Shown: piece after piece, positions 1-50,498 of the stretch
Layout of the letters: each line of letters starts with the position of its first letter
Position numbering within the stretch: position 1 is the first letter of the stretch
Assembly: GCF_000153185.1 (NCBI RefSeq)
Contig: NZ_CH724150.1
Coordinates: 80,898-131,395, forward strand
From: Reinekea blandensis MED297
GTDB lineage: Bacteria; Pseudomonadota; Gammaproteobacteria; Pseudomonadales; Natronospirillaceae
Direction: 5' to 3'
DNA: 50,498 bases
Program-made: the position numbers and the translations under genes
The notes under the pieces: model-generated
What the model was told of the DNA's origin: nothing
Seen by the model: the letters and a program-made list of their open reading frames with translations, nothing else
Database searches by the model: none

Positions 1-1
1 T

Positions 2-754
2 CTCTTTGGCACTTCAGGGCTATTGATGTCTACATACTATGTCCACTATTTGTTCATGGTTTGGATAACTAAAAACTCGGAAATTATTCCGACTAACAAT
101 GGACAGTCTTTGTCATCTATCTTTAGAGTGGTTTCCAAATACCGCTCTTTTATACTGTATAGAGCACCACAGGCTTTTTTAAATGCATCATCACAAGGCC
201 TTCCTGTAATTATGCTGTCTATGTATTTTGGGCTTGAGTCTGCTGCATTTTATGCTCTTGGGCGAGCTGTCCTTGCCTTACCGATTAATATTGTGGGACA
301 GGCAATAGCTGACGTCTACTACGGTATCACTGCTAAAAAAGTAAGGGAAGGAGTTGGAATATATAGCTCTTTGTTAAAGCTTACTTTAGGTCTTTTAATA
401 GTATCTATTGGACCTTTCTTTATACTCTATCTATATGCTCCATTGATATTTTCATTGGTTTTTGGTGAGCAGTGGGAGCTGGCGGGAGTATATAGTCAGC
501 AATTGTCTTTTTGGTACCTCATGGGGCTGATAAACAAACCAAGCGTCAGTGCTATATCACTCTTAAAAATTAATCAGTTTTACTTGATCTTTGAGTTGAT
601 AAGTACTGTTGTCCGAGTGCTGGCAATTGCCCTCGGCTACTATTTTACAAAGAGTGATGTTTCCACTGTCCTTATTTATTCTTTTGTTGGTGTGTTTTTG
701 AATGTTTTTTTGATTATATTTGTATTGCAAAAGGTGAAAAATCGATATGGTTAA
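2..754 (+). CDS. Wzx-type polysaccharide flippase, C-terminal part (5' end outside window)
   Basis: The reading frame is open from the first bases, so this is the C-terminal ~250 residues of a longer protein; the first ATG (base 26) is internal. It is dominated by hydrophobic helices and carries the pattern of the polysaccharide-specific transporter (PST/MATE) family: an Arg-Ala-Pro followed by a helix, then FYALGRAV and LPINIVGQAI. Members flip undecaprenyl-linked oligosaccharide repeat units across the inner membrane. It overlaps the next gene by 8 bases (stop at 752-754, next ATG at 747), suggesting translational coupling. Base composition is AT-rich, like the four genes after it. A Wzy-like polymerase downstream supports a Wzx/Wzy pathway. 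The family call is fairly secure; the substrate cannot be read. Confidence 0.8.
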   Translation, partial: LFGTSGLLMSTYYVHYLFMVWITKNSEIIPTNNGQSLSSIFRVVSKYRSFILYRAPQAFLNASSQGLPVIMLSMYFGLESAAFYALGRAVLALPINIVGQAIADVYYGITAKKVREGVGIYSSLLKLTLGLLIVSIGPFFILYLYAPLIFSLVFGEQWELAGVYSQQLSFWYLMGLINKPSVSAISLLKINQFYLIFELISTVVRVLAIALGYYFTKSDVSTVLIYSFVGVFLNVFLIIFVLQKVKNRYG

Positions 755-2243
755 ATCATTTAATGCAGGGGATAGAGAACTCGTTCTTGAGTCTGACATT
801 GCATGTGCAGACCCAGTATATTTGTTAAGGACTAGCGCTACGTCAGTGGCCTACTCAAAAAATTTAATTGCAATACTTGATGTTGCTAAGAAAGAAAAGC
901 TACTAGAAATTGATACCAAATCAATGTCTTTTCTATTGCAAAGCGGAGTGGTGCCGCCGCCTTACACGATTTATAGGAACCTCTATATTCTCAGCATAGG
1001 CCATAAAGCAAAGTTAAAAAGTGTAGCAAGTAACACTGAAATAGAATTTTTTAATGACTTCCCTTTTTACAATCATGGCAGAGTTGCCAAGGCTGGCTTT
1101 AATGCAAATCGATTAATAGAGCTCCTTGCTTCTGCAATTGAAAGAAGGTTTGATGGATTAAGGAGTGGTTTTCTATATCATTCTGCCGGAAAAGATAGCA
1201 ACTCAATTGCATTAGCTCTTGACAGGCTTGGATATCAAAATAAAGTAGATTTTATAACTCAGGACTCGCCCAACAATAGTCTAGAGCCAAAAATTAGTAA
1301 AAAAATAGCTAAAAAACTAGGCTTTTCTCATACTGTACTTGAGCCTGCTTCAATTGAAAGTGATAGTTCAAAAGAAGCTGTCATTTCGTTTTTTAAACGA
1401 TCACCTCTACCTAGCTTAGATACTGTCTCATTGGGCTATCCGCTTCATCAGCTTCAAATACCCGACATTCACAGTAGCAACCTGATTGATGGAATGGGTA
1501 ATGACGTCTATTTGGGTCATATTCCAGCGAAATGGGAGTATCGAAACCAGTTCTTAAGTCGTTTTTTCTCTGTAGCGCTGAAGTTTGCAAACAAGAACTA
1601 TAGTGCTAGTTTGGCATTTTTTCTTTCAAGGACCCGGGCAGAATGTACGGGTATCAATAGGATGTCTTATGGCGATGCAAAGAAAATATTTTCGGTAGTT
1701 GAAAATGTGAGAGGGTACTGGGAAGGATTTGACGCGCAAAAACTTGAATACCTAGATTTGCGTTCGGCTGTGCGCGGTGTGATTCACGACCAAGAGGTTT
1801 GTATAAGGAAGATCAGGAATTTTTCAACGGTATCTGATTCGAACTTGATCCTGCCATGGGCCGACGCCAATGTAGCGGAGTACATGTATCATCTAAATGA
1901 AAAAGAGTTATTTGACCGCAAGGCGCTAAAAAACAAGTTGGTATTAAGAGAAATGCTTTTCGATAAGCTGGGTTTAAACAGTGACGCATTAGGGAAAATG
2001 GCTTATACGGTAGATTCCGTAGCGGTGGTGTTACAGGAAAAAAAATGGGTAAAAGACATTATCCAAAAATGTGACCTTTGGGATGCCAGTTGCATTGGTA
2101 GCTATCTTGATCAGCTAATCGTAGATGCAGAGGGTACAAAACGCTATAGGAACCATGCGGCTTTGATTTTTTACAGGCTTTTCATGATATCAGGCTGGTG
2201 GCTATACAGTGATTTTCTGGATCACAGAAGGGAGCTTAGTTAG
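747..2243 (+). CDS. Asparagine-synthase-like enzyme with degenerate glutaminase domain
   Basis: A 498-residue protein of the class B asparagine synthetase family. The ATP-pyrophosphatase loop appears as SAGKDS at residues 146-151 (family form SGGxDS), and the later glycine-rich motif as GMGNDVYLGH near 249-258 (family form GDGGDELFGGY). The N-terminal ~110 residues keep traces of the glutaminase domain (a segment around IYRNLYILSIGHKAKL) but lack the Cys at position 2 needed to release ammonia from glutamine. Relatives in O-antigen clusters amidate uronic acids; whether this one uses free ammonia, another amine donor or is altered is unknown. It overlaps the flippase and is 2 bases from the next glycosyltransferase, so it belongs to the glycan operon. 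Family sure, reaction uncertain. Confidence 0.75.
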   Translation: MVKSFNAGDRELVLESDIACADPVYLLRTSATSVAYSKNLIAILDVAKKEKLLEIDTKSMSFLLQSGVVPPPYTIYRNLYILSIGHKAKLKSVASNTEIEFFNDFPFYNHGRVAKAGFNANRLIELLASAIERRFDGLRSGFLYHSAGKDSNSIALALDRLGYQNKVDFITQDSPNNSLEPKISKKIAKKLGFSHTVLEPASIESDSSKEAVISFFKRSPLPSLDTVSLGYPLHQLQIPDIHSSNLIDGMGNDVYLGHIPAKWEYRNQFLSRFFSVALKFANKNYSASLAFFLSRTRAECTGINRMSYGDAKKIFSVVENVRGYWEGFDAQKLEYLDLRSAVRGVIHDQEVCIRKIRNFSTVSDSNLILPWADANVAEYMYHLNEKELFDRKALKNKLVLREMLFDKLGLNSDALGKMAYTVDSVAVVLQEKKWVKDIIQKCDLWDASCIGSYLDQLIVDAEGTKRYRNHAALIFYRLFMISGWWLYSDFLDHRRELS

Positions 2244-2245
2244 AA

Positions 2246-3310
2246 ATGAAAGTGGGCTTTTTCGTATATAATTTCTTTGGTTATAGCGGTGCATCAACTC
2301 AGGCACAGAAAATTGCCAAATCTGTTAACTGTGATGTTATTGTTTTCAATCATTGTAATGGTAGTTATTCCTGTAGCGTAGTTGATGGCTTGACTATAGT
2401 AACGCTACCAAAATCCAAGTTTCTAAAAATCTTCTATATTCTTTATCATTGCATTAGAAATCGTGTTTCTATTTTACACTTGCATGGGTTCTTTGTGCAT
2501 GGGTTGCTTCTTGCGAAGTTTATGAAATTTCGTGTGGTCCTTAAAACAACCTTGCTTGGCGGTGATGACTTCGACTCTTTAAAAAAGAGGTACCCTGAAT
2601 GGTTGTTTCGTTTTTTAATAGGTGCTGTCAATCGCAATGTTGTTTTGAGCTCAGAGTTAATGAACATTAATGCTAAGCATATAGATCCTAAGGCAATAGT
2701 GGCAATTGCTAACTGCGTTAAGAACACTATAGAGATTGATCTTAATAGCAAGGAAAACCTTTTCTGCTATGTTGGATTAATTTGTGAGCGGAAAAGAACA
2801 AAAGAGTCGATACGTTATTTTTTGAAGAACTATGCGGATATACCTGGAGCAAAGTTTGTACTTTGCGGACCACTGAAAAATGATGGAACCATTTCTGAAC
2901 TTGATGATAATTACATTACTGAATGTATCGACTTGGCAAAGAGCTCTTCGTATGCTGATTCTATTGAGTTCTTGGGGATGGTTTCGAGCGATCAAGTTGA
3001 AGAAATTTTCACCAAAGCTAAAGCGCTATTGTTTTTTTCCGATAAAGAAGGGATGCCCAATGTTGTTTTGGAAGCTATGTCGAGAAATTGCGTGCCAATT
3101 ACAAGGAGTATGTACGGAGTAATGCAAGAAATATGGGGTGAGCAATCGAAGTTCATTTTGAACACGTTAGACGAATCGATTTCAATAGAAGAAGTTGATT
3201 TGGCAATTAATAAGAAAATATGCGTTGAAAGAGTAAAGCAAGCTTTTTCCTTAGAAGTTGTTTCGTCAAACTATGATCAGCTTTATGAAAGTATAGCCAA
3301 TGAAAGTTAG
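2246..3310 (+). CDS. Glycosyltransferase family 4 (GT-B fold)
   Basis: A 354-residue cytosolic or membrane-associated glycosyltransferase. The N-terminal half is a divergent GT-B acceptor domain with a GYSGASTQA loop near residue 13 (usually the donor phosphate loop). The C-terminal half is a GT1/GT4 domain: NLFCYVGLICERKRTKES is the typical start of the donor-binding domain, followed by the EX7E signature EGMPNVVLEAM at about 268-278. The donor sugar is not predictable. The ATG lies 2 bases after the asparagine-synthase-like stop, and the 3' end overlaps the polymerase gene by 11 bases. AT-rich like its neighbours. Confidence 0.85.
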   Translation: MKVGFFVYNFFGYSGASTQAQKIAKSVNCDVIVFNHCNGSYSCSVVDGLTIVTLPKSKFLKIFYILYHCIRNRVSILHLHGFFVHGLLLAKFMKFRVVLKTTLLGGDDFDSLKKRYPEWLFRFLIGAVNRNVVLSSELMNINAKHIDPKAIVAIANCVKNTIEIDLNSKENLFCYVGLICERKRTKESIRYFLKNYADIPGAKFVLCGPLKNDGTISELDDNYITECIDLAKSSSYADSIEFLGMVSSDQVEEIFTKAKALLFFSDKEGMPNVVLEAMSRNCVPITRSMYGVMQEIWGEQSKFILNTLDESISIEEVDLAINKKICVERVKQAFSLEVVSSNYDQLYESIANES

Positions 3311-4559
3311 CTGCTATTATAGAATTCCGTTGTTGCTGAGTGTTCTTTTACTTCCTTACTGGTCTGTGATTACTGCGCAGTCAGAGTATTTTTTTGGAAT
3401 AGGATTGGGGTCGTTTAAGTATATTCTAATCCTTATTATTTACATTGCTCTCTCGCTAGCTGTGTTGTTGGCTAGAATTCCGGTAATACTAAGTGCAGGA
3501 AACCTACTCCTTATTACCTTTGTTTTTTTTGTTTTCTTTCGTGGAATGCACAATTCCAGTTTTTGGTTGGTTGCGGAAGCAATAAAGTATGAATTTTTTT
3601 ATATGGTTATTGGGCTATTTTCAGTATTCAAAATATATTTGGATAGTGAGTTTTTAGAGAGTTTATTGAATACATTTATTTTTCATTTCGTGATGGTGGT
3701 TACGATTTCTATAATCCAGTTCATAAACTATGACATAACTGAGGCTGTTTATCGATCAAGTATCGAAGAAATTGGAAACCTAACTTTAGCTATTGGGTAC
3801 AGATTAAACTCGCTGCTTTTAAATCCAATAAACTATGCTGCTTTTTTAATAATTTCATTTTCTGCAATATCAATTAAAACTAAAAGTCATTGGATTTGGA
3901 TTGCGTTGCTGTTGGTAACGATTGCTGGTGTTTATTATTCATATAGTAGACTGGCTATGATAGCTTTAATTACAGTTAGTGCTTATTTATTTTTCGTAAG
4001 ACTCCCAGAAAACAAAACAATTGCGTTTATTTTTTTTACTGTTGTTCTTTCTGTTTTGCTGTTTACGGTGTTCGGTGGCTTTATAAATATTAGCCCCAGG
4101 TTTTCAGACCTAACAAATATTGATACTTATTTAAGTAATATCAGGATTAGGAACTGGATTAATGCGTTTACAAATATGGGCGATTTTGAACTGTTCTTCG
4201 GAATGGGGGCTGGTCTATCCTCACCTTCAGATTTAATTGTTCAAGAGTATGGCGCTTATAAAATAGAAAATACTTTTGTTTCTTATTTTTTTCAGTATGG
4301 ATTGATAGGTCTATTATTGTACATTTCAGTACTTTTCCTATTTCTTAAGAATGTTCTTGCTTTAAGGGTCTCTCACCCAAATATTTTTCATTTTTTTAAT
4401 GCCTTTTTAATTGTTTGGATAGTGATGTCAATGGGTAATGATTTTTATCGTAATCTCCCATTTGTATTTCTTTTCTGGATCTTTTTTCTTATTTCCTCAA
4501 CTCTTTCTAGAAGTGGCAGTGAACGTGAAAATCGTAATAACTATTTCAACCACATATGA
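3300..4559 (+). CDS. Wzy-like O-antigen polymerase / O-antigen ligase family membrane protein
   Basis: A 419-residue polytopic membrane protein with roughly ten hydrophobic helices and one larger periplasmic loop after NISPRFSDLTN. The ENTFVSYFFQYGLIGLL segment near residue 325 matches the conserved end of the periplasmic loop and following helix in the O-antigen ligase/polymerase (Wzy_C) family. Given a flippase upstream and no lipid A genes beside it, polymerisation of lipid-linked repeats in the periplasm is more likely than ligation; the ligase candidate is the separate gene starting at 7307. The start overlaps the upstream GT4 by 11 bases. Polymerases are among the most divergent genes of these loci, so the family call rests on topology and this segment. 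Confidence 0.75.
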   Translation: MKVSCYYRIPLLLSVLLLPYWSVITAQSEYFFGIGLGSFKYILILIIYIALSLAVLLARIPVILSAGNLLLITFVFFVFFRGMHNSSFWLVAEAIKYEFFYMVIGLFSVFKIYLDSEFLESLLNTFIFHFVMVVTISIIQFINYDITEAVYRSSIEEIGNLTLAIGYRLNSLLLNPINYAAFLIISFSAISIKTKSHWIWIALLLVTIAGVYYSYSRLAMIALITVSAYLFFVRLPENKTIAFIFFTVVLSVLLFTVFGGFINISPRFSDLTNIDTYLSNIRIRNWINAFTNMGDFELFFGMGAGLSSPSDLIVQEYGAYKIENTFVSYFFQYGLIGLLLYISVLFLFLKNVLALRVSHPNIFHFFNAFLIVWIVMSMGNDFYRNLPFVFLFWIFFLISSTLSRSGSERENRNNYFNHI

Positions 4560-5349
4560 CCGGCTCCTGAGCATTTCCCCAGAGCTTTTTCCTAAAAGTT
4601 CATCGATAGGCTATGTGATTTCTTGTCAAGGAGCCAGGGAAAAGCCATCGCAAATTTATAAAGAGGCAGGAGAACGTATATTTGGCGGGAATGCAGAGGT
4701 TTTCCTTCTGGAAGGGTATGGTCTTTCAAGAAATCGTAATAATGCGATTAGCAATGCGTTGAAGTTGGAATCAGATTACATATACGTAGCTGATGATGAT
4801 ATTGAGATTAAAGAAAGTAGTCTATTGGCCGCTGCGGTAGAGTGTTTAAATAGTAGTATAGATATAGGAATAGCAAAAGTTGGGCAAATTGGTAGTAGTG
4901 AACTCTTTAAAAACTATAGAAACAGGGATGCTAGAAGTAAGTTTGGCCTGGCTTTTTCAGCCAGTAGCGTGGAGTTGCTAATACGGACCAATTTTTTGAA
5001 AAAGAATCAGATCGAGTTCGATGAACGGTTTGGATTAGGTTCAATATATCCATCGGGTGAAGAGTTTATATTTATTTTAGACTCCATCCGCGCTGGGGCT
5101 ACTGTAAAGGCAGTTGACGTTGTTGTTTGCGACCATGAGGCCATATCATCAGGAAAGGACTTTTACAGTGATGAAAAGTTAATTGTTGCCAAAGGAGCTA
5201 TGATGAAAAGAGGCACCAAATCTATCGTTGTTTCACTTATACTTGGTGTTTTGTTTTCATTAAAAAAACACCGTGAATATAAACAGACAATTGGTTTTTT
5301 TAAGTTCTGTTTTAACCTGTCAAAAGGGATCCTAAAGATTGGTCATTGA
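4525..5349 (+). CDS. Glycosyltransferase family 2-like protein (GT-A fold)
   Basis: The open frame extends upstream, but sequence before base 4525 is a shadow of the polymerase gene. I choose GTG 4525 (GTG 4519 is also possible), giving 274 residues beginning VKIVITISTTYDRL, a normal first beta strand. An acidic cluster DDD at residues 90-92 after YIYVA fits the metal-binding DxD region, and ERFGLGSIYPSGEEF followed by a VVCDHE segment fits the acceptor region of GT2 enzymes. The nucleotide-binding residues are less canonical than in other GT2s here, so the enzyme is divergent. It overlaps the polymerase by 35 bases and ends 8 bases from the convergent GT2 gene. Confidence 0.65.
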   Translation: MKIVITISTTYDRLLSISPELFPKSSSIGYVISCQGAREKPSQIYKEAGERIFGGNAEVFLLEGYGLSRNRNNAISNALKLESDYIYVADDDIEIKESSLLAAAVECLNSSIDIGIAKVGQIGSSELFKNYRNRDARSKFGLAFSASSVELLIRTNFLKKNQIEFDERFGLGSIYPSGEEFIFILDSIRAGATVKAVDVVVCDHEAISSGKDFYSDEKLIVAKGAMMKRGTKSIVVSLILGVLFSLKKHREYKQTIGFFKFCFNLSKGILKIGH

Positions 5350-5357
5350 TTCAGTAT

Positions 5358-6122
5358 TTACCTTCTTCCTATAGTTGCATGGTACGCATATGAGAGAAAA
5401 GGAAGTATGGCTTTAAGTGTACTCAGGTTTTCATTAGAACGGAGTATGCTCCATTGTCTGATTGCTTTTTTTATTTTATTTGATGAAATTGAATCGTTCC
5501 GGACAGTATAAATGGTTAGGCATTTTTTAAGTAAGTGGACTTCTTTTATTTGATTCTTGAGTAGCAACAACCAAAATGCAAAGTCTTGGCCTGTCCTGAG
5601 ATTAGGCATTTGCATGTTTCCTATCGAGTTACTTTTTAACATTACGGTACTGCACCCTAGTGTTATCTTTTTGTATAAAAGATCAAAATAGTTGAACACA
5701 ATTTTTTGATGTTTTGAATCAACTTTAGAAATGCTGTTATTAGAAATATTTAGTGATGTATAAGAAGTAAATGAAAAACTAGCTTTGTTTTCTTTCATAA
5801 ACATAAGCTGTTCTTCTAGCTTTGTTGGCTCCCATTTGTCATCTGAGTCAAGGAAAGCTATATACTCACCTTTCGCTAACTCAATGCCTTTGTTTCGAGC
5901 AATAGCCGCACCAGAGTTCTGTAGAAGTTTAATGCTTTTAACTCTCCTGTCTTTCTCCATGAATCGTTGGTAAATTAGGCTTGAGTTATCGACAGAACAA
6001 TCATCAACTAAAATATATTCAATGTTTTTATGAGTTTGATTTAAAACTGAAACGATAGTTTCTTCTAAAAAATCTTCACAGTTAAAGACTGGTGTGATAA
6101 CAGTAATTAGTTCATTGCTCAT
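5358..6122 (-). CDS. Glycosyltransferase family 2 (GT-A fold)
   Basis: A 254-residue classical GT2. The first strand and UDP-binding segment is ITVITPVFNCEDFLEETI, followed by ILVDDCSVDNS near residues 38-47 and the DxD region FLDSDDKWEP (DSDD at 92-95). It probably adds one sugar to the lipid-linked oligosaccharide on the cytosolic face. The gene starts 4 bases inside the end of the WecA-type gene (ATG overlap at 6119-6122), so the two are transcribed and probably translated together: WecA makes the first lipid-linked sugar and this enzyme is a good candidate for the second step. It is AT-rich and converges with the plus-strand operon. Confidence 0.9.
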   Translation of the reverse strand: MSNELITVITPVFNCEDFLEETIVSVLNQTHKNIEYILVDDCSVDNSSLIYQRFMEKDRRVKSIKLLQNSGAAIARNKGIELAKGEYIAFLDSDDKWEPTKLEEQLMFMKENKASFSFTSYTSLNISNNSISKVDSKHQKIVFNYFDLLYKKITLGCSTVMLKSNSIGNMQMPNLRTGQDFAFWLLLLKNQIKEVHLLKKCLTIYTVRNDSISSNKIKKAIRQWSILRSNENLSTLKAILPFLSYAYHATIGRR

Positions 6123-7174
6123 AGAGTATTCTTTCTTTTCTTGGTTTTGCGAAGGTACTTCGCCAGTTTAAAAGCGTGACCGATTGCATTTAAGTAACCT
6201 GTAAAAAACACTAAAAATACTAACAGCGATCCTAAAGGAGGCGCATTTCTCTGCAACATCACACCAATGCAGATGAATAGTGTTTGAATAACTAATAGAA
6301 TTGTAAGTGTTGTAGCTTTACTGAAACCGGCTCTTAAAAAGATGTGATGCACGTGTGTTCGGTCTGGATGGAAAGGATTTTTTCCATGCCTTACTCTACG
6401 AATCGTTGTAACTAGAATGTCCAGCAGTGGGATTGCAGCTATCCATAACGCCGTTACTGGCATCATGATTTCTTTACTTTCCTGGCTGTAGCGAATCAAA
6501 AAAGAGGTGATTACAAAGCCCAAAACCATGCTTCCTGCATCACCCATGAAAATTTTTGTAGTCCATTTAGGGAAAATATGGACATTTAAAATAAGGTAAG
6601 CTGTTAATGCACCCATCAATAACAATAAAATATTTTGAGCGCCGTCGGAGATCTTGTCTCCTATTAGGAAATATAGACCAATGGCTGAGATCAAAGTTAA
6701 ACCACCACTGAGACCATCGATGCCATCAATCATGTTAAAAGCATTGATCATACCGATCACGGCTATAAAGGTAACAGGGATGCTCAGCCACCCGAGTTGA
6801 ATCTCTCCAAAGCCGAACAAGTTGCCAAAACTGGTCAGTTGGGTGTTAGCACCCCAAATCAACATGGCGGTGGCTAGGGCTTGGACGCCAAGTCGGATGT
6901 AATAATGGAGGTCAAATCGGTCATCAATGCTGCCGGTCATCACCAACATTCCGCAAGCCGCGAGCAGGTAGGTCATTTCAGAAGAGTGAGGTACAAAGAA
7001 AAGCGCAGCCACGGAGCAGCTGGCAAACATGGCTAAACCGCCAATTAGAGGAATATCACCTTTATGCTGTTTTCGGCCAACAGGCTTATCCACTAAGCCA
7101 ACCTTGGCCGAGAGTGGGGTAAGCATCCACGAAACAATAAATACACCGATAAAAGCGCTAATAAATTCAATCAT
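6119..7174 (-). CDS. wecA: WecA-type undecaprenyl-phosphate N-acetylhexosamine-1-phosphate transferase
   Basis: A 351-residue multi-pass inner-membrane enzyme of the MraY/WecA superfamily, transferring a sugar-1-phosphate (typically GlcNAc-1-P) from UDP-sugar to undecaprenyl phosphate, the committed step for many O-antigens. Hallmarks are visible: QHKGDIPLIGGLAM near 36-49, the aspartates SIDDRFD (84-85), NAFNMIDGIDGLSGG with D150 and D153, FMGDAGSMVLGF, and the cytosolic RTHVHHIFLRAGFS loop that marks WecA-like rather than MraY enzymes. Length matches the family. The 5' half of the gene is GC-richer than the 3' half, so the gene may span a recombination joint. A perfect inverted repeat lies 24 bases upstream of the start. 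Confidence 0.9.
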   Translation of the reverse strand: MIEFISAFIGVFIVSWMLTPLSAKVGLVDKPVGRKQHKGDIPLIGGLAMFASCSVAALFFVPHSSEMTYLLAACGMLVMTGSIDDRFDLHYYIRLGVQALATAMLIWGANTQLTSFGNLFGFGEIQLGWLSIPVTFIAVIGMINAFNMIDGIDGLSGGLTLISAIGLYFLIGDKISDGAQNILLLLMGALTAYLILNVHIFPKWTTKIFMGDAGSMVLGFVITSFLIRYSQESKEIMMPVTALWIAAIPLLDILVTTIRRVRHGKNPFHPDRTHVHHIFLRAGFSKATTLTILLVIQTLFICIGVMLQRNAPPLGSLLVFLVFFTGYLNAIGHAFKLAKYLRKTKKRKNTL

Positions 7175-7198
7175 TTAGCTAATTTCACAATCCTTTCA

Positions 7199-7215
7199 AT
7201 AACATGTAATGTTAT
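7199..7215. promoter_or_regulatory. Perfect 7-bp inverted repeat upstream of wecA (operator-like)
   Basis: ATAACAT-gta-ATGTTAT is a perfect 7-bp palindrome with a 3-base centre, located 24 bases upstream of the wecA start and about 90 bases before the divergent WaaL-like gene. The size fits a dimeric regulator half-site pair, but I do not recognise the consensus. A run of pyrimidines follows it on the plus strand, so a hairpin is the alternative reading. Confidence 0.35.
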
Positions 7216-7306
7216 CACTCTTCTTTTTTACGGGGTAGTTTGTGGTTACTGATTTCAAAGGGTTATTTCGCTATAGTGTCGCGAAACTTTAAGGGTGGAA
7301 GTTGGT

Positions 7307-8590
7307 ATGGACCGAGATACAGTGCATCGTTGGGTGTGGTGGGTATTATCGGCGGCTATTGTGTTGCACTATTGCGTATTGTGGGTTGTTCGGTATTCAA
7401 ATGAGTGGGTGCCTGGAGTCTTAGTTGTAATTTCGACAGGCTGGTTGATTTTTAATCGATTTGCCCGCCCGTTCAGTCGGCAGGAAAAGTGGTTGCTGGC
7501 CGCAATGTTCCTCTTACCGTTTTCAACCTTTGTTCGTTTGTTGTTCGATTTGTCTTATTCGCCATCGGCATTTGATATCCAGTCGCGTTTCATCATTGTA
7601 TTGCCTCTGATCCTTCTGTTAGTTCGCTATGGGTTCAATCGACATTGGCTGATCGCAGGGATGGGGGTTGCGGTTGTTATTGCGCTGTTTTATATGGTGT
7701 TTCTTACGCTGGACGGTCAAAGTCGGCCAAAAGTGAATATGAACCAGATTACCTCTGCAAATTTGATGGTGTATCTAGGGTTTGCGGTTGTGGCGTTTTC
7801 AATGGTACATGTGTTTGAGCATAAAGGGTCGCGTTGGTGGCTCGTAGTCGGCGGAAGTGTGTTGCTGGCGGCACTGATTGCAGCGGTATTGAGTAAGAGC
7901 CGGGGGGCTTGGTTGAGTGTGCCATTCTTTGTTGGTTCTTCGCTGTGGTTGTTTCGACAACATTTCAAGCGTTGGCAGTTAGTTGCTATTGTGCTCGTGA
8001 CGGTCTTGGGAGGTCTTACGGTCGCCTATTTGCCTGGGTCTCCAGTATTACCGCGTATCCAGGAAGGGATAAGTGACGCCAACCGATACTTTACGACAGG
8101 GGAGGTAACTCGTTCAATTGATACCCGTTTGAATATGTGGGAAACCGCCATCGAGGCGTTCAAACTGAATCCCCTGTTCGGCCTGAGTGAAAAAGGATTG
8201 CAGAAATTTGAACGTGAAGGCGGTGTTGCGAAATACCTTGAAAAATATGGGCACCAGCACAGCGACTTTTTTGATATTTTGGCGAAACGCGGTTTGGTTG
8301 GGCTGGCGTTTTTTTATGGTTTTTGGGCGGTTTTTTTCTGGGCCTTTAATGGTTATACGTCACCAGGTTACCGAGAGGCCGGTATTTTACTGGGTGTTGG
8401 TTACCTGGTGTTTGGTTTAACTGAGACAACGACTGGGAACTACGCCGCAATGAGCTTGCTGGCTGTGCAGACAGCGCTTTTGTTTGGTGGTGGGCATCGG
8501 GAGTGGTTGCTGGTTCATAAACCGGAGGTTTTGGAACGGTTTTCCATGTATTGGCCAGAGCAAGAGGTATTGGTGGGTAAAGGTGAGTAG
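7307..8590 (+). CDS. O-antigen ligase family protein (WaaL-like)
   Basis: A polytopic membrane protein of 427 residues when started at ATG 7307 (MDRDTVHRW), which has AAGGGTGG upstream; a GTG at 7295 would add four residues. About ten hydrophobic helices surround a large periplasmic loop. Within it, TRLNMWETAIEAFKLNPLFG and, near residue 316, GHQHSDFFDILAKRGLVGL match the Wzy_C pattern, the HxxS...G segment being the conserved His region of WaaL ligases. WaaL joins undecaprenyl-linked O-antigen to lipid A-core in the periplasm. The next gene is a core-type glycosyltransferase and LptF/LptG lie close by, which favours ligase over polymerase. A TTTCGC-N9-GCGAAA inverted repeat flanking TATAGT sits at 7266-7286 just upstream. 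Confidence 0.75.
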   Translation: MDRDTVHRWVWWVLSAAIVLHYCVLWVVRYSNEWVPGVLVVISTGWLIFNRFARPFSRQEKWLLAAMFLLPFSTFVRLLFDLSYSPSAFDIQSRFIIVLPLILLLVRYGFNRHWLIAGMGVAVVIALFYMVFLTLDGQSRPKVNMNQITSANLMVYLGFAVVAFSMVHVFEHKGSRWWLVVGGSVLLAALIAAVLSKSRGAWLSVPFFVGSSLWLFRQHFKRWQLVAIVLVTVLGGLTVAYLPGSPVLPRIQEGISDANRYFTTGEVTRSIDTRLNMWETAIEAFKLNPLFGLSEKGLQKFEREGGVAKYLEKYGHQHSDFFDILAKRGLVGLAFFYGFWAVFFWAFNGYTSPGYREAGILLGVGYLVFGLTETTTGNYAAMSLLAVQTALLFGGGHREWLLVHKPEVLERFSMYWPEQEVLVGKGE

Positions 8591-8733
8591 GAGTTGTTAC
8601 TTGTCAGTTTTTTGTTTAGGAGTATCTGGGGTAGTTGAGAAATTGGTGGGTCCCTAAGGGGCGTGGCTTTCAATGTCGCCTGCGAGTAGCCTTTATAGCG
8701 GTGGCCATTAGGTTTTGGTATTTAGGAGTGTGT

Positions 8734-9594
8734 GTGGATCCCAATTTTTCAATCATAATTTCAGCCTATAATAATTTTGCCGCATTGGTACGGGCGTTGC
8801 CGTTTTGGCAGGCGCAGTCATTTCAGAATTTCGAGTTGATTGTGGCGGACGATGGCAGCAATGCAGCACAGCGGCAGTTTTTTCAGGATAAGGCCGCTCA
8901 GACGGACTTGGTGATTCGGCATGTCTGGCATGAAGATAACGGTTTCGATAAGTGTGGAATTCTCAATAAGGCCATTCTGGTGGCGCGGGCGCCACGTCTG
9001 TTGTTTCTGGATGCCGATATGCTGCCCCGGTGGGATCTGGTCGCAAACCATCTCGCCTTGTTGGCGCCTGGCCGCTTTATCTCCGGCGGAAGTCATATAA
9101 ACCTATCCGAGGCTGGCCAGGCGACTATTGAGTCGTTGAGTTCAACTAAGTTTGAGGCGTTGTTTACCTCGTCGACATTGATTGATCAGGGGTTTATTGC
9201 TGCGAAAAAGGCCGGGCGGTTGGGGAGGCTGGGCGCCAATGCCCGTCTGTGGGATGCCTTGACATGGCGCACCAATGCTTTCAGTGGTGCCAATGCGTCC
9301 TGTTGGAAAGCCGATGCTCTCAAAATAAACGGTTTTGATGAAGCCTGGGGCTATGGCGGTCTCGATCGGGATTTCGGCATTCGTCTAACAAACGCGGGTG
9401 TATCCTCACGTCGCTATCAATACAGTTTGGTGGCGTTGCATCAGGACCATGGACGCCCTTATCGGGATGCTAAGCAAGTTCGTGAAAATAAGCGCCGTTT
9501 AAAGCAACGTCAGCGTAATAAAGTAACGGCTATCAAAAGTGGTATCAATACTCATGAGGTGCAGGATGTACAGATTATTTGGCGGCAGGGCTGA
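8734..9594 (+). CDS. Glycosyltransferase family 2 with galactosyltransferase-type C-terminal region
   Basis: The frame is open from 8635, but the family homology begins at VDPNFSIIISAYNNF. TAGGAG at 8722-8727 is well spaced for GTG 8734, giving 286 residues. N-terminal GT2 features are IIISAYNNF, LIVADDGSN and the DxD segment LFLDADMLP (near 93). The C-terminal part, SGANASCWKADALKINGFDEAW followed by GGLDRDFGIRL, is the glycosyltransferase family 7 C-terminal style acceptor domain common in LPS core and capsule enzymes. The gene lies between a WaaL-like ligase and a convergent ATP-grasp gene (3-base gap), so a role in LPS outer core is likely. Confidence 0.85.
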   Translation: MDPNFSIIISAYNNFAALVRALPFWQAQSFQNFELIVADDGSNAAQRQFFQDKAAQTDLVIRHVWHEDNGFDKCGILNKAILVARAPRLLFLDADMLPRWDLVANHLALLAPGRFISGGSHINLSEAGQATIESLSSTKFEALFTSSTLIDQGFIAAKKAGRLGRLGANARLWDALTWRTNAFSGANASCWKADALKINGFDEAWGYGGLDRDFGIRLTNAGVSSRRYQYSLVALHQDHGRPYRDAKQVRENKRRLKQRQRNKVTAIKSGINTHEVQDVQIIWRQG

Positions 9595-9597
9595 ATT

Positions 9598-10602
9598 TTA
9601 GTTGGTCTTGTCTGTCCAATCGCCAATGCAGTCATATAGTGCCTGATAATAGACCTCCGGTGTCAGCCATTGGTTCACCAAGGTTAGTTCAGGCTGTTGG
9701 CGATGATACTGTAGTTTTTCCATAAACGCCTCGCCTTCACCAAAGACATGGTGACCGCCCCAAAGTGGGTTCAGCTCCAAAAACACCAGCTCACCATTAA
9801 TGCAGAAAAATTCCACCGCTCCAATGTCAGCGCCCAATACCTGGGCCGCCTGCAGAATCTGCTGCCGCCATTGGGGCTGTGAAAGTATGGTCTGCAAGTG
9901 TTGGTTGTGGTGCACAAAGGCAGACCAGAAATCCAGGTGCTGATCACGCGAGTGGATGACCGGCTGATCGCCCACCAAGGCATAGCCTCCTAATATTTGC
10001 CCGCAACAGACATGAATGCGGTACACATGATGTACGCCCTGTTCGTCGGCGTTTGGGACGGCACCCACCAGTAGCAGGCGGGATTTGGTGACTTTGTTCG
10101 TCAATGTGCGCCGTCTTATCTGTTTTATTATCCGCTTCAAGTCGGATCCGCTGCTTTGCCGAGTTAGAAAATGAATGCCTTTGCCGGAGTCTTCGTTGTG
10201 GGTGCGCAGATACACGCCGTCTGTTTCTTTCAAGAGGCTGTGAAGCGACTGTTGGATGGTTCTAATTGACGCCCAGGGTGACAGCTCGGTAAAGTTTGGT
10301 GTTTTCAGCCCGGCTGCTTGCCAATGGCGGAAGCATTGAGTTTTATCGGCGTAGCGTTGAAAGTATTGGGCGCTGTTCAGAATCAGGGTGCCGGCTCGGG
10401 TGCGGTGTTCGGTTTTCAATACTCGCCGAATGGTTCGATGATTCACTCGTTCGGGATTAAGGCGGACCAAGACCACATCCGCTTCCATAAGTGAGCTTTG
10501 TTCCAGCAAACTGCGCTCCAGGCCAGCTGATTCTCCCAGACGAGGTTTATCCATTTGGTTGTTTATGCTGGGTTTCCGGCCGATGAAGGCAATACGAGTC
10601 AT
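9598..10602 (-). CDS. ATP-grasp superfamily protein, substrate unknown
   Basis: A 334-residue protein. Residues ~100-165 (ADKTQCFRHWQAAGLKTPNF, then YLRTHNEDSGKGIHF) resemble the ATP-grasp central domain with its glycine-containing loop. Near residue 265 GADIGAVEFFCINGELVFLE continues into LNPLWGGHH, the Mg-ATP binding E-x-N motif. Such enzymes ligate a carboxylate to an amine or thiol through an acyl phosphate. No specific subfamily is recognised. It follows the GT90 gene on the same strand with a 14-base gap and has GAGGAC upstream of its ATG. Its place among LPS core genes suggests amino-acid or similar decoration of a sugar, but that is inference. Encoded at higher GC like lptFG. Confidence 0.65.
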   Translation of the reverse strand: MTRIAFIGRKPSINNQMDKPRLGESAGLERSLLEQSSLMEADVVLVRLNPERVNHRTIRRVLKTEHRTRAGTLILNSAQYFQRYADKTQCFRHWQAAGLKTPNFTELSPWASIRTIQQSLHSLLKETDGVYLRTHNEDSGKGIHFLTRQSSGSDLKRIIKQIRRRTLTNKVTKSRLLLVGAVPNADEQGVHHVYRIHVCCGQILGGYALVGDQPVIHSRDQHLDFWSAFVHHNQHLQTILSQPQWRQQILQAAQVLGADIGAVEFFCINGELVFLELNPLWGGHHVFGEGEAFMEKLQYHRQQPELTLVNQWLTPEVYYQALYDCIGDWTDKTN

Positions 10603-10616
10603 GAAGTTGAGCGTCC

Positions 10617-11570
10617 TCAGTTGTAAGTCTCAAAGTAACGTTTAATGACCAGCATATTCAGAATCCATTCGCGGGCATGGTTACGAAACGGCTGGGTGTA
10701 GTTGTTGGCATTGCGCACAATGGCCTTAGCCTCGGCAGGATGGCTCAAGTAATAGTCGATCTTGGCTTCTAAGTCGGAAAAGTCGTTTTTAACCTCTACA
10801 TAATGAACGCCCGGTTGTAACATGCCTTCCATAAACCAGGTTTCGTAGTGCAGAGTCGGTGAAATCACCAGCGACTGGCTGCCCATAGCCCATTTCAGAT
10901 TGCTGGCGACATCGACTCCTTCAATACTGAGCAGAAACTTGTGTTTAAGTTGTTGTGGAATGGGCATAAACGGGGCTTTTGGTGGTAACCCATCATAGTT
11001 CCGATTGGTCTGCGCCGCATTAATTTTGGGGTTGTGCAGATTACTGGTGATCAACCTTTTGCGGTTGTCGTTGTGGGCGTGGCCTCGCCAGATGGCTGAG
11101 TCTTGCTTTTGTTCCCAGCTCAATAGGTCCTCGACAAAGCTGAAATGCCGCAAAGTGGAAATTTTGAGTAACACCGCATTAGCATTGTCGCCATGAATTG
11201 GTCGGCTTTTTACAAAGGCTGGTTGCGTCGGCACTGCGGTGATATCGCCATAAAGAATGTTGAACCGGTAGTGACCTGCAAAGCGATGGAGCAATGGGGC
11301 GACATCGAAATACTGTAACGCGTTGCGATCTCGCTTAAAAGTAGACACGCATTGGTCAAACGTTACGGGTTGAGTCGTGGATGGCGGTTGTAAGTAATAA
11401 TCCAGCCGATCTTGTTCTTGCGTCGTTAACCGGGCCTCAGCGTGTGCCAACTTACGGCTGGTCAGGCCGTAGGGGATGCCTTTTGCGACCTCTCTTTGCA
11501 ACAGTTTGCCCAAAAAGAAACGCGGGCGTTCGGTGGCTTTATTCAGGTAGTAGCGGGTATGCAGCGGCAT
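10617..11570 (-). CDS. Glycosyltransferase family 90 (CAP10/LpsA-like)
   Basis: A 317-residue protein with the GT90 signature in the C-terminal half: KHKFLLSIEGVDVASNLKWA, then SQSLVISPTLHYETWFMEGM and PGVHYVEVKNDFSDLEAKI. This is the pattern of fungal capsule CAP10 proteins, animal POGLUT enzymes and bacterial LPS proteins such as LpsA. GT90 enzymes usually transfer xylose or glucose; the donor here is unknown. The gene begins 3 bases after the lptG stop, so it belongs to the lptF-lptG operon, which ties it to LPS core synthesis. Residues 140-200 (SWEQKQDSAIWRGHAHNDNR) include the conserved W-R-G segment of the family. Confidence 0.85.
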   Translation of the reverse strand: MPLHTRYYLNKATERPRFFLGKLLQREVAKGIPYGLTSRKLAHAEARLTTQEQDRLDYYLQPPSTTQPVTFDQCVSTFKRDRNALQYFDVAPLLHRFAGHYRFNILYGDITAVPTQPAFVKSRPIHGDNANAVLLKISTLRHFSFVEDLLSWEQKQDSAIWRGHAHNDNRKRLITSNLHNPKINAAQTNRNYDGLPPKAPFMPIPQQLKHKFLLSIEGVDVASNLKWAMGSQSLVISPTLHYETWFMEGMLQPGVHYVEVKNDFSDLEAKIDYYLSHPAEAKAIVRNANNYTQPFRNHAREWILNMLVIKRYFETYN

Positions 11571-11573
11571 CAG

Positions 11574-12635
11574 TTAATATCGTCGTTTCAGTAGATAAAA
11601 GGCAAGGCCGGTGAACAGGCTGTTGCTGACTAGCACGGCCGCAAAGGCGGGCATAGCCAATACCATGAGGCTGGCACTGAGGGTGTCAATTAGCAAGCCT
11701 GAGATGACACCAAGCACCAGCGCTTTAAAGGCGGCATCACCGATGGTTTTTTGCCGGAACGATCCAAATGCAAAGGCCAGAGCAACAAACATGAGGCCAA
11801 TGTATTGCAATGGAAATAGCACGCGGTTCCAAAGGGTACGCTCAAGCGCGGGCGTCAGGGTTCCGGCTTCAGCCCTGAATCGGACTTGTGTCCAGAGTTC
11901 AGGTAACGTCAGGTTACTCGACTCAAGAGCGAGGTTGCGTACCAGTTCCGGGGTGAACACGGCATTCTCCCAAGAAGAGATGCCCATTGTTTTGCGTTCA
12001 AAGCCACGTTCAGTTCGTTTGACTTCAATTGTGTTTATTAACACCCAGCTGCCATCAGAATATACGGCACGTTTGCTGTAGCTCGCCGCCATCAGTTGTT
12101 TTTGAGGATTCATCTGGAAGCGTGTGATACCGGTCAGTTCCGTTTCGTTACTGATGAACTCAACGTTCACATACTCGTTGTTGGCTTTGTACCATTGGCC
12201 GCGCAATGTCGGGTTTTTTTCTCCACGAAGCAGCGCACGGGCCTGCTCGGCATTGTTTTGCCAACTGGGCGCCGCAAACTCTCCGATGCCATACACAATG
12301 GGTAGCAAGATTAGAGCCGGCAGCAATAAACGAAGCAGTAAAGCTGGTGCGGAAGCCGCGCTCAACTGAATAATGGTGAGTTCCTGATGTTTGTTGAAGC
12401 TCGCAACGGTAATGAGCGTCCCCAGCATCACGATTACACCAATGTATTCGTACACCTCGGCTGAAAGCGTTGAAAACTTATATATCACCGCACTCTGAAG
12501 GGTGTAGGTGTCTGTCATTCGGCGGGCGGCTTCGTCCGCGATGCCCGTGACAAACAACAGTCCGGCAATGGCAAGCAAGACAATGCTGACCATTAGACTG
12601 GTTTGTTTGACGAGATAGCCATTCTGAATATTCAT
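11574..12635 (-). CDS. lptG: LPS export ABC transporter permease LptG
   Basis: The frame extends upstream to 12695, but the ATG at 12635 overlaps the lptF stop by one base (TAATG) and gives 353 residues, the usual LptG length. It starts MNIQNGYLVKQ, followed by a first membrane helix, a segment with EYIGVIVMLGTLITVASFNKH, a large periplasmic beta-jellyroll-like region (~90-270, with EFISNETELTGITRF) and three C-terminal helices (LPLQ... to GLAFYLLKRR). LptG pairs with LptF and the LptB ATPase to lift LPS from the inner membrane onto the LptC-A-D bridge. The gene is in the canonical lptF-lptG order and is followed by GT90 and ATP-grasp genes. Confidence 0.92.
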   Translation of the reverse strand: MNIQNGYLVKQTSLMVSIVLLAIAGLLFVTGIADEAARRMTDTYTLQSAVIYKFSTLSAEVYEYIGVIVMLGTLITVASFNKHQELTIIQLSAASAPALLLRLLLPALILLPIVYGIGEFAAPSWQNNAEQARALLRGEKNPTLRGQWYKANNEYVNVEFISNETELTGITRFQMNPQKQLMAASYSKRAVYSDGSWVLINTIEVKRTERGFERKTMGISSWENAVFTPELVRNLALESSNLTLPELWTQVRFRAEAGTLTPALERTLWNRVLFPLQYIGLMFVALAFAFGSFRQKTIGDAAFKALVLGVISGLLIDTLSASLMVLAMPAFAAVLVSNSLFTGLAFYLLKRRY

Positions 12636-13687
12636 TAGGCCCGCCCCCTTAGGGTAATTAGGGCAATGACGCCGAGAACTACGAAGAACCACCAAGGCTG
12701 AAACAGAATACTCAGGTCGGAGCGGCCGACAGCACCATGCAAAGTCCGATAAGCAAAGTTAGTCAGGATATACAGCACAATGCCCAGCGCCATTGCGCCC
12801 ACTTTGGCACTGCGCGGCTTGAAGCGGGTAAGGACCACTGCCCAAATGCAGAACAGCGGCAAATAAAGTGAGGTGGCAAAGCGGCTGATTAGCGTCAGCT
12901 GGTCGTGTCGATCTTCGCTTTTAGCCAGTTCAAAACTGGTTAGGGCATTGCGGCGTTGCCAGGGCGAGGCATTGCCGTCTTCTTCGATGCGCAACTGCAT
13001 CATTCCGAAGCGTTGGGTTTGAAGCGGCTCGCTTTCATCAAAAGAAAACTGCGTTTGTTCGCCTTCAAAAAACTGGAAGTACTGTGCATTCTCGGCCCCC
13101 TGAGTTCTTACTTCCTTCGCAGCCGTCACGGTGTAACTGGATTGGCTTTTTGCAATGGTGAAGACATCTTCCAGACTCTGAGTTTGGCTGTTGTTGCGAG
13201 CGGCATAGAATGTCGCGTTAATGGCACCAATATTGTAAAAGCTATTGGCATCGATAATGTCTGTGATTGGACGATTGAGCTGCTCGGTGACGTAAAGTTC
13301 AAGGTTCTCCTGCGCTTTGGGCGTAATGTAATGGTTAAGTGCGAGAACCAGCAACATAGCCGGAAGGGCTGCGAAAACAAGCAGAAATCGCAGTAGGTCA
13401 CCATCAGAAATGCCGATGGCGTGTAAAATGGCTCGTTCAGAATCCTGACTGAGCCGATGCAGGGTCGTTAGACAGGCCAGAAAGAACGCTGCCGGGAGAA
13501 TTTCCTGCAGCAAGATAGGCACTTGAAAGCCGATCACGACCCATAACGCATTATCGGAAAACTGCCCCGTCAGAATCTTCGTCAGGGTGTCGCTGATTTC
13601 CGTGGCAATTAACAGAATCAGTAAGACCAGCGTCATGAACACAAAGGGCTTCATTATCTGGCCGTAGAGATAGCGGTAAAGGGTCAT
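12635..13687 (-). CDS. lptF: LPS export ABC transporter permease LptF
   Basis: A 350-residue protein with the YjgP/YjgQ (LptF/G) architecture. It opens MTLYRYLYGQIMKPF, then a first helix, LWVVIGFQVPILLQEILPAAFF, and LHRLSQDSERAILHAIGIS, a coupling helix conserved in LptF. A periplasmic domain (~125-270) and three C-terminal helices follow. It forms the LptB2FG extractor with LptG. The stop overlaps the lptG start. In many gammaproteobacteria lptF is divergent from pepA; here the upstream neighbour is instead the Wzz-like gene on the same strand, so the housekeeping pair has been surrounded by polysaccharide genes. Confidence 0.93.
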   Translation of the reverse strand: MTLYRYLYGQIMKPFVFMTLVLLILLIATEISDTLTKILTGQFSDNALWVVIGFQVPILLQEILPAAFFLACLTTLHRLSQDSERAILHAIGISDGDLLRFLLVFAALPAMLLVLALNHYITPKAQENLELYVTEQLNRPITDIIDANSFYNIGAINATFYAARNNSQTQSLEDVFTIAKSQSSYTVTAAKEVRTQGAENAQYFQFFEGEQTQFSFDESEPLQTQRFGMMQLRIEEDGNASPWQRRNALTSFELAKSEDRHDQLTLISRFATSLYLPLFCIWAVVLTRFKPRSAKVGAMALGIVLYILTNFAYRTLHGAVGRSDLSILFQPWWFFVVLGVIALITLRGRA

Positions 13688-13770
13688 AGAGTTGGCTGAT
13701 GTATAGGTAAGAGAATGTTAGCACAGACCGATATGGGGATGATAACTCCCTTGCTGACATGTCGAACCAG

Positions 13771-13792
13771 TCCCTCTCCTGCCAGAGAGGGA
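13771..13792 (-). terminator. Possible hairpin between wzz-like gene and lptF
   Basis: TCCCTCTC (13771-13778) pairs perfectly with GAGAGGGA (13785-13792) around a 6-base loop. It lies just after the stop of the minus-strand Wzz-like gene and about 80 bases before lptF. There is no clear U-tract on the minus strand, so it could be a weak terminator or a transcript-stabilising stem. Confidence 0.35.
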
Positions 13793-13810
13793 GGGACTAT
13801 AGCGGAGTGC

Positions 13811-14893
13811 TCAATCCTCTCGTCGGATCGCAATTCGAATCAGAGCTGTAAACAGCCCGAAAAAGCCTGCCAATACAGTAGCCGCTACAGCAATCAGTTT
13901 GCGATTTGGCTTTTCGGCATTGGCGGGAATATTCGCCGCAACTTCACTGCCAACAAATTGTAACGCCTCAGTGGAGGGCACTTCATAGTCGCTCAGTGCA
14001 CCCAGCCGGCCTTGAATGCTCTCTGGAGAAATGGTTTGTGCCAGACCTTCCTCATCGTAACCAACGATAATTGGACTCAAATTAGGTTGAGCAGACTCCA
14101 GTGATTTGATTTCGGCTGACAGGATGCGGGTCCCTTTCAGGTAAAGCTCGCCCTGAGAGGCTTCCCAGTCTGTTGGCTCTGTAATATTAAGTTCCTGAGC
14201 TACGTCGAGAGCGCTGCGTAACCGCAACAGGTGTTCCTGTTTTTGGGCTAAAGCAGCTTCTTTAAGTTGGTTGAGGTCGGCTTGCAACTGAGACAGTGCA
14301 ATCTGCTTCGCACCTTCGATATCGCTTAACGTATCGGCGAGGGTCTTTGCTGACGCCGCTTCTAGGAGTCCATTGATCAGAGTCTGTGCTATGGCGGGCT
14401 CACTGCTTAATAGGCTGACTGAAATTTGATCAATGGTCGGCGTTTCATCTTGCAATGTCTGAATAAAATCGTACTCAACCGGCGCCACCCGAAGCGCTTG
14501 AGACATCCTCAGTACCAAGCTGTAACGTTTCTCAGCCGACAAGGCTTTGCCGTCGTTATCAACCATTAATCCGTGGCTGTCCAGCACAGATTCAATCAAG
14601 TTCGGCGTTTTCAGGTTTTTAAGAAAATCCTCCAGTAGCTGCTGCCGGCTAAGGTCGACAAACGGCTGGGAGATTAACGACGACAGGTGAGTGGTAGAGG
14701 GTTTATCAAAAACCGCCTCAACGCGATACTGTTTGGGCAACATCAGTGCGACAACAACCCCGACGACGGCGCCTAAAAACGTAATGCCGACAATGAGCGG
14801 CCATTGAGCGATAAGTTGCTTGATCAATTGGCCCAGGTCAATTTCATCATTATCGTGCGGCCTTAAGTGAGCCAGATCAGTATTTTGTGACAT
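13811..14893 (-). CDS. Wzz/KpsE-type polysaccharide co-polymerase
   Basis: A 360-residue inner-membrane protein with Wzz topology. A short acidic cytosolic N-terminus (HDNDEIDLGQLIKQLIAQW) leads into helix 1 (LIVGITFLGAVVGVVVALM, ~33-52), then LPKQYRVEAVF, the conserved start of the Wzz domain. A long periplasmic helical region (~60-320) follows and a C-terminal helix (KLIAVAATVLAGFFGLFTAL, ~330-350) ends in a charged tail. No tyrosine-kinase domain is fused. Wzz proteins set O-antigen chain length; KpsE-like members serve ABC-transporter capsule export. Its position divergent from the Wzm/Wzt genes fits either role. Confidence 0.8.
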   Translation of the reverse strand: MSQNTDLAHLRPHDNDEIDLGQLIKQLIAQWPLIVGITFLGAVVGVVVALMLPKQYRVEAVFDKPSTTHLSSLISQPFVDLSRQQLLEDFLKNLKTPNLIESVLDSHGLMVDNDGKALSAEKRYSLVLRMSQALRVAPVEYDFIQTLQDETPTIDQISVSLLSSEPAIAQTLINGLLEAASAKTLADTLSDIEGAKQIALSQLQADLNQLKEAALAQKQEHLLRLRSALDVAQELNITEPTDWEASQGELYLKGTRILSAEIKSLESAQPNLSPIIVGYDEEGLAQTISPESIQGRLGALSDYEVPSTEALQFVGSEVAANIPANAEKPNRKLIAVAATVLAGFFGLFTALIRIAIRRED

Positions 14894-15000
14894 GTTTTAC
14901 TTCCAGTGAGTCAATCTGGCGATGCTACCACACCTGTATGTAGGCTAGAATACACGCCCGCAAATGGGGCGATATCGGATAAGTAGGCAATCTTAAGTTA

Positions 15001-15016
15001 TGTGATCCTTGTCACA
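15001..15016. promoter_or_regulatory. Predicted CRP/Vfr binding site upstream of the wzm operon
   Basis: TGTGA-TCCTTG-TCACA is an exact match to the CRP/Vfr half-site consensus TGTGA-N6-TCACA, flanked by A and T that extend the palindrome by one pair. It lies in the 264-base divergent region between the Wzz-like gene and wzm. The centre (15008.5) is about 41 bases upstream of the start predicted from a TATAGA -10 box at 15037-15042, the spacing of a class II CRP-activated promoter. The -35 region (ACATAG) is poor, as expected for such promoters. Factor identity is inferred from the motif only. Confidence 0.7.
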
Positions 15017-15036
15017 TAGCTGTTGCAACTTGTTGA

Positions 15037-15042
15037 TATAGA
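15037..15042 (+). promoter_or_regulatory. Candidate -10 box of wzm operon promoter
   Basis: TATAGA lies 20 bases after the CRP-like palindrome; a start near 15049 would leave an untranslated leader of about 109 bases before wzm. There is no good -35 hexamer at the right distance, so the call depends on activation from the CRP-like site. Confidence 0.45.
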
Positions 15043-15157
15043 AGGCAAAGTTTTAGCACTTTAAAGTGGTCAATTTGACTGTTTTGTGCACATTTTTTTG
15101 ATGATGGCCCATAGCGTTGACATCAAACCGGCATTCAAAGAGAGCTAAAGAGAATCA

Positions 15158-15928
15158 ATGTTTATTAAATCGCTTGTTCTCGCCCATACCATGGCGGCAA
15201 TGCGCCTAAAGAGTGAAGCTTCCAAGCTTTATTTAAGTTACTTGTGGTGGATTTTAGAACCGATGCTTTATGTGGCTGTGTTCTATTTTGCCTTTTCATA
15301 CCTGCTTAATCGCGGCGGTGAGAACTTTTTGGTGTTCCTGATGTGCGGCAAGATCCCGCTGATGTGGTACACCAAAACCCTGATCAAAAACTCAATGTCG
15401 CTCACGACGGGAAAAGGGTTGATGGGGCAACGCGATTTTCCAAAGTTTGTTTTCCCATATTCCCATACATTGGAAGCAGCTTATAAAGAAACAGTGGTTT
15501 ACTTGTTTTTAGTCGCCTTTGTCTGGCTTTACGGTTTCGAAGCGGGTGTCGAATGGCTGTACTTATTAGCGCTAGTGCCGGTTATGTTGTTGTTGATTTT
15601 GTCGACAGGGATGGTTGCCGCATACATTACGGTGTACGTGCCGGACTTTCGCATGATCATCGCCATGTTTACCATGGCTTTGTTGTTTGTATCTGGCGTG
15701 TTCTGGGACGTACGAGCTTTACCGGACCCACGAATGACCGAGCTGATGCTCATCTATAATCCATTCGCATTCATGCTGGATGCGCACCGCCAGGTACTCA
15801 TGTACCGCACAGCACCGGATTGGACACAACTTGGCTACATTGCGGGTGGCGCTGCCTTGCTTCTATTGATTATGCATGGCTGGTTTGCCAGCCAAAGTCA
15901 GCGAATCGCGCGGAGACTGTATTCATGA
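15158..15928 (+). CDS. wzm: Polysaccharide ABC transporter permease (Wzm/KpsM-like)
   Basis: A 256-residue ABC-2 type permease with six hydrophobic helices. The N-terminal amphipathic region MRLKSEASKLYLSYLWWILEP, with the L-x-W-W-x-L-E-P segment, is typical of KpsM/Wzm/TagG proteins. It exports completed lipid-linked or phospholipid-linked glycan across the inner membrane with the ATPase encoded next. The ATG at 15158 has AAAGAGAA upstream. The stop overlaps the ATPase ATG (ATGA at 15925-15928), so the pair is translationally coupled. It heads an apparently continuous plus-strand transcript that runs to the rml genes. Confidence 0.9.
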   Translation: MFIKSLVLAHTMAAMRLKSEASKLYLSYLWWILEPMLYVAVFYFAFSYLLNRGGENFLVFLMCGKIPLMWYTKTLIKNSMSLTTGKGLMGQRDFPKFVFPYSHTLEAAYKETVVYLFLVAFVWLYGFEAGVEWLYLLALVPVMLLLILSTGMVAAYITVYVPDFRMIIAMFTMALLFVSGVFWDVRALPDPRMTELMLIYNPFAFMLDAHRQVLMYRTAPDWTQLGYIAGGAALLLLIMHGWFASQSQRIARRLYS

Positions 15929-16638
15929 CTGAAACGAACTTGGCCTTACAAGCCAATAACATCTCCGTAACTTACCACAGCCGAACCGGGTTGTTTAAGT
16001 CGTTCAAATTCCAGGCGCTTAACAATGTGAGTTTTAAGGTAAAGCGCGGCGAAACCTTCGGCGTCATGGGCCGTAACGGCTGTGGAAAATCCAGTTTGCT
16101 GCGCGTTTTGGCTGGGGTATATCAAGCCGATGCGGGTGAATTGGTGACCCATGATATTGCGACTCGAACACTGCTTACACTAGGGTTGGGCTTTGATGCG
16201 ACCCTCTCCGGTGCTGACAACGCCATTCTGAGCATGATGTTACAAGGCTTCAGTCGTGAAGAAGCCAAGGCCTATTTGCCAGCAGTTCGGAATTTTTCGG
16301 AACTGGGCGACTTTTTTGAGCGCCCAGTGAAGACCTACAGTTCGGGCATGCGTTCCCGGTTAGGTTTTTCAACCGGTATCACCACCCAAACCGACCTGCT
16401 GTTAATTGACGAAACACTTGCCGTCGGCGACAAAACCTTTAATGCGAAAGCCGAAAAAGCCATGATGGAGCGCATTGATAGTGATCAAACCGTCATATTT
16501 GTTTCTCACAGCGGAGCGCAGGTGCAAAAAATATGTCAACGGGCCATTTGCCTGGAGCGGGGCAAACTGGTTGCCGAAGGCGATGTCAAAGACGTTGCGC
16601 AGGAATACGCCAACATAAACGACAAGAAACTGGATTAA
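15925..16638 (+). CDS. wzt: Polysaccharide ABC transporter ATPase (Wzt/KpsT-like, no C-terminal sugar-binding domain)
   Basis: The start is ATG 15925, overlapping the permease stop, giving 237 residues; the longer open frame is a shadow. Walker A is GRNGCGKS (49-56), the signature YSSGMRSR (138-145), Walker B LLLIDE (158-163) and the switch His is at 195 (VSHS). The YSSGM form is typical of polysaccharide and teichoic-acid exporters. The protein ends soon after the nucleotide-binding domain, so it lacks the C-terminal carbohydrate-binding domain that reads capped O-antigen in Wzt of E. coli O8/O9a. That makes it KpsT-like in architecture. It is followed after 23 bases by the coiled-coil gene. 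Confidence 0.9.
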   Translation: MTETNLALQANNISVTYHSRTGLFKSFKFQALNNVSFKVKRGETFGVMGRNGCGKSSLLRVLAGVYQADAGELVTHDIATRTLLTLGLGFDATLSGADNAILSMMLQGFSREEAKAYLPAVRNFSELGDFFERPVKTYSSGMRSRLGFSTGITTQTDLLLIDETLAVGDKTFNAKAEKAMMERIDSDQTVIFVSHSGAQVQKICQRAICLERGKLVAEGDVKDVAQEYANINDKKLD

Positions 16639-16661
16639 CTGACTAGGAGAGTGCTAAAGCC

Positions 16662-18143
16662 ATGCTGATGATTACTCATGCGTTAGAGCCCGAGTTTGGA
16701 AGCTCCGTGATGGAGCGCTTTAACGGCAAGCCCGGCGTGGTACTGCTGGACAACATAGCACAGGGTGGTGCAAGTGGTAGGGTTCGAGAGTTCCTGGCAG
16801 CAGAACCCAGTAACCGAGTGCTGGTCTTTGTGGATTTTGCTGCCGAGCGCTTGGGTGCGATGTACCAACAAGAAGCAAGCGTTCAACAAACCGCGATAGA
16901 CGAATGGGTAAGTCAAGCTGGCGCCTTATTAGAGGTGCACAAGCAGGACCGTAAACGCATTCGGTTGGTAAGTCTTGCGTCGGCTGTTTTTGACCCTCAT
17001 GCCTTGAAAGACGAATTTCATATAACCATGGAACTGCCTTCTCATTCACCAGAGCAAGCTTTGGGCATGACGCTGGTGGAAAAACTCGTGACCGGTGACT
17101 ACGCCGAGCTGGACTTGCACCTGCGTGCCTGTACTCGAACCTACAACGAAAGCGCATTAATGGCCGAGAAGGCAAAGCAAGCAGCGGACTTCATTATTAC
17201 TCAACAGTTAGAAATAGCCACATTGCAACGGGCCCTGAAGGCTGAGGCTGAAGAAAAGCAGGCGATAACCAACGACGCAGAAAAAAGAACGATGACGCTT
17301 AGGGCAGAGCTTAAAAGTGTCAACGCTTCAAACAAAGAACTAAACAGCGAAAACAGCTTATTGCTTGACCAGCTACACAAGGTGCAGGAAGACTTGGAAC
17401 GAAAGCTCCTTGAAGTGACCGAGCAGGAAAAACTCGCTAAAAAGAACGAAAAAGCCCTTCAGGCAAAGCAAAACGAGTTGGTCAAAGAGAAGGCCAGTAA
17501 CGATAAAGCAATAGAAAGACTGAAAACCCAGCACGCCAAAGAGCTCGATTCGCTGGATGCCTCACTAAAAGCTGAAAAAGCGAAGAACAAAGACCTCGCG
17601 GAAGAAAACGACCTGATTTTAAACCAGCTGCACCTGGTGCAAGAAGAGTTAGAGCGTTACTACCAGGAGCTTCGCTCAACCAAACAACTCAGCGACAGCC
17701 ATGCTCGTAAGTTTGAACAACTCAACGAGAGTATGAAGTTGCAATCCCGCAAGCACAGCCGAGCCCAGGTGCAACTGAACCGAGTGCAAAACGCCTTCAG
17801 TTGGAAGGTAACCAAAGTATTCCGTTCGGCAATACGTCTATACCCCAGAGTCCGCCTCTCTGAGCAGGTTGAGTTGCTCAAAGCCAGTGACCTGTTCGAT
17901 GAGACGTGGTACCTCAAAACCTACCCCGACGTGCAAAAAGCCGGACTGGATGCCGCCATTCATTACTTGCGGCATGGCGCGAAAGAAGGCCGGAACCCCG
18001 GGCCAAACTTCGATACTCAGTGGTACCTGCAACAATACCCCGATGTTCAAAAAAGCAAGCTTAACGCACTGGTGCATTACATTTTGTACGGCATTGATGA
18101 AAACCGCAAAGTGTCCCCGCGATTGTTAACCCATCGGGCTTAA
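16662..18143 (+). CDS. Long coiled-coil protein with C-terminal tandem 38-residue repeats; function unknown
   Basis: A 493-residue protein without signal peptide or membrane helix. Residues 1-150 form a globular domain I do not recognise. Residues ~165-375 are a charged, heptad-rich coiled coil. It contains an 85-residue duplication: ENSLLLDQLHKVQEDLER and ENDLILNQLHLVQEELER. A basic linker (FSWKVTKVFRSAIRLYPRVR) leads to two tandem 38-residue repeats starting at F412 and F450, each with WYL, a YPDV segment, HY and G. The same module occurs at the N-terminus of the glycosyltransferase at 32713. ATG 16662 has AGGAGA upstream. Position between wzt and the rml genes suggests a scaffold or length-control role in glycan assembly; this is inference. 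Confidence 0.75.
   Translation: MLMITHALEPEFGSSVMERFNGKPGVVLLDNIAQGGASGRVREFLAAEPSNRVLVFVDFAAERLGAMYQQEASVQQTAIDEWVSQAGALLEVHKQDRKRIRLVSLASAVFDPHALKDEFHITMELPSHSPEQALGMTLVEKLVTGDYAELDLHLRACTRTYNESALMAEKAKQAADFIITQQLEIATLQRALKAEAEEKQAITNDAEKRTMTLRAELKSVNASNKELNSENSLLLDQLHKVQEDLERKLLEVTEQEKLAKKNEKALQAKQNELVKEKASNDKAIERLKTQHAKELDSLDASLKAEKAKNKDLAEENDLILNQLHLVQEELERYYQELRSTKQLSDSHARKFEQLNESMKLQSRKHSRAQVQLNRVQNAFSWKVTKVFRSAIRLYPRVRLSEQVELLKASDLFDETWYLKTYPDVQKAGLDAAIHYLRHGAKEGRNPGPNFDTQWYLQQYPDVQKSKLNALVHYILYGIDENRKVSPRLLTHRA
17895..18122 (+). repeat. Two tandem copies of a 38-residue (114-base) protein repeat
   Basis: Copy one starts at 17895 and copy two at 18009, a spacing of exactly 114 bases. 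Both encode F-D-x-x-W-Y-L-x-x-Y-P-D-V-Q-K and later an H-Y and G. The first copy adds EGRNPG before the second begins. A matching pair with identical 114-base spacing begins at 32770. Confidence 0.8.
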
Positions 18144-18153
18144 GGATAACGCA

Positions 18154-19257
18154 ATGAGTAAACCAACAACATGCTTGGTCTGGGTTGGGGCAGGCAAGGC
18201 GAGTACACCAAAAAACGTTGAACAATTCGATCGTGCTTTTTTAATTGAAGGTCGGCTAAGTCAGGCCGAACACCTCAGAGATCGGTTCAAAGACAACCCC
18301 AAAGTTCAGGTGTTAGCAAAAGTTGTTAATGCACAAGCATCGGAACAGTCGTTTTATCAGCTGAATATTGCGGAATACTCAGCTTTGCACGAACCAGGCG
18401 AGCTCTATGAGCTCTACCCAGGTATAAAAGTAGAGTCGGCAGAAAGTCAGCAATCCACAAGCATTGATGACTTGCTCTCAGATATCCATGAAGCCATCGG
18501 CGAATCGCAATCGACCCTTCTGCTGGACACCCCGGATATCGCATTTGCTCTCGTCCAAAAACTCATAGAGACTCAATGGCTGGATAAACTTGCTACGGTT
18601 ACCGTCGCCGTAACGCCAAACTCGTTGTACAAGGGAAATGAGGGTGGGGACATTGATGGTTTACTGGCACTGGCAGGGTGGATACCCAAACAAACCGATC
18701 GCGACGACCCTGAATGGCAGTACATCAGTTACGAACCGAACCCTCTAGCTGGGCAGGTAAAAGAGCTAAAGCAAGCACTCAAAAAAGAGTTTGAAGAAAA
18801 AGAAACAGCTCAACAAAGCCTGCAGCGCTTAGAAGCTCAACTTGAAGAAAAGTCGCAATCAAATGCAAAACTGGCAAAGCAAGAGGCGGAGTTAAAACAT
18901 CAACTTGCCCAGTTGCAAGAAAAAGTTAAGCAACAACCTGCCGCCGAAGAGCTAGAGAAACTCAAACAAACGCAGCAAGCCATAGCCAAAGAAAGAGAAT
19001 CACTCAAAGCTCAAATCGCCGACGTGCAGGCCAGTGAAAAGAGGGCCAAAGAGGAAAAAGCGGCATTCGAAAAGCACTACGTAAACCACCAGCAACGCAT
19101 GGCGGATTTGGAAAAAGAAAATCGCCAACTGCGCGATGAAAACGAGCAAACCCAAAAGCGTCAAGAGTTGCTGGATGCTGAGCTCAAAAAAGCCGAAGCT
19201 CAAATAGAGATCATTAAAGAACTGTTACTAAAAGAATCGAGTGAATCAGATGACTGA
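18154..19257 (+). CDS. Methyltransferase-fold-like N-terminus fused to a long coiled coil; function unknown
   Basis: A 367-residue protein. Residues 1-200 look like a degenerate FkbM-type Rossmann fold: VWVGAGKAS at the cofactor-loop position, [17 protein letters not shown] resembling the acidic strand and helix, [20 protein letters not shown], and TSIDDLL where FkbM enzymes have TLDDL. The glycine loop is weaker than in active enzymes, so cofactor binding is doubtful. Residues ~203-360 are an almost uninterrupted charged coiled coil. The gene is 10 bases after the other coiled-coil gene and its last codons overlap rmlB. A methyltransferase-like head with a coiled-coil stalk recalls the WbdD chain-length regulator, but I see no kinase domain. 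Confidence 0.65.
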
Positions 19258-20311
19258 AAAAACCTATTTAGTTACCGGAGGTGCTGGTTTTATCGGCTCT
19301 GCCGTAGTACGAGAGCTGATAAAGCAGGGTAATACCAAAGTAGTGAATGTTGATAAGCTCACCTACGCGGGTAATTTGGAGTCCTTAACTGAAGTCGAAA
19401 ATTCGCCGAATTACGTGTTCGAAAAAGCAGACATCTGTGACGCCACGGCCATGGCTAAGCTGTTTTCTCAATACCAACCCACCGCCGTCATGCATTTAGC
19501 GGCCGAAAGCCACGTCGACCGATCCATCGACGGCCCAGCCGAGTTTATACAAACCAACATTGTGGGTACTTATACCTTACTGGAGGCGGCTCGTAGTTAT
19601 TGGTCCGAGCTACCCGAGTCGCAGCAACAGGCGTTTCGGTTCCATCATATATCCACTGATGAAGTATACGGCGATTTGCATGGTACAAATGACCTGTTTA
19701 CCGAAACAACGTCGTATGCGCCCAGCTCGCCATATTCTGCCAGTAAAGCCAGCAGCGACCACTTAGTGCGTGCCTGGCAACGCACCTTTGGCTTGCCAAC
19801 TGTGGTGACCAACTGCAGCAACAATTATGGGCCCTACCATTTCCCAGAAAAGCTGATACCGCTGGTGATTATTAACGCATTGGAAGGCAAGCCCTTACCT
19901 GTGTATGGCGATGGCCAGCAAATTCGCGATTGGCTGTTTGTGGAAGACCACGCGCGGGCACTTATTAAAGTGGTTAGCGAAGGCGAGGTAGGTGAAACCT
20001 ACAACATTGGCGGGCACAACGAGCAGACCAACCTTTCCGTCGTGGAGGGCATTTGCGATATTTTGGATGAACTGGTACCCGCGAACACACCACGCCGTGA
20101 ACTGATTACCTTTGTAAAAGACCGGCCCGGACACGATGTTCGCTATGCCATTGACGCCAGCAAAATAGAACGCGAGCTGGGCTGGACCCCGGCCGAGACC
20201 TTTGACACCGGTTTGCGCAAAACAGTGGAATGGTACCTGAACAATAAAGATTGGTGGCAGCGCGTGCGCGATGGCAGTTACCAAGGGGAACGGCTGGGGG
20301 CAGGCGCATGA
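19250..20311 (+). CDS. rmlB: dTDP-glucose 4,6-dehydratase RmlB
   Basis: ATG 19250 gives 353 residues (GTG 19241 would add three). This short-chain dehydrogenase converts dTDP-glucose to dTDP-4-keto-6-deoxyglucose. Visible hallmarks are the NAD loop GGAGFIG (10-16), [10 protein letters not shown], the catalytic STDEVYGDL and the active-site Y-x-x-x-K in [12 protein letters not shown], plus [18 protein letters not shown] and [13 protein letters not shown]. The start overlaps the coiled-coil gene by 8 bases and the stop overlaps rmlD (ATGA). First enzyme in the order B-D-A-C of a complete dTDP-L-rhamnose set. Confidence 0.96.
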
Positions 20312-21195
20312 CCGTATTAATAACCGGCGGGACCGGGCAGGTTGGGTTTGAGTTGCAACGAACCTTGGCCGTATTTGGCGACATTGTTGCTCCCACGCCC
20401 GAGGAGCTCGATTTAGCAGACGCCAGTGCTGTCGAACGCTTTTTAGAACAAACTCATCCCACCATTGTGGTGAACGCCGCAGCCTATACCGCCGTCGACA
20501 AAGCTGAAGAAGAACCTGAGTTGGCGCAAGCGTTGAATGCCGATCTGCCCGCACAGTTGGCCAACTATTGTGCCCGCCAATCAGCATGGTTGGTGCATTA
20601 TTCAACCGATTATGTGTACGACGGAGCAGGTGAGAGCTTCCGCACCGAAGACCACCCCGTAAACCCGCTGTCGGTCTATGGAAAAACCAAACTCGCCGGC
20701 GATAACGCCATAGAAGCCAGCGGTGCGCAGCATTTTATATTCAGAACCTCTTGGGTATACGGCGCTCGTGGCCATAACTTTGTGAAAACCATGTTGCGGC
20801 TAGGTGAGTCGAAGTCAGAGTTGAACGTAGTAAACGACCAGATAGGTGCGCCAACTACGGCACGGCTGATCGCTCAGGTGACCAGCCAGGCACTGGCGCA
20901 GCGCAACGCGGCAAATATTGGACTCTACCACCTGGTTTGCCGTGAAACTTGCAACTGGCAAGGCTTTGCTCAAGCCATTTTCCAGCAAGCAAGTGAACTT
21001 GGAAAAGCACTGGCGATTACACCGCAGGCCGTCGCCGGTATACCCACCAGCGATTACCCAACACCGGCCAAGCGCCCGCTGAACAGTCGTTTAATCGTCT
21101 CCAAGCTGGAAGAAACCTTTAAACTTAAGCTGCCCACATGGCAAAGTCAGTTACAACAGGTGTTGGAAGAAATGCAAAGCTACGGGGTGTTATAA
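20308..21195 (+). CDS. rmlD: dTDP-4-dehydrorhamnose reductase RmlD
   Basis: The start is ATG 20308, overlapping the rmlB stop, giving 295 residues (the longer frame is a shadow). It has the NAD(P) loop [31 protein letters not shown], the catalytic STDYVYDG and Y-x-x-x-K in [11 protein letters not shown], and [19 protein letters not shown]. It performs the last step to dTDP-L-rhamnose. The C-terminal [15 protein letters not shown] is characteristic. rmlA follows after 2 bases. Confidence 0.96.
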
Positions 21196-21197
21196 CC

Positions 21198-22145
21198 ATG
21201 GAAGACCAATTAGCCTTATTAAAAAATCGCCCTCACAATACGAAAGGCATTGTATTGGCGGGGGGCAGTGGCACCCGGTTGCACCCCATCACATTGGGCG
21301 TTTCTAAACAGTTGGTGCCAATTTACGACAAACCGATGATCTACTACCCCATATCGGTCTTGATGCTTGCTGGCATACGGGAGATCTTAATCATCAGCAC
21401 GCCTGAAGACTTACCCCAGTATCAAAAACTATTGGGCGATGGCCGTGCCTTTGGTGTGCAGTTTGAGTACGCCGTTCAACCGAGCCCCGATGGCCTCGCT
21501 CAGGCCTTTATTATTGGTGAAGAATTTATTGGGGACTCCAATGTGTGCTTGGTGTTAGGCGATAACATCTTCCATGGCCAGCACTTCAGTGAAATGCTGC
21601 TAAAAGCGGCCTGCCAAACCGAAGGTGCCACAGTATTCGGCTATTTAGTGAAAGACCCTGAACGGTTTGGCGTGGTGGCATTTAATGACGAAGGCAAAGC
21701 CACCAGCATCGAAGAAAAGCCAAAAACCCCGAAAAGCGAATACGCTGTAACCGGTTTGTATTTTTACGACAACAATGTCGTCACCATCGCTAAAAACGTA
21801 CAACCCAGCGAGCGTGGTGAGCTGGAAATAACCTCTATCAATAATGAGTACCTAAACCGAGGCCAATTAAACGTTCAAAAACTTGGCCGCGGTTTTGCCT
21901 GGTTAGATACCGGCACCCACGACAGCCTGTTAGAAGCCAGCCAATACGTGCAAACAGTAGAGCACCGCCAAGGCTTGAAAATAGCCGCGCTGGAAGAAAT
22001 TGCTTGGCGCAATGGCTGGTTATCGGATGCGCAGCTGAAAAAGCAGGGTAACCAACTTAAAAAGACGGAATACGGTAAGTATCTGTTAAACCTGCTTAAG
22101 CAAGAAACTAGGAAAGCTGCTCAGGTGCAAGAGGAAAATAACTAA
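21198..22145 (+). CDS. rmlA: Glucose-1-phosphate thymidylyltransferase RmlA
   Basis: ATG 21198, 2 bases after the rmlD stop, gives 315 residues. The nucleotidyltransferase loop is [16 protein letters not shown], followed by [45 protein letters not shown] and [16 protein letters not shown], all standard RmlA landmarks. It makes dTDP-glucose from dTTP and glucose-1-phosphate and is usually feedback-inhibited by dTDP-rhamnose. There are about 15 extra residues before the first strand and a charged C-terminal tail of about 15 residues compared with the usual ~290. The last base is shared with the rmlC ATG (TAATG). Confidence 0.96.
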
Positions 22146-22702
22146 TGAAGTTCGAGAAGCAATCCATACCCGATGTTGTGTTGCTAACCCCGGAAGTGTA
22201 CGGAGACGAGCGTGGTTTTTTTATGGAAACGTTCCGCCAAAGCGAGTTTGAAGAACACTGTGGTAACTATCAGTTTGTACAAGACAACCACAGTAAATCC
22301 AAAAAAGGCATTTTACGGGGTTTGCATTATCAGCTTGAAAAACCACAGGGCAAGCTAGTGCGTGTAACCAAAGGTGAAGTATTCGACGTCGCCGTTGATA
22401 TGCGCCAAAGTTCACCAACTTTTGGTAAATGGGTGGGTCTGTACCTAAACGAAAGTAATAAACAGATGCTGTGGGTGCCGCCGGGTTTTGCGCACGGTTT
22501 CTATGTAACGAGTGATGAAGCTGAGTTTCAGTACAAGTGTACCGACTACTATAGCCCCGGCGATGAATATTCTCTTTTTTGGAGCGACTCAAGCTTAGCA
22601 ATTGGATGGCCAGGCATAGGTGGTTGTCCTCAGTTAGCTGAAAAGGATGCTCAAGGTAAGAGTTTTATCGAATTGTGTGAAAGTCGGTCTGTTTTTGGCT
22701 GA
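22145..22702 (+). CDS. rmlC: dTDP-4-dehydrorhamnose 3,5-epimerase RmlC
   Basis: A 185-residue cupin epimerase. Landmarks are GDERGFFMETFRQSEFEE, QDNHSKSKKGILRGLHYQ with the active-site His, KGEVFDVAVDMRQSSPTFG, LWVPPGFAHGFYV and the YSPGDEYSLFW segment with the catalytic Tyr region. It epimerises C3 and C5 of dTDP-4-keto-6-deoxyglucose. It ends the rml set; the last ~25 codons are more AT-rich than the rest and the sequence right after the stop is very AT-rich, marking the edge of a compositional island. Confidence 0.96.
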   Translation: MKFEKQSIPDVVLLTPEVYGDERGFFMETFRQSEFEEHCGNYQFVQDNHSKSKKGILRGLHYQLEKPQGKLVRVTKGEVFDVAVDMRQSSPTFGKWVGLYLNESNKQMLWVPPGFAHGFYVTSDEAEFQYKCTDYYSPGDEYSLFWSDSSLAIGWPGIGGCPQLAEKDAQGKSFIELCESRSVFG

Positions 22703-22734
22703 ATGTAAATGTTTAATATGGTCATTATTTATTC

Positions 22735-22754
22735 GAATATTTTGCTAAATATTC
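22735..22754. other. AT-rich 7-bp inverted repeat after rmlC
   Basis: GAATATT-ttgcta-AATATTC is a perfect 7-bp inverted repeat in the 122-base AT-rich gap between rmlC and the next glycosyltransferase. It has no U-tract, so a terminator is unlikely; it could be an operator or simply part of an AT-rich promoter region for the downstream island. Confidence 0.3.
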
Positions 22755-22824
22755 TTAAGGAATAAATAGGTATTACTTACAGTTTTAAAAAATGATTAAT
22801 TAGTTTTTAGGTTGAAATAAATAA

Positions 22825-25800
22825 ATGCTGCAAGATCGTAGTTTGTTATCTATGGGGATATCTCATCAAAAAAAGGGTGATTTCCCCTCTGCGATGAAAG
22901 ATTTTTCCGGTTCATTAGTGGGGGCTTCTTCTGATATTGTCGCCGAGCAAGCCTATTTCAACATGGTGGTGTTATCACAATCATTTGCTAAGTCTGACTC
23001 AATTGTCGAAATAGATTTAGATAATTCGGAATTTGGAAAGGTCGAAAAAGAGATATTCGCGATTGACCAGTTGAATCTAGAAATACTTTCTCGACTCAAC
23101 GAAATGGCAATTCAAAACGCCGCGCATGTTGTATGCCTTGGAAAGGTAACTTTCGCCAAGCTGGCTTTCATTGCTTTTCATGCATTCTATTGGAGTAGTG
23201 CCATTAGAAGCGATGAGTTTGAAGATACCTACAAATTCTTAGGCCAGAATAAAATTGGCTGTAGTAATCAGCAAATAGAAAAGATTCAGAGACTAAGCGA
23301 ACCAGCTTCAATGCGTTCGAAGCTCACTAGTGGCGACTACAAGTCGAATTTGAAAAGCTTTATTTGCGATAGATTTGATGGAGTTTTGGACTGTTTGGAA
23401 TCTGTTGTTGAAGTAGTATTAGGTAAACGTGAAGTAGATTGGGAAGTTTCAATAGTTATACCAAACTTAGATGGTGCCAGCCTATTGGAAGACCTATTTG
23501 CCTCTTTGTTTGAGCATGTGGATCAACGGCAGCTGAAGTTAGAAGTTATAGTAATTGACCACAACTCAAGTGACAACTCAGAGGAGGTCTGTCAAAGATA
23601 CAAAAATAGATTTGATCTTAGATTTATAAATCGTGGGCGGAACTATTCATTTTCTAGCTCTTGCAATTTGGGTGCAAAGAAAGCTAAGTATTCTAATCTA
23701 TTGTTTTTGAACAATGATATCGTTTTTCAATCAGATTCAATATCTGAGTCGCTCAAGTTGTTTGATAGGAGCAATACCGGCTGCGTTGGCGTTCGAATGC
23801 TAAATGAATCTGGTGATATAGTTCACAATGGTATCGAGTTTAAGTGGGAGGATAGTAGAGGCTATTTTATTCCAAAAAACATTATAGAGCCTACTTCTTC
23901 AACACTAAATCAAGTTGCTGTAACAGGTGCTCATTTACTGTTAAAAAAGTCAGATTTCGACAAAGTTGGTGGCTTTGATGAGTCATTTTATTACGGTTTG
24001 GAAGATGTTGATTTATGCTTAAGAGTTGTCAAGTTTCTTCAAAAAAGAGTTCTTTTGAATGAGAATTCAAAAGTAGTGCACAAAAACGAAGTAACAAGAA
24101 TGCGACTTCCAAGAGTAGCTTTTGATGCTGAAAGAGACAGAAATCATCGCATATTTAAATCTGTCTGGGGGGGCGTAGTCAATAATTGGCAACATGAGCG
24201 CAAACGTTCAGAAAATGGACAGAATTATCAGCAAAACTATAACCGAGAAGAGTATGCTGGTCTTATATCTTCGAATGAGCCAGATCATTCACAGGCTGTC
24301 AGTTTTATCGATTATGGCTATTCTAACGAGTTTGATTCTTATGTGTATCGAAAAGAGAGTTTTCTAAAAGGCATTTTTAGGTGCTGGATATCTGCTGCAA
24401 AAGAAAAGGACCTTGATGACATAAAAGTACTTTTTCTAGTTGATGATAATATTTTGGGAGGCTCAAAAATAGAGTTTGATCGACCCGATGTTTATAAAGC
24501 TACAGGACGACCAGCGGGTGAAGCAGTTTTCAATATACCCAAAACATATTTGGATGGTAAACCTCATGATTTTAAGGTCGTTATAACAACGGCATTTGCT
24601 AGTAAAGTTGTTTTTGAAAGTCACTTTTCTGAAAAATCAGAGTGGGTTGAAATTAGGGAAACTGCTGAACTGGAAGGGAAGTTTGTGATTTTGCTTTCTT
24701 CTCACAATCTAAAAGTGCAAGGTGCGCAAACAAGTCTGTTTCAGACAGTAATAGGGTTGAAGAATGATGCAAGACTGTTTCCTGTAGTTTTTTCACCTGT
24801 TGATGGCCCACTTAGGCATCAATACGAGGCAAACGGCATCCCGGTTATTATCCAAAGTTATCCTCGAGTAAATGGGCAGACTAAAAATTCATGGTTAAGT
24901 GAGTTTAAATATTTCGTAGAGTGCATCACTGCTCTACAGCCTAAGGTGATTGTTGCAAATACTTTGCAATCGTACCAAACCGCCATTGCTGGCTTATGTT
25001 TAGATATGCCTACAGTACTGGTACCCCGTGAAAGTGAAGAACCTGCAGATTATTTTTCGAATTTGCCCAAATACTTAAGAGGTTATGCAGACTCACTAGT
25101 CTCTTCAGTTGATCAAGCAGTATTTGTTGCTAAAGCCACTCAGAAATTGTGGAAACATGCGAACATGGACAACCAGCGTGTTATTTATAATGGGCTAGCT
25201 ATTTCCGAACTGGAAAAGAAAGTTGCAGGTGAAACGAAAGAGTCTGCAAGAATTTCTTTTGGCTTTTCCTCAAATGACAAAGTAATTCTTAGTGTAGGAA
25301 CAGTATGTGAAAGAAAGGGGCAGCTAGATCTGATTCGATCAATTCCGAGCATTTTGAGAAACAATGTAGAAGAATCGATTAAATTTGTCATAGTTGGGAT
25401 GAATGATAATGAATACTCAATGGCTCTAAAGGATGCAGTATCTAGATTCCCCCAAAAGGTACAAGAATCTGTTTTCTTACTACCACAGACAGAGCAAAGT
25501 AACGACACCTTAGTACAAAAATTACTATTAGCTTCAGATTTATTTGTAATTTCTTCGATATATGAAAGCTACCCCAGAGTTGTATTGGAGGCTTTATATT
25601 TTGGACTGCCAGTAATTGCAACACCATGCTTTGGTGTTTTAGAGCAGATCGATGATGGGAAAAGCGGTTTTTTCTATCAGGAAGGGAATTATCACGACCT
25701 TTCTGAAAAAATATGTACGTTAGTGTGTGACGATAGGTTGCTTGAACAGCATTCTAATGAGGCATATAAAAAATTTGAATCTCTCACTAGTTATGAAGAT

Positions 25801-25854
25801 ATGGTTTCTGAGTATAGACAATTGGTTTTAAGTTTAGCGGGGCATGCTTTCTAA
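22825..25854 (+). CDS. Two-headed glycosyltransferase (GT2 + GT4) with N-terminal helical region
   Basis: A 1009-residue protein. Residues 1-200 are helical and start with TPR-like text (SMGISHQKKGDFPSAMKDF). A GT2 domain spans ~208-430 with VSIVIPNLDGASLLEDL, VIVIDHNSSDNS, the metal site FLNNDIVF and FDESFYYGLEDVDLCLRV. A beta-rich linker domain at ~490-615 (FLVDDNILGGSKIEFDRPDV) separates it from a GT4 domain (~620-1000) with SSHNLKVQGAQTSLFQ, LSVGTVCERKGQLDLI and the EX7E motif ESYPRVVLEAL near 914. It could add two different sugars or alternate linkages. ATG 22825 has AGGT upstream. AT-rich. The next gene follows with no gap. Confidence 0.85.
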   Translation: MLQDRSLLSMGISHQKKGDFPSAMKDFSGSLVGASSDIVAEQAYFNMVVLSQSFAKSDSIVEIDLDNSEFGKVEKEIFAIDQLNLEILSRLNEMAIQNAAHVVCLGKVTFAKLAFIAFHAFYWSSAIRSDEFEDTYKFLGQNKIGCSNQQIEKIQRLSEPASMRSKLTSGDYKSNLKSFICDRFDGVLDCLESVVEVVLGKREVDWEVSIVIPNLDGASLLEDLFASLFEHVDQRQLKLEVIVIDHNSSDNSEEVCQRYKNRFDLRFINRGRNYSFSSSCNLGAKKAKYSNLLFLNNDIVFQSDSISESLKLFDRSNTGCVGVRMLNESGDIVHNGIEFKWEDSRGYFIPKNIIEPTSSTLNQVAVTGAHLLLKKSDFDKVGGFDESFYYGLEDVDLCLRVVKFLQKRVLLNENSKVVHKNEVTRMRLPRVAFDAERDRNHRIFKSVWGGVVNNWQHERKRSENGQNYQQNYNREEYAGLISSNEPDHSQAVSFIDYGYSNEFDSYVYRKESFLKGIFRCWISAAKEKDLDDIKVLFLVDDNILGGSKIEFDRPDVYKATGRPAGEAVFNIPKTYLDGKPHDFKVVITTAFASKVVFESHFSEKSEWVEIRETAELEGKFVILLSSHNLKVQGAQTSLFQTVIGLKNDARLFPVVFSPVDGPLRHQYEANGIPVIIQSYPRVNGQTKNSWLSEFKYFVECITALQPKVIVANTLQSYQTAIAGLCLDMPTVLVPRESEEPADYFSNLPKYLRGYADSLVSSVDQAVFVAKATQKLWKHANMDNQRVIYNGLAISELEKKVAGETKESARISFGFSSNDKVILSVGTVCERKGQLDLIRSIPSILRNNVEESIKFVIVGMNDNEYSMALKDAVSRFPQKVQESVFLLPQTEQSNDTLVQKLLLASDLFVISSIYESYPRVVLEALYFGLPVIATPCFGVLEQIDDGKSGFFYQEGNYHDLSEKICTLVCDDRLLEQHSNEAYKKFESLTSYEDMVSEYRQLVLSLAGHAF

Positions 25855-27417
25855 ATGATTTCATTAATAACTGTATCTCGAAGTATAGAAAATTTAGATG
25901 GATTACTTTCCACATTGAAAGATGCAATCGGTGATATTCCTTATGAGGTTCTTTGTTCGTGGAATGGGGATGATAGCCCTCCGGTAAAGAGATTTAGTGA
26001 CATAAATATTCGGTTTAAAACTATTAAACCATACAATTTTTCAAGCAATAATAATGAACTTGCTAAGCTGGCACAGTACTCGACATTACTGATATTGAAT
26101 GATGACATTGAATTCGATCCTTATTGCATTGTAAATGCGTTGAAATTATTTTCTAAACCAAAATGCGGGATAGTAGGAGCCAACCTGCGTTACCCTGATG
26201 GTAAGGTGCAACATGCAGGTATGTTCATCGATGAAAAGCTTATGCCGTACCACTACTTAAAGAACCAAGCAGACTTTAAAGATCCTCGAATTAATTTTGA
26301 TAGGGAAGTGCCTGCAGTTACAGGTGCATTCATGCTGATAGACAGGGAAGAGTTTTTATCTATTCAGTTTGACGAGCAATGTGAAGTTGCCGCTCAAGAT
26401 GTAATTCTTTGCTTGGAATACAGAGAGCGATATTCGAAAGCAATAATGTATTGTCACGATGCTCGTGCGATACATTTTGAAAACAAAACTCGGAAACTGT
26501 TCGATCAAAAGCTGACTCCGCCTAACGATATTCGGATAATGAAAGAATCTATTGCTAGGCAGTTCTCAAACGAAGTCATAACGCATCCAAATTCATCTAC
26601 AGTTAAGTTGCGTATCGTTACGGAAAAACCAGGTTGGATTATGCATCGTAAAGGACTGGAAATTGCTAAACGGTTATCTGACTCACGTATTAATGAAGAC
26701 TTTCCAGATGCAAATATTCACTACTATATAAATTATGGTTATTTCAATAAACGACCAAAGCATGGCTTAGTCGTAGCTAACTTTACTCATTTCGATGAGT
26801 CGCTCCATGCAGATAAGTGGGTCGCAGTAGCAAAAGAAGTCGACCATTGTGTCGCTGTCTCAGAGGAGGCAGCTAACAATCTTCGACGTTTTAATATACC
26901 TGATGAAAAAATTTCGGTTATCAAGGTCGGAGCAGACGTTAGTTTTAAGCCGAAAATGACAGTAGGAATTGTCGGTCGAGTATACAACGGTGGTAGAAAG
27001 GGCGAGCATTTGGTTAAAGCATTGACTAACGATCCAGACGTAATGCAGGGTTTGAAAATAGTAGCTAATAATGATAGCTGGGGGGTTCCAGTTTGGAAAT
27101 TTGAAGACATGTCAGATTTCTATAGGGCTGTGGACTTTCTATTGGTACCTTCGTTGATAGAAGGTGGCCCTGTTCCATTTATGGAAGCGCTAGCAACTGG
27201 CACTTTGGCTATTGCTCCACCAATTGGGGTAATTCCTGAGTTTCCACATATCGAATATAAAACGGGGGATTACGACTCTCTTAAATCTGTAATCACTACA
27301 ACCAAAAAACATTATTTGCAGAATAAACATGGATTGTCCAAGTATATGTTACATCATAATTGGAGTAGTTGGGCAAATCAGCACATTGCGCTATTTCAAC
27401 GACTTTTGTCGAACTGA
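25855..27417 (+). CDS. Two-headed glycosyltransferase (GT2 + GT4)
   Basis: A 520-residue protein starting immediately after the upstream stop. Residues 1-225 are a GT2 domain that begins SLITVSRSIENLDGLLSTL and includes LLILNDDIEF and YPDGKVQHAGMFIDE; a proline-rich join leads to a shortened GT4 domain (~255-520). The GT4 part has VGIVGRVYNGGRKGEHL (start of the donor domain) and SLIEGGPVPFMEALATG near 435 in place of the EX7E motif. Its N-terminal acceptor half (MHRKGLEIAKRLSDSRI) is short. Together with the preceding 1009-residue enzyme and the one at 32713, this makes three GT2+GT4 fusions in the locus. Confidence 0.82.
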   Translation: MISLITVSRSIENLDGLLSTLKDAIGDIPYEVLCSWNGDDSPPVKRFSDINIRFKTIKPYNFSSNNNELAKLAQYSTLLILNDDIEFDPYCIVNALKLFSKPKCGIVGANLRYPDGKVQHAGMFIDEKLMPYHYLKNQADFKDPRINFDREVPAVTGAFMLIDREEFLSIQFDEQCEVAAQDVILCLEYRERYSKAIMYCHDARAIHFENKTRKLFDQKLTPPNDIRIMKESIARQFSNEVITHPNSSTVKLRIVTEKPGWIMHRKGLEIAKRLSDSRINEDFPDANIHYYINYGYFNKRPKHGLVVANFTHFDESLHADKWVAVAKEVDHCVAVSEEAANNLRRFNIPDEKISVIKVGADVSFKPKMTVGIVGRVYNGGRKGEHLVKALTNDPDVMQGLKIVANNDSWGVPVWKFEDMSDFYRAVDFLLVPSLIEGGPVPFMEALATGTLAIAPPIGVIPEFPHIEYKTGDYDSLKSVITTTKKHYLQNKHGLSKYMLHHNWSSWANQHIALFQRLLSN

Positions 27418-27541
27418 GATTGTAGGGGCGGCTTCTAAAAGTATGCTGGGTTTGATTGGAGAAGCGTATAATGCGCTTGAAGTTTAGCTGTGTAGACTGT
27501 TGTTACCTGTCGTTTCCTTTTCTAGGTTAAAACTATTAATT

Positions 27542-29356
27542 ATGAAAGACTTGTTATCAAAACCGTTACAGCTCGAAGCTATGTGGGAGAACTGCGAGTG
27601 GTCTTTTTTTTCTGAGATAACCAAACTGCCTCTGGCAGATTTGAAGAAAAATGATCGGTTAGGCCTCATGGTATTAGGAGCTGCTCTGCAACTTGACGAG
27701 CCTAAGTCAGCGTTGCAAACCCTACACAGGGGCTTAAAACTCTTGGATAGTAAACAGCGCGGTTTTGAATTTATTGCAAGTTTAATAGATATCCAAATTG
27801 CTAAGTTGTTTTTCCTCCAAGGAGAGCAACGTCGAGCAGTTTCTATAATTCAAGAAGCTTGGAATCGTGATGGTTATCTGTTAACGCCTTTATTTTACGA
27901 ATTTTTAGTGGGAGAAGCAGAGCTTAGAGTTCAAAGTGGTTCATATCGTACTGCAATTCAAGTTTGGCAAGATGTAGCGATGATTATGCAGCAAGATTGC
28001 CCCGATTTTATTTATGAGCGTCTAAGTTATACATATCGATTAAATAAAACGGGGTTTGGAGGTACTAAAGACGAAAACTTGGTCCGGGGAGATTGTCATA
28101 AGCACGAAGTACTACGCTATATGCACGCGCAATTGCGACCTGATTTTTATTTTGAAATAGGTGTGGATGGAGGAAAGAGTCTAGCTCTTTCGAATTGTAG
28201 AGCTTTAGGGGTTGACGCCCGTCCGGAATTAGATTTAAAAGTTGAGTTATCGAGTAATTGTGAAATTGTGAATCTAAGTAGTGATAAGTTCTTCGAATTA
28301 CACGCAGATGGTATGCTCTCAACAGCACCTGATCTCGCCTTAATTGATGGTATGCATCTGTTTGAGTTTGCGTTACGTGATTTTATTAATTTGGAGAAGT
28401 ACTCTAAACCATATACTTTAGTGGTAGTGGATGATGTATTTCCATGTCATCCAAAGCAAGCTGAGCGTGTTCGGCAGACGGGATCATGGACTGGTGACAT
28501 ATGGAAGCTTTTGCCAATACTCAAAAAATATCGGCCCGATTTAACATTAATTACTCTAGATAGCTACACAACCGGATTGCTACTGATTTCTGGATTAGAC
28601 TCTAAGAATAATCAGCTTTCGCTCGCATACCCTGAAATAATGAAGGAATATCAACGAGACATAGAGGTTCCCTCTGAATACCTAACACGTATTGGTGCTC
28701 TTCGTTCCGATGATTCGTTGGTCGATAGTCTATTAAGCATTCTTAAGGAAGCAAAAGAGCGATCGTCTTCCGGAAAAACGTTGAGCCGGAAGCTCGCTAC
28801 TCTTAAGCCTTTCTTAAACCTTGCAGGAAAAATGCTCGATTCGCCAGGCCGCCCTCCGTTAATGATTGTTGAAAGTATGCGGAAAGAGATTGAAGAGTCT
28901 AAGGTGACATTGGCTAAACTATATATTCCTCAACAAGTAGGGGGGGATTACAGCGAAAGATATAGCCTAGAAGAAAAGATTTATTTTGACGAATGGTATG
29001 ATTTATCTTTTTTTGCTCATGATGTTGCTAAAGGTAAAAAGATTCGCTTTGATCCAATGGAAGGGCCTGGACTGGTTGAAATTCAGCGAATCACAATTAA
29101 CCCGCATCAAGGAGGTAACGAAGTTATTGAATATATTGGTAACCAAGAATTGAGAAGCATTGTGGCACGGGGAGATGCTGTTCTACTAGAAAACAATGAT
29201 AAATTTTTAGTTTACTCATATTCGAAAGACCCAATCCTGTTAATCCCTTGGTCAGGTGAGAAGGGAGGGAACATGGAAATAAGGGTTCGGTTTCGTGTTA
29301 CAAGAAATACCGCAGAAATTGAAAAGGCCTGGTTAGTACATAAAGAGTTGCGTTAA
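27542..29356 (+). CDS. TPR-like / class I methyltransferase-like protein with C-terminal beta domain
   Basis: ATG 27542 (MKDLLSKPLQ) gives 604 residues; a TTG at 27500 is also open. Residues 1-190 are helical and TPR-like (LKKNDRLGLMVLGAALQLDEP). Residues ~200-350 resemble a class I SAM-dependent methyltransferase: FYFEIGVDGGKSLALS is the cofactor loop, then LGVDARPELD, LALIDGMHLFEFALRD and VVVDDVFP. The C-terminal ~120 residues include IRFDPMEGPGLVEIQRI, a beta-domain motif that also appears at the end of the AlgX-like protein at 31096. It may methylate a sugar in the glycan. Separated from the previous gene by 124 bases; AT-rich. Confidence 0.65.
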   Translation: MKDLLSKPLQLEAMWENCEWSFFSEITKLPLADLKKNDRLGLMVLGAALQLDEPKSALQTLHRGLKLLDSKQRGFEFIASLIDIQIAKLFFLQGEQRRAVSIIQEAWNRDGYLLTPLFYEFLVGEAELRVQSGSYRTAIQVWQDVAMIMQQDCPDFIYERLSYTYRLNKTGFGGTKDENLVRGDCHKHEVLRYMHAQLRPDFYFEIGVDGGKSLALSNCRALGVDARPELDLKVELSSNCEIVNLSSDKFFELHADGMLSTAPDLALIDGMHLFEFALRDFINLEKYSKPYTLVVVDDVFPCHPKQAERVRQTGSWTGDIWKLLPILKKYRPDLTLITLDSYTTGLLLISGLDSKNNQLSLAYPEIMKEYQRDIEVPSEYLTRIGALRSDDSLVDSLLSILKEAKERSSSGKTLSRKLATLKPFLNLAGKMLDSPGRPPLMIVESMRKEIEESKVTLAKLYIPQQVGGDYSERYSLEEKIYFDEWYDLSFFAHDVAKGKKIRFDPMEGPGLVEIQRITINPHQGGNEVIEYIGNQELRSIVARGDAVLLENNDKFLVYSYSKDPILLIPWSGEKGGNMEIRVRFRVTRNTAEIEKAWLVHKELR

Positions 29357-29640
29357 TAGCAACCTAGCCCTTAATTACTGATAAAAAATACGATGAATAG
29401 AACCCAAAAGATGGAACTCGTGGATTTTCTGTGTCAAACCGCGAGCTACAGACAGAGAGATGGTTAAACTCACTAATAATCTCTATGAGAGCTTTTACTA
29501 AGATTAGGGTAAAGGTATGTTACGGTCCATAACTGAGATGTGGACGCTTGAACAATATAACCTTTTGAAAGTACGTAAGATCAACAAATACTAGATTATT
29601 AAACAGATTGAAAATGGTGATTTACTTTGGGTATTAACAA
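29357..29640. other. 284-base non-coding gap, possible stem-loop
   Basis: No convincing gene is seen. CTCGTGG (29417-29423) can pair with CCGCGAG (29439-29445, one G-U pair). Nothing resembles a transposase remnant that I can support. It may carry the promoter of the O-acetylation genes that follow. Confidence 0.35.
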
Positions 29641-31083
29641 ATGATTTTCAGTTCTATTGGTTTTATTTTTGCCTTTTTACCAATAACAGTCTTTGTCTAC
29701 TACATTTTGGAGAAGAATTACTCAGCTTTCTCTATTCCATTCTTAGTCGTAGCTTCTTTGTTTTTCTATGCGTATTGGAAGCCTATATATTTACCCTTAA
29801 TAGTAATATCCGCCTTTGTCAACTATTGCATAGGGCGTTTGGTTTCAGTTGAAAAAGACAATTCAATTAAGAGAACTGTTTTGTCGTTAGGTATTTTGCT
29901 TAACATTGCTACTTTAGCACTATTTAAATATGCAGATTTTATTTTTGAAAATGTCAATATTGTTACTGGGCTTGATATCGAACCACTCAATTTGCTACTT
30001 CCGCTAGCCATTAGCTTTTTTACTTTTCAGCAAATTGCTTTTCTAGTTGATAGCTATAAAGGTGAAGTGGATGACTATTCCATTAGTGACTATTTTTTAT
30101 TTGTAACTTTTTTTCCTCAGTTGATTGCTGGACCAATTGTTCACCACAAACAAATGATGCCCCAGTTTAGTTCATCTTCGAAGCAAGGCATAAACTTAGG
30201 GAATATTGAAAAGGGTATTCTGATTTTTTCAATAGGGCTATTTAAGAAATTAATAATTGCTGATTTTTTTGGTGGTTATGCGGATGTTGGTTATGAGTCT
30301 GTTGATCATATTGGGTTCTGGGGTGCATGGGCAACAAGTTTATCGTATACGATCCAACTTTATTACGATTTCTCAGGTTATTGTGATATGGCAATTGGTG
30401 CAGCTCTGTTTTTTAATATTAACCTTCCTATTAACTTTAATAGCCCTTATAAAGCTCTGAATATTCAGGATTTTTGGCGCAGATGGCACATGACACTGTC
30501 AACATGGTTGCGAGATTATGTCTACATTCCAATGGGTGGAAACCGGAAATCTAGTAGAATTACAAGCCGTAACTTGCTTTTAACTTTCTTCATTGGTGGG
30601 GTGTGGCATGGTGCTGGGTGGGGATTTGTTCTTTGGGGTATTTTACACGGTTTAGCGCTGGTATTTCATCGAATGTGGACATCTACTGGTTTAAAGATGT
30701 CGAAGTATCTTGGTTGGTTTGTGACTTTTATGTTTGTCCATGTTGCCTGGGTGTTTTTCAGAGCACCTGAAATATCGGTTGCTTTTGAATTAATAGAGAA
30801 ATTATTCACTCCTGATTTGGCTGATGTGCAAAATGTGATCCAAAATTTATTTGTAAGCTATCATATGACTCCAATTCTGTTAAAACTAGATGGCCCGGTA
30901 GTTGTTTTGTATTGCATTTTTGTATTGGCATATACTTTTATAGGAAAAAACTCAATTCAAATTTTAGAATCTGAATATATTGCCTCATGGAATGTTTCCC
31001 TAGTTGCTGCAGCTGCTTTCGTTATAGGTGTTATGGCATTGATTGGTAGTAAGAGCCAAACCTTTCTTTATTTTAATTTTTAG
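29641..31083 (+). CDS. MBOAT-family O-acyltransferase (AlgI-like)
   Basis: A 480-residue polytopic membrane protein. It opens MIFSSIGFIFAFLPI, the usual start of AlgI/DltB-type acyltransferases. Family landmarks are FFPQLIAGPIVHHKQMMPQF, YYDFSGYCDMAIGAALFF, FNSPYKALNIQDFWRRWHMTLSTWL split over residues ~270-295, and the invariant-His segment GGVWHGAGWGF with the His near 323, plus a second His in GILHG. It moves acetyl groups across the inner membrane for transfer to the polysaccharide in the periplasm. The AlgX/AlgJ-like gene 12 bases downstream is the expected periplasmic partner. Confidence 0.92.
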   Translation: MIFSSIGFIFAFLPITVFVYYILEKNYSAFSIPFLVVASLFFYAYWKPIYLPLIVISAFVNYCIGRLVSVEKDNSIKRTVLSLGILLNIATLALFKYADFIFENVNIVTGLDIEPLNLLLPLAISFFTFQQIAFLVDSYKGEVDDYSISDYFLFVTFFPQLIAGPIVHHKQMMPQFSSSSKQGINLGNIEKGILIFSIGLFKKLIIADFFGGYADVGYESVDHIGFWGAWATSLSYTIQLYYDFSGYCDMAIGAALFFNINLPINFNSPYKALNIQDFWRRWHMTLSTWLRDYVYIPMGGNRKSSRITSRNLLLTFFIGGVWHGAGWGFVLWGILHGLALVFHRMWTSTGLKMSKYLGWFVTFMFVHVAWVFFRAPEISVAFELIEKLFTPDLADVQNVIQNLFVSYHMTPILLKLDGPVVVLYCIFVLAYTFIGKNSIQILESEYIASWNVSLVAAAAFVIGVMALIGSKSQTFLYFNF

Positions 31084-31095
31084 CGGATTGTTATT

Positions 31096-32616
31096 GTGTT
31101 AAAAAAGTGGCTAATTTTAGTGATCTCGTTTACTGCTGCCTTCTTAATAGCGAATTATCAGAAGTTACCCAATGGATTCGATGCTAAAGATTCGTCCCGT
31201 GAAATGTTGAGTGTCGACTTAATAGAGGCAATAAGGAACTTCGGATTCCTCAAGCTTGGTGTTTCTGGTAATCCCGAAAAGGTGTTGGTTGGACGTGATA
31301 GTTTTTTGTTTTTAGGGGAATCACATAATCGGTCATTGACACAGTATCTAAACAGGCAAACTATTAATTTTGATGCAACAGCTAAAGGGTTTGATTTTTT
31401 GGAAAGTTTACGCCGTGACCGTGGATATGAGGTGGTTTTCCAATTAGCGCCATCAAAAGCTTCAATTTATTCTTCAAAGTTGCCACATTTCTTAGGTAAT
31501 GTTATTCCATTTGATGCAAACGATGACGTGATCGAACGATATCGCTTTGCGATTTCTCCAAAAAATAGACTTCTTAGTCAAGTTCAAGGCGGCTTTGATG
31601 TTTATTTCAAAGGGGATACTCATTGGAATGAATTTGGAGCATACATTAGTTACTTGCAGGTTATGGAACAGCTTGAAATTTTGAATGATGAAAGCTACGA
31701 ATATGTAAATGATGCAGTATATGAGAATATACAAGATAGTACTTTTAGAGATTTGGAAAGGTTTCTGAAACTAGACAAAATTATGCTTGATAAGCAGACC
31801 TTGTTGCCTGGAGACCTTTCATCTGTTGTTAATATAAATGATAGCTTTGGTGCAAAGATAAATGTAGAGCAGCTTGATTACCGTATCGGTGGAAAAACGG
31901 TTATGCAATTCGAATTGCCAAATAAAGACATTGGTTCAAACCATAACCCTTACCATATAGAAAATGAAACTGCACTTAATAGTAAATCAGTACTTTGGCT
32001 ACGAGACTCATTTGGTACAGCGATGTCAAAACCAATTTTCTATACGTTTTCGAACGTAACTCTAATACATCCGAATCGTCTTACTCAAGCCGAATTTGAC
32101 CATCTAATCAAAGGTAAAACATTCGATATTGTTCTAGTTACTCTGACTGAACGGCAAGCTTATCCTTTGCTTGAAAAGCTTCCTAATCTAATGGCTAATT
32201 TGCCAGAGAAATCTGGACAATCGAGTGCCTGTAAATTCAATCTTCGTAAATTGTCTCTTTGGGATTATGAAATATATAGAAAGCGGATTTTAATGCCAGA
32301 AACTACTGGGTTGTATGAGGCTATTGGTAAAGATCCACAAATAGGTTTCGATTTAAGGCAAATTAATGAATCTTTATGTGCCAAAAAAAGTCTGAGGCTA
32401 TCCATTAACGTCAAGAGTAAGGACGTTCTTCAGATTTATTACAGAGCAGAAAGTATGAATAAGTTGACAGAGGCTATGAGTGTCAAGTTTAACCTGCAAC
32501 CCGGATTGAATGTGATTGAATGGCTGGTCCCAGATGGTGTGAGTGAAATTAGAGTTGATCCAATACAAGGAGTAGGCCATTTTGTTTTCGATAGTGCCTA
32601 CTTAGAGTTGAACTGA
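31096..32616 (+). CDS. AlgX/AlgJ-like SGNH O-acetyltransferase (membrane-anchored)
   Basis: A 506-residue protein starting at GTG 31096. An N-terminal hydrophobic segment (WLILVISFTAAFLIANY) anchors or exports it. The SGNH-type acetyltransferase region shows GRDSFLFLGESHNRS, QLAPSKASIYSSKLP, the D-x-H pair in KGDTHWNEFG (D174, H176) and the nucleophile-like Ser in LWLRDSFGTAM (S305). That matches the AlgX/AlgJ triad layout. The C-terminal ~110 residues form a beta domain ending in IRVDPIQGVGHFVFDSAYLE. It should transfer acetyl groups from the MBOAT protein to the glycan in the periplasm. Located 12 bases after the MBOAT gene. Confidence 0.85.
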   Translation: MLKKWLILVISFTAAFLIANYQKLPNGFDAKDSSREMLSVDLIEAIRNFGFLKLGVSGNPEKVLVGRDSFLFLGESHNRSLTQYLNRQTINFDATAKGFDFLESLRRDRGYEVVFQLAPSKASIYSSKLPHFLGNVIPFDANDDVIERYRFAISPKNRLLSQVQGGFDVYFKGDTHWNEFGAYISYLQVMEQLEILNDESYEYVNDAVYENIQDSTFRDLERFLKLDKIMLDKQTLLPGDLSSVVNINDSFGAKINVEQLDYRIGGKTVMQFELPNKDIGSNHNPYHIENETALNSKSVLWLRDSFGTAMSKPIFYTFSNVTLIHPNRLTQAEFDHLIKGKTFDIVLVTLTERQAYPLLEKLPNLMANLPEKSGQSSACKFNLRKLSLWDYEIYRKRILMPETTGLYEAIGKDPQIGFDLRQINESLCAKKSLRLSINVKSKDVLQIYYRAESMNKLTEAMSVKFNLQPGLNVIEWLVPDGVSEIRVDPIQGVGHFVFDSAYLELN

Positions 32617-32712
32617 CCAGCCTCGATGTGGATTGTTGCATTTCGCATATCCTCGTACTGAGTTTCACCTGCTGTGATAAATGAGTAGATCACCAAATTT
32701 AGGATATTTGAA

Positions 32713-35172
32713 TTGATCAAATTCTTGAAAATTTTCAAAGAGTATTTCTTACTATGTAAGGAGCCTCTTTTTGATGATGGATGGTATTTAAAAGTTTATG
32801 GCGATGTAAAAGATGCCGGGCTAAACCCTAAGTTGCATTATCTACTTCATGGGGTTAAGGAAGGGCGTAGTCCGAGTAACAGATTTGACGAAGAATTTTA
32901 TCTTTCTCAAATCAACGGAGACATAAATTGTGATTCGAGTTTCTTACACTACGTTACCATAGGGAAACAGTCAGGGTTACTACCTTATAGAAATTGGTCA
33001 AATTCGCCTTGGTGGATTCAATTGGGTGATGACTTGAAGCGGAAAGGTAGCAGATTGAATTTGGGTGATACAACAACTTTTAATAAGATAGTGGTTGTTG
33101 TTCCAGTTTTTAATGCTTTGGATGAATTTAAGGCTTGTTTGGATTCGCTCCTTAATAATCATAAAGGTATTTCGGAAATAGTCATTGTTAATGATTGCAG
33201 TACAGATCCGAAACTTAGCTCTTATTTGGATTCACTGAAATCCATATCGATTATTAATGTTTTAACAAATTATAAGAATATTGGCTTTAGCGGTTCAGTC
33301 AATCGCGGAATAGAATATGCTGGTACTGCAGATGTGATTGTGCTTAATTCGGATACAATTGTTTCTTCAGGTTGGGTGCAAAAGCTATTTCTTTCTGCGT
33401 ATTCAAGAGTCGACGTTTCTACTGTAACCCCCGCTTCTAATAATGCAGGCGTTTTTTCCTTGCCGCACAATGATGACAATGAATTGCTGACTAGGATAGG
33501 GCATGCGGGTTGTGCTCGCCTGCTTCGCCAAGCAAACTTATCCACTCCATTTGAAGTCCCAACTGGCCACGGCTTCTGCATGTACATCCGCCGTGACGCA
33601 CTTAATGAAGTTGGTTTGTTTGATTCTGAAGCGTTTCCCCGTGGCTATGGCGAGGAAAACGACTGGTGCATGCGTGCCCGTCAGAAAGGTTGGAAGCATC
33701 TGTTTGATCCATCTGTTTTTGTTTATCACCATCGCTCGGCAAGTTTTGGGGAGGAAAAACACGAACTGATGGCGCAAGGTAGAAAGGTCGTTGATGAGCG
33801 TTATCCAGAATACAAACAGCTTGTCACCGAATGTTTTGGTTCTCCGCAGTTTACAGAGTTGCGTAACAAAGTCAGAACCCTCGCTAACATGCCTGAAGAG
33901 GTTGCTAAAACTATTCGGCCTCGTGTTCTCACCGTTATTTCAACTCGCACAGGTGGAACCCCTCAAACGAATGAAGATATGATGTCGGCAATCAGTGAGC
34001 AGTTCGAAAGCTTTGTGCTTCATTGCGATGGGTCTATTATTACGCTCTATTCGTATCATCAACAGGTGTATACCGAAGTGGAAAACCATCTGCTCTCTGA
34101 AGTGGTTACGCCGTTCCCCCATGCATCTGCTGAATATGATGACGTCGTGGCGGGTTGGTTGTACAAATGGGCGATCGAGGTAGTGCATATCCGCCACACT
34201 GCTTGGCATAGCCTGGGGTTACCTGCGGTTGCTAAGGCACTTTACATTCCGGTTGTTAACTCGTTTCACGATTTTTATACCGTTTGTCCCACCGTAAAAC
34301 TGTTGGACGAGAACTTAACTTATTGCGGTGGTGTTTGTACGAAAGGAACAGGCCAGTGTGCACATGAGCTTTGGCCACAGGATGCCATCGTTAACTTAAA
34401 ACATGAAAATATTCATGTTTGGCGCGAGCAGTTTTCAGCGTTTTTGTCATCGTGCGATGCGTTTGTTACAACCAACCATTCTGCGAAGGCACTCATCCAA
34501 AAAGCGTTCCCGAAAGCTACCGAAGCTAGGCCCTTTGAAGTAATACCTCACGGACGGGATTTTGAAAACTTTTCTCAATTAGTCATCAATCCAGCGAAAA
34601 CTGATGTTGTGAAAGTACTGGTGCCAGGGAATATCAGTGAAGCCAAGGGCGGTATGCTGTTGGAACAGTTGAGTAAATATTATGGAGAACAAGGTACGCC
34701 AATTGAGTTTCACATTATGGGCAATGTCGGTGGTGACTTGCAGTTTAGCCAGAATGTGGTTTGTCATGGCCCATACGCTCGTGGGCAGTTCAGCCAAAAG
34801 GTCGAAGAAGTTGGCCCCAGCCTTGGGCTGGTGCTCTCTATTTGGCCAGAAACCTGGTGCCATACACTCACCGAAATGTGGGCGGCCGGTGTTCCGGTGT
34901 TGGGGTTGGACATTGGTGCCGTCGGCGTAAGGATTGCTCAAACGGGAGCAGGCTGGTTGGCGCCAGTTGATGATTTTGAGTTTCTAGTGAGTGTACTCGA
35001 TAGTGCGTTGAACGAAAGTGCCTGGACGAGAGCGACGCAGGCTGTGAAGCATTGGCAACAAACCGAGGGCACAGTGCAAACGGCTGAAGCAATGGGGGAG
35101 GCTTACAAGGCGTTGTATTACCAAGTAGCACCGGGTACTCAGCCGCAAAAAACGCTGCAGGTTCCGCAGTAA
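32713..35172 (+). CDS. Two-headed glycosyltransferase (GT2 + GT4) with N-terminal tandem 38-residue repeats
   Basis: An 819-residue protein starting at TTG 32713 with AGGATA upstream. Residues 20-95 hold two copies of the 38-residue module (F20 and F58) also found in the coiled-coil protein at 16662. The GT2 domain (~125-385) shows VVVVPVFNALDEFKA, IVIVNDCSTDPK, VLNSDTIVSSGW and GYGEENDWCMRAR. The GT4 domain (~410-810) has VISTRTGGTPQTNEDM, a Cys cluster (YCGGVCTKGTGQC), VPGNISEAKGG and PETWCHTLTEMWAAG in the EX7E position. Base composition changes inside the gene: AT-rich before about 33420, GC-rich after about 33480, suggesting a chimera. The stop overlaps the next ATG. Confidence 0.85.
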   Translation: MIKFLKIFKEYFLLCKEPLFDDGWYLKVYGDVKDAGLNPKLHYLLHGVKEGRSPSNRFDEEFYLSQINGDINCDSSFLHYVTIGKQSGLLPYRNWSNSPWWIQLGDDLKRKGSRLNLGDTTTFNKIVVVVPVFNALDEFKACLDSLLNNHKGISEIVIVNDCSTDPKLSSYLDSLKSISIINVLTNYKNIGFSGSVNRGIEYAGTADVIVLNSDTIVSSGWVQKLFLSAYSRVDVSTVTPASNNAGVFSLPHNDDNELLTRIGHAGCARLLRQANLSTPFEVPTGHGFCMYIRRDALNEVGLFDSEAFPRGYGEENDWCMRARQKGWKHLFDPSVFVYHHRSASFGEEKHELMAQGRKVVDERYPEYKQLVTECFGSPQFTELRNKVRTLANMPEEVAKTIRPRVLTVISTRTGGTPQTNEDMMSAISEQFESFVLHCDGSIITLYSYHQQVYTEVENHLLSEVVTPFPHASAEYDDVVAGWLYKWAIEVVHIRHTAWHSLGLPAVAKALYIPVVNSFHDFYTVCPTVKLLDENLTYCGGVCTKGTGQCAHELWPQDAIVNLKHENIHVWREQFSAFLSSCDAFVTTNHSAKALIQKAFPKATEARPFEVIPHGRDFENFSQLVINPAKTDVVKVLVPGNISEAKGGMLLEQLSKYYGEQGTPIEFHIMGNVGGDLQFSQNVVCHGPYARGQFSQKVEEVGPSLGLVLSIWPETWCHTLTEMWAAGVPVLGLDIGAVGVRIAQTGAGWLAPVDDFEFLVSVLDSALNESAWTRATQAVKHWQQTEGTVQTAEAMGEAYKALYYQVAPGTQPQKTLQVPQ
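32770..32997 (+). repeat. Two tandem copies of the 38-residue protein repeat
   Basis: Copies start at 32770 and 32884 (114 bases apart). Copy one encodes F-D-D-G-W-Y-L-K-V-Y-G-D-V and KEGRSP, very close to the copy at 17895; copy two is more diverged (FDEEFYL, then LHY). Confidence 0.75.
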
Positions 35173-36515
35173 TGTATCGACTTTCTGTTGAACGCTTAGA
35201 GGCCGAGGTGCCTTTTGCTTGCAAATGGGTCATTGACGCACCCACTGAACAGTCTCAAGTTTCGCTACAAGCCTTGCAGAACTCTGTCGATTTTCGCGCT
35301 TGGTTGGCGACGCCCCATAACCCTAAGGTCGTTCCGTACCTGAAGGGCGAGAGTGAGCGCATTGAGCTTAAGTTTTCAGAAAAGCGTGGTGATGTTCACA
35401 GCTTTTTGAAAGCTCATGGGCCAGAGCTTTCAGGGCAAAGTTGCTATGGCATCCAGCAGGCTATAAAAATGAATGAGCCGGTGTTTAAGTTCGGTTTTCA
35501 TTACAACGGCCAAGACTATGATCTTGCCAGAATTTCGATAATCGGCACGTTGGACATTCTAAAAGGGCCGGAAGGTTGGTTGTTTTTAAACAACGACAGC
35601 AATGGCAGTGTCGATCAGTACCAAGGGAAACGGCTGCTATCTTGGCCGTTGCGTGTGGCGTGGCATTGGTATTTTCGAACCTTGGTAAAGCTTAGTAAGC
35701 GGGCTCGGTTACCGACCGTTTTTCTTATTGCCCCCTCTAAAGAAATGGTAGTCAGTGAGTTTTACCCACATCAAAAAGGCCAAAACTCACCCGTTCAGCA
35801 AGTTTGCGGTATTGCGCGGTCTCATGGTCAGCCTTTGGTGTATCCGGAATCTTTACTGCGGGTAATGGAGCCACGGTCGTTCCGTAAGGGGGATACTCAT
35901 TGGGCGCTTGCGGGCGCGCGTGCGGCATGGTTGGATTGTGTTGCCAAGTTAGGTTTGCCGTTGGAACCACTCAAAACGTTGTTTAACTCAGATCAGTACG
36001 AGGAACGGCCTCATCTGGGCGACTTAGGTAACAAAGTCTATCCCCCCATAAGAACACCAGAGTTGGTCTTGCTGGGTTATTCTTATCGGCAACATGTCAT
36101 TTTCGATAATCATTTGCCCAATTTTGGACGGGTGCTGGTTACGCATAATTCGGAGGCGGTATTTAAAAAACGGCTGCTGGTGTTTGGGTCATCCTCATGT
36201 TATAGCATGCTGCACTATGTTGTGCGGAGTTTTGCCGAAGTCGTGTTTGTGCATTCGGCGGGCAATGTGGATGCCTCGTTTACTCGTTTGGTTGAGCCAG
36301 ATTACCTCGTGTTGCAAAGTAACGGGCGATTTCTCGTTAAGCCCGCGTCGTTTCGGTATCGGGTGGTTGATGATGTTCAAGCTAAATGGCAGCGGTTGTC
36401 ACCAAAAGAGCAGGCCTACATTCAAGAGCAAGCGAATCGGTATCCTTTAGAGCGTTTGCCTGAATGGCTCGCGCCCATTGTAAAGCTTGTTTCGGCGGCA
36501 GATCATGATGCTTAA
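35172..36515 (+). CDS. AlgX/AlgJ-like SGNH protein without signal peptide
   Basis: A 447-residue protein; ATG 35172 shares a base with the upstream TAA. A mixed N-terminal domain (~1-125) of unknown type precedes an SGNH acetyltransferase-like region: GTLDILKGPEGWLFLNND, FLIAPSKEMVVSEFYP, the D-x-H pair KGDTHW (D241, H243) and a serine cluster LVFGSSSCYSML (S340-S342). These match the AlgX/AlgJ layout, but there is no signal peptide or membrane helix at the N-terminus, so it appears cytosolic, unlike the partner at 31096. It may acylate a lipid-linked intermediate before export or may act on something else. The gene overlaps the following GT2. Confidence 0.7.
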   Translation: MYRLSVERLEAEVPFACKWVIDAPTEQSQVSLQALQNSVDFRAWLATPHNPKVVPYLKGESERIELKFSEKRGDVHSFLKAHGPELSGQSCYGIQQAIKMNEPVFKFGFHYNGQDYDLARISIIGTLDILKGPEGWLFLNNDSNGSVDQYQGKRLLSWPLRVAWHWYFRTLVKLSKRARLPTVFLIAPSKEMVVSEFYPHQKGQNSPVQQVCGIARSHGQPLVYPESLLRVMEPRSFRKGDTHWALAGARAAWLDCVAKLGLPLEPLKTLFNSDQYEERPHLGDLGNKVYPPIRTPELVLLGYSYRQHVIFDNHLPNFGRVLVTHNSEAVFKKRLLVFGSSSCYSMLHYVVRSFAEVVFVHSAGNVDASFTRLVEPDYLVLQSNGRFLVKPASFRYRVVDDVQAKWQRLSPKEQAYIQEQANRYPLERLPEWLAPIVKLVSAADHDA

Positions 36516-38043
36516 ACCAGTCAAAAACTGGCTGAAAACTCGTTTCCCTGCGTTGGCAACCTATTGGCGATGGCTGTCTCGCAAAGCAACCTTGCTGTAC
36601 TTTATAAAAAACCGACGTTCCCTACTTAAAGCTCTTAGTCGTCGCTACAGCCAGGCAGATGACCACTCCGTTTATTTTTTGTTTGTTTATCGGGGGCGGT
36701 TTCCTCATCGGCTCTCGCGAAGTGTAACTAAACAGGTATGTTCTAACTGTCAGATCGTATCTGAGTTGGACTATGAAGCAGGTCGTCTATCGGTACCTCA
36801 AGGTCAGAACACATGGGTATGCTATGTGCTATCCGATATGGTTTTGGCGCCTAATGCGTTGTGTGTGTTGGGGCAGGCCATTTCCCGTTATGACGATGCG
36901 CTCGCTTTGTATTGTGACCATGTCGAGCGTTCTGCCTGGTATCGCTATGCTCCTAGCGTAAAGCCTGCATGGTCGCCGGACTATTATAAGGCATTTGATT
37001 ATATTGGCCCGGCCCTGTGGCTTCAGGAAGCACAGTTTAAGGCAGCCGCGCTAACGCCTTCAGAGTATCTGTGTAGTCTACCATCCGGTGCCGTAAAACA
37101 TCTGCCTTTACCGTTGGTCACTACTTATGGTGGGACTACAAAAGAAAGTAGCTCACGTAACGATTATTCTGCGGAATACACCAATACGGGAACGGTTTCA
37201 GTTATCATTCCTACTCGCAATGCAGTCCATTTATTAAAACCCTGTGTTGAGTCGGTGCGTCGCACGGTGGGCAACTTGGATGTTGAGTTGATTGTCATTG
37301 ACAATCAAAGCGACTGTGAGAACACCTTGGGTTATTTGCACGAGTTATCAACACAGCCGAACACGCGAGTACTGCGTTACAACCAGCCATTTAATTTTTC
37401 AGCCATGAACAATTTTGCGGTACGTGAAGCCAAAGGCGAGGTGGTGTGTCTGTTAAATAATGACACCGAGGCAATCAGTAATGGTTGGTTAGAAAGTTTA
37501 GTTCACAGTGCTTTGCAACCCGGTGTGGGGTGTGTTGGGGCAAAACTGTATTACCCAGACGGGCGCGTACAACATGCGGGAGTCGTGCTTGGTTTTGGGG
37601 GAGGGGCCGATCACGCGTTTAAGTTTGCCAGCAATCACGAGAGCGGTTACATGAACCGGTTGGTAACACCACAAAACTATCTTGCGGTGACGGCGGCCTG
37701 TTTGGCGGTGCGGAAAAGCGTGTTTCTTGAAGTTGGTGGGTTGGACGAGCAGTTGACGGTGGCGTTTAACGACGTCGATTTTTGCTTAAGGGTAGTCGAT
37801 GCCGGCTATCGCAACGTCTGGTTGCCACAGGCCCAAATGCTGCACCACGAGTCGCCATCACGTGGGGCAGACGATACACCCGAAAAATCTGCGCGCTTTC
37901 AGCAGGAGTTAACTATTTTGAAACAACGCTGGGAGCGGTACATTGCAAACGATCCGGCTTATTCTCCTTGGTTAGCCAAAACCCGGCACGATTTCGCGTT
38001 TCGCCGAGACTCAATAGGCTTAAGTGCGGCTTCCCTAAGGTAG
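36505..38043 (+). CDS. Glycosyltransferase family 2 (GT-A) with N-terminal extension
   Basis: ATG 36505 (or 36508) overlaps the upstream stop; the longer frame is a shadow. 512 residues. Residues 1-225 are a basic region and a divergent second GT-like domain (WVCYVLSDMVLAPNALCVL, then PAWSPDYYKAFDYIGPALWL). The clear GT2 domain (~230-470) has VSVIIPTRNAVHLLKPC, LIVIDNQSDCENT, CLLNNDTEAIS at the metal site, YPDGRVQHAGVVLG and FNDVDFCLRVVDAGY. This layout is common in enzymes that build rhamnose-containing chains. It overlaps the convergent minus-strand GT2 by 9 bases. Confidence 0.88.
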   Translation: MMLKPVKNWLKTRFPALATYWRWLSRKATLLYFIKNRRSLLKALSRRYSQADDHSVYFLFVYRGRFPHRLSRSVTKQVCSNCQIVSELDYEAGRLSVPQGQNTWVCYVLSDMVLAPNALCVLGQAISRYDDALALYCDHVERSAWYRYAPSVKPAWSPDYYKAFDYIGPALWLQEAQFKAAALTPSEYLCSLPSGAVKHLPLPLVTTYGGTTKESSSRNDYSAEYTNTGTVSVIIPTRNAVHLLKPCVESVRRTVGNLDVELIVIDNQSDCENTLGYLHELSTQPNTRVLRYNQPFNFSAMNNFAVREAKGEVVCLLNNDTEAISNGWLESLVHSALQPGVGCVGAKLYYPDGRVQHAGVVLGFGGGADHAFKFASNHESGYMNRLVTPQNYLAVTAACLAVRKSVFLEVGGLDEQLTVAFNDVDFCLRVVDAGYRNVWLPQAQMLHHESPSRGADDTPEKSARFQQELTILKQRWERYIANDPAYSPWLAKTRHDFAFRRDSIGLSAASLR

Positions 38044-38847
38044 TTCTGTGTGGCTTTTTGGAGGTTTTGGCGATAGTCCAAATAAACGCCAGGCAACAAA
38101 TCGGCTAGAAAACTTCATGGCACTGGTGATGTGCCAGCGTATGTAGCTGCTGACTACCGAGTGGCTGTGACGATGGCCCCTATGAATGGCCTTGATATGA
38201 GGGATGTAATAGGTTGGTTCGTTAAAGCACACTCTTGCACGCCAGCAGATGTCGATGTCTTCGCAATACAGATAGTAACGGGGGTCGAACCCGGCGAGCT
38301 CTTTGTATAAACAAGCACGGAAGGCCAGAAATGCACCCGAAGCCCAGTCAACGGTCGAAGGTTCTGTAATATGGTGCCGTTTAATCGTGGTCCGTTGCGA
38401 GTTTAGGATAAAGCTTGAAACAAAGTCCCACGGCATGGGGTAACGCCGAATGGACCCTTCCAGAATCTTCATCTGTTCATCGCGAAAGAGGTTAGGTGCC
38501 GCCAGACGAACCTGCTTTTCTTTCATAATTTGGTTAAGTTGCAAAAATACGTCTTTTTCTACAATGACATCCGGATTTAAAACAACAAACAGATCGTCGT
38601 CCTTCATATTGTGCTTAAGGCGACAATAAAGATAGATGTCGTTGTTATTCTCACCGAAGCCTTTTGGCTCACTGTTTGTCAGACAGTCGATGCTATGTTT
38701 GCGACAATACGTTCGTAGTTTAGGACAATGTTGATTGTCCTTCATGACAACCACGATGTCGTCGCCGTTGTGAAAGGTATGCGGCTTCAGTAGTTGTGTG
38801 ATGTCCTGATAATGATCGTGCGATATCACCGATACAAAAATGGTCAC
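38035..38847 (-). CDS. Glycosyltransferase family 2, WbbL rhamnosyltransferase-like
   Basis: A 270-residue GT2 starting at GTG 38847, with AAGGGA 7 bases upstream. It contains FVVLNPDVIVEKDVFLQL at the metal-binding segment, LAAPNLFRDEQMKILEGSIRR, VDWASGAFLAFRACLYKELA and GFDPRYYLYCEDIDICWR. The pattern of a WxSGAxLxxR stretch followed by FDExYFLYxEDxDLCxR is that of WbbL-type L-rhamnosyltransferases, which fits the rml genes in the locus. The 5' GT-A nucleotide loop is less standard (SVISHDHYQDITQLL). The donor assignment is inferred from family and context. Confidence 0.82.
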   Translation of the reverse strand: MTIFVSVISHDHYQDITQLLKPHTFHNGDDIVVVMKDNQHCPKLRTYCRKHSIDCLTNSEPKGFGENNNDIYLYCRLKHNMKDDDLFVVLNPDVIVEKDVFLQLNQIMKEKQVRLAAPNLFRDEQMKILEGSIRRYPMPWDFVSSFILNSQRTTIKRHHITEPSTVDWASGAFLAFRACLYKELAGFDPRYYLYCEDIDICWRARVCFNEPTYYIPHIKAIHRGHRHSHSVVSSYIRWHITSAMKFSSRFVAWRLFGLSPKPPKSHTELP

Positions 38848-38877
38848 TGAATGTCCCTTGATGAATGGATCATAATT

Positions 38878-39801
38878 TCAGGTCTTCGAATTGAACAGTA
38901 TACTAGCCCAAAGTGTGATTGACTTCAAAACATTAACCCGTTTTGGTCTGTATTGAAGCAAAAAAAGTGCCCGACGAAGTAAGCCCTTTGAGCAGGCATC
39001 ATTAAAGCTATCCAGCATTGCCTTGGACGGGTGCTGTTGCGGGAGGATAGTACGAAAAGCTCGCGCTTGAGCGAATATTTTTTGACTTGCGTCTCGTTTT
39101 TCACGAACAGTTCGCTTCCGCAATGCTCCGATCTGATTGGCATCGTGTTGGCGATAAAGCAGTGTTGGTTCGAAAATGATACTGATGGAGCCAAATGCAT
39201 TGGCATGTAGAGCGCACCACCAATCATGCATGACTATATCCGGGTGTAATGATATCCGCTCTATGAGTGCTCGGTTTATGGCCATGCTAGCGCCCTGAAC
39301 GGTATTCCTGAATATCAATGTACTCAGCTGCCGGGCATGACTAGGGTTTATTTTTTGCTGTTGCCAGAATGAGGTGTCCGTGTTGGTATCCAGGCTGTTC
39401 CAAAGCCATGCGTCTGAGAAGATGAGGTGTGGTTTTGATGAACACTGCATTTGCTTTGCAAACAGCTGGCGTTTTCCGGGTAGCCAGACATCATCTTGGT
39501 CGGCTATAAACGTGTATTCAGCCTTTGTATGCTGAATGCCGGAAAAAAAGTTTTGGATTACACCTTTTCCAGGACCTTGATAGACCAAAAGTTCAACGTT
39601 TTCTTTTAAGTAGGTTTGCTGAAATTCTTGCAAAATACGCAGGGTGTCGTCGGTTGAGCCGTCGTCTGAGACAATTATTCGGTCTCCCGGTTCGAGTTGT
39701 TCAGCAATACTGGTTAATTGAGGGTGTAGATAAGACCCGCCATTATAGGTCAGAATAAGGACATCGATTGGCGGTGCCTGTGGCTGTGGGGACGCCTGCA
39801 T
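38878..39801 (-). CDS. Glycosyltransferase family 2 (possible rhamnosyltransferase)
   Basis: A 307-residue GT2. VLILTYNGGSYLHPQLTSI and IIVSDDGSTDDTLRIL form the nucleotide-binding half; FIADQDDVWLPGKRQL is the metal-binding DQDD segment; HDWWCALHANAFGS matches the acceptor-side motif of enzymes such as streptococcal RgpB and related rhamnosyltransferases. The gene starts 30 bases before the WbbL-like gene and is probably co-transcribed with it. No clear ribosome site is seen before the ATG at 39801, and an ILTYNGG-proximal start cannot be excluded. Confidence 0.87.
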   Translation of the reverse strand: MQASPQPQAPPIDVLILTYNGGSYLHPQLTSIAEQLEPGDRIIVSDDGSTDDTLRILQEFQQTYLKENVELLVYQGPGKGVIQNFFSGIQHTKAEYTFIADQDDVWLPGKRQLFAKQMQCSSKPHLIFSDAWLWNSLDTNTDTSFWQQQKINPSHARQLSTLIFRNTVQGASMAINRALIERISLHPDIVMHDWWCALHANAFGSISIIFEPTLLYRQHDANQIGALRKRTVREKRDASQKIFAQARAFRTILPQQHPSKAMLDSFNDACSKGLLRRALFLLQYRPKRVNVLKSITLWASILFNSKT

Positions 39802-39941
39802 ATTTGGGACGTTTTTGATTGATAATGATGCAGCGCAAGCTAATGGGTGACGGCCCGAATTGCAAACTGTAATTTCACATTAAACACGGTATTATCCGGC
39901 TACTCTGTAAACTGAACTCATTTTAAGAATAAGGAACCAAA

Positions 39942-41306
39942 ATGGAACTGACCTGTTTCAAGGCTTATGACATTCGTGGTGAACTGGGAACGGAGCTCAA
40001 CACGGACATTGCCTACCGTATCGGTCGGGCCTTTGCCACCTTTCTGAAGCCCAAAAAAGTGGTTGTTGGCTGGGATGTTCGCGAGACATCACCAGAACTC
40101 AAAGATGCATTTGCTCAGGGCGTACTCGATTTTGGCGCGGACGTCATCGATTTGGGTCTTTGTGGCACGGAAGAAGTCTATTTTGGAACCAAGTTTCTCA
40201 ATGCCGACGGCGGCTGCATGGTGACGGCCAGCCATAACCCGATTAACTACAACGGCATGAAGATGGTGCGTGATGAGGCCAAACCGATTTCTCGTGATAC
40301 CGGGCTGGCAGATATCCGTAAGATGGCGGAAACCGAGACCTACAGCGAAAAGGCTGCTACACCGGGCACCTTGACTCAACTCGACAATCGCGCTGCCTAT
40401 GTTGAGCACTTGATGGGCTATATCGAGTTTGAAACGCTTAAGCCTATGAAAATTGTTGTGAATGCCGGTAATGGCGCGGCAGGCCCGTCGCTGGACGCCA
40501 TCGAGGCGGCCTTGAAAGAGAAGGGCGCGCCGATCGAATTTATCAAGATTAACCACGAGCCGGACGGTACCTTCCCGAATGGTATTCCTAATCCACTACT
40601 GCACGAACAGCAGCCGGTGACCGGTAAAGCGGTAAAAGAGTACGGTGCCGATTTGGGGGTGGCATGGGATGGCGATTTCGACCGTTGTTTCTTGTGGGAT
40701 GAAGACGCTAACTTCATTGAAGGTTATTACATTGTCGGCCTGCTGGCTGAGGCCTTCCTGGTGAAACAGCCGGGTGCCAAAATTGTTTATGACCCGCGAC
40801 TGACCTGGAATACTCAGGAAATTGTCGAGGCGAACGGTGGTGAAGCGATCCAATCGGTTTCTGGGCATGCTTTCATCAAAGAGAAAATGCGAGCGGAAGA
40901 CGCCGTCTACGGCGGCGAAATGTCGGCTCACCACTACTTTAAAGATTTTGCCTACGCCGATTCCGGCATGATTCCCTGGTTGTTGGTCGTCGACCTGCTA
41001 AGCCGTAAGCAGACCACTCTGAAAACACTGGTTGAGCAGCGCATGGCTATGTACCCGAGTCCAGGGGAGATCAATAGCAAAGTGGCCGATGCCGATGAAG
41101 CCATGGCTCGGGTTTACGATGCTTACAAGGGTGATGCCATTGCGGAAGATCGTGTTGATGGTCTGTCATTGGAATTTGCTGACTGGCGCTTCAATCTGCG
41201 TAAGTCGAACACCGAACCGGTCATCCGCCTGAATGTGGAAACGCGTGGGGATAAAGACCTGATGGACGAAAAAACGCAGGATCTGTTGGCGTTAATTCGG
41301 CAATAA
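39942..41306 (+). CDS. manB: Phosphomannomutase (CpsG/ManB family)
   Basis: A 454-residue alpha-D-phosphohexomutase. Opening [16 protein letters not shown] is typical of CpsG/RfbK. The phospho-serine loop is TASHNP (96-100, Ser97), the metal loop DGDFDR (243-248), the sugar loop GEMSAHH (~326-332) and the phosphate-binding end [14 protein letters not shown]. It interconverts mannose-6-phosphate and mannose-1-phosphate for GDP-mannose, possibly also glucose phosphates for the rml pathway. AAGGAAC lies just upstream of the ATG. No manC is in the window. A strong intrinsic terminator follows. Confidence 0.93.
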
Positions 41307-41353
41307 ATACATCCAGGACTCAATCTCTATGGTTGAGTTGCTGTCGACATTGT

Positions 41354-41380
41354 AAGGCGACCTGTCGGGTCGCCTTTTTT
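41354..41380 (+). terminator. Rho-independent terminator after manB
   Basis: GGCGACC (41356-41362) pairs with GGTCGCC (41368-41374) around a 5-base loop, extended by AA/TT, followed by a run of T at 41375-41380. It lies 48 bases after the manB stop and ends the polysaccharide locus. Confidence 0.9.
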
Positions 41381-41663
41381 GTGCCTAAAAAGCGGTGCCG
41401 ATCATTTTATTTGATCTTCAGAGTATGGCCAGAAGATGGCTGTCGCGCATTGGCAACACCGTAACCCATTGATTTTATTGGTAAATCTATATTTTTTACG
41501 AATCCTGTCGCCTGTTGGCGACGATGAAGGCGTTCTATTGGGGCTGTAAACGGGTTTTATCGATGTAACTTATTGAAAAATAAAGAGATTTAGGTTTTGG
41601 CCTGTTTATCGCTATAAGCTCCATGTCGAAACAGACGCAATTCACTACTTAATGGAGAACACC
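41381..41663. other. Non-coding region with one small hairpin before the EF-hand gene
   Basis: The gap between manB and the EF-hand gene is 357 bases. Beyond the terminator it holds GTCGCC-tgtt-GGCGAC (41507-41522), a perfect 6-bp stem with a 4-base loop, in AT-rich sequence. It presumably contains the promoter for the EF-hand gene; I see no consensus hexamers I would defend and no reading frame of interest. Confidence 0.4.
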
Positions 41664-41894
41664 ATGAAAAAGACACTGTTGACTGCCGCGATTATGACAA
41701 CCGCAACATTGGCCATTGCCGAAGATGCCCTTGAGTTCTCAGCGGTCGATGCCGACTCAAATGGTCTGATTTCTATGGAAGAAGCGGCCGTGAATGAAGC
41801 ATTGCTGGATTCGTTTTCAGCGTTGGATTTGGATGTCGATGGCAACCTGACTGAAGACGAGTTCGCGGCATTCACCGTCGCATCTGCCGAATAA
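41664..41894 (+). CDS. Small secreted EF-hand protein
   Basis: ATG 41664, with TGGAG upstream, gives 76 residues (an ATG at 41652 would add four). The first ~19 residues are a signal peptide (MKKTLLTAAIMTTATLAIA) with a cleavage-type AIA-E end. Two calcium-binding EF-hand loops follow: DADSNGLISMEE and DLDVDGNLTEDE, both with canonical D-x-D/N-x-N/D-G-x-I/L-x-x-x-E spacing. It is very acidic and probably periplasmic. It stands alone, with a terminator before and a terminator after it. No function beyond calcium binding can be inferred. Confidence 0.85.
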   Translation: MKKTLLTAAIMTTATLAIAEDALEFSAVDADSNGLISMEEAAVNEALLDSFSALDLDVDGNLTEDEFAAFTVASAE

Positions 41895-41982
41895 ATATTG
41901 TACTTAGCGTAATTAGTTCACTCTCTGGTCAGAGTTGGTGATTCAAACCCTGACTTTAGAAGTGTCCATTAAAAAGTTATAC

Positions 41983-42034
41983 ACGTTGCCCGGTGTTACC
42001 ATCCCCCTCCCTTGGCTTTCGGGCAACGTTTTTT
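41983..42034 (+). terminator. Rho-independent terminator between EF-hand gene and glrK
   Basis: ACGTTGCCCG (41983-41992) pairs perfectly with CGGGCAACGT (42020-42029), a 10-bp stem with a 27-base loop, followed by six T (42029-42034). It terminates the EF-hand transcript and argues that the following kinase starts downstream of it. Confidence 0.88.
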
Positions 42035-42124
42035 GATTCCGCATCACAGTTTAGCCGTCGCTGTCTGGCGGGCGCTCATTGCTTTATAGACAATGGCGAC
42101 CCCTATGTCGGACCAAGCCTGTTC

Positions 42125-43561
42125 ATGTTTATACATCTTCGAAAAGCGTCATTAAAAAGCCATCTTGTGTTGGGGTTTTTCGTCTCGTTAATCCCACTGA
42201 CCTTGTTGGTCTGGCAAAGTGCCCGGTTGCAATCTCAGTTGTCCGAATCGTGGATTCGCTTTAGTGATGACTCAATGCTTTTTGTACAGTCGGCCGTCGG
42301 CATGGACGGGGTTTTAACCGATATTGAACGATCCGTAAAACAATACGAAGTGCTGCAAGGGGCAGCCATGGCCAGGTTGGCCCAACAGCAAATTGATCGA
42401 TACCTTGGCCTGGTTGATTCAGTTTGTTTGTCCGCGCTGAATGCAGCCGCCGATCTTTGTCATGGCCAATCTTCCGATGTTTTGGCGTTGGCTGAGGCAT
42501 TTCAATCCTCAGGGGCAGACGAGAACGATCGGTTGTTGAAAAAAATCAATGAACGTCAAGACCGGCTCATGGAATTTCTTTGGCAGGAAGTCGGTGAGCG
42601 GAAGGCGCGCCAGATCGAACAGGGTGAACAGAAACAGCGACTGTTGAATGCTTGGACCGTTGCCCTGGCGGTTGTCACGCTGTTGCTGGTTTTGCTGGCA
42701 AGTCGAAACGTTTCACGCCCTGTTAAGTTGTTAGAAAACCGGATACATCACATTGGGCAAAAGTATTCGACTGAGGCCACTCCAGCTTCTGAGTTTTCCG
42801 GTCCTCGTGAGTTTCTCACTATTAATCAGAGGCTGGATTGGCTAAGCAATCGCTTGAATCAGCTTGAGGACCTTCGGCAATCTTTTCTGCGTCATGCCTC
42901 TCATGAGTTGAAGACACCTCTGTCCAGTATCATTGAAAGCAGCGCCCTCTTGAAAGAGGGCATACTGGGTCAGTTGAGCCCTGCACAGGATGAAGTCGTT
43001 GATATTTTAGTCGACAGCGGACATCGCCTGAGTCATCTAACAGAACGACTGCTGGATTATAACTACCTTGTACAGGTTCAAAAACTTCAGTTGAAGCAGT
43101 TTAACGTGTCGGAGTTATTGACGTCACTGCTCGAACAGTATCAGCCCCTCTTTGATAAACGTCACCAAGAGGTAAAATTTGAGTGTGAGCTTACAGAATT
43201 GAGAACCGACGAAGCGCTCTTCAGTCGCCTTGCTGATAATCTGATGAGTAATGCGCAAGCCTACGGTCATAGTAATGGTCAGGTTTTGATTCAGCTTATT
43301 CAAGTTGGTCGATATTGGCAGCTAACCGTTGCCAATACGGGACCATCGATAACCGAAGAGCAGATTCAGTACTTATTTGAACCCTTTTATCGCACGGAGC
43401 ACCCTCGCTATGGGTCTCTTAAGGGATCTGGGTTGGGGCTGTCGATTGTTAGGGATTGCGTCAGTCTACTGGGTGGGCAAGTACAGTTTACCGATCTGCC
43501 GGGTTATGACTTTTCGATTTCTGTCACAGTGCCAATTGATGACACGCTAAGGGATACATGA
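42125..43561 (+). CDS. glrK: Sensor histidine kinase GlrK/QseE-like
   Basis: The frame is open from 41993, but that region contains a terminator; ATG 42125 gives 478 residues, close to the E. coli GlrK length. Helix 1 (~12-30, LVLGFFVSLIPLTLLVW) and helix 2 (~178-197, AWTVALAVVTLLLVLLAS) bracket a helical periplasmic sensor domain. The H-box RHASHELKTPLSSI has the phospho-accepting His at 260; the N-box is DNLMSNAQAYG and the G-box GSGLGLSIVRD. It is followed by a lipoprotein gene and a sigma-54 response regulator with ATGA/GTGA overlaps, the gene order of glrK-yfhG-glrR (qseEGF). In enterobacteria this system activates sigma-54 promoters in response to envelope cues. Confidence 0.9.
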   Translation: MFIHLRKASLKSHLVLGFFVSLIPLTLLVWQSARLQSQLSESWIRFSDDSMLFVQSAVGMDGVLTDIERSVKQYEVLQGAAMARLAQQQIDRYLGLVDSVCLSALNAAADLCHGQSSDVLALAEAFQSSGADENDRLLKKINERQDRLMEFLWQEVGERKARQIEQGEQKQRLLNAWTVALAVVTLLLVLLASRNVSRPVKLLENRIHHIGQKYSTEATPASEFSGPREFLTINQRLDWLSNRLNQLEDLRQSFLRHASHELKTPLSSIIESSALLKEGILGQLSPAQDEVVDILVDSGHRLSHLTERLLDYNYLVQVQKLQLKQFNVSELLTSLLEQYQPLFDKRHQEVKFECELTELRTDEALFSRLADNLMSNAQAYGHSNGQVLIQLIQVGRYWQLTVANTGPSITEEQIQYLFEPFYRTEHPRYGSLKGSGLGLSIVRDCVSLLGGQVQFTDLPGYDFSISVTVPIDDTLRDT

Positions 43562-44133
43562 AAAAAGACTGTTTATTATCCGTTGCTTTGGTTTTGGCAG
43601 GGTGTGCCAGTTTGCCGATGTCGGATACTGCCTCCGAACCTAAATCGTTCATACAAAACACGATCATTGTCGAGCCGGTAAGGTTGGCGACATCGGATTC
43701 TTGCCCGTCCGCTGAGTTGGATGTTAGCGATCGGCTTTGTAACTTGTGGCAATGGCAAACCTACTTACAGAATCTATATGACGAGCCAATAACTGACGCT
43801 CGAACAGCGACAACAGAAAGCGAGGTCAGTCTTCAGTTGCAACAGTCGCTACAAAAATTGCACCCGGAACAGCCGGCTAATGTACAGCGGGTTGGACTTG
43901 AGGAACTGAATGGAGTTGTGAAGCACCTGGAGGCACCGGTCGCCGATTGGTTTCTTCTGATTATGGGCCAAGCACAGCAACGAGTTGACCTGATGAATCA
44001 ACTTTCCAGTCTACGTGAAACGATTATTACCCAAGAGCAGAGCCTGGAAAACCTCCGTGCTGAACTCAGTACGGCCGAGCAGAAGTTGGACGCGTTAACA
44101 GAAATTGAACAGCAGTTAGGTGATGCTCCGTGA
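43558..44133 (+). CDS. QseG/YfhG-like lipoprotein
   Basis: A 191-residue lipoprotein: MKKDCLLSVALVLAGCAS has a lipobox with LAGC and the lipidated Cys at 16. The mature part has conserved-looking Cys and Trp (SDRLCNLWQWQTYLQNL) and a C-terminal coiled coil (~145-185, LRETIITQEQSLENL). Position between glrK and glrR, with 4-base overlaps on both sides, matches QseG/YfhG, an outer-membrane lipoprotein reported to interact with the sensor kinase in enterobacteria. Sequence alone would not identify it; the assignment leans on synteny. Confidence 0.8.
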   Translation: MKKDCLLSVALVLAGCASLPMSDTASEPKSFIQNTIIVEPVRLATSDSCPSAELDVSDRLCNLWQWQTYLQNLYDEPITDARTATTESEVSLQLQQSLQKLHPEQPANVQRVGLEELNGVVKHLEAPVADWFLLIMGQAQQRVDLMNQLSSLRETIITQEQSLENLRAELSTAEQKLDALTEIEQQLGDAP

Positions 44134-45497
44134 GCGCTATCGATACGGCAAGCCCAGTTCCTAAGCCACAAGATCCGGTTTTGGTTATCGACGATGACAG
44201 TCAGCTCTTAAAGCTTGTAGAAATTCGACTGAACAGCGAAGGCTATGCGGTTGTGACGGCCGACAGTGCAGCTCAAGCGAAAAAGAAACTTGCCTCGCAA
44301 CGTGTTTCGATGGTGCTGTCTGATTTGAGAATGCCGGGTGAAGATGGGTTGATGCTGCTGGATTTTATTAATGCAGAGTTCCCAACGATTCCAGTGATTA
44401 TTATGACGGCTCATGGCACCATTCACGATGCCGTTGAAGCCACTGAAAATGGCGCACTTGGCTTTTTAACGAAACCAATCGATCATCAACAGTTGCGATC
44501 AACCTTGACTAATGCTTGTGCGCAAATCAGCAATGCGACTGGCGGGGATTGGCAGTCTGATATCGTGTATCAAAGCCAGAAAATGCATCAGCTCATGGAG
44601 CAGGTTGGGCAAGTTGCGCCTCGTGATATCAGTTTGATGATTACCGGTGCCAGCGGCACGGGTAAAGAGCTGATGGCGCAGGCGATACATAAGGCCAGTT
44701 GTCGCGCCAATAAACCTTTCATTGCTGTGAACTGCGGAGCCTTGCCAGAACATCTGCTTGAATCTGAGTTGTTTGGCCACAAAAAGGGCGCGTTTACCGG
44801 GGCCGTCAGTGATCATCAAGGCCTGTTTCAGGCGGCCGACGGAGGTACATTGTTTCTTGACGAAATCGGCGACATGCCTCTGGCGTTACAGGTGAAACTA
44901 CTGCGAGTGTTGCAGGAGAAATCCATTCGACCGGTTGGCAGTACTAAGACCATCGATGTGGACGTAAGGGTTGTCTCAGCGACGCATCGAAACCTGAAAG
45001 AAGCTATGTCGGAAGGGCAGTTTCGCGAAGATCTGTTTTACCGATTGTGTGTGGTCAATGTTCAAATCCCGAGTCTTTCGGAACGGCCTGAAGACATCCC
45101 TGTATTAACGCGTGTATTGCTGCACCGCATTGCTCAAAAGCAGGGGGTTAAGATCACGCGTTTTGCGGACGATGCGATGCTTAAGCTCTGCCAAAGTAAT
45201 TGGCCGGGTAATGTACGGCAGCTGATCAATGTAATTGAGCAATGTGTGGCCATGTCGCAATCGCCCGTCATCAGCCGAGCACTGGTGAATCAGGCACTGT
45301 TGGACTCACACAATTACTTCCCTACCTTAGCGGAGGCTCGTGATGCTTATGAGCGGTCGTATTTGATCAGAGTGTTGACGATGACCGATGGCGTCGCCTC
45401 TCGAGCGGCGGAACTGGCGGGTCGGAACCGTACTGAATTTTATAAACTGCTCAAAAAACATGAGTTGGATGTAAACAGTTTTAAACCTCAACACTGA
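44130..45497 (+). CDS. glrR: Sigma-54-dependent response regulator GlrR/QseF-like
   Basis: A 455-residue NtrC-family activator starting at GTG 44130. The receiver domain (~15-130) has the acidic pair in VIDDD and the phospho-acceptor D65 in VLSDLRMPGEDG. The AAA+ domain has Walker A GASGTGKE (173-180), the sigma-54 contact loop GAFTGA (220-225), Walker B GGTLFLDEIGD and arginine-finger region FREDLFYRL. The C-terminal helix-turn-helix is GVASRAAELAGRNRTEFYKL. It is the partner of the kinase two genes upstream. Targets are not visible; I found no good -24/-12 promoter in this window. Confidence 0.93.
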   Translation: MSAIDTASPVPKPQDPVLVIDDDSQLLKLVEIRLNSEGYAVVTADSAAQAKKKLASQRVSMVLSDLRMPGEDGLMLLDFINAEFPTIPVIIMTAHGTIHDAVEATENGALGFLTKPIDHQQLRSTLTNACAQISNATGGDWQSDIVYQSQKMHQLMEQVGQVAPRDISLMITGASGTGKELMAQAIHKASCRANKPFIAVNCGALPEHLLESELFGHKKGAFTGAVSDHQGLFQAADGGTLFLDEIGDMPLALQVKLLRVLQEKSIRPVGSTKTIDVDVRVVSATHRNLKEAMSEGQFREDLFYRLCVVNVQIPSLSERPEDIPVLTRVLLHRIAQKQGVKITRFADDAMLKLCQSNWPGNVRQLINVIEQCVAMSQSPVISRALVNQALLDSHNYFPTLAEARDAYERSYLIRVLTMTDGVASRAAELAGRNRTEFYKLLKKHELDVNSFKPQH

Positions 45498-45522
45498 GCG
45501 GCCGCGCAGTAAACCGCTTCAG
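45494..45522. terminator. Weak bidirectional hairpin between convergent genes
   Basis: CTGAGCGG (45494-45501) can pair with CCGCTTCAG (45514-45522, one bulged T) at the meeting point of glrR and the convergent gene. There is no clean U-tract on either strand, so activity is doubtful. Confidence 0.3.
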
Positions 45523-46013
45523 ATTTGTTCGTCTTCTCCAGTTCTGGCGTAAAGGAAAATCATAGCTTTAACAGCGTCTTCGCAGTTGGCCGCACTCAGA
45601 CCTTCGGTATCCATAATCCAACGGCGTTGGTCATCGAGATCCATGTTGTCGATGTTGTCATAGCAGTCGTATTCGGAAATGACATCGTAATCGCACTCTT
45701 TGTTGTAGGCTTCGAACATCAAATCCAGGCAGTATTGTGCAAGGACCGGGTCCTGACAGAACAGTTCACCGTCTTCAAAGTCCTGATCCCATTCCTTGAG
45801 AATGTCCAGCACAGACTCACCTTTGTCTAAGAGGTCCTGTAACGGAGGGGCGTCGGGGTTATATTGGCCCATTTCAAAGTCGATTAACCAATCATCTTCT
45901 GGTTTCACGAGGACCGACTTGTATTGACCGTCGGGCAAGGACCAGGCGATGGCATAAGGATAGCCGGTCTCAACATCGGTGACTTCAAATGCAATAAAAG
46001 TTGGGATTTTCAT
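45519..46013 (-). CDS. Acidic protein of unknown function, possible degenerate DnaQ/exonuclease fold
   Basis: ATG 46013 gives 164 residues (the open frame allows an ATG at 46052, with no better ribosome site). The protein is strongly acidic. Its opening, FIAFEVTDVETGYPYAIAWS then KSVLVKPEDDW, and the later LLDKGESVLDIL and DGELFCQDPVL, resemble small DnaQ-like 3'-5' exonuclease relatives, where the first strand carries D-x-E and a later D follows DG. The first acidic pair here is E-x-x-D rather than D-x-E, so catalysis is doubtful. It stands alone between convergent glrR and the divergent zinc-ribbon gene. Confidence 0.6.
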   Translation of the reverse strand: MKIPTFIAFEVTDVETGYPYAIAWSLPDGQYKSVLVKPEDDWLIDFEMGQYNPDAPPLQDLLDKGESVLDILKEWDQDFEDGELFCQDPVLAQYCLDLMFEAYNKECDYDVISEYDCYDNIDNMDLDDQRRWIMDTEGLSAANCEDAVKAMIFLYARTGEDEQI

Positions 46014-46210
46014 GGATGTTCGTTTAAAAGAGATTTCAGCCAATTGTCTCATTTTTGCCAGGGCTCAGGAAGACGATTGATTAAAGTGGACTTGCATGGC
46101 TAAAGCTTCCTGATATCCGAAGTCCGAAAAGGCCTCTCATCTGCGGTATGGCTTCACCCTGACCAATGGTAAACTGGTTCTATTCAAGTAAACAGGAGCC
46201 GAATAGAGCC

Positions 46211-46438
46211 ATGACAGATCAAGATGAACGTATCCCCCGCGATTTCTCAGCCAGAGACCCTGAAGAACAGGCCGCCTTTCTCGAAAATACCTGGTGTAAC
46301 CATTGTCAGGAGATTGACCTGGGCATGACGGACCCTGAGGAGTATGAGCTTTCAGGTCGGGTGTTTGTCGAAGGTAAGTGTGCTAAATGCGGACAGCCTA
46401 CGATTACTGAAATTGCCGATGATGAAGACGACGAATGA
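46211..46438 (+). CDS. Small zinc-ribbon-like protein
   Basis: ATG 46211 gives 75 residues; sequence before it in the frame is not protein-like. Two CxxC pairs, C29/C32 (WCNHCQE) and C57/C60 (KCAKCGQP), predict a small zinc ribbon; the N- and C-termini are acidic. AGGAG lies 12 bases upstream. The stop overlaps the truC ATG (ATGA at 46435-46438), so the two proteins are translationally coupled. Function unknown; a link with tRNA modification is a guess from coupling only. Confidence 0.75.
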   Translation: MTDQDERIPRDFSARDPEEQAAFLENTWCNHCQEIDLGMTDPEEYELSGRVFVEGKCAKCGQPTITEIADDEDDE

Positions 46439-47184
46439 CCGGTCTGAACATTGTTTATGAAGATGACGTTCTGCTGGTCGTCGATAAGCCATCGGGGCTG
46501 TTAATGCATCCGTCCTGGTTGGACCGCCGAGAGACAGATACCCTGGCCGGACGGGCCAAAGCTTATTTGGCACAACAATCTGAAGGCGCCAAAGTTCATA
46601 CTGTACACCGGTTGGATCGTCCAACGTCGGGGTTGGTGGTTATGTGTAAAGATGACCATGCCGCCAAAGCACTGGTTGAACAGTTTCAAGAAAAAACAGT
46701 AAATAAGCGGTACTGGGCCATTTGCCGCGGGTTTGCCCCGGTTGCTGAAACGTTGGACTACCCGTTGATTGAAGAACACGACCGGATTGCGGATAAATTT
46801 GCCGACAGCGATAAACCGGCGCAAGAAGCCATCACCGAGTTTCGACGATTAGGGATTACAGAGCTGGCGATACCTGTCAGCCGTTACCCCAAAATGCGTT
46901 TGTCCTGGATGGAATGCGTTCCTGTTACCGGTCGCAAACACCAGATTCGCCGTCATTTGAAGCACCTGCGTTATCCGATCCTGGGGGATACCCGTCACGG
47001 GTGTCGTCATTTGAATCGGGCAGTTGAAGGTTCGTTTGGCGAACTGTTCATGGGGCTCAGAGCGGTTGAGATGTCTTTTCAGCACCCCGTCACCAACGAG
47101 CTGATGACTTTTAATGTGGGGGCCGATAACGTCTGGTCTTGCTGGTTGGATCGTTTGGGTTGGAGTTTTCCCGGCTCGCCATAA
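46435..47184 (+). CDS. truC: tRNA pseudouridine synthase C
   Basis: A 249-residue RluA-family synthase, slightly shorter than E. coli TruC. It has LNIVYEDDVLLVVDKPSGLL at the N-terminus, HPSWLDRRETDTL typical of TruC, and the catalytic motif HRLDRPTSG with the active Asp at 61. Then follow VNKRYWAICRG and the C-terminal GRKHQIRRHLKHL. No S4 domain is present, again as in TruC, which modifies U65 of tRNAs. It is translationally coupled to the upstream zinc-ribbon gene. Confidence 0.92.
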   Translation: MTGLNIVYEDDVLLVVDKPSGLLMHPSWLDRRETDTLAGRAKAYLAQQSEGAKVHTVHRLDRPTSGLVVMCKDDHAAKALVEQFQEKTVNKRYWAICRGFAPVAETLDYPLIEEHDRIADKFADSDKPAQEAITEFRRLGITELAIPVSRYPKMRLSWMECVPVTGRKHQIRRHLKHLRYPILGDTRHGCRHLNRAVEGSFGELFMGLRAVEMSFQHPVTNELMTFNVGADNVWSCWLDRLGWSFPGSP

Positions 47185-47764
47185 CCCGCGATGAGGTTGA
47201 TAACGTTTGCGTTTCTCCTTTTGATTTTTTCTTTCATTGTTTTGTATAGAAAACTTAGACAGATGTGGTCTGTTTTCAAACTTTTGCGGCTATTGTCGTG
47301 AACGCGATGACCGCAACCGGGTGGGCTGTTAAGCACAAATTCTTCTCATTTTTACGACATTCGCGCTCATTCCCGGTATTTGAGATACGTCCCTGGCTTT
47401 GCTAAGGTTGTCGGGATTGGATAAACAACAGGACAATCGTCACCTCCTCGAATTGAGGCTTAATCCCTGCGGATGGAGTTTCGAATCATTCCGGCGACGC
47501 GCTTGAAATGACGAACACCTACGAGGCGATATTCTCTCGTTTTAGAACGAAACCTCACGCTGATTCAGTCGATACCCATCGGGTTCGGCTTCAACATCAT
47601 CAGCGTTACCTGAACCGGCTTTTCGCCGGCTCAGGGGTTTGTGCATCAGATGTAAAAACCCTTAAAACTGCTTCGTCATTTACTGCAAATGTTCTGCGGT
47701 TGCACCTTTGCAACTGTATGGTTTATTCAGCCAATGGACGATTATTATAATTATTGGAGTAACT
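47185..47764. promoter_or_regulatory. 580-base leader before the betaine transporter genes
   Basis: No convincing gene. It contains a strong imperfect stem at 47609-47635 (CCTGA-a-CCGGC, loop TTTTC, GCCGG-c-TCAGG, one A-C mismatch), a small stem TCGTT-ttag-AACGA at 47537-47550, and TTGCGG/CCGCAA arms at 47284-47316. The long structured region suggests an osmotically regulated promoter or leader RNA, but nothing identifies a known riboswitch. Confidence 0.4.
47609..47635 (+). other. Strong stem-loop in proX leader
   Basis: Arms CCTGA/TCAGG and CCGGC/GCCGG flank a 5-base TTTTC loop with one internal A-C mismatch. It lacks a following U-tract, so it is not a standard terminator; attenuator or transcript-end protection are possible roles. 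Confidence 0.5.
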
Positions 47765-48760
47765 ATGAATAAGCTTAAGTTAGCTTTGCTAGCAGGGGCC
47801 ACCTCACTGGCGTCTGTTTCTGCACTGGCGGACGAATGTGGTTCCGTCACCATTGCCGACATGAACTGGAGCTCGGCCACTCTTATTGCTCACATCGATC
47901 AGCTGATTCTTGAAGAAGGCTTTGGCTGTGATGCCGAACTGGTGCCTGGAGACACCATGCCGACAGGTACATCGATGATTGAAAAGGGTGAACCGGACAT
48001 TGCACCGGAGCTGTGGAGTAACTCCATGAAGGCCGCGTTGGATCGGGGTGTTGAAGAAGGCCGTCTGCGCTACGCCGGTCGATCACTGAGCGACGGCGGC
48101 GAAGAGGGTTTCTGGGTACCTCAGTATCTGGTCGACGATAACCCTGAGCTGGCTACCATCGAAGGTGTATTGGCGCATCCTGAGTTGTTCCCACACCCGG
48201 AAGATGATGATGCCGCTATGTTTATGGGCTGCCCAGCCGGTTGGAACTGCCAGATTTCTTCTCAGAATCTGTTCCGTGCGCTGGGTATGGAAGACGCCGG
48301 TTTTGAACTGGTCGATCCAGGTTCCGGTGCCGGTCTGTCCGGTTCTATTGCGAAGGCTTACGAACGCGGCGAAGGCTGGTTTGGTTATTACTGGGCACCA
48401 ACGTCTGTGCTTGGTAAGTACAAAATGGTCAAAGTCGACTTTGGCAGTGGCGTTGATCTTGAGCATTTCAAGAGCTGTACAACACAAGCCGACTGTGCCA
48501 ATCCGAAACCGACCATGTACCCACCATCGGCGGTTCACACCATTACTACCGAGAGCTTTGCTTCTGAACAGCCCGAAGCGTATGAGTACATCAGTACTCG
48601 CTCGTTCCCGAATGCTCAGATGAATGAACTGCTGGCGTGGATGGAAGACAACCAGGCTGATGGTGAGTTTGGTGCTTATTACTTCCTGGAAAACTACGAG
48701 TCCGTCTGGAGCGAGTGGGTCAGCGAAGACGTCGCCGATAATATCCGTGGTGCTCTTTAA
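47765..48760 (+). CDS. Glycine betaine/proline-type ABC transporter substrate-binding protein
   Basis: ATG 47765, with GGAG 7 bases upstream, gives 331 residues. A signal peptide ends near residue 22 (SVSALA-DE). The mature protein resembles OpuAC/ProX family members: SVTIADMNWSSATLIAHID, ELVPGDTMPTGTSMIEKGEP, DIAPELWSN, then EGFWVPQYLVDDNPEL, CPAGWNCQ and GWFGYYWAPTSVLGKYKMV, rich in the aromatic residues that form cation-binding boxes. Ligand is likely a quaternary amine, unproven. It is followed by two hairpins and then the permease gene, the usual order for periplasmic-component-first operons. Confidence 0.88.
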   Translation: MNKLKLALLAGATSLASVSALADECGSVTIADMNWSSATLIAHIDQLILEEGFGCDAELVPGDTMPTGTSMIEKGEPDIAPELWSNSMKAALDRGVEEGRLRYAGRSLSDGGEEGFWVPQYLVDDNPELATIEGVLAHPELFPHPEDDDAAMFMGCPAGWNCQISSQNLFRALGMEDAGFELVDPGSGAGLSGSIAKAYERGEGWFGYYWAPTSVLGKYKMVKVDFGSGVDLEHFKSCTTQADCANPKPTMYPPSAVHTITTESFASEQPEAYEYISTRSFPNAQMNELLAWMEDNQADGEFGAYYFLENYESVWSEWVSEDVADNIRGAL

Positions 48761-48773
48761 CCACGGTTAGGTT

Positions 48774-48803
48774 TCCGGCTTTACCGACCGAGGTAAGGCC
48801 GGA
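48774..48803 (+). other. Intercistronic stem-loop after the substrate-binding gene
   Basis: TCCGGCTTTACC (48774-48785) pairs with GGTAAGGCCGGA (48792-48803) over 12 positions with one G-U pair and a 6-base loop. With no U-tract it likely stabilises the upstream message or causes partial termination, favouring more binding protein than permease. Confidence 0.65.
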
Positions 48804-48818
48804 GCATTCGCACTAATG

Positions 48819-48859
48819 CCCTCCCTATCAATATGTTTGCATATCCGGCCTGGGGAGGG
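48819..48859 (+). other. Second, compound stem-loop before the permease gene
   Basis: CCCTCCC (48819-48825) pairs with GGGAGGG (48853-48859), and inside it ATATG (48831-48835) pairs with CATAT (48840-48844). It lies 38 bases before the permease ATG and follows the first hairpin. Confidence 0.55.
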
Positions 48860-48897
48860 TGTTCAGATTATCTGTAACTTTATAAGAAGTTAATGCT

Positions 48898-49785
48898 ATG
48901 TCTTGGTTGACAGAATTTCCTCAATTGAGTCGTCGCGATCTGCTGACGATTCGAAAAACGCTGGATGAAGCGTACCGCGAGTTTTCAAGAAACTACGGTG
49001 AAGCCATCGAAAACTTTTTTGACCCGTTGCTGTCGTTTTTGGTTTGGTTTGAAGACCTGCTGATTGCAACGCCCTGGTGGTTGATGATTGGCATCATCCT
49101 GGGGATTACCTATTTTGCAGCCCGTTCCATTAAGTTGACGATTGGTGTGGGTATTTCTCTGTTACTGATCGGTATCTTCGGGATGTGGGAAGATACAATG
49201 CAAACCCTGAGCATCATTACGGTCTGTACATTGCTGTCCATTGTTCTCGGCGTGCCAATCGGGATCGCCATGGCCAAGTCGAACCGTATCCAATCCGTCA
49301 TCACGCCCATTCTTGATGTCATGCAGACCATGCCGGCCTTTGTCTATTTGATCCCTGTTGTCATGTTGCTGGGTATCGGCAAAATTCCAGGCCTGATCGC
49401 CGTGGTGATTTATGCCATCCCGCCGGTCATTCGTTTGACCAATCTAGGGATTCGTCTGGTTGATAAAGAAGTGCTGGAAGCCGCTGATGCCTATGGAGTG
49501 ACGCCTTGGCAACGTCTGTGGAATGTGCAACTGCCTTTGGCCATGCCAAACATTATGGCCGGCATTAACCAGACTATTATGATGGCGCTGGCCATGGTGG
49601 TTATCGCGTCCATGATTGGCGTAAAAGGTCTCGGTCAGCCGGTTCTGCAATCCATTACGAACCAGTATTTCACGCAGGGCGTGTTGAACGGCGCGGCCAT
49701 TGTTGTGTTGGCGATCATTTTCGACCGCGTATCGCAGTCTTACGCGAAACGGTCACAGCGGCATATGGGAGGTCAAAATGACTGA
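48898..49785 (+). CDS. Glycine betaine/proline-type ABC transporter permease (ProW-like)
   Basis: A 295-residue permease. A cytosolic N-terminal ~55 residues precede helices beginning near [16 protein letters not shown]; the binding-protein-dependent transport domain contains [36 protein letters not shown] and the EAA-type loop [20 protein letters not shown] followed by [14 protein letters not shown]. These are the hallmarks of ProW/OpuAB. The stop overlaps the ATPase ATG by 8 bases. AAGAAG precedes the start at a usable distance. Confidence 0.92.
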
Positions 49786-50498
49786 ATCGTTGATTCGTAT
49801 TGAAGGCCTCTACAAGCTGTTCGGCAACAACCCTAAAAAACACATGCCTTTGGTGGCTCAGGGGTTGAGCAAAGACGAAATTCTGGCAAAAACCGGCCAC
49901 ACGCTGGGTTTGAAAGACATCAATCTCGATATCAAAAAGGGTGAAATCTTCGTCATTATGGGTCTTTCCGGGTCCGGAAAATCGACGTTGATCCGCCACT
50001 TTAACCGGTTGATTGACCCGACTGAAGGGAAGGTCATCGTTGAAGATCAGGACATTATGACGCTGGATACCAAAGCTCTGCGCGAGTTCCGGCAGAAGAA
50101 AATGTCGATGGTGTTCCAACGCTTCGGTCTGATGCCACATAACACGGTCATTGATAATGTCGCCTTCGGATTGAAAGCGCAGGGCGTCGCTAAAGACGAG
50201 CGGCTGGAAAAAGCACGTCAGTGGTTAAGTGACGTTGGTTTGGGTGGATACGAGGAGCAATATCCGTCTCAGTTGTCCGGTGGGCAGCAGCAACGGGTGG
50301 GTTTAGCTCGCGCTCTGTGTACTGATGCCGAAATTCTGTTGATGGATGAGGCGTTTTCCGCATTGGATCCACTCATTCGTTCAGAAATGCAGGATCAGTT
50401 GATTGCCTTGCAGGATAAGCTGCATAAAACCATCGTGTTTATTACGCACGATCTGGACGAAGCGCTGCGCATTGGCGATCGGATTGCCATTCTTCGGG
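49778..50498 (+). CDS. Glycine betaine/proline-type ABC transporter ATPase (ProV-like), 3' end outside window
   Basis: Starts at ATG 49778, GGAGGTC upstream, and remains open to the end of the window (240 codons). The opening [20 protein letters not shown] and the insertion with [19 protein letters not shown] are typical of ProV/OpuAA. Walker A is GLSGSGKS (62-69), the Q-loop [10 protein letters not shown], the signature LSGGQQQR, Walker [14 protein letters not shown] and the switch [19 protein letters not shown]. The C-terminal CBS domains expected in this family would lie beyond the window. It energises the permease encoded just upstream. Confidence 0.93.

Follow-up and report, generated by a model that had tools for sequence, protein, structure and literature searches.

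Two adjoining open reading frames, which we call ORF1 and ORF2, are flanked by wzt (ending at 16638) and rmlB (frame starting at 19241) in the 50,498-nt stretch of Reinekea blandensis MED297 DNA analysed here (the window; Table 1). A sequence-only reading of this DNA had placed two adjacent genes with charged coiled coils of about 160-210 residues between wzt and rmlB, and both genes and coils hold up: the coils show a 3.5-residue periodicity that is not seen in the N-domains (z -0.4 for ORF1, 0.8 for ORF2), and that of ORF1, at about 210 residues, is free of Pro and Gly. Immediately upstream, the Wzm-like protein has an ABC2_membrane match slightly below the curated cut-off, and the Wzt-like ATPase, at 237 aa, is too short for an extra cap-binding domain, in agreement, as far as length tells, with the earlier claim that it has no cap-reading domain. 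A group 2 capsule is disfavoured, since KpsC/KpsS Kdo transferases (PF05159) gave 0 matches in the genome (96.76% complete) and the window holds two Wzy_C (O-antigen ligase/polymerase) genes.

Table 1. Features at and around the ORF1-ORF2 locus, in window positions
Feature	Position	Strand	Basis
Wzm-like ABC exporter membrane protein, 256 aa	15158..15928	+	ABC2_membrane E 3e-5; KpsM E 1.6e-8
Wzt-like ABC exporter ATPase, 237 aa	15925..16638	+	ABC_tran E 3.9e-19; length
ORF1, 493 aa	16662..18143	+	open reading frame
ORF1 N-domain, aa 1-165, divergent sulfotransferase-like family member, without cofactor loop	16662..17156	+	profiles, model
ORF1 coiled coil, aa 166-375	17157..17786	+	periodicity z 4.8
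ORF1 coil motif copy 1, aa 230-246, ENSLLLDQLHKVQEDLE	17349..17399	+	0 expected by shuffles
ORF1 coil motif copy 2, aa 315-331, ENDLILNQLHLVQEELE	17604..17654	+	0 expected by shuffles
ORF1 C-terminal repeat, WYLxxYPDV type	17856..18110	+	profile E 2e-38
ORF2, 367 aa	18154..19257	+	open reading frame
ORF2 N-domain, aa 1-200, class I SAM methyltransferase fold	18154..18753	+	model, Foldseek, profile
ORF2 coiled coil, aa 201-362	18754..19239	+	periodicity z 4.8
ORF2 C-terminal tail, 16 aa	19189..19236	+	tail pattern
819-aa glycosyltransferase, GT2 + GT4 domains (Pfam); proposed ORF1 partner	32713..35172	+	
N-terminal repeat of the 819-aa glycosyltransferase, same kind as ORF1 end	32752..32976	+	profile E 1.3e-20

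Neither protein gave a credible Pfam/NCBIfam match, SMC-like and other coil noise lying far under the cut-offs, and Pfam found no kinase domain in ORF1 or ORF2, as had been stated. The methyltransferase-like start predicted for ORF2 was borne out: its modelled N-domain (pLDDT 93.8) retrieved methyltransferases with Foldseek (best E 1.7e-5), and a family profile that left the window out recovered it at E 3e-32. FkbM methyltransferases (PF05050) share their fold and SAM loop with ORF2, and their Pfam model is matched by 11 of 50 ORF2 heads (best E 1.7e-7), with the window copy falling below it; unlike them, ORF2 is fused to a long and often repeat-built coil. The tail pattern at the ORF2 C-terminus recurs in 15 of 84 ORF2-type ORFs and in 4 of 36 motif-bearing ORFs without the ORF1 domain, elsewhere in 0 of 100 ORF1-type and 2 of 1342 other ORFs. 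ORF1, for its part, ends in a repeat that it has in common with the 819-aa glycosyltransferase (42% identity, E 1.7e-15), as first noticed in the letters themselves; the shared repeat fits the accompanying idea that a glycosyltransferase may be recruited.

ORF1 and ORF2 form a conserved, widespread and unannotated two-gene module that is often found near glycan exporters. In a set of 341 genomes, every ORF2 relative judged real had ORF1 alongside (7/7), and the ORF1 and ORF2 profiles led to the same 8 genomes, from which both had been seeded. Two of ten matched genomes were removed as noise once their loci had been read (G308, an efflux pump, and G202, SMC). Weak profile matches also appeared in G388, G597, G511, G503, G581, G158, G174 and G272; no ORF1-ORF2 pair was seen in the regions listed for the last two, and a scan of genome contigs with a single ORF2 protein confirmed nothing. 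Among the listed loci that carry the coil motif described below, 55 have room on the downstream side of ORF1, and 40 of these hold an ORF2 homologue there; ORF2 was found in 41 of 50 genomes holding ORF1 with room downstream. ORF2 sits 5 to 22 kb upstream, rather than adjoining ORF1, in three genomes (L129, L132, L140), while seven of the 50 genomes, together with G248 and G706 within the stretches read, have ORF1 without a detected ORF2. In the 118 motif loci listed, single-pass profiles assigned 79 ORFs to ORF1 and 53 to ORF2, each count including three loci in which seed genes were met again. It should be kept in mind that the ORF1, ORF2, Wzt and Wzm profiles were iterated on the very loci in which their matches were then counted, so that their E-values are in-sample.

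A lack of conserved linkage with wzm/wzt had been named beforehand as what would refute the sequence-only reading, and the reading withstood this test: ORF1 and ORF2 mostly co-occur side by side, and 27 of 35 regions have both Wzm and Wzt no more than about 30 kb away, with comparison clusters lacking the pair barely sampled. These counts derive from 39 fetched regions, L221 and L230 having been excluded before counting as wrong contigs. Neither exporter protein was present in 7 of the 35, and none was found near the pair in G346, G593 and G631 (58-59 kb each). Wzt is at most 310 aa long (216-310) in 25 of 28 cases and 355, 397 and 416 aa in the remaining three, the absence of a cap-binding module being judged from length alone.

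Twice in the ORF1 coil there is a motif (consensus ENELLLLQLHQVQEELE) that a DNA pattern located in at least 118 stretches of public genomes, a lower bound drawn from an uneven sample. Its free positions are conserved across the motif loci listed, and motif spacings are multiples of 7 in 18 of 50, heptad spacing being no more than a tendency. No exact match was found in viral contigs, and an alignment of 12 ORF1 proteins offered no stretch sufficiently conserved to serve as a search query. Simple similarity placed glycosyltransferases close to the motif in 20 of the 118 loci listed, a figure that was discarded because the method was too insensitive. The motif provides a ready marker for locating such clusters among unannotated genes. 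The sequence-only reading mentioned neither this twice-carried, widespread motif nor the sulfotransferase-like head of ORF1.

We place roughly even confidence in a reading in which ORF1 and ORF2 together represent a variant, made up of two proteins, of the coiled-coil terminator/ruler machinery that serves ABC-transporter-dependent glycan assembly. Tandem arrays were found in 27 of 67 ORF2 genes and 15 of 92 ORF1 genes, against 2 of 573 other genes and 1 of 23 other coil-rich ORFs, and the array unit is a multiple of 21 nt, that is, of whole heptads, in 18 of the 27 ORF2 arrays. Such a preponderance of heptads, together with the rarity of arrays in other coil-rich ORFs, suggests that coil length itself, and not the mere presence of a coil, is selected or is drifting in register; the fit to a length-setting role is suggestive only. 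The coil of the window ORF2 has no tandem array. Repeat-built ORF2 coils are natural length variants and leave the ruler idea open to strain comparison. Coil lengths of ORF1 and ORF2 were uncorrelated by a crude length measure (rho 0.21, p 0.18, 43 pairs), so that a joint rod of matched length is not supported; the earlier ruler or scaffold proposal as a whole is supported in part.

The alternative that survives best, although we consider it rather unlikely, is that ORF2 is an ordinary O-methyltransferase of repeat units, with its coil serving for oligomerisation or for tethering to the assembly complex, that ORF1 is a glycosyltransferase scaffold, and that there is no ruler. A SAM loop kept in most of the ORF2 family, an ORF2 coil whose length varies independently of its partner, and exporters that mostly have no cap reader, so that a cap would be unneeded for export, are all consistent with this, but the concentration of arrays, mostly of whole heptads, in ORF2 rather than in other coil-rich ORFs argues against it. 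We regard as improbable a second alternative, in which both proteins are purely structural, the methyltransferase head decaying as the sulfotransferase head has done and the rods spacing enzymes at the membrane with chain length unaffected. The SAM loop or acid is indeed lost in three ORF2 relatives of the window's order (L031, L033, L034) and in three of the wider ORF2 set (L106, L139, L182); the window loop reads GAGKA (acid E32), with the third glycine of GxGxG missing; and the ORF1 head is without its cofactor loop. Against decay, the loop glycines and the acid persist in nearly all ORF2 members, the window included (G12 in 49/50, G14 in 47/50, the acid in 48/50).

The head of ORF1 is the module's weakest sequence link in the window. 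Structure prediction, proposed for both proteins and informative for ORF2, yielded here a model with pLDDT 81.9 and weak fold matches only: none in the PDB at E <= 0.001, with sulfotransferases making up 12 of the 50 weak matches listed. The window head joins its family at E 1.5e-4 with a profile that left the window out and at 2e-8 with a wide profile, and a long-type sulfotransferase-like profile fails to find it. The family profile, in turn, reaches TPST1 (E 0.003), Sulfotransfer_3 (Pfam) members, and HRSGTS proteins (E 1e-12 to 1e-8) that had been picked as matches of an earlier profile search; it is via its family alone that the window ORF1 is tied to sulfotransferases. The earlier statement that the two genes have no recognisable enzyme assignment thus stands for Pfam/NCBIfam and gives way at the family level, where ORF1 is sulfotransferase-like. 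PAPS-dependent sulfotransferases share the cofactor loop consensus [KR][ST]G[TS]. Unlike Sulfotransfer_3, the ORF1 family has lost this loop (found in 0/40 long-type members and so lost in 40/40, with its K/R kept in 1/40) and is fused to a coil and adaptor repeats, and the start of the window ORF1 (LMITHALEPEFG) bears no trace of it. That ORF1 is a working sulfotransferase, the pair adding sulfate and methyl to the glycan, is in spite of the family's profile matches extremely improbable given this loss.

Returning to the terminator/ruler reading, we can offer a rough proposal. ORF2, in the window presumably active, would be a SAM-dependent, FkbM-like methyltransferase mounted on the head end of a rod. 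It would cap the growing chain on its arrival there, so that rod length would fix chain length; across the family, tandem duplications, for the most part in whole heptads, would lengthen or shorten the rod. ORF1 would be a sulfotransferase-like protein that has lost its catalytic activity and been retained as a scaffold, whose C-terminal repeats may dock glycosyltransferases (the 819-aa protein in this locus) and whose QLHQVQEELE motifs may dock another constant partner. Since the window Wzt, judged by its length, carries no cap-binding domain, capping would halt chain growth but would not license export. Known coiled-coil terminators come from a handful of enterobacterial serotypes, where the exporter reads the cap. 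We tentatively entertain, with distinctly less confidence, a broader form: an unrecognised, widespread glycan-length machine, in which the ORF2 methyltransferase rod would be a genetically tunable heptad-repeat ruler, the dead-sulfotransferase ORF1 a scaffold that docks through one universal motif in its coil and through exchangeable adaptors at its C-terminus, and the ABC exporters blind to the chain end. If true, a paired and far commoner form would exist beside cap-blind exporters, and one would have to ask what determines chain length in the absence of chain-end gating.

Excerpts of two sources (PMC11231755, PMC5082667) describe WbdD of E. coli O9a and Klebsiella O3 as a coiled-coil chain terminator and molecular ruler whose system recruits a separate polymerase. 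WbdD and ORF2 are alike in joining an N-terminal methyltransferase to a coiled coil within an ABC-exported glycan locus (same excerpts); ORF1 and ORF2 differ from WbdD in lacking a kinase, the locus adds another coiled-coil protein in the form of ORF1, and Wzt has, by length, no cap-binding domain. WbdD was absent among the PDB sequence matches listed and the 50 fold matches listed for ORF2. In Klebsiella O4 (ORF7), O7 (ORF6) and O12 (WbbB), as excerpted from PMC11231755, a coiled coil lies between terminating enzyme and polymerase modules, the activities are divided over one or several proteins, and Wzt carries a carbohydrate-binding module, whereas 25 of 28 Wzt proteins found here are no longer than 310 aa; the sulfotransferase-like ORF1 is an addition relative to those terminators. 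The Klebsiella O1/O2a exporter likewise has no cap reader (CBM-less), and glycan length there is governed by the stoichiometry of exporter to synthesis (PMC11231755, in the portion available); unlike O1/O2a, the window locus has the coiled-coil pair. While the window Wzt (237 aa) is, judged by length, without the cap-reading carbohydrate-binding module of a terminator system, two other terminator traits are present: ORF2 carries its enzyme domain at one end of a long coiled coil, and an ABC exporter is encoded in the window.

ORF1 and ORF2 lie where the sequence-only reading had placed them, between wzt and rmlB, and from the coordinates in the table the four genes are consecutive with short gaps or overlap. 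Both proteins contain the coil then proposed: 3.5-residue periodicity exceeds that of shuffled sequences (z of 4.8 each) and is not above shuffles in either N-domain. From the genome comparisons described below, we conclude with high confidence that the two genes belong to a conserved glycan-assembly module that is often linked to ABC exporters.

Features of the window, with positions and strand where stated
Feature	Position	Strand	Remark
wzt	end at 16638		precedes ORF1
ORF1	16662-18143		493 aa
ORF2	18154-19257		367 aa
rmlB	frame opens 19241		follows ORF2
Wzx-like end, glycosyltransferases, Wzy_C gene	23-5349		
WecA-like gene, then second Wzy_C (ligase-like) gene	6119-8590	minus (WecA-like gene)	
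Wzz chain-length protein	13811-14893	minus	PF02706, E 4.9e-11; divergent, next to wzm
Large glycosyltransferase	22825-25854		GT2 and GT4 domain
MBOAT acyltransferase, then AlgX-like protein	29641-32616		
Large glycosyltransferase, 819 aa	32713-35172		GT2 and GT4 domain
Second, weaker AlgX-like protein	35172-36515		3' of the 819-aa glycosyltransferase
Histidine kinase, 191-aa ORF without Pfam match, sigma-54 response regulator	41993-45497		consecutive

An ORF2 protein search matched ten of 341 genomes of the order, the source genome among them; two proved to be noise once the loci were inspected, and in the seven others an ORF1 homologue adjoins ORF2 or lies one gene away (7/7). N-domain profiles of both proteins, seeded from the eight pairs found in these 341 genomes, gave strong matches in the same 8/341 genomes, so no further sampled genome has one alone at that strength. 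Weak extra matches came from G174 and G158 for ORF2 and from G248 and G272 for ORF1; G248 has a genuine ORF1 with no ORF2 within the 16 kb examined. Among 369 genomes of the class, G593 and G631 carry the two genes adjacent to each other, G706 has ORF1 with no ORF2 within 18 kb, and there were five other weak profile matches.

A short motif in the ORF1 coil, searched as a DNA pattern (ENx-h-x-h-xQ-h-xx-h-QE[ED]LE, h mostly hydrophobic), has two matches in the window against 0 in 100 shuffles, none in viral contigs, and occurs in at least 118 stretches of public genome contigs, which among the matches listed are, judged by record title, mostly from beta- and gammaproteobacteria, with Chlorobiaceae, desulfobacteria, Campylobacteraceae and others. 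Free positions of the pattern are conserved too (E3 70%, L5 78%, H10 72%, Q11 74% and F/Y20 86% of 164 distinct instances), and since these positions need not all point into the coil core, the motif suggests a docking surface. In the motif loci, single-pass profiles with eight seeds apiece detected the ORF1 domain in 79 ORFs and the ORF2 domain in 53; after profile iteration the ORF1 domain was present in 81/114 motif ORFs. Where at least 1 kb downstream of ORF1 was available (n = 55), ORF2 follows on the same strand in 40 loci, in 31 of them within 300 nt; L173, with an overlap, is left out of the count. No ORF2 lies upstream of ORF1 in motif stretches of at most 8 kb; the wider regions of L129, L132 and L140 place it 5 to 22 kb upstream. 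A whole-genome search of 50 motif genomes found ORF2 in 41, in 39 at E 1.5e-26 or better. Of the other nine, L118 and L148 have a second motif family, and the remaining seven are ORF1 genomes (two Psychrobacter, two Moraxella, a Neisseria, a Limnohabitans and a tubeworm endosymbiont).

In this second family (L113, L118, L148, L180 and L138, from Burkholderia, Achromobacter, Bordetella and desulfobacteria), the motif opens the protein, which ends in an ORF2-like tail or, in L138, a LILEFGSG methyltransferase-like stretch; in between are a helical stretch, TPR-like by eye, and a long coil. It is possibly a single-chain counterpart of ORF1/ORF2 and hints that both functions can share one chain. 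One motif locus with ORF1- and ORF2-like genes (L133) is labelled Klebsiella pneumoniae (MAG), which may be a binning error.

Linkage with wzm/wzt, proposed as a check, is frequent across genomes. Of 39 regions, two on wrong contigs were dropped, and the ORF1 domain is present in 35 of the 37 left. In 18 of these 35, Wzm and Wzt both lie within ~10 kb, and in 27 within ~30 kb; one more has Wzt without a whole Wzm, and seven have neither as examined, three of them on contigs of at most 32 kb. In L210 the exporter genes are on the opposite strand. Both are near the pair in G002 and G076 and within ~30 kb in G108 and G706, Wzt is in the region of G092, neither was found in 58-59 kb each of G346, G593 and G631, and the contigs that carry the G018 and G337 loci are short. 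An exporter can do without the pair: Wzm homologues, many of them weak, occur in 23/57 relatives, and G019, whose Wzm is 48% identical, has no ORF1/ORF2 pair within the 13 kb examined. Adjoining this close Wzm relative is a 336-aa protein (L281:5132-6142) with, by eye, a sulfotransferase-like loop (GGYERGGTTLLS) and the C-terminal WYL-type repeat, without a coil; it is possibly a living cousin of ORF1.

That neither protein has a recognisable assignment remains true of Pfam and NCBIfam, in which both reached coil noise and no family, and no longer of the ORF2 fold or the ORF1 family. The methyltransferase-like start claimed for ORF2 is borne out: a head model built from 50 family members (mean pLDDT 93.8) gave 58 Foldseek matches in the PDB at E <= 0.001, and the best 50 of these are nearly all named methyltransferases or their complexes. 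Pfam's FkbM family is matched by 11/50 members (best E 1.7e-7) and not by the window copy. The SAM loop is conserved (G12 in 49/50, G14 in 47/50), as is an acid at position 32 (48/50); the window ORF2 keeps GAGKA and E32, with A in place of the third glycine, and loop or acid is lost in three relatives of the same order (L031, L033, L034).

The ORF1 family is sulfotransferase-like. With E-values stated for 100,000 sequences, the isolated window N-domain scores E 1.5e-4 (1.7e-3 for the whole protein) with a profile of the seven other seeds, and 2e-8 (1e-6 for the whole protein) with a wide profile, whose rows exclude the window and whose search began from an alignment including it; a profile of 40 long-type members does not find the domain. 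By these profiles we take the window N-domain to be a divergent family member. Against the PDB, every match of the family profile below E 0.01 is tyrosylprotein sulfotransferase 1 (three of the seven sequences listed, E 0.003-0.004). The profile also matches further proteins in 57 related genomes; each of the three inspected contains an HRSGTS loop, and Sulfotransfer_3 is matched by two of them (E 1e-4 and 3e-3, under the curated cut-off). The window head model (pLDDT 81.9) had no Foldseek match at E <= 0.001; sulfotransferases make up 12 of the best 50 weak ones. A cofactor loop of the form [KR][ST]G[TS], which we take to be the sulfotransferase consensus, is found in 0/40 family members. The comparisons argue firmly for a dead sulfotransferase-like head in the family and less firmly for one in the window copy. 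The C-terminal repeat of ORF1 is, as had been noticed, shared with a glycosyltransferase, the 819-aa one, which carries it N-terminally.

Tandem arrays (TRF, unit of at least 60 nt) among genes of the motif loci occur in 27/67 ORF2 genes, 15/92 ORF1 genes (two of the 15 being a single gene that was read twice) and 2/573 other genes (Fisher p against the latter 5e-27 and 5e-12, respectively). Units are multiples of 21 nt, or whole heptads, in 18/27 ORF2 arrays (210 nt five times) and in 6/15 ORF1 arrays. Other coil-rich ORFs have an array in 1/23, a fragment at a region edge, and the window has none. By a crude measure, ORF1 and ORF2 coil lengths do not correlate over 43 pairs (rho 0.21, p 0.18). 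In 8/84 ORF2-type proteins (L083, L206, L210, L212, L216, L070, L243, L244) a second methyltransferase-like stretch (LIxEFGSG) lies C-terminal to the coil.

According to PMC11231755, coiled-coil proteins of Klebsiella and E. coli keep the polymerase at a distance from the terminating enzyme, and where chains are terminated, the Wzt of the exporter bears a carbohydrate-binding module; PMC5082667 reports that modal chain length shifts when the WbdD coil is altered. Wzt lengths in our regions (n = 28) are 216-310 aa in 25 and 355, 397 and 416 aa in three; the window Wzt has 237 aa. Our literature search on a sulfotransferase or FkbM with coiled coil, Wzt/ABC transporter and lipopolysaccharide found no work on this pair among the titles listed. 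Most support goes to a variant of the terminator/ruler strategy that uses two proteins, in which ORF2 would cap the chain and measure its length and ORF1 would act as a scaffold. We hold the dead-enzyme scaffold with moderate to high confidence; from the linkage, SAM loop and heptad arrays we infer a ruler, and the case for ORF2 as a capping ruler is about evenly balanced or weaker. That the pair is a widespread unrecognised length machine, with ORF2 as coil ruler and ORF1 as dead-sulfotransferase scaffold, we propose tentatively and consider rather doubtful, slightly more so because ORF2 does not always adjoin ORF1.

Elsewhere in the window, upstream of the ABC-type cluster, there seems to be an adjoining Wzy-type cluster, which Wzz may serve. 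The two GT2 and GT4 glycosyltransferases are candidates for the polymerase. Given the MBOAT and AlgX-like genes, the glycan is probably acylated outside. The kinase, 191-aa ORF and regulator resemble the GlrK/QseG/GlrR operon.
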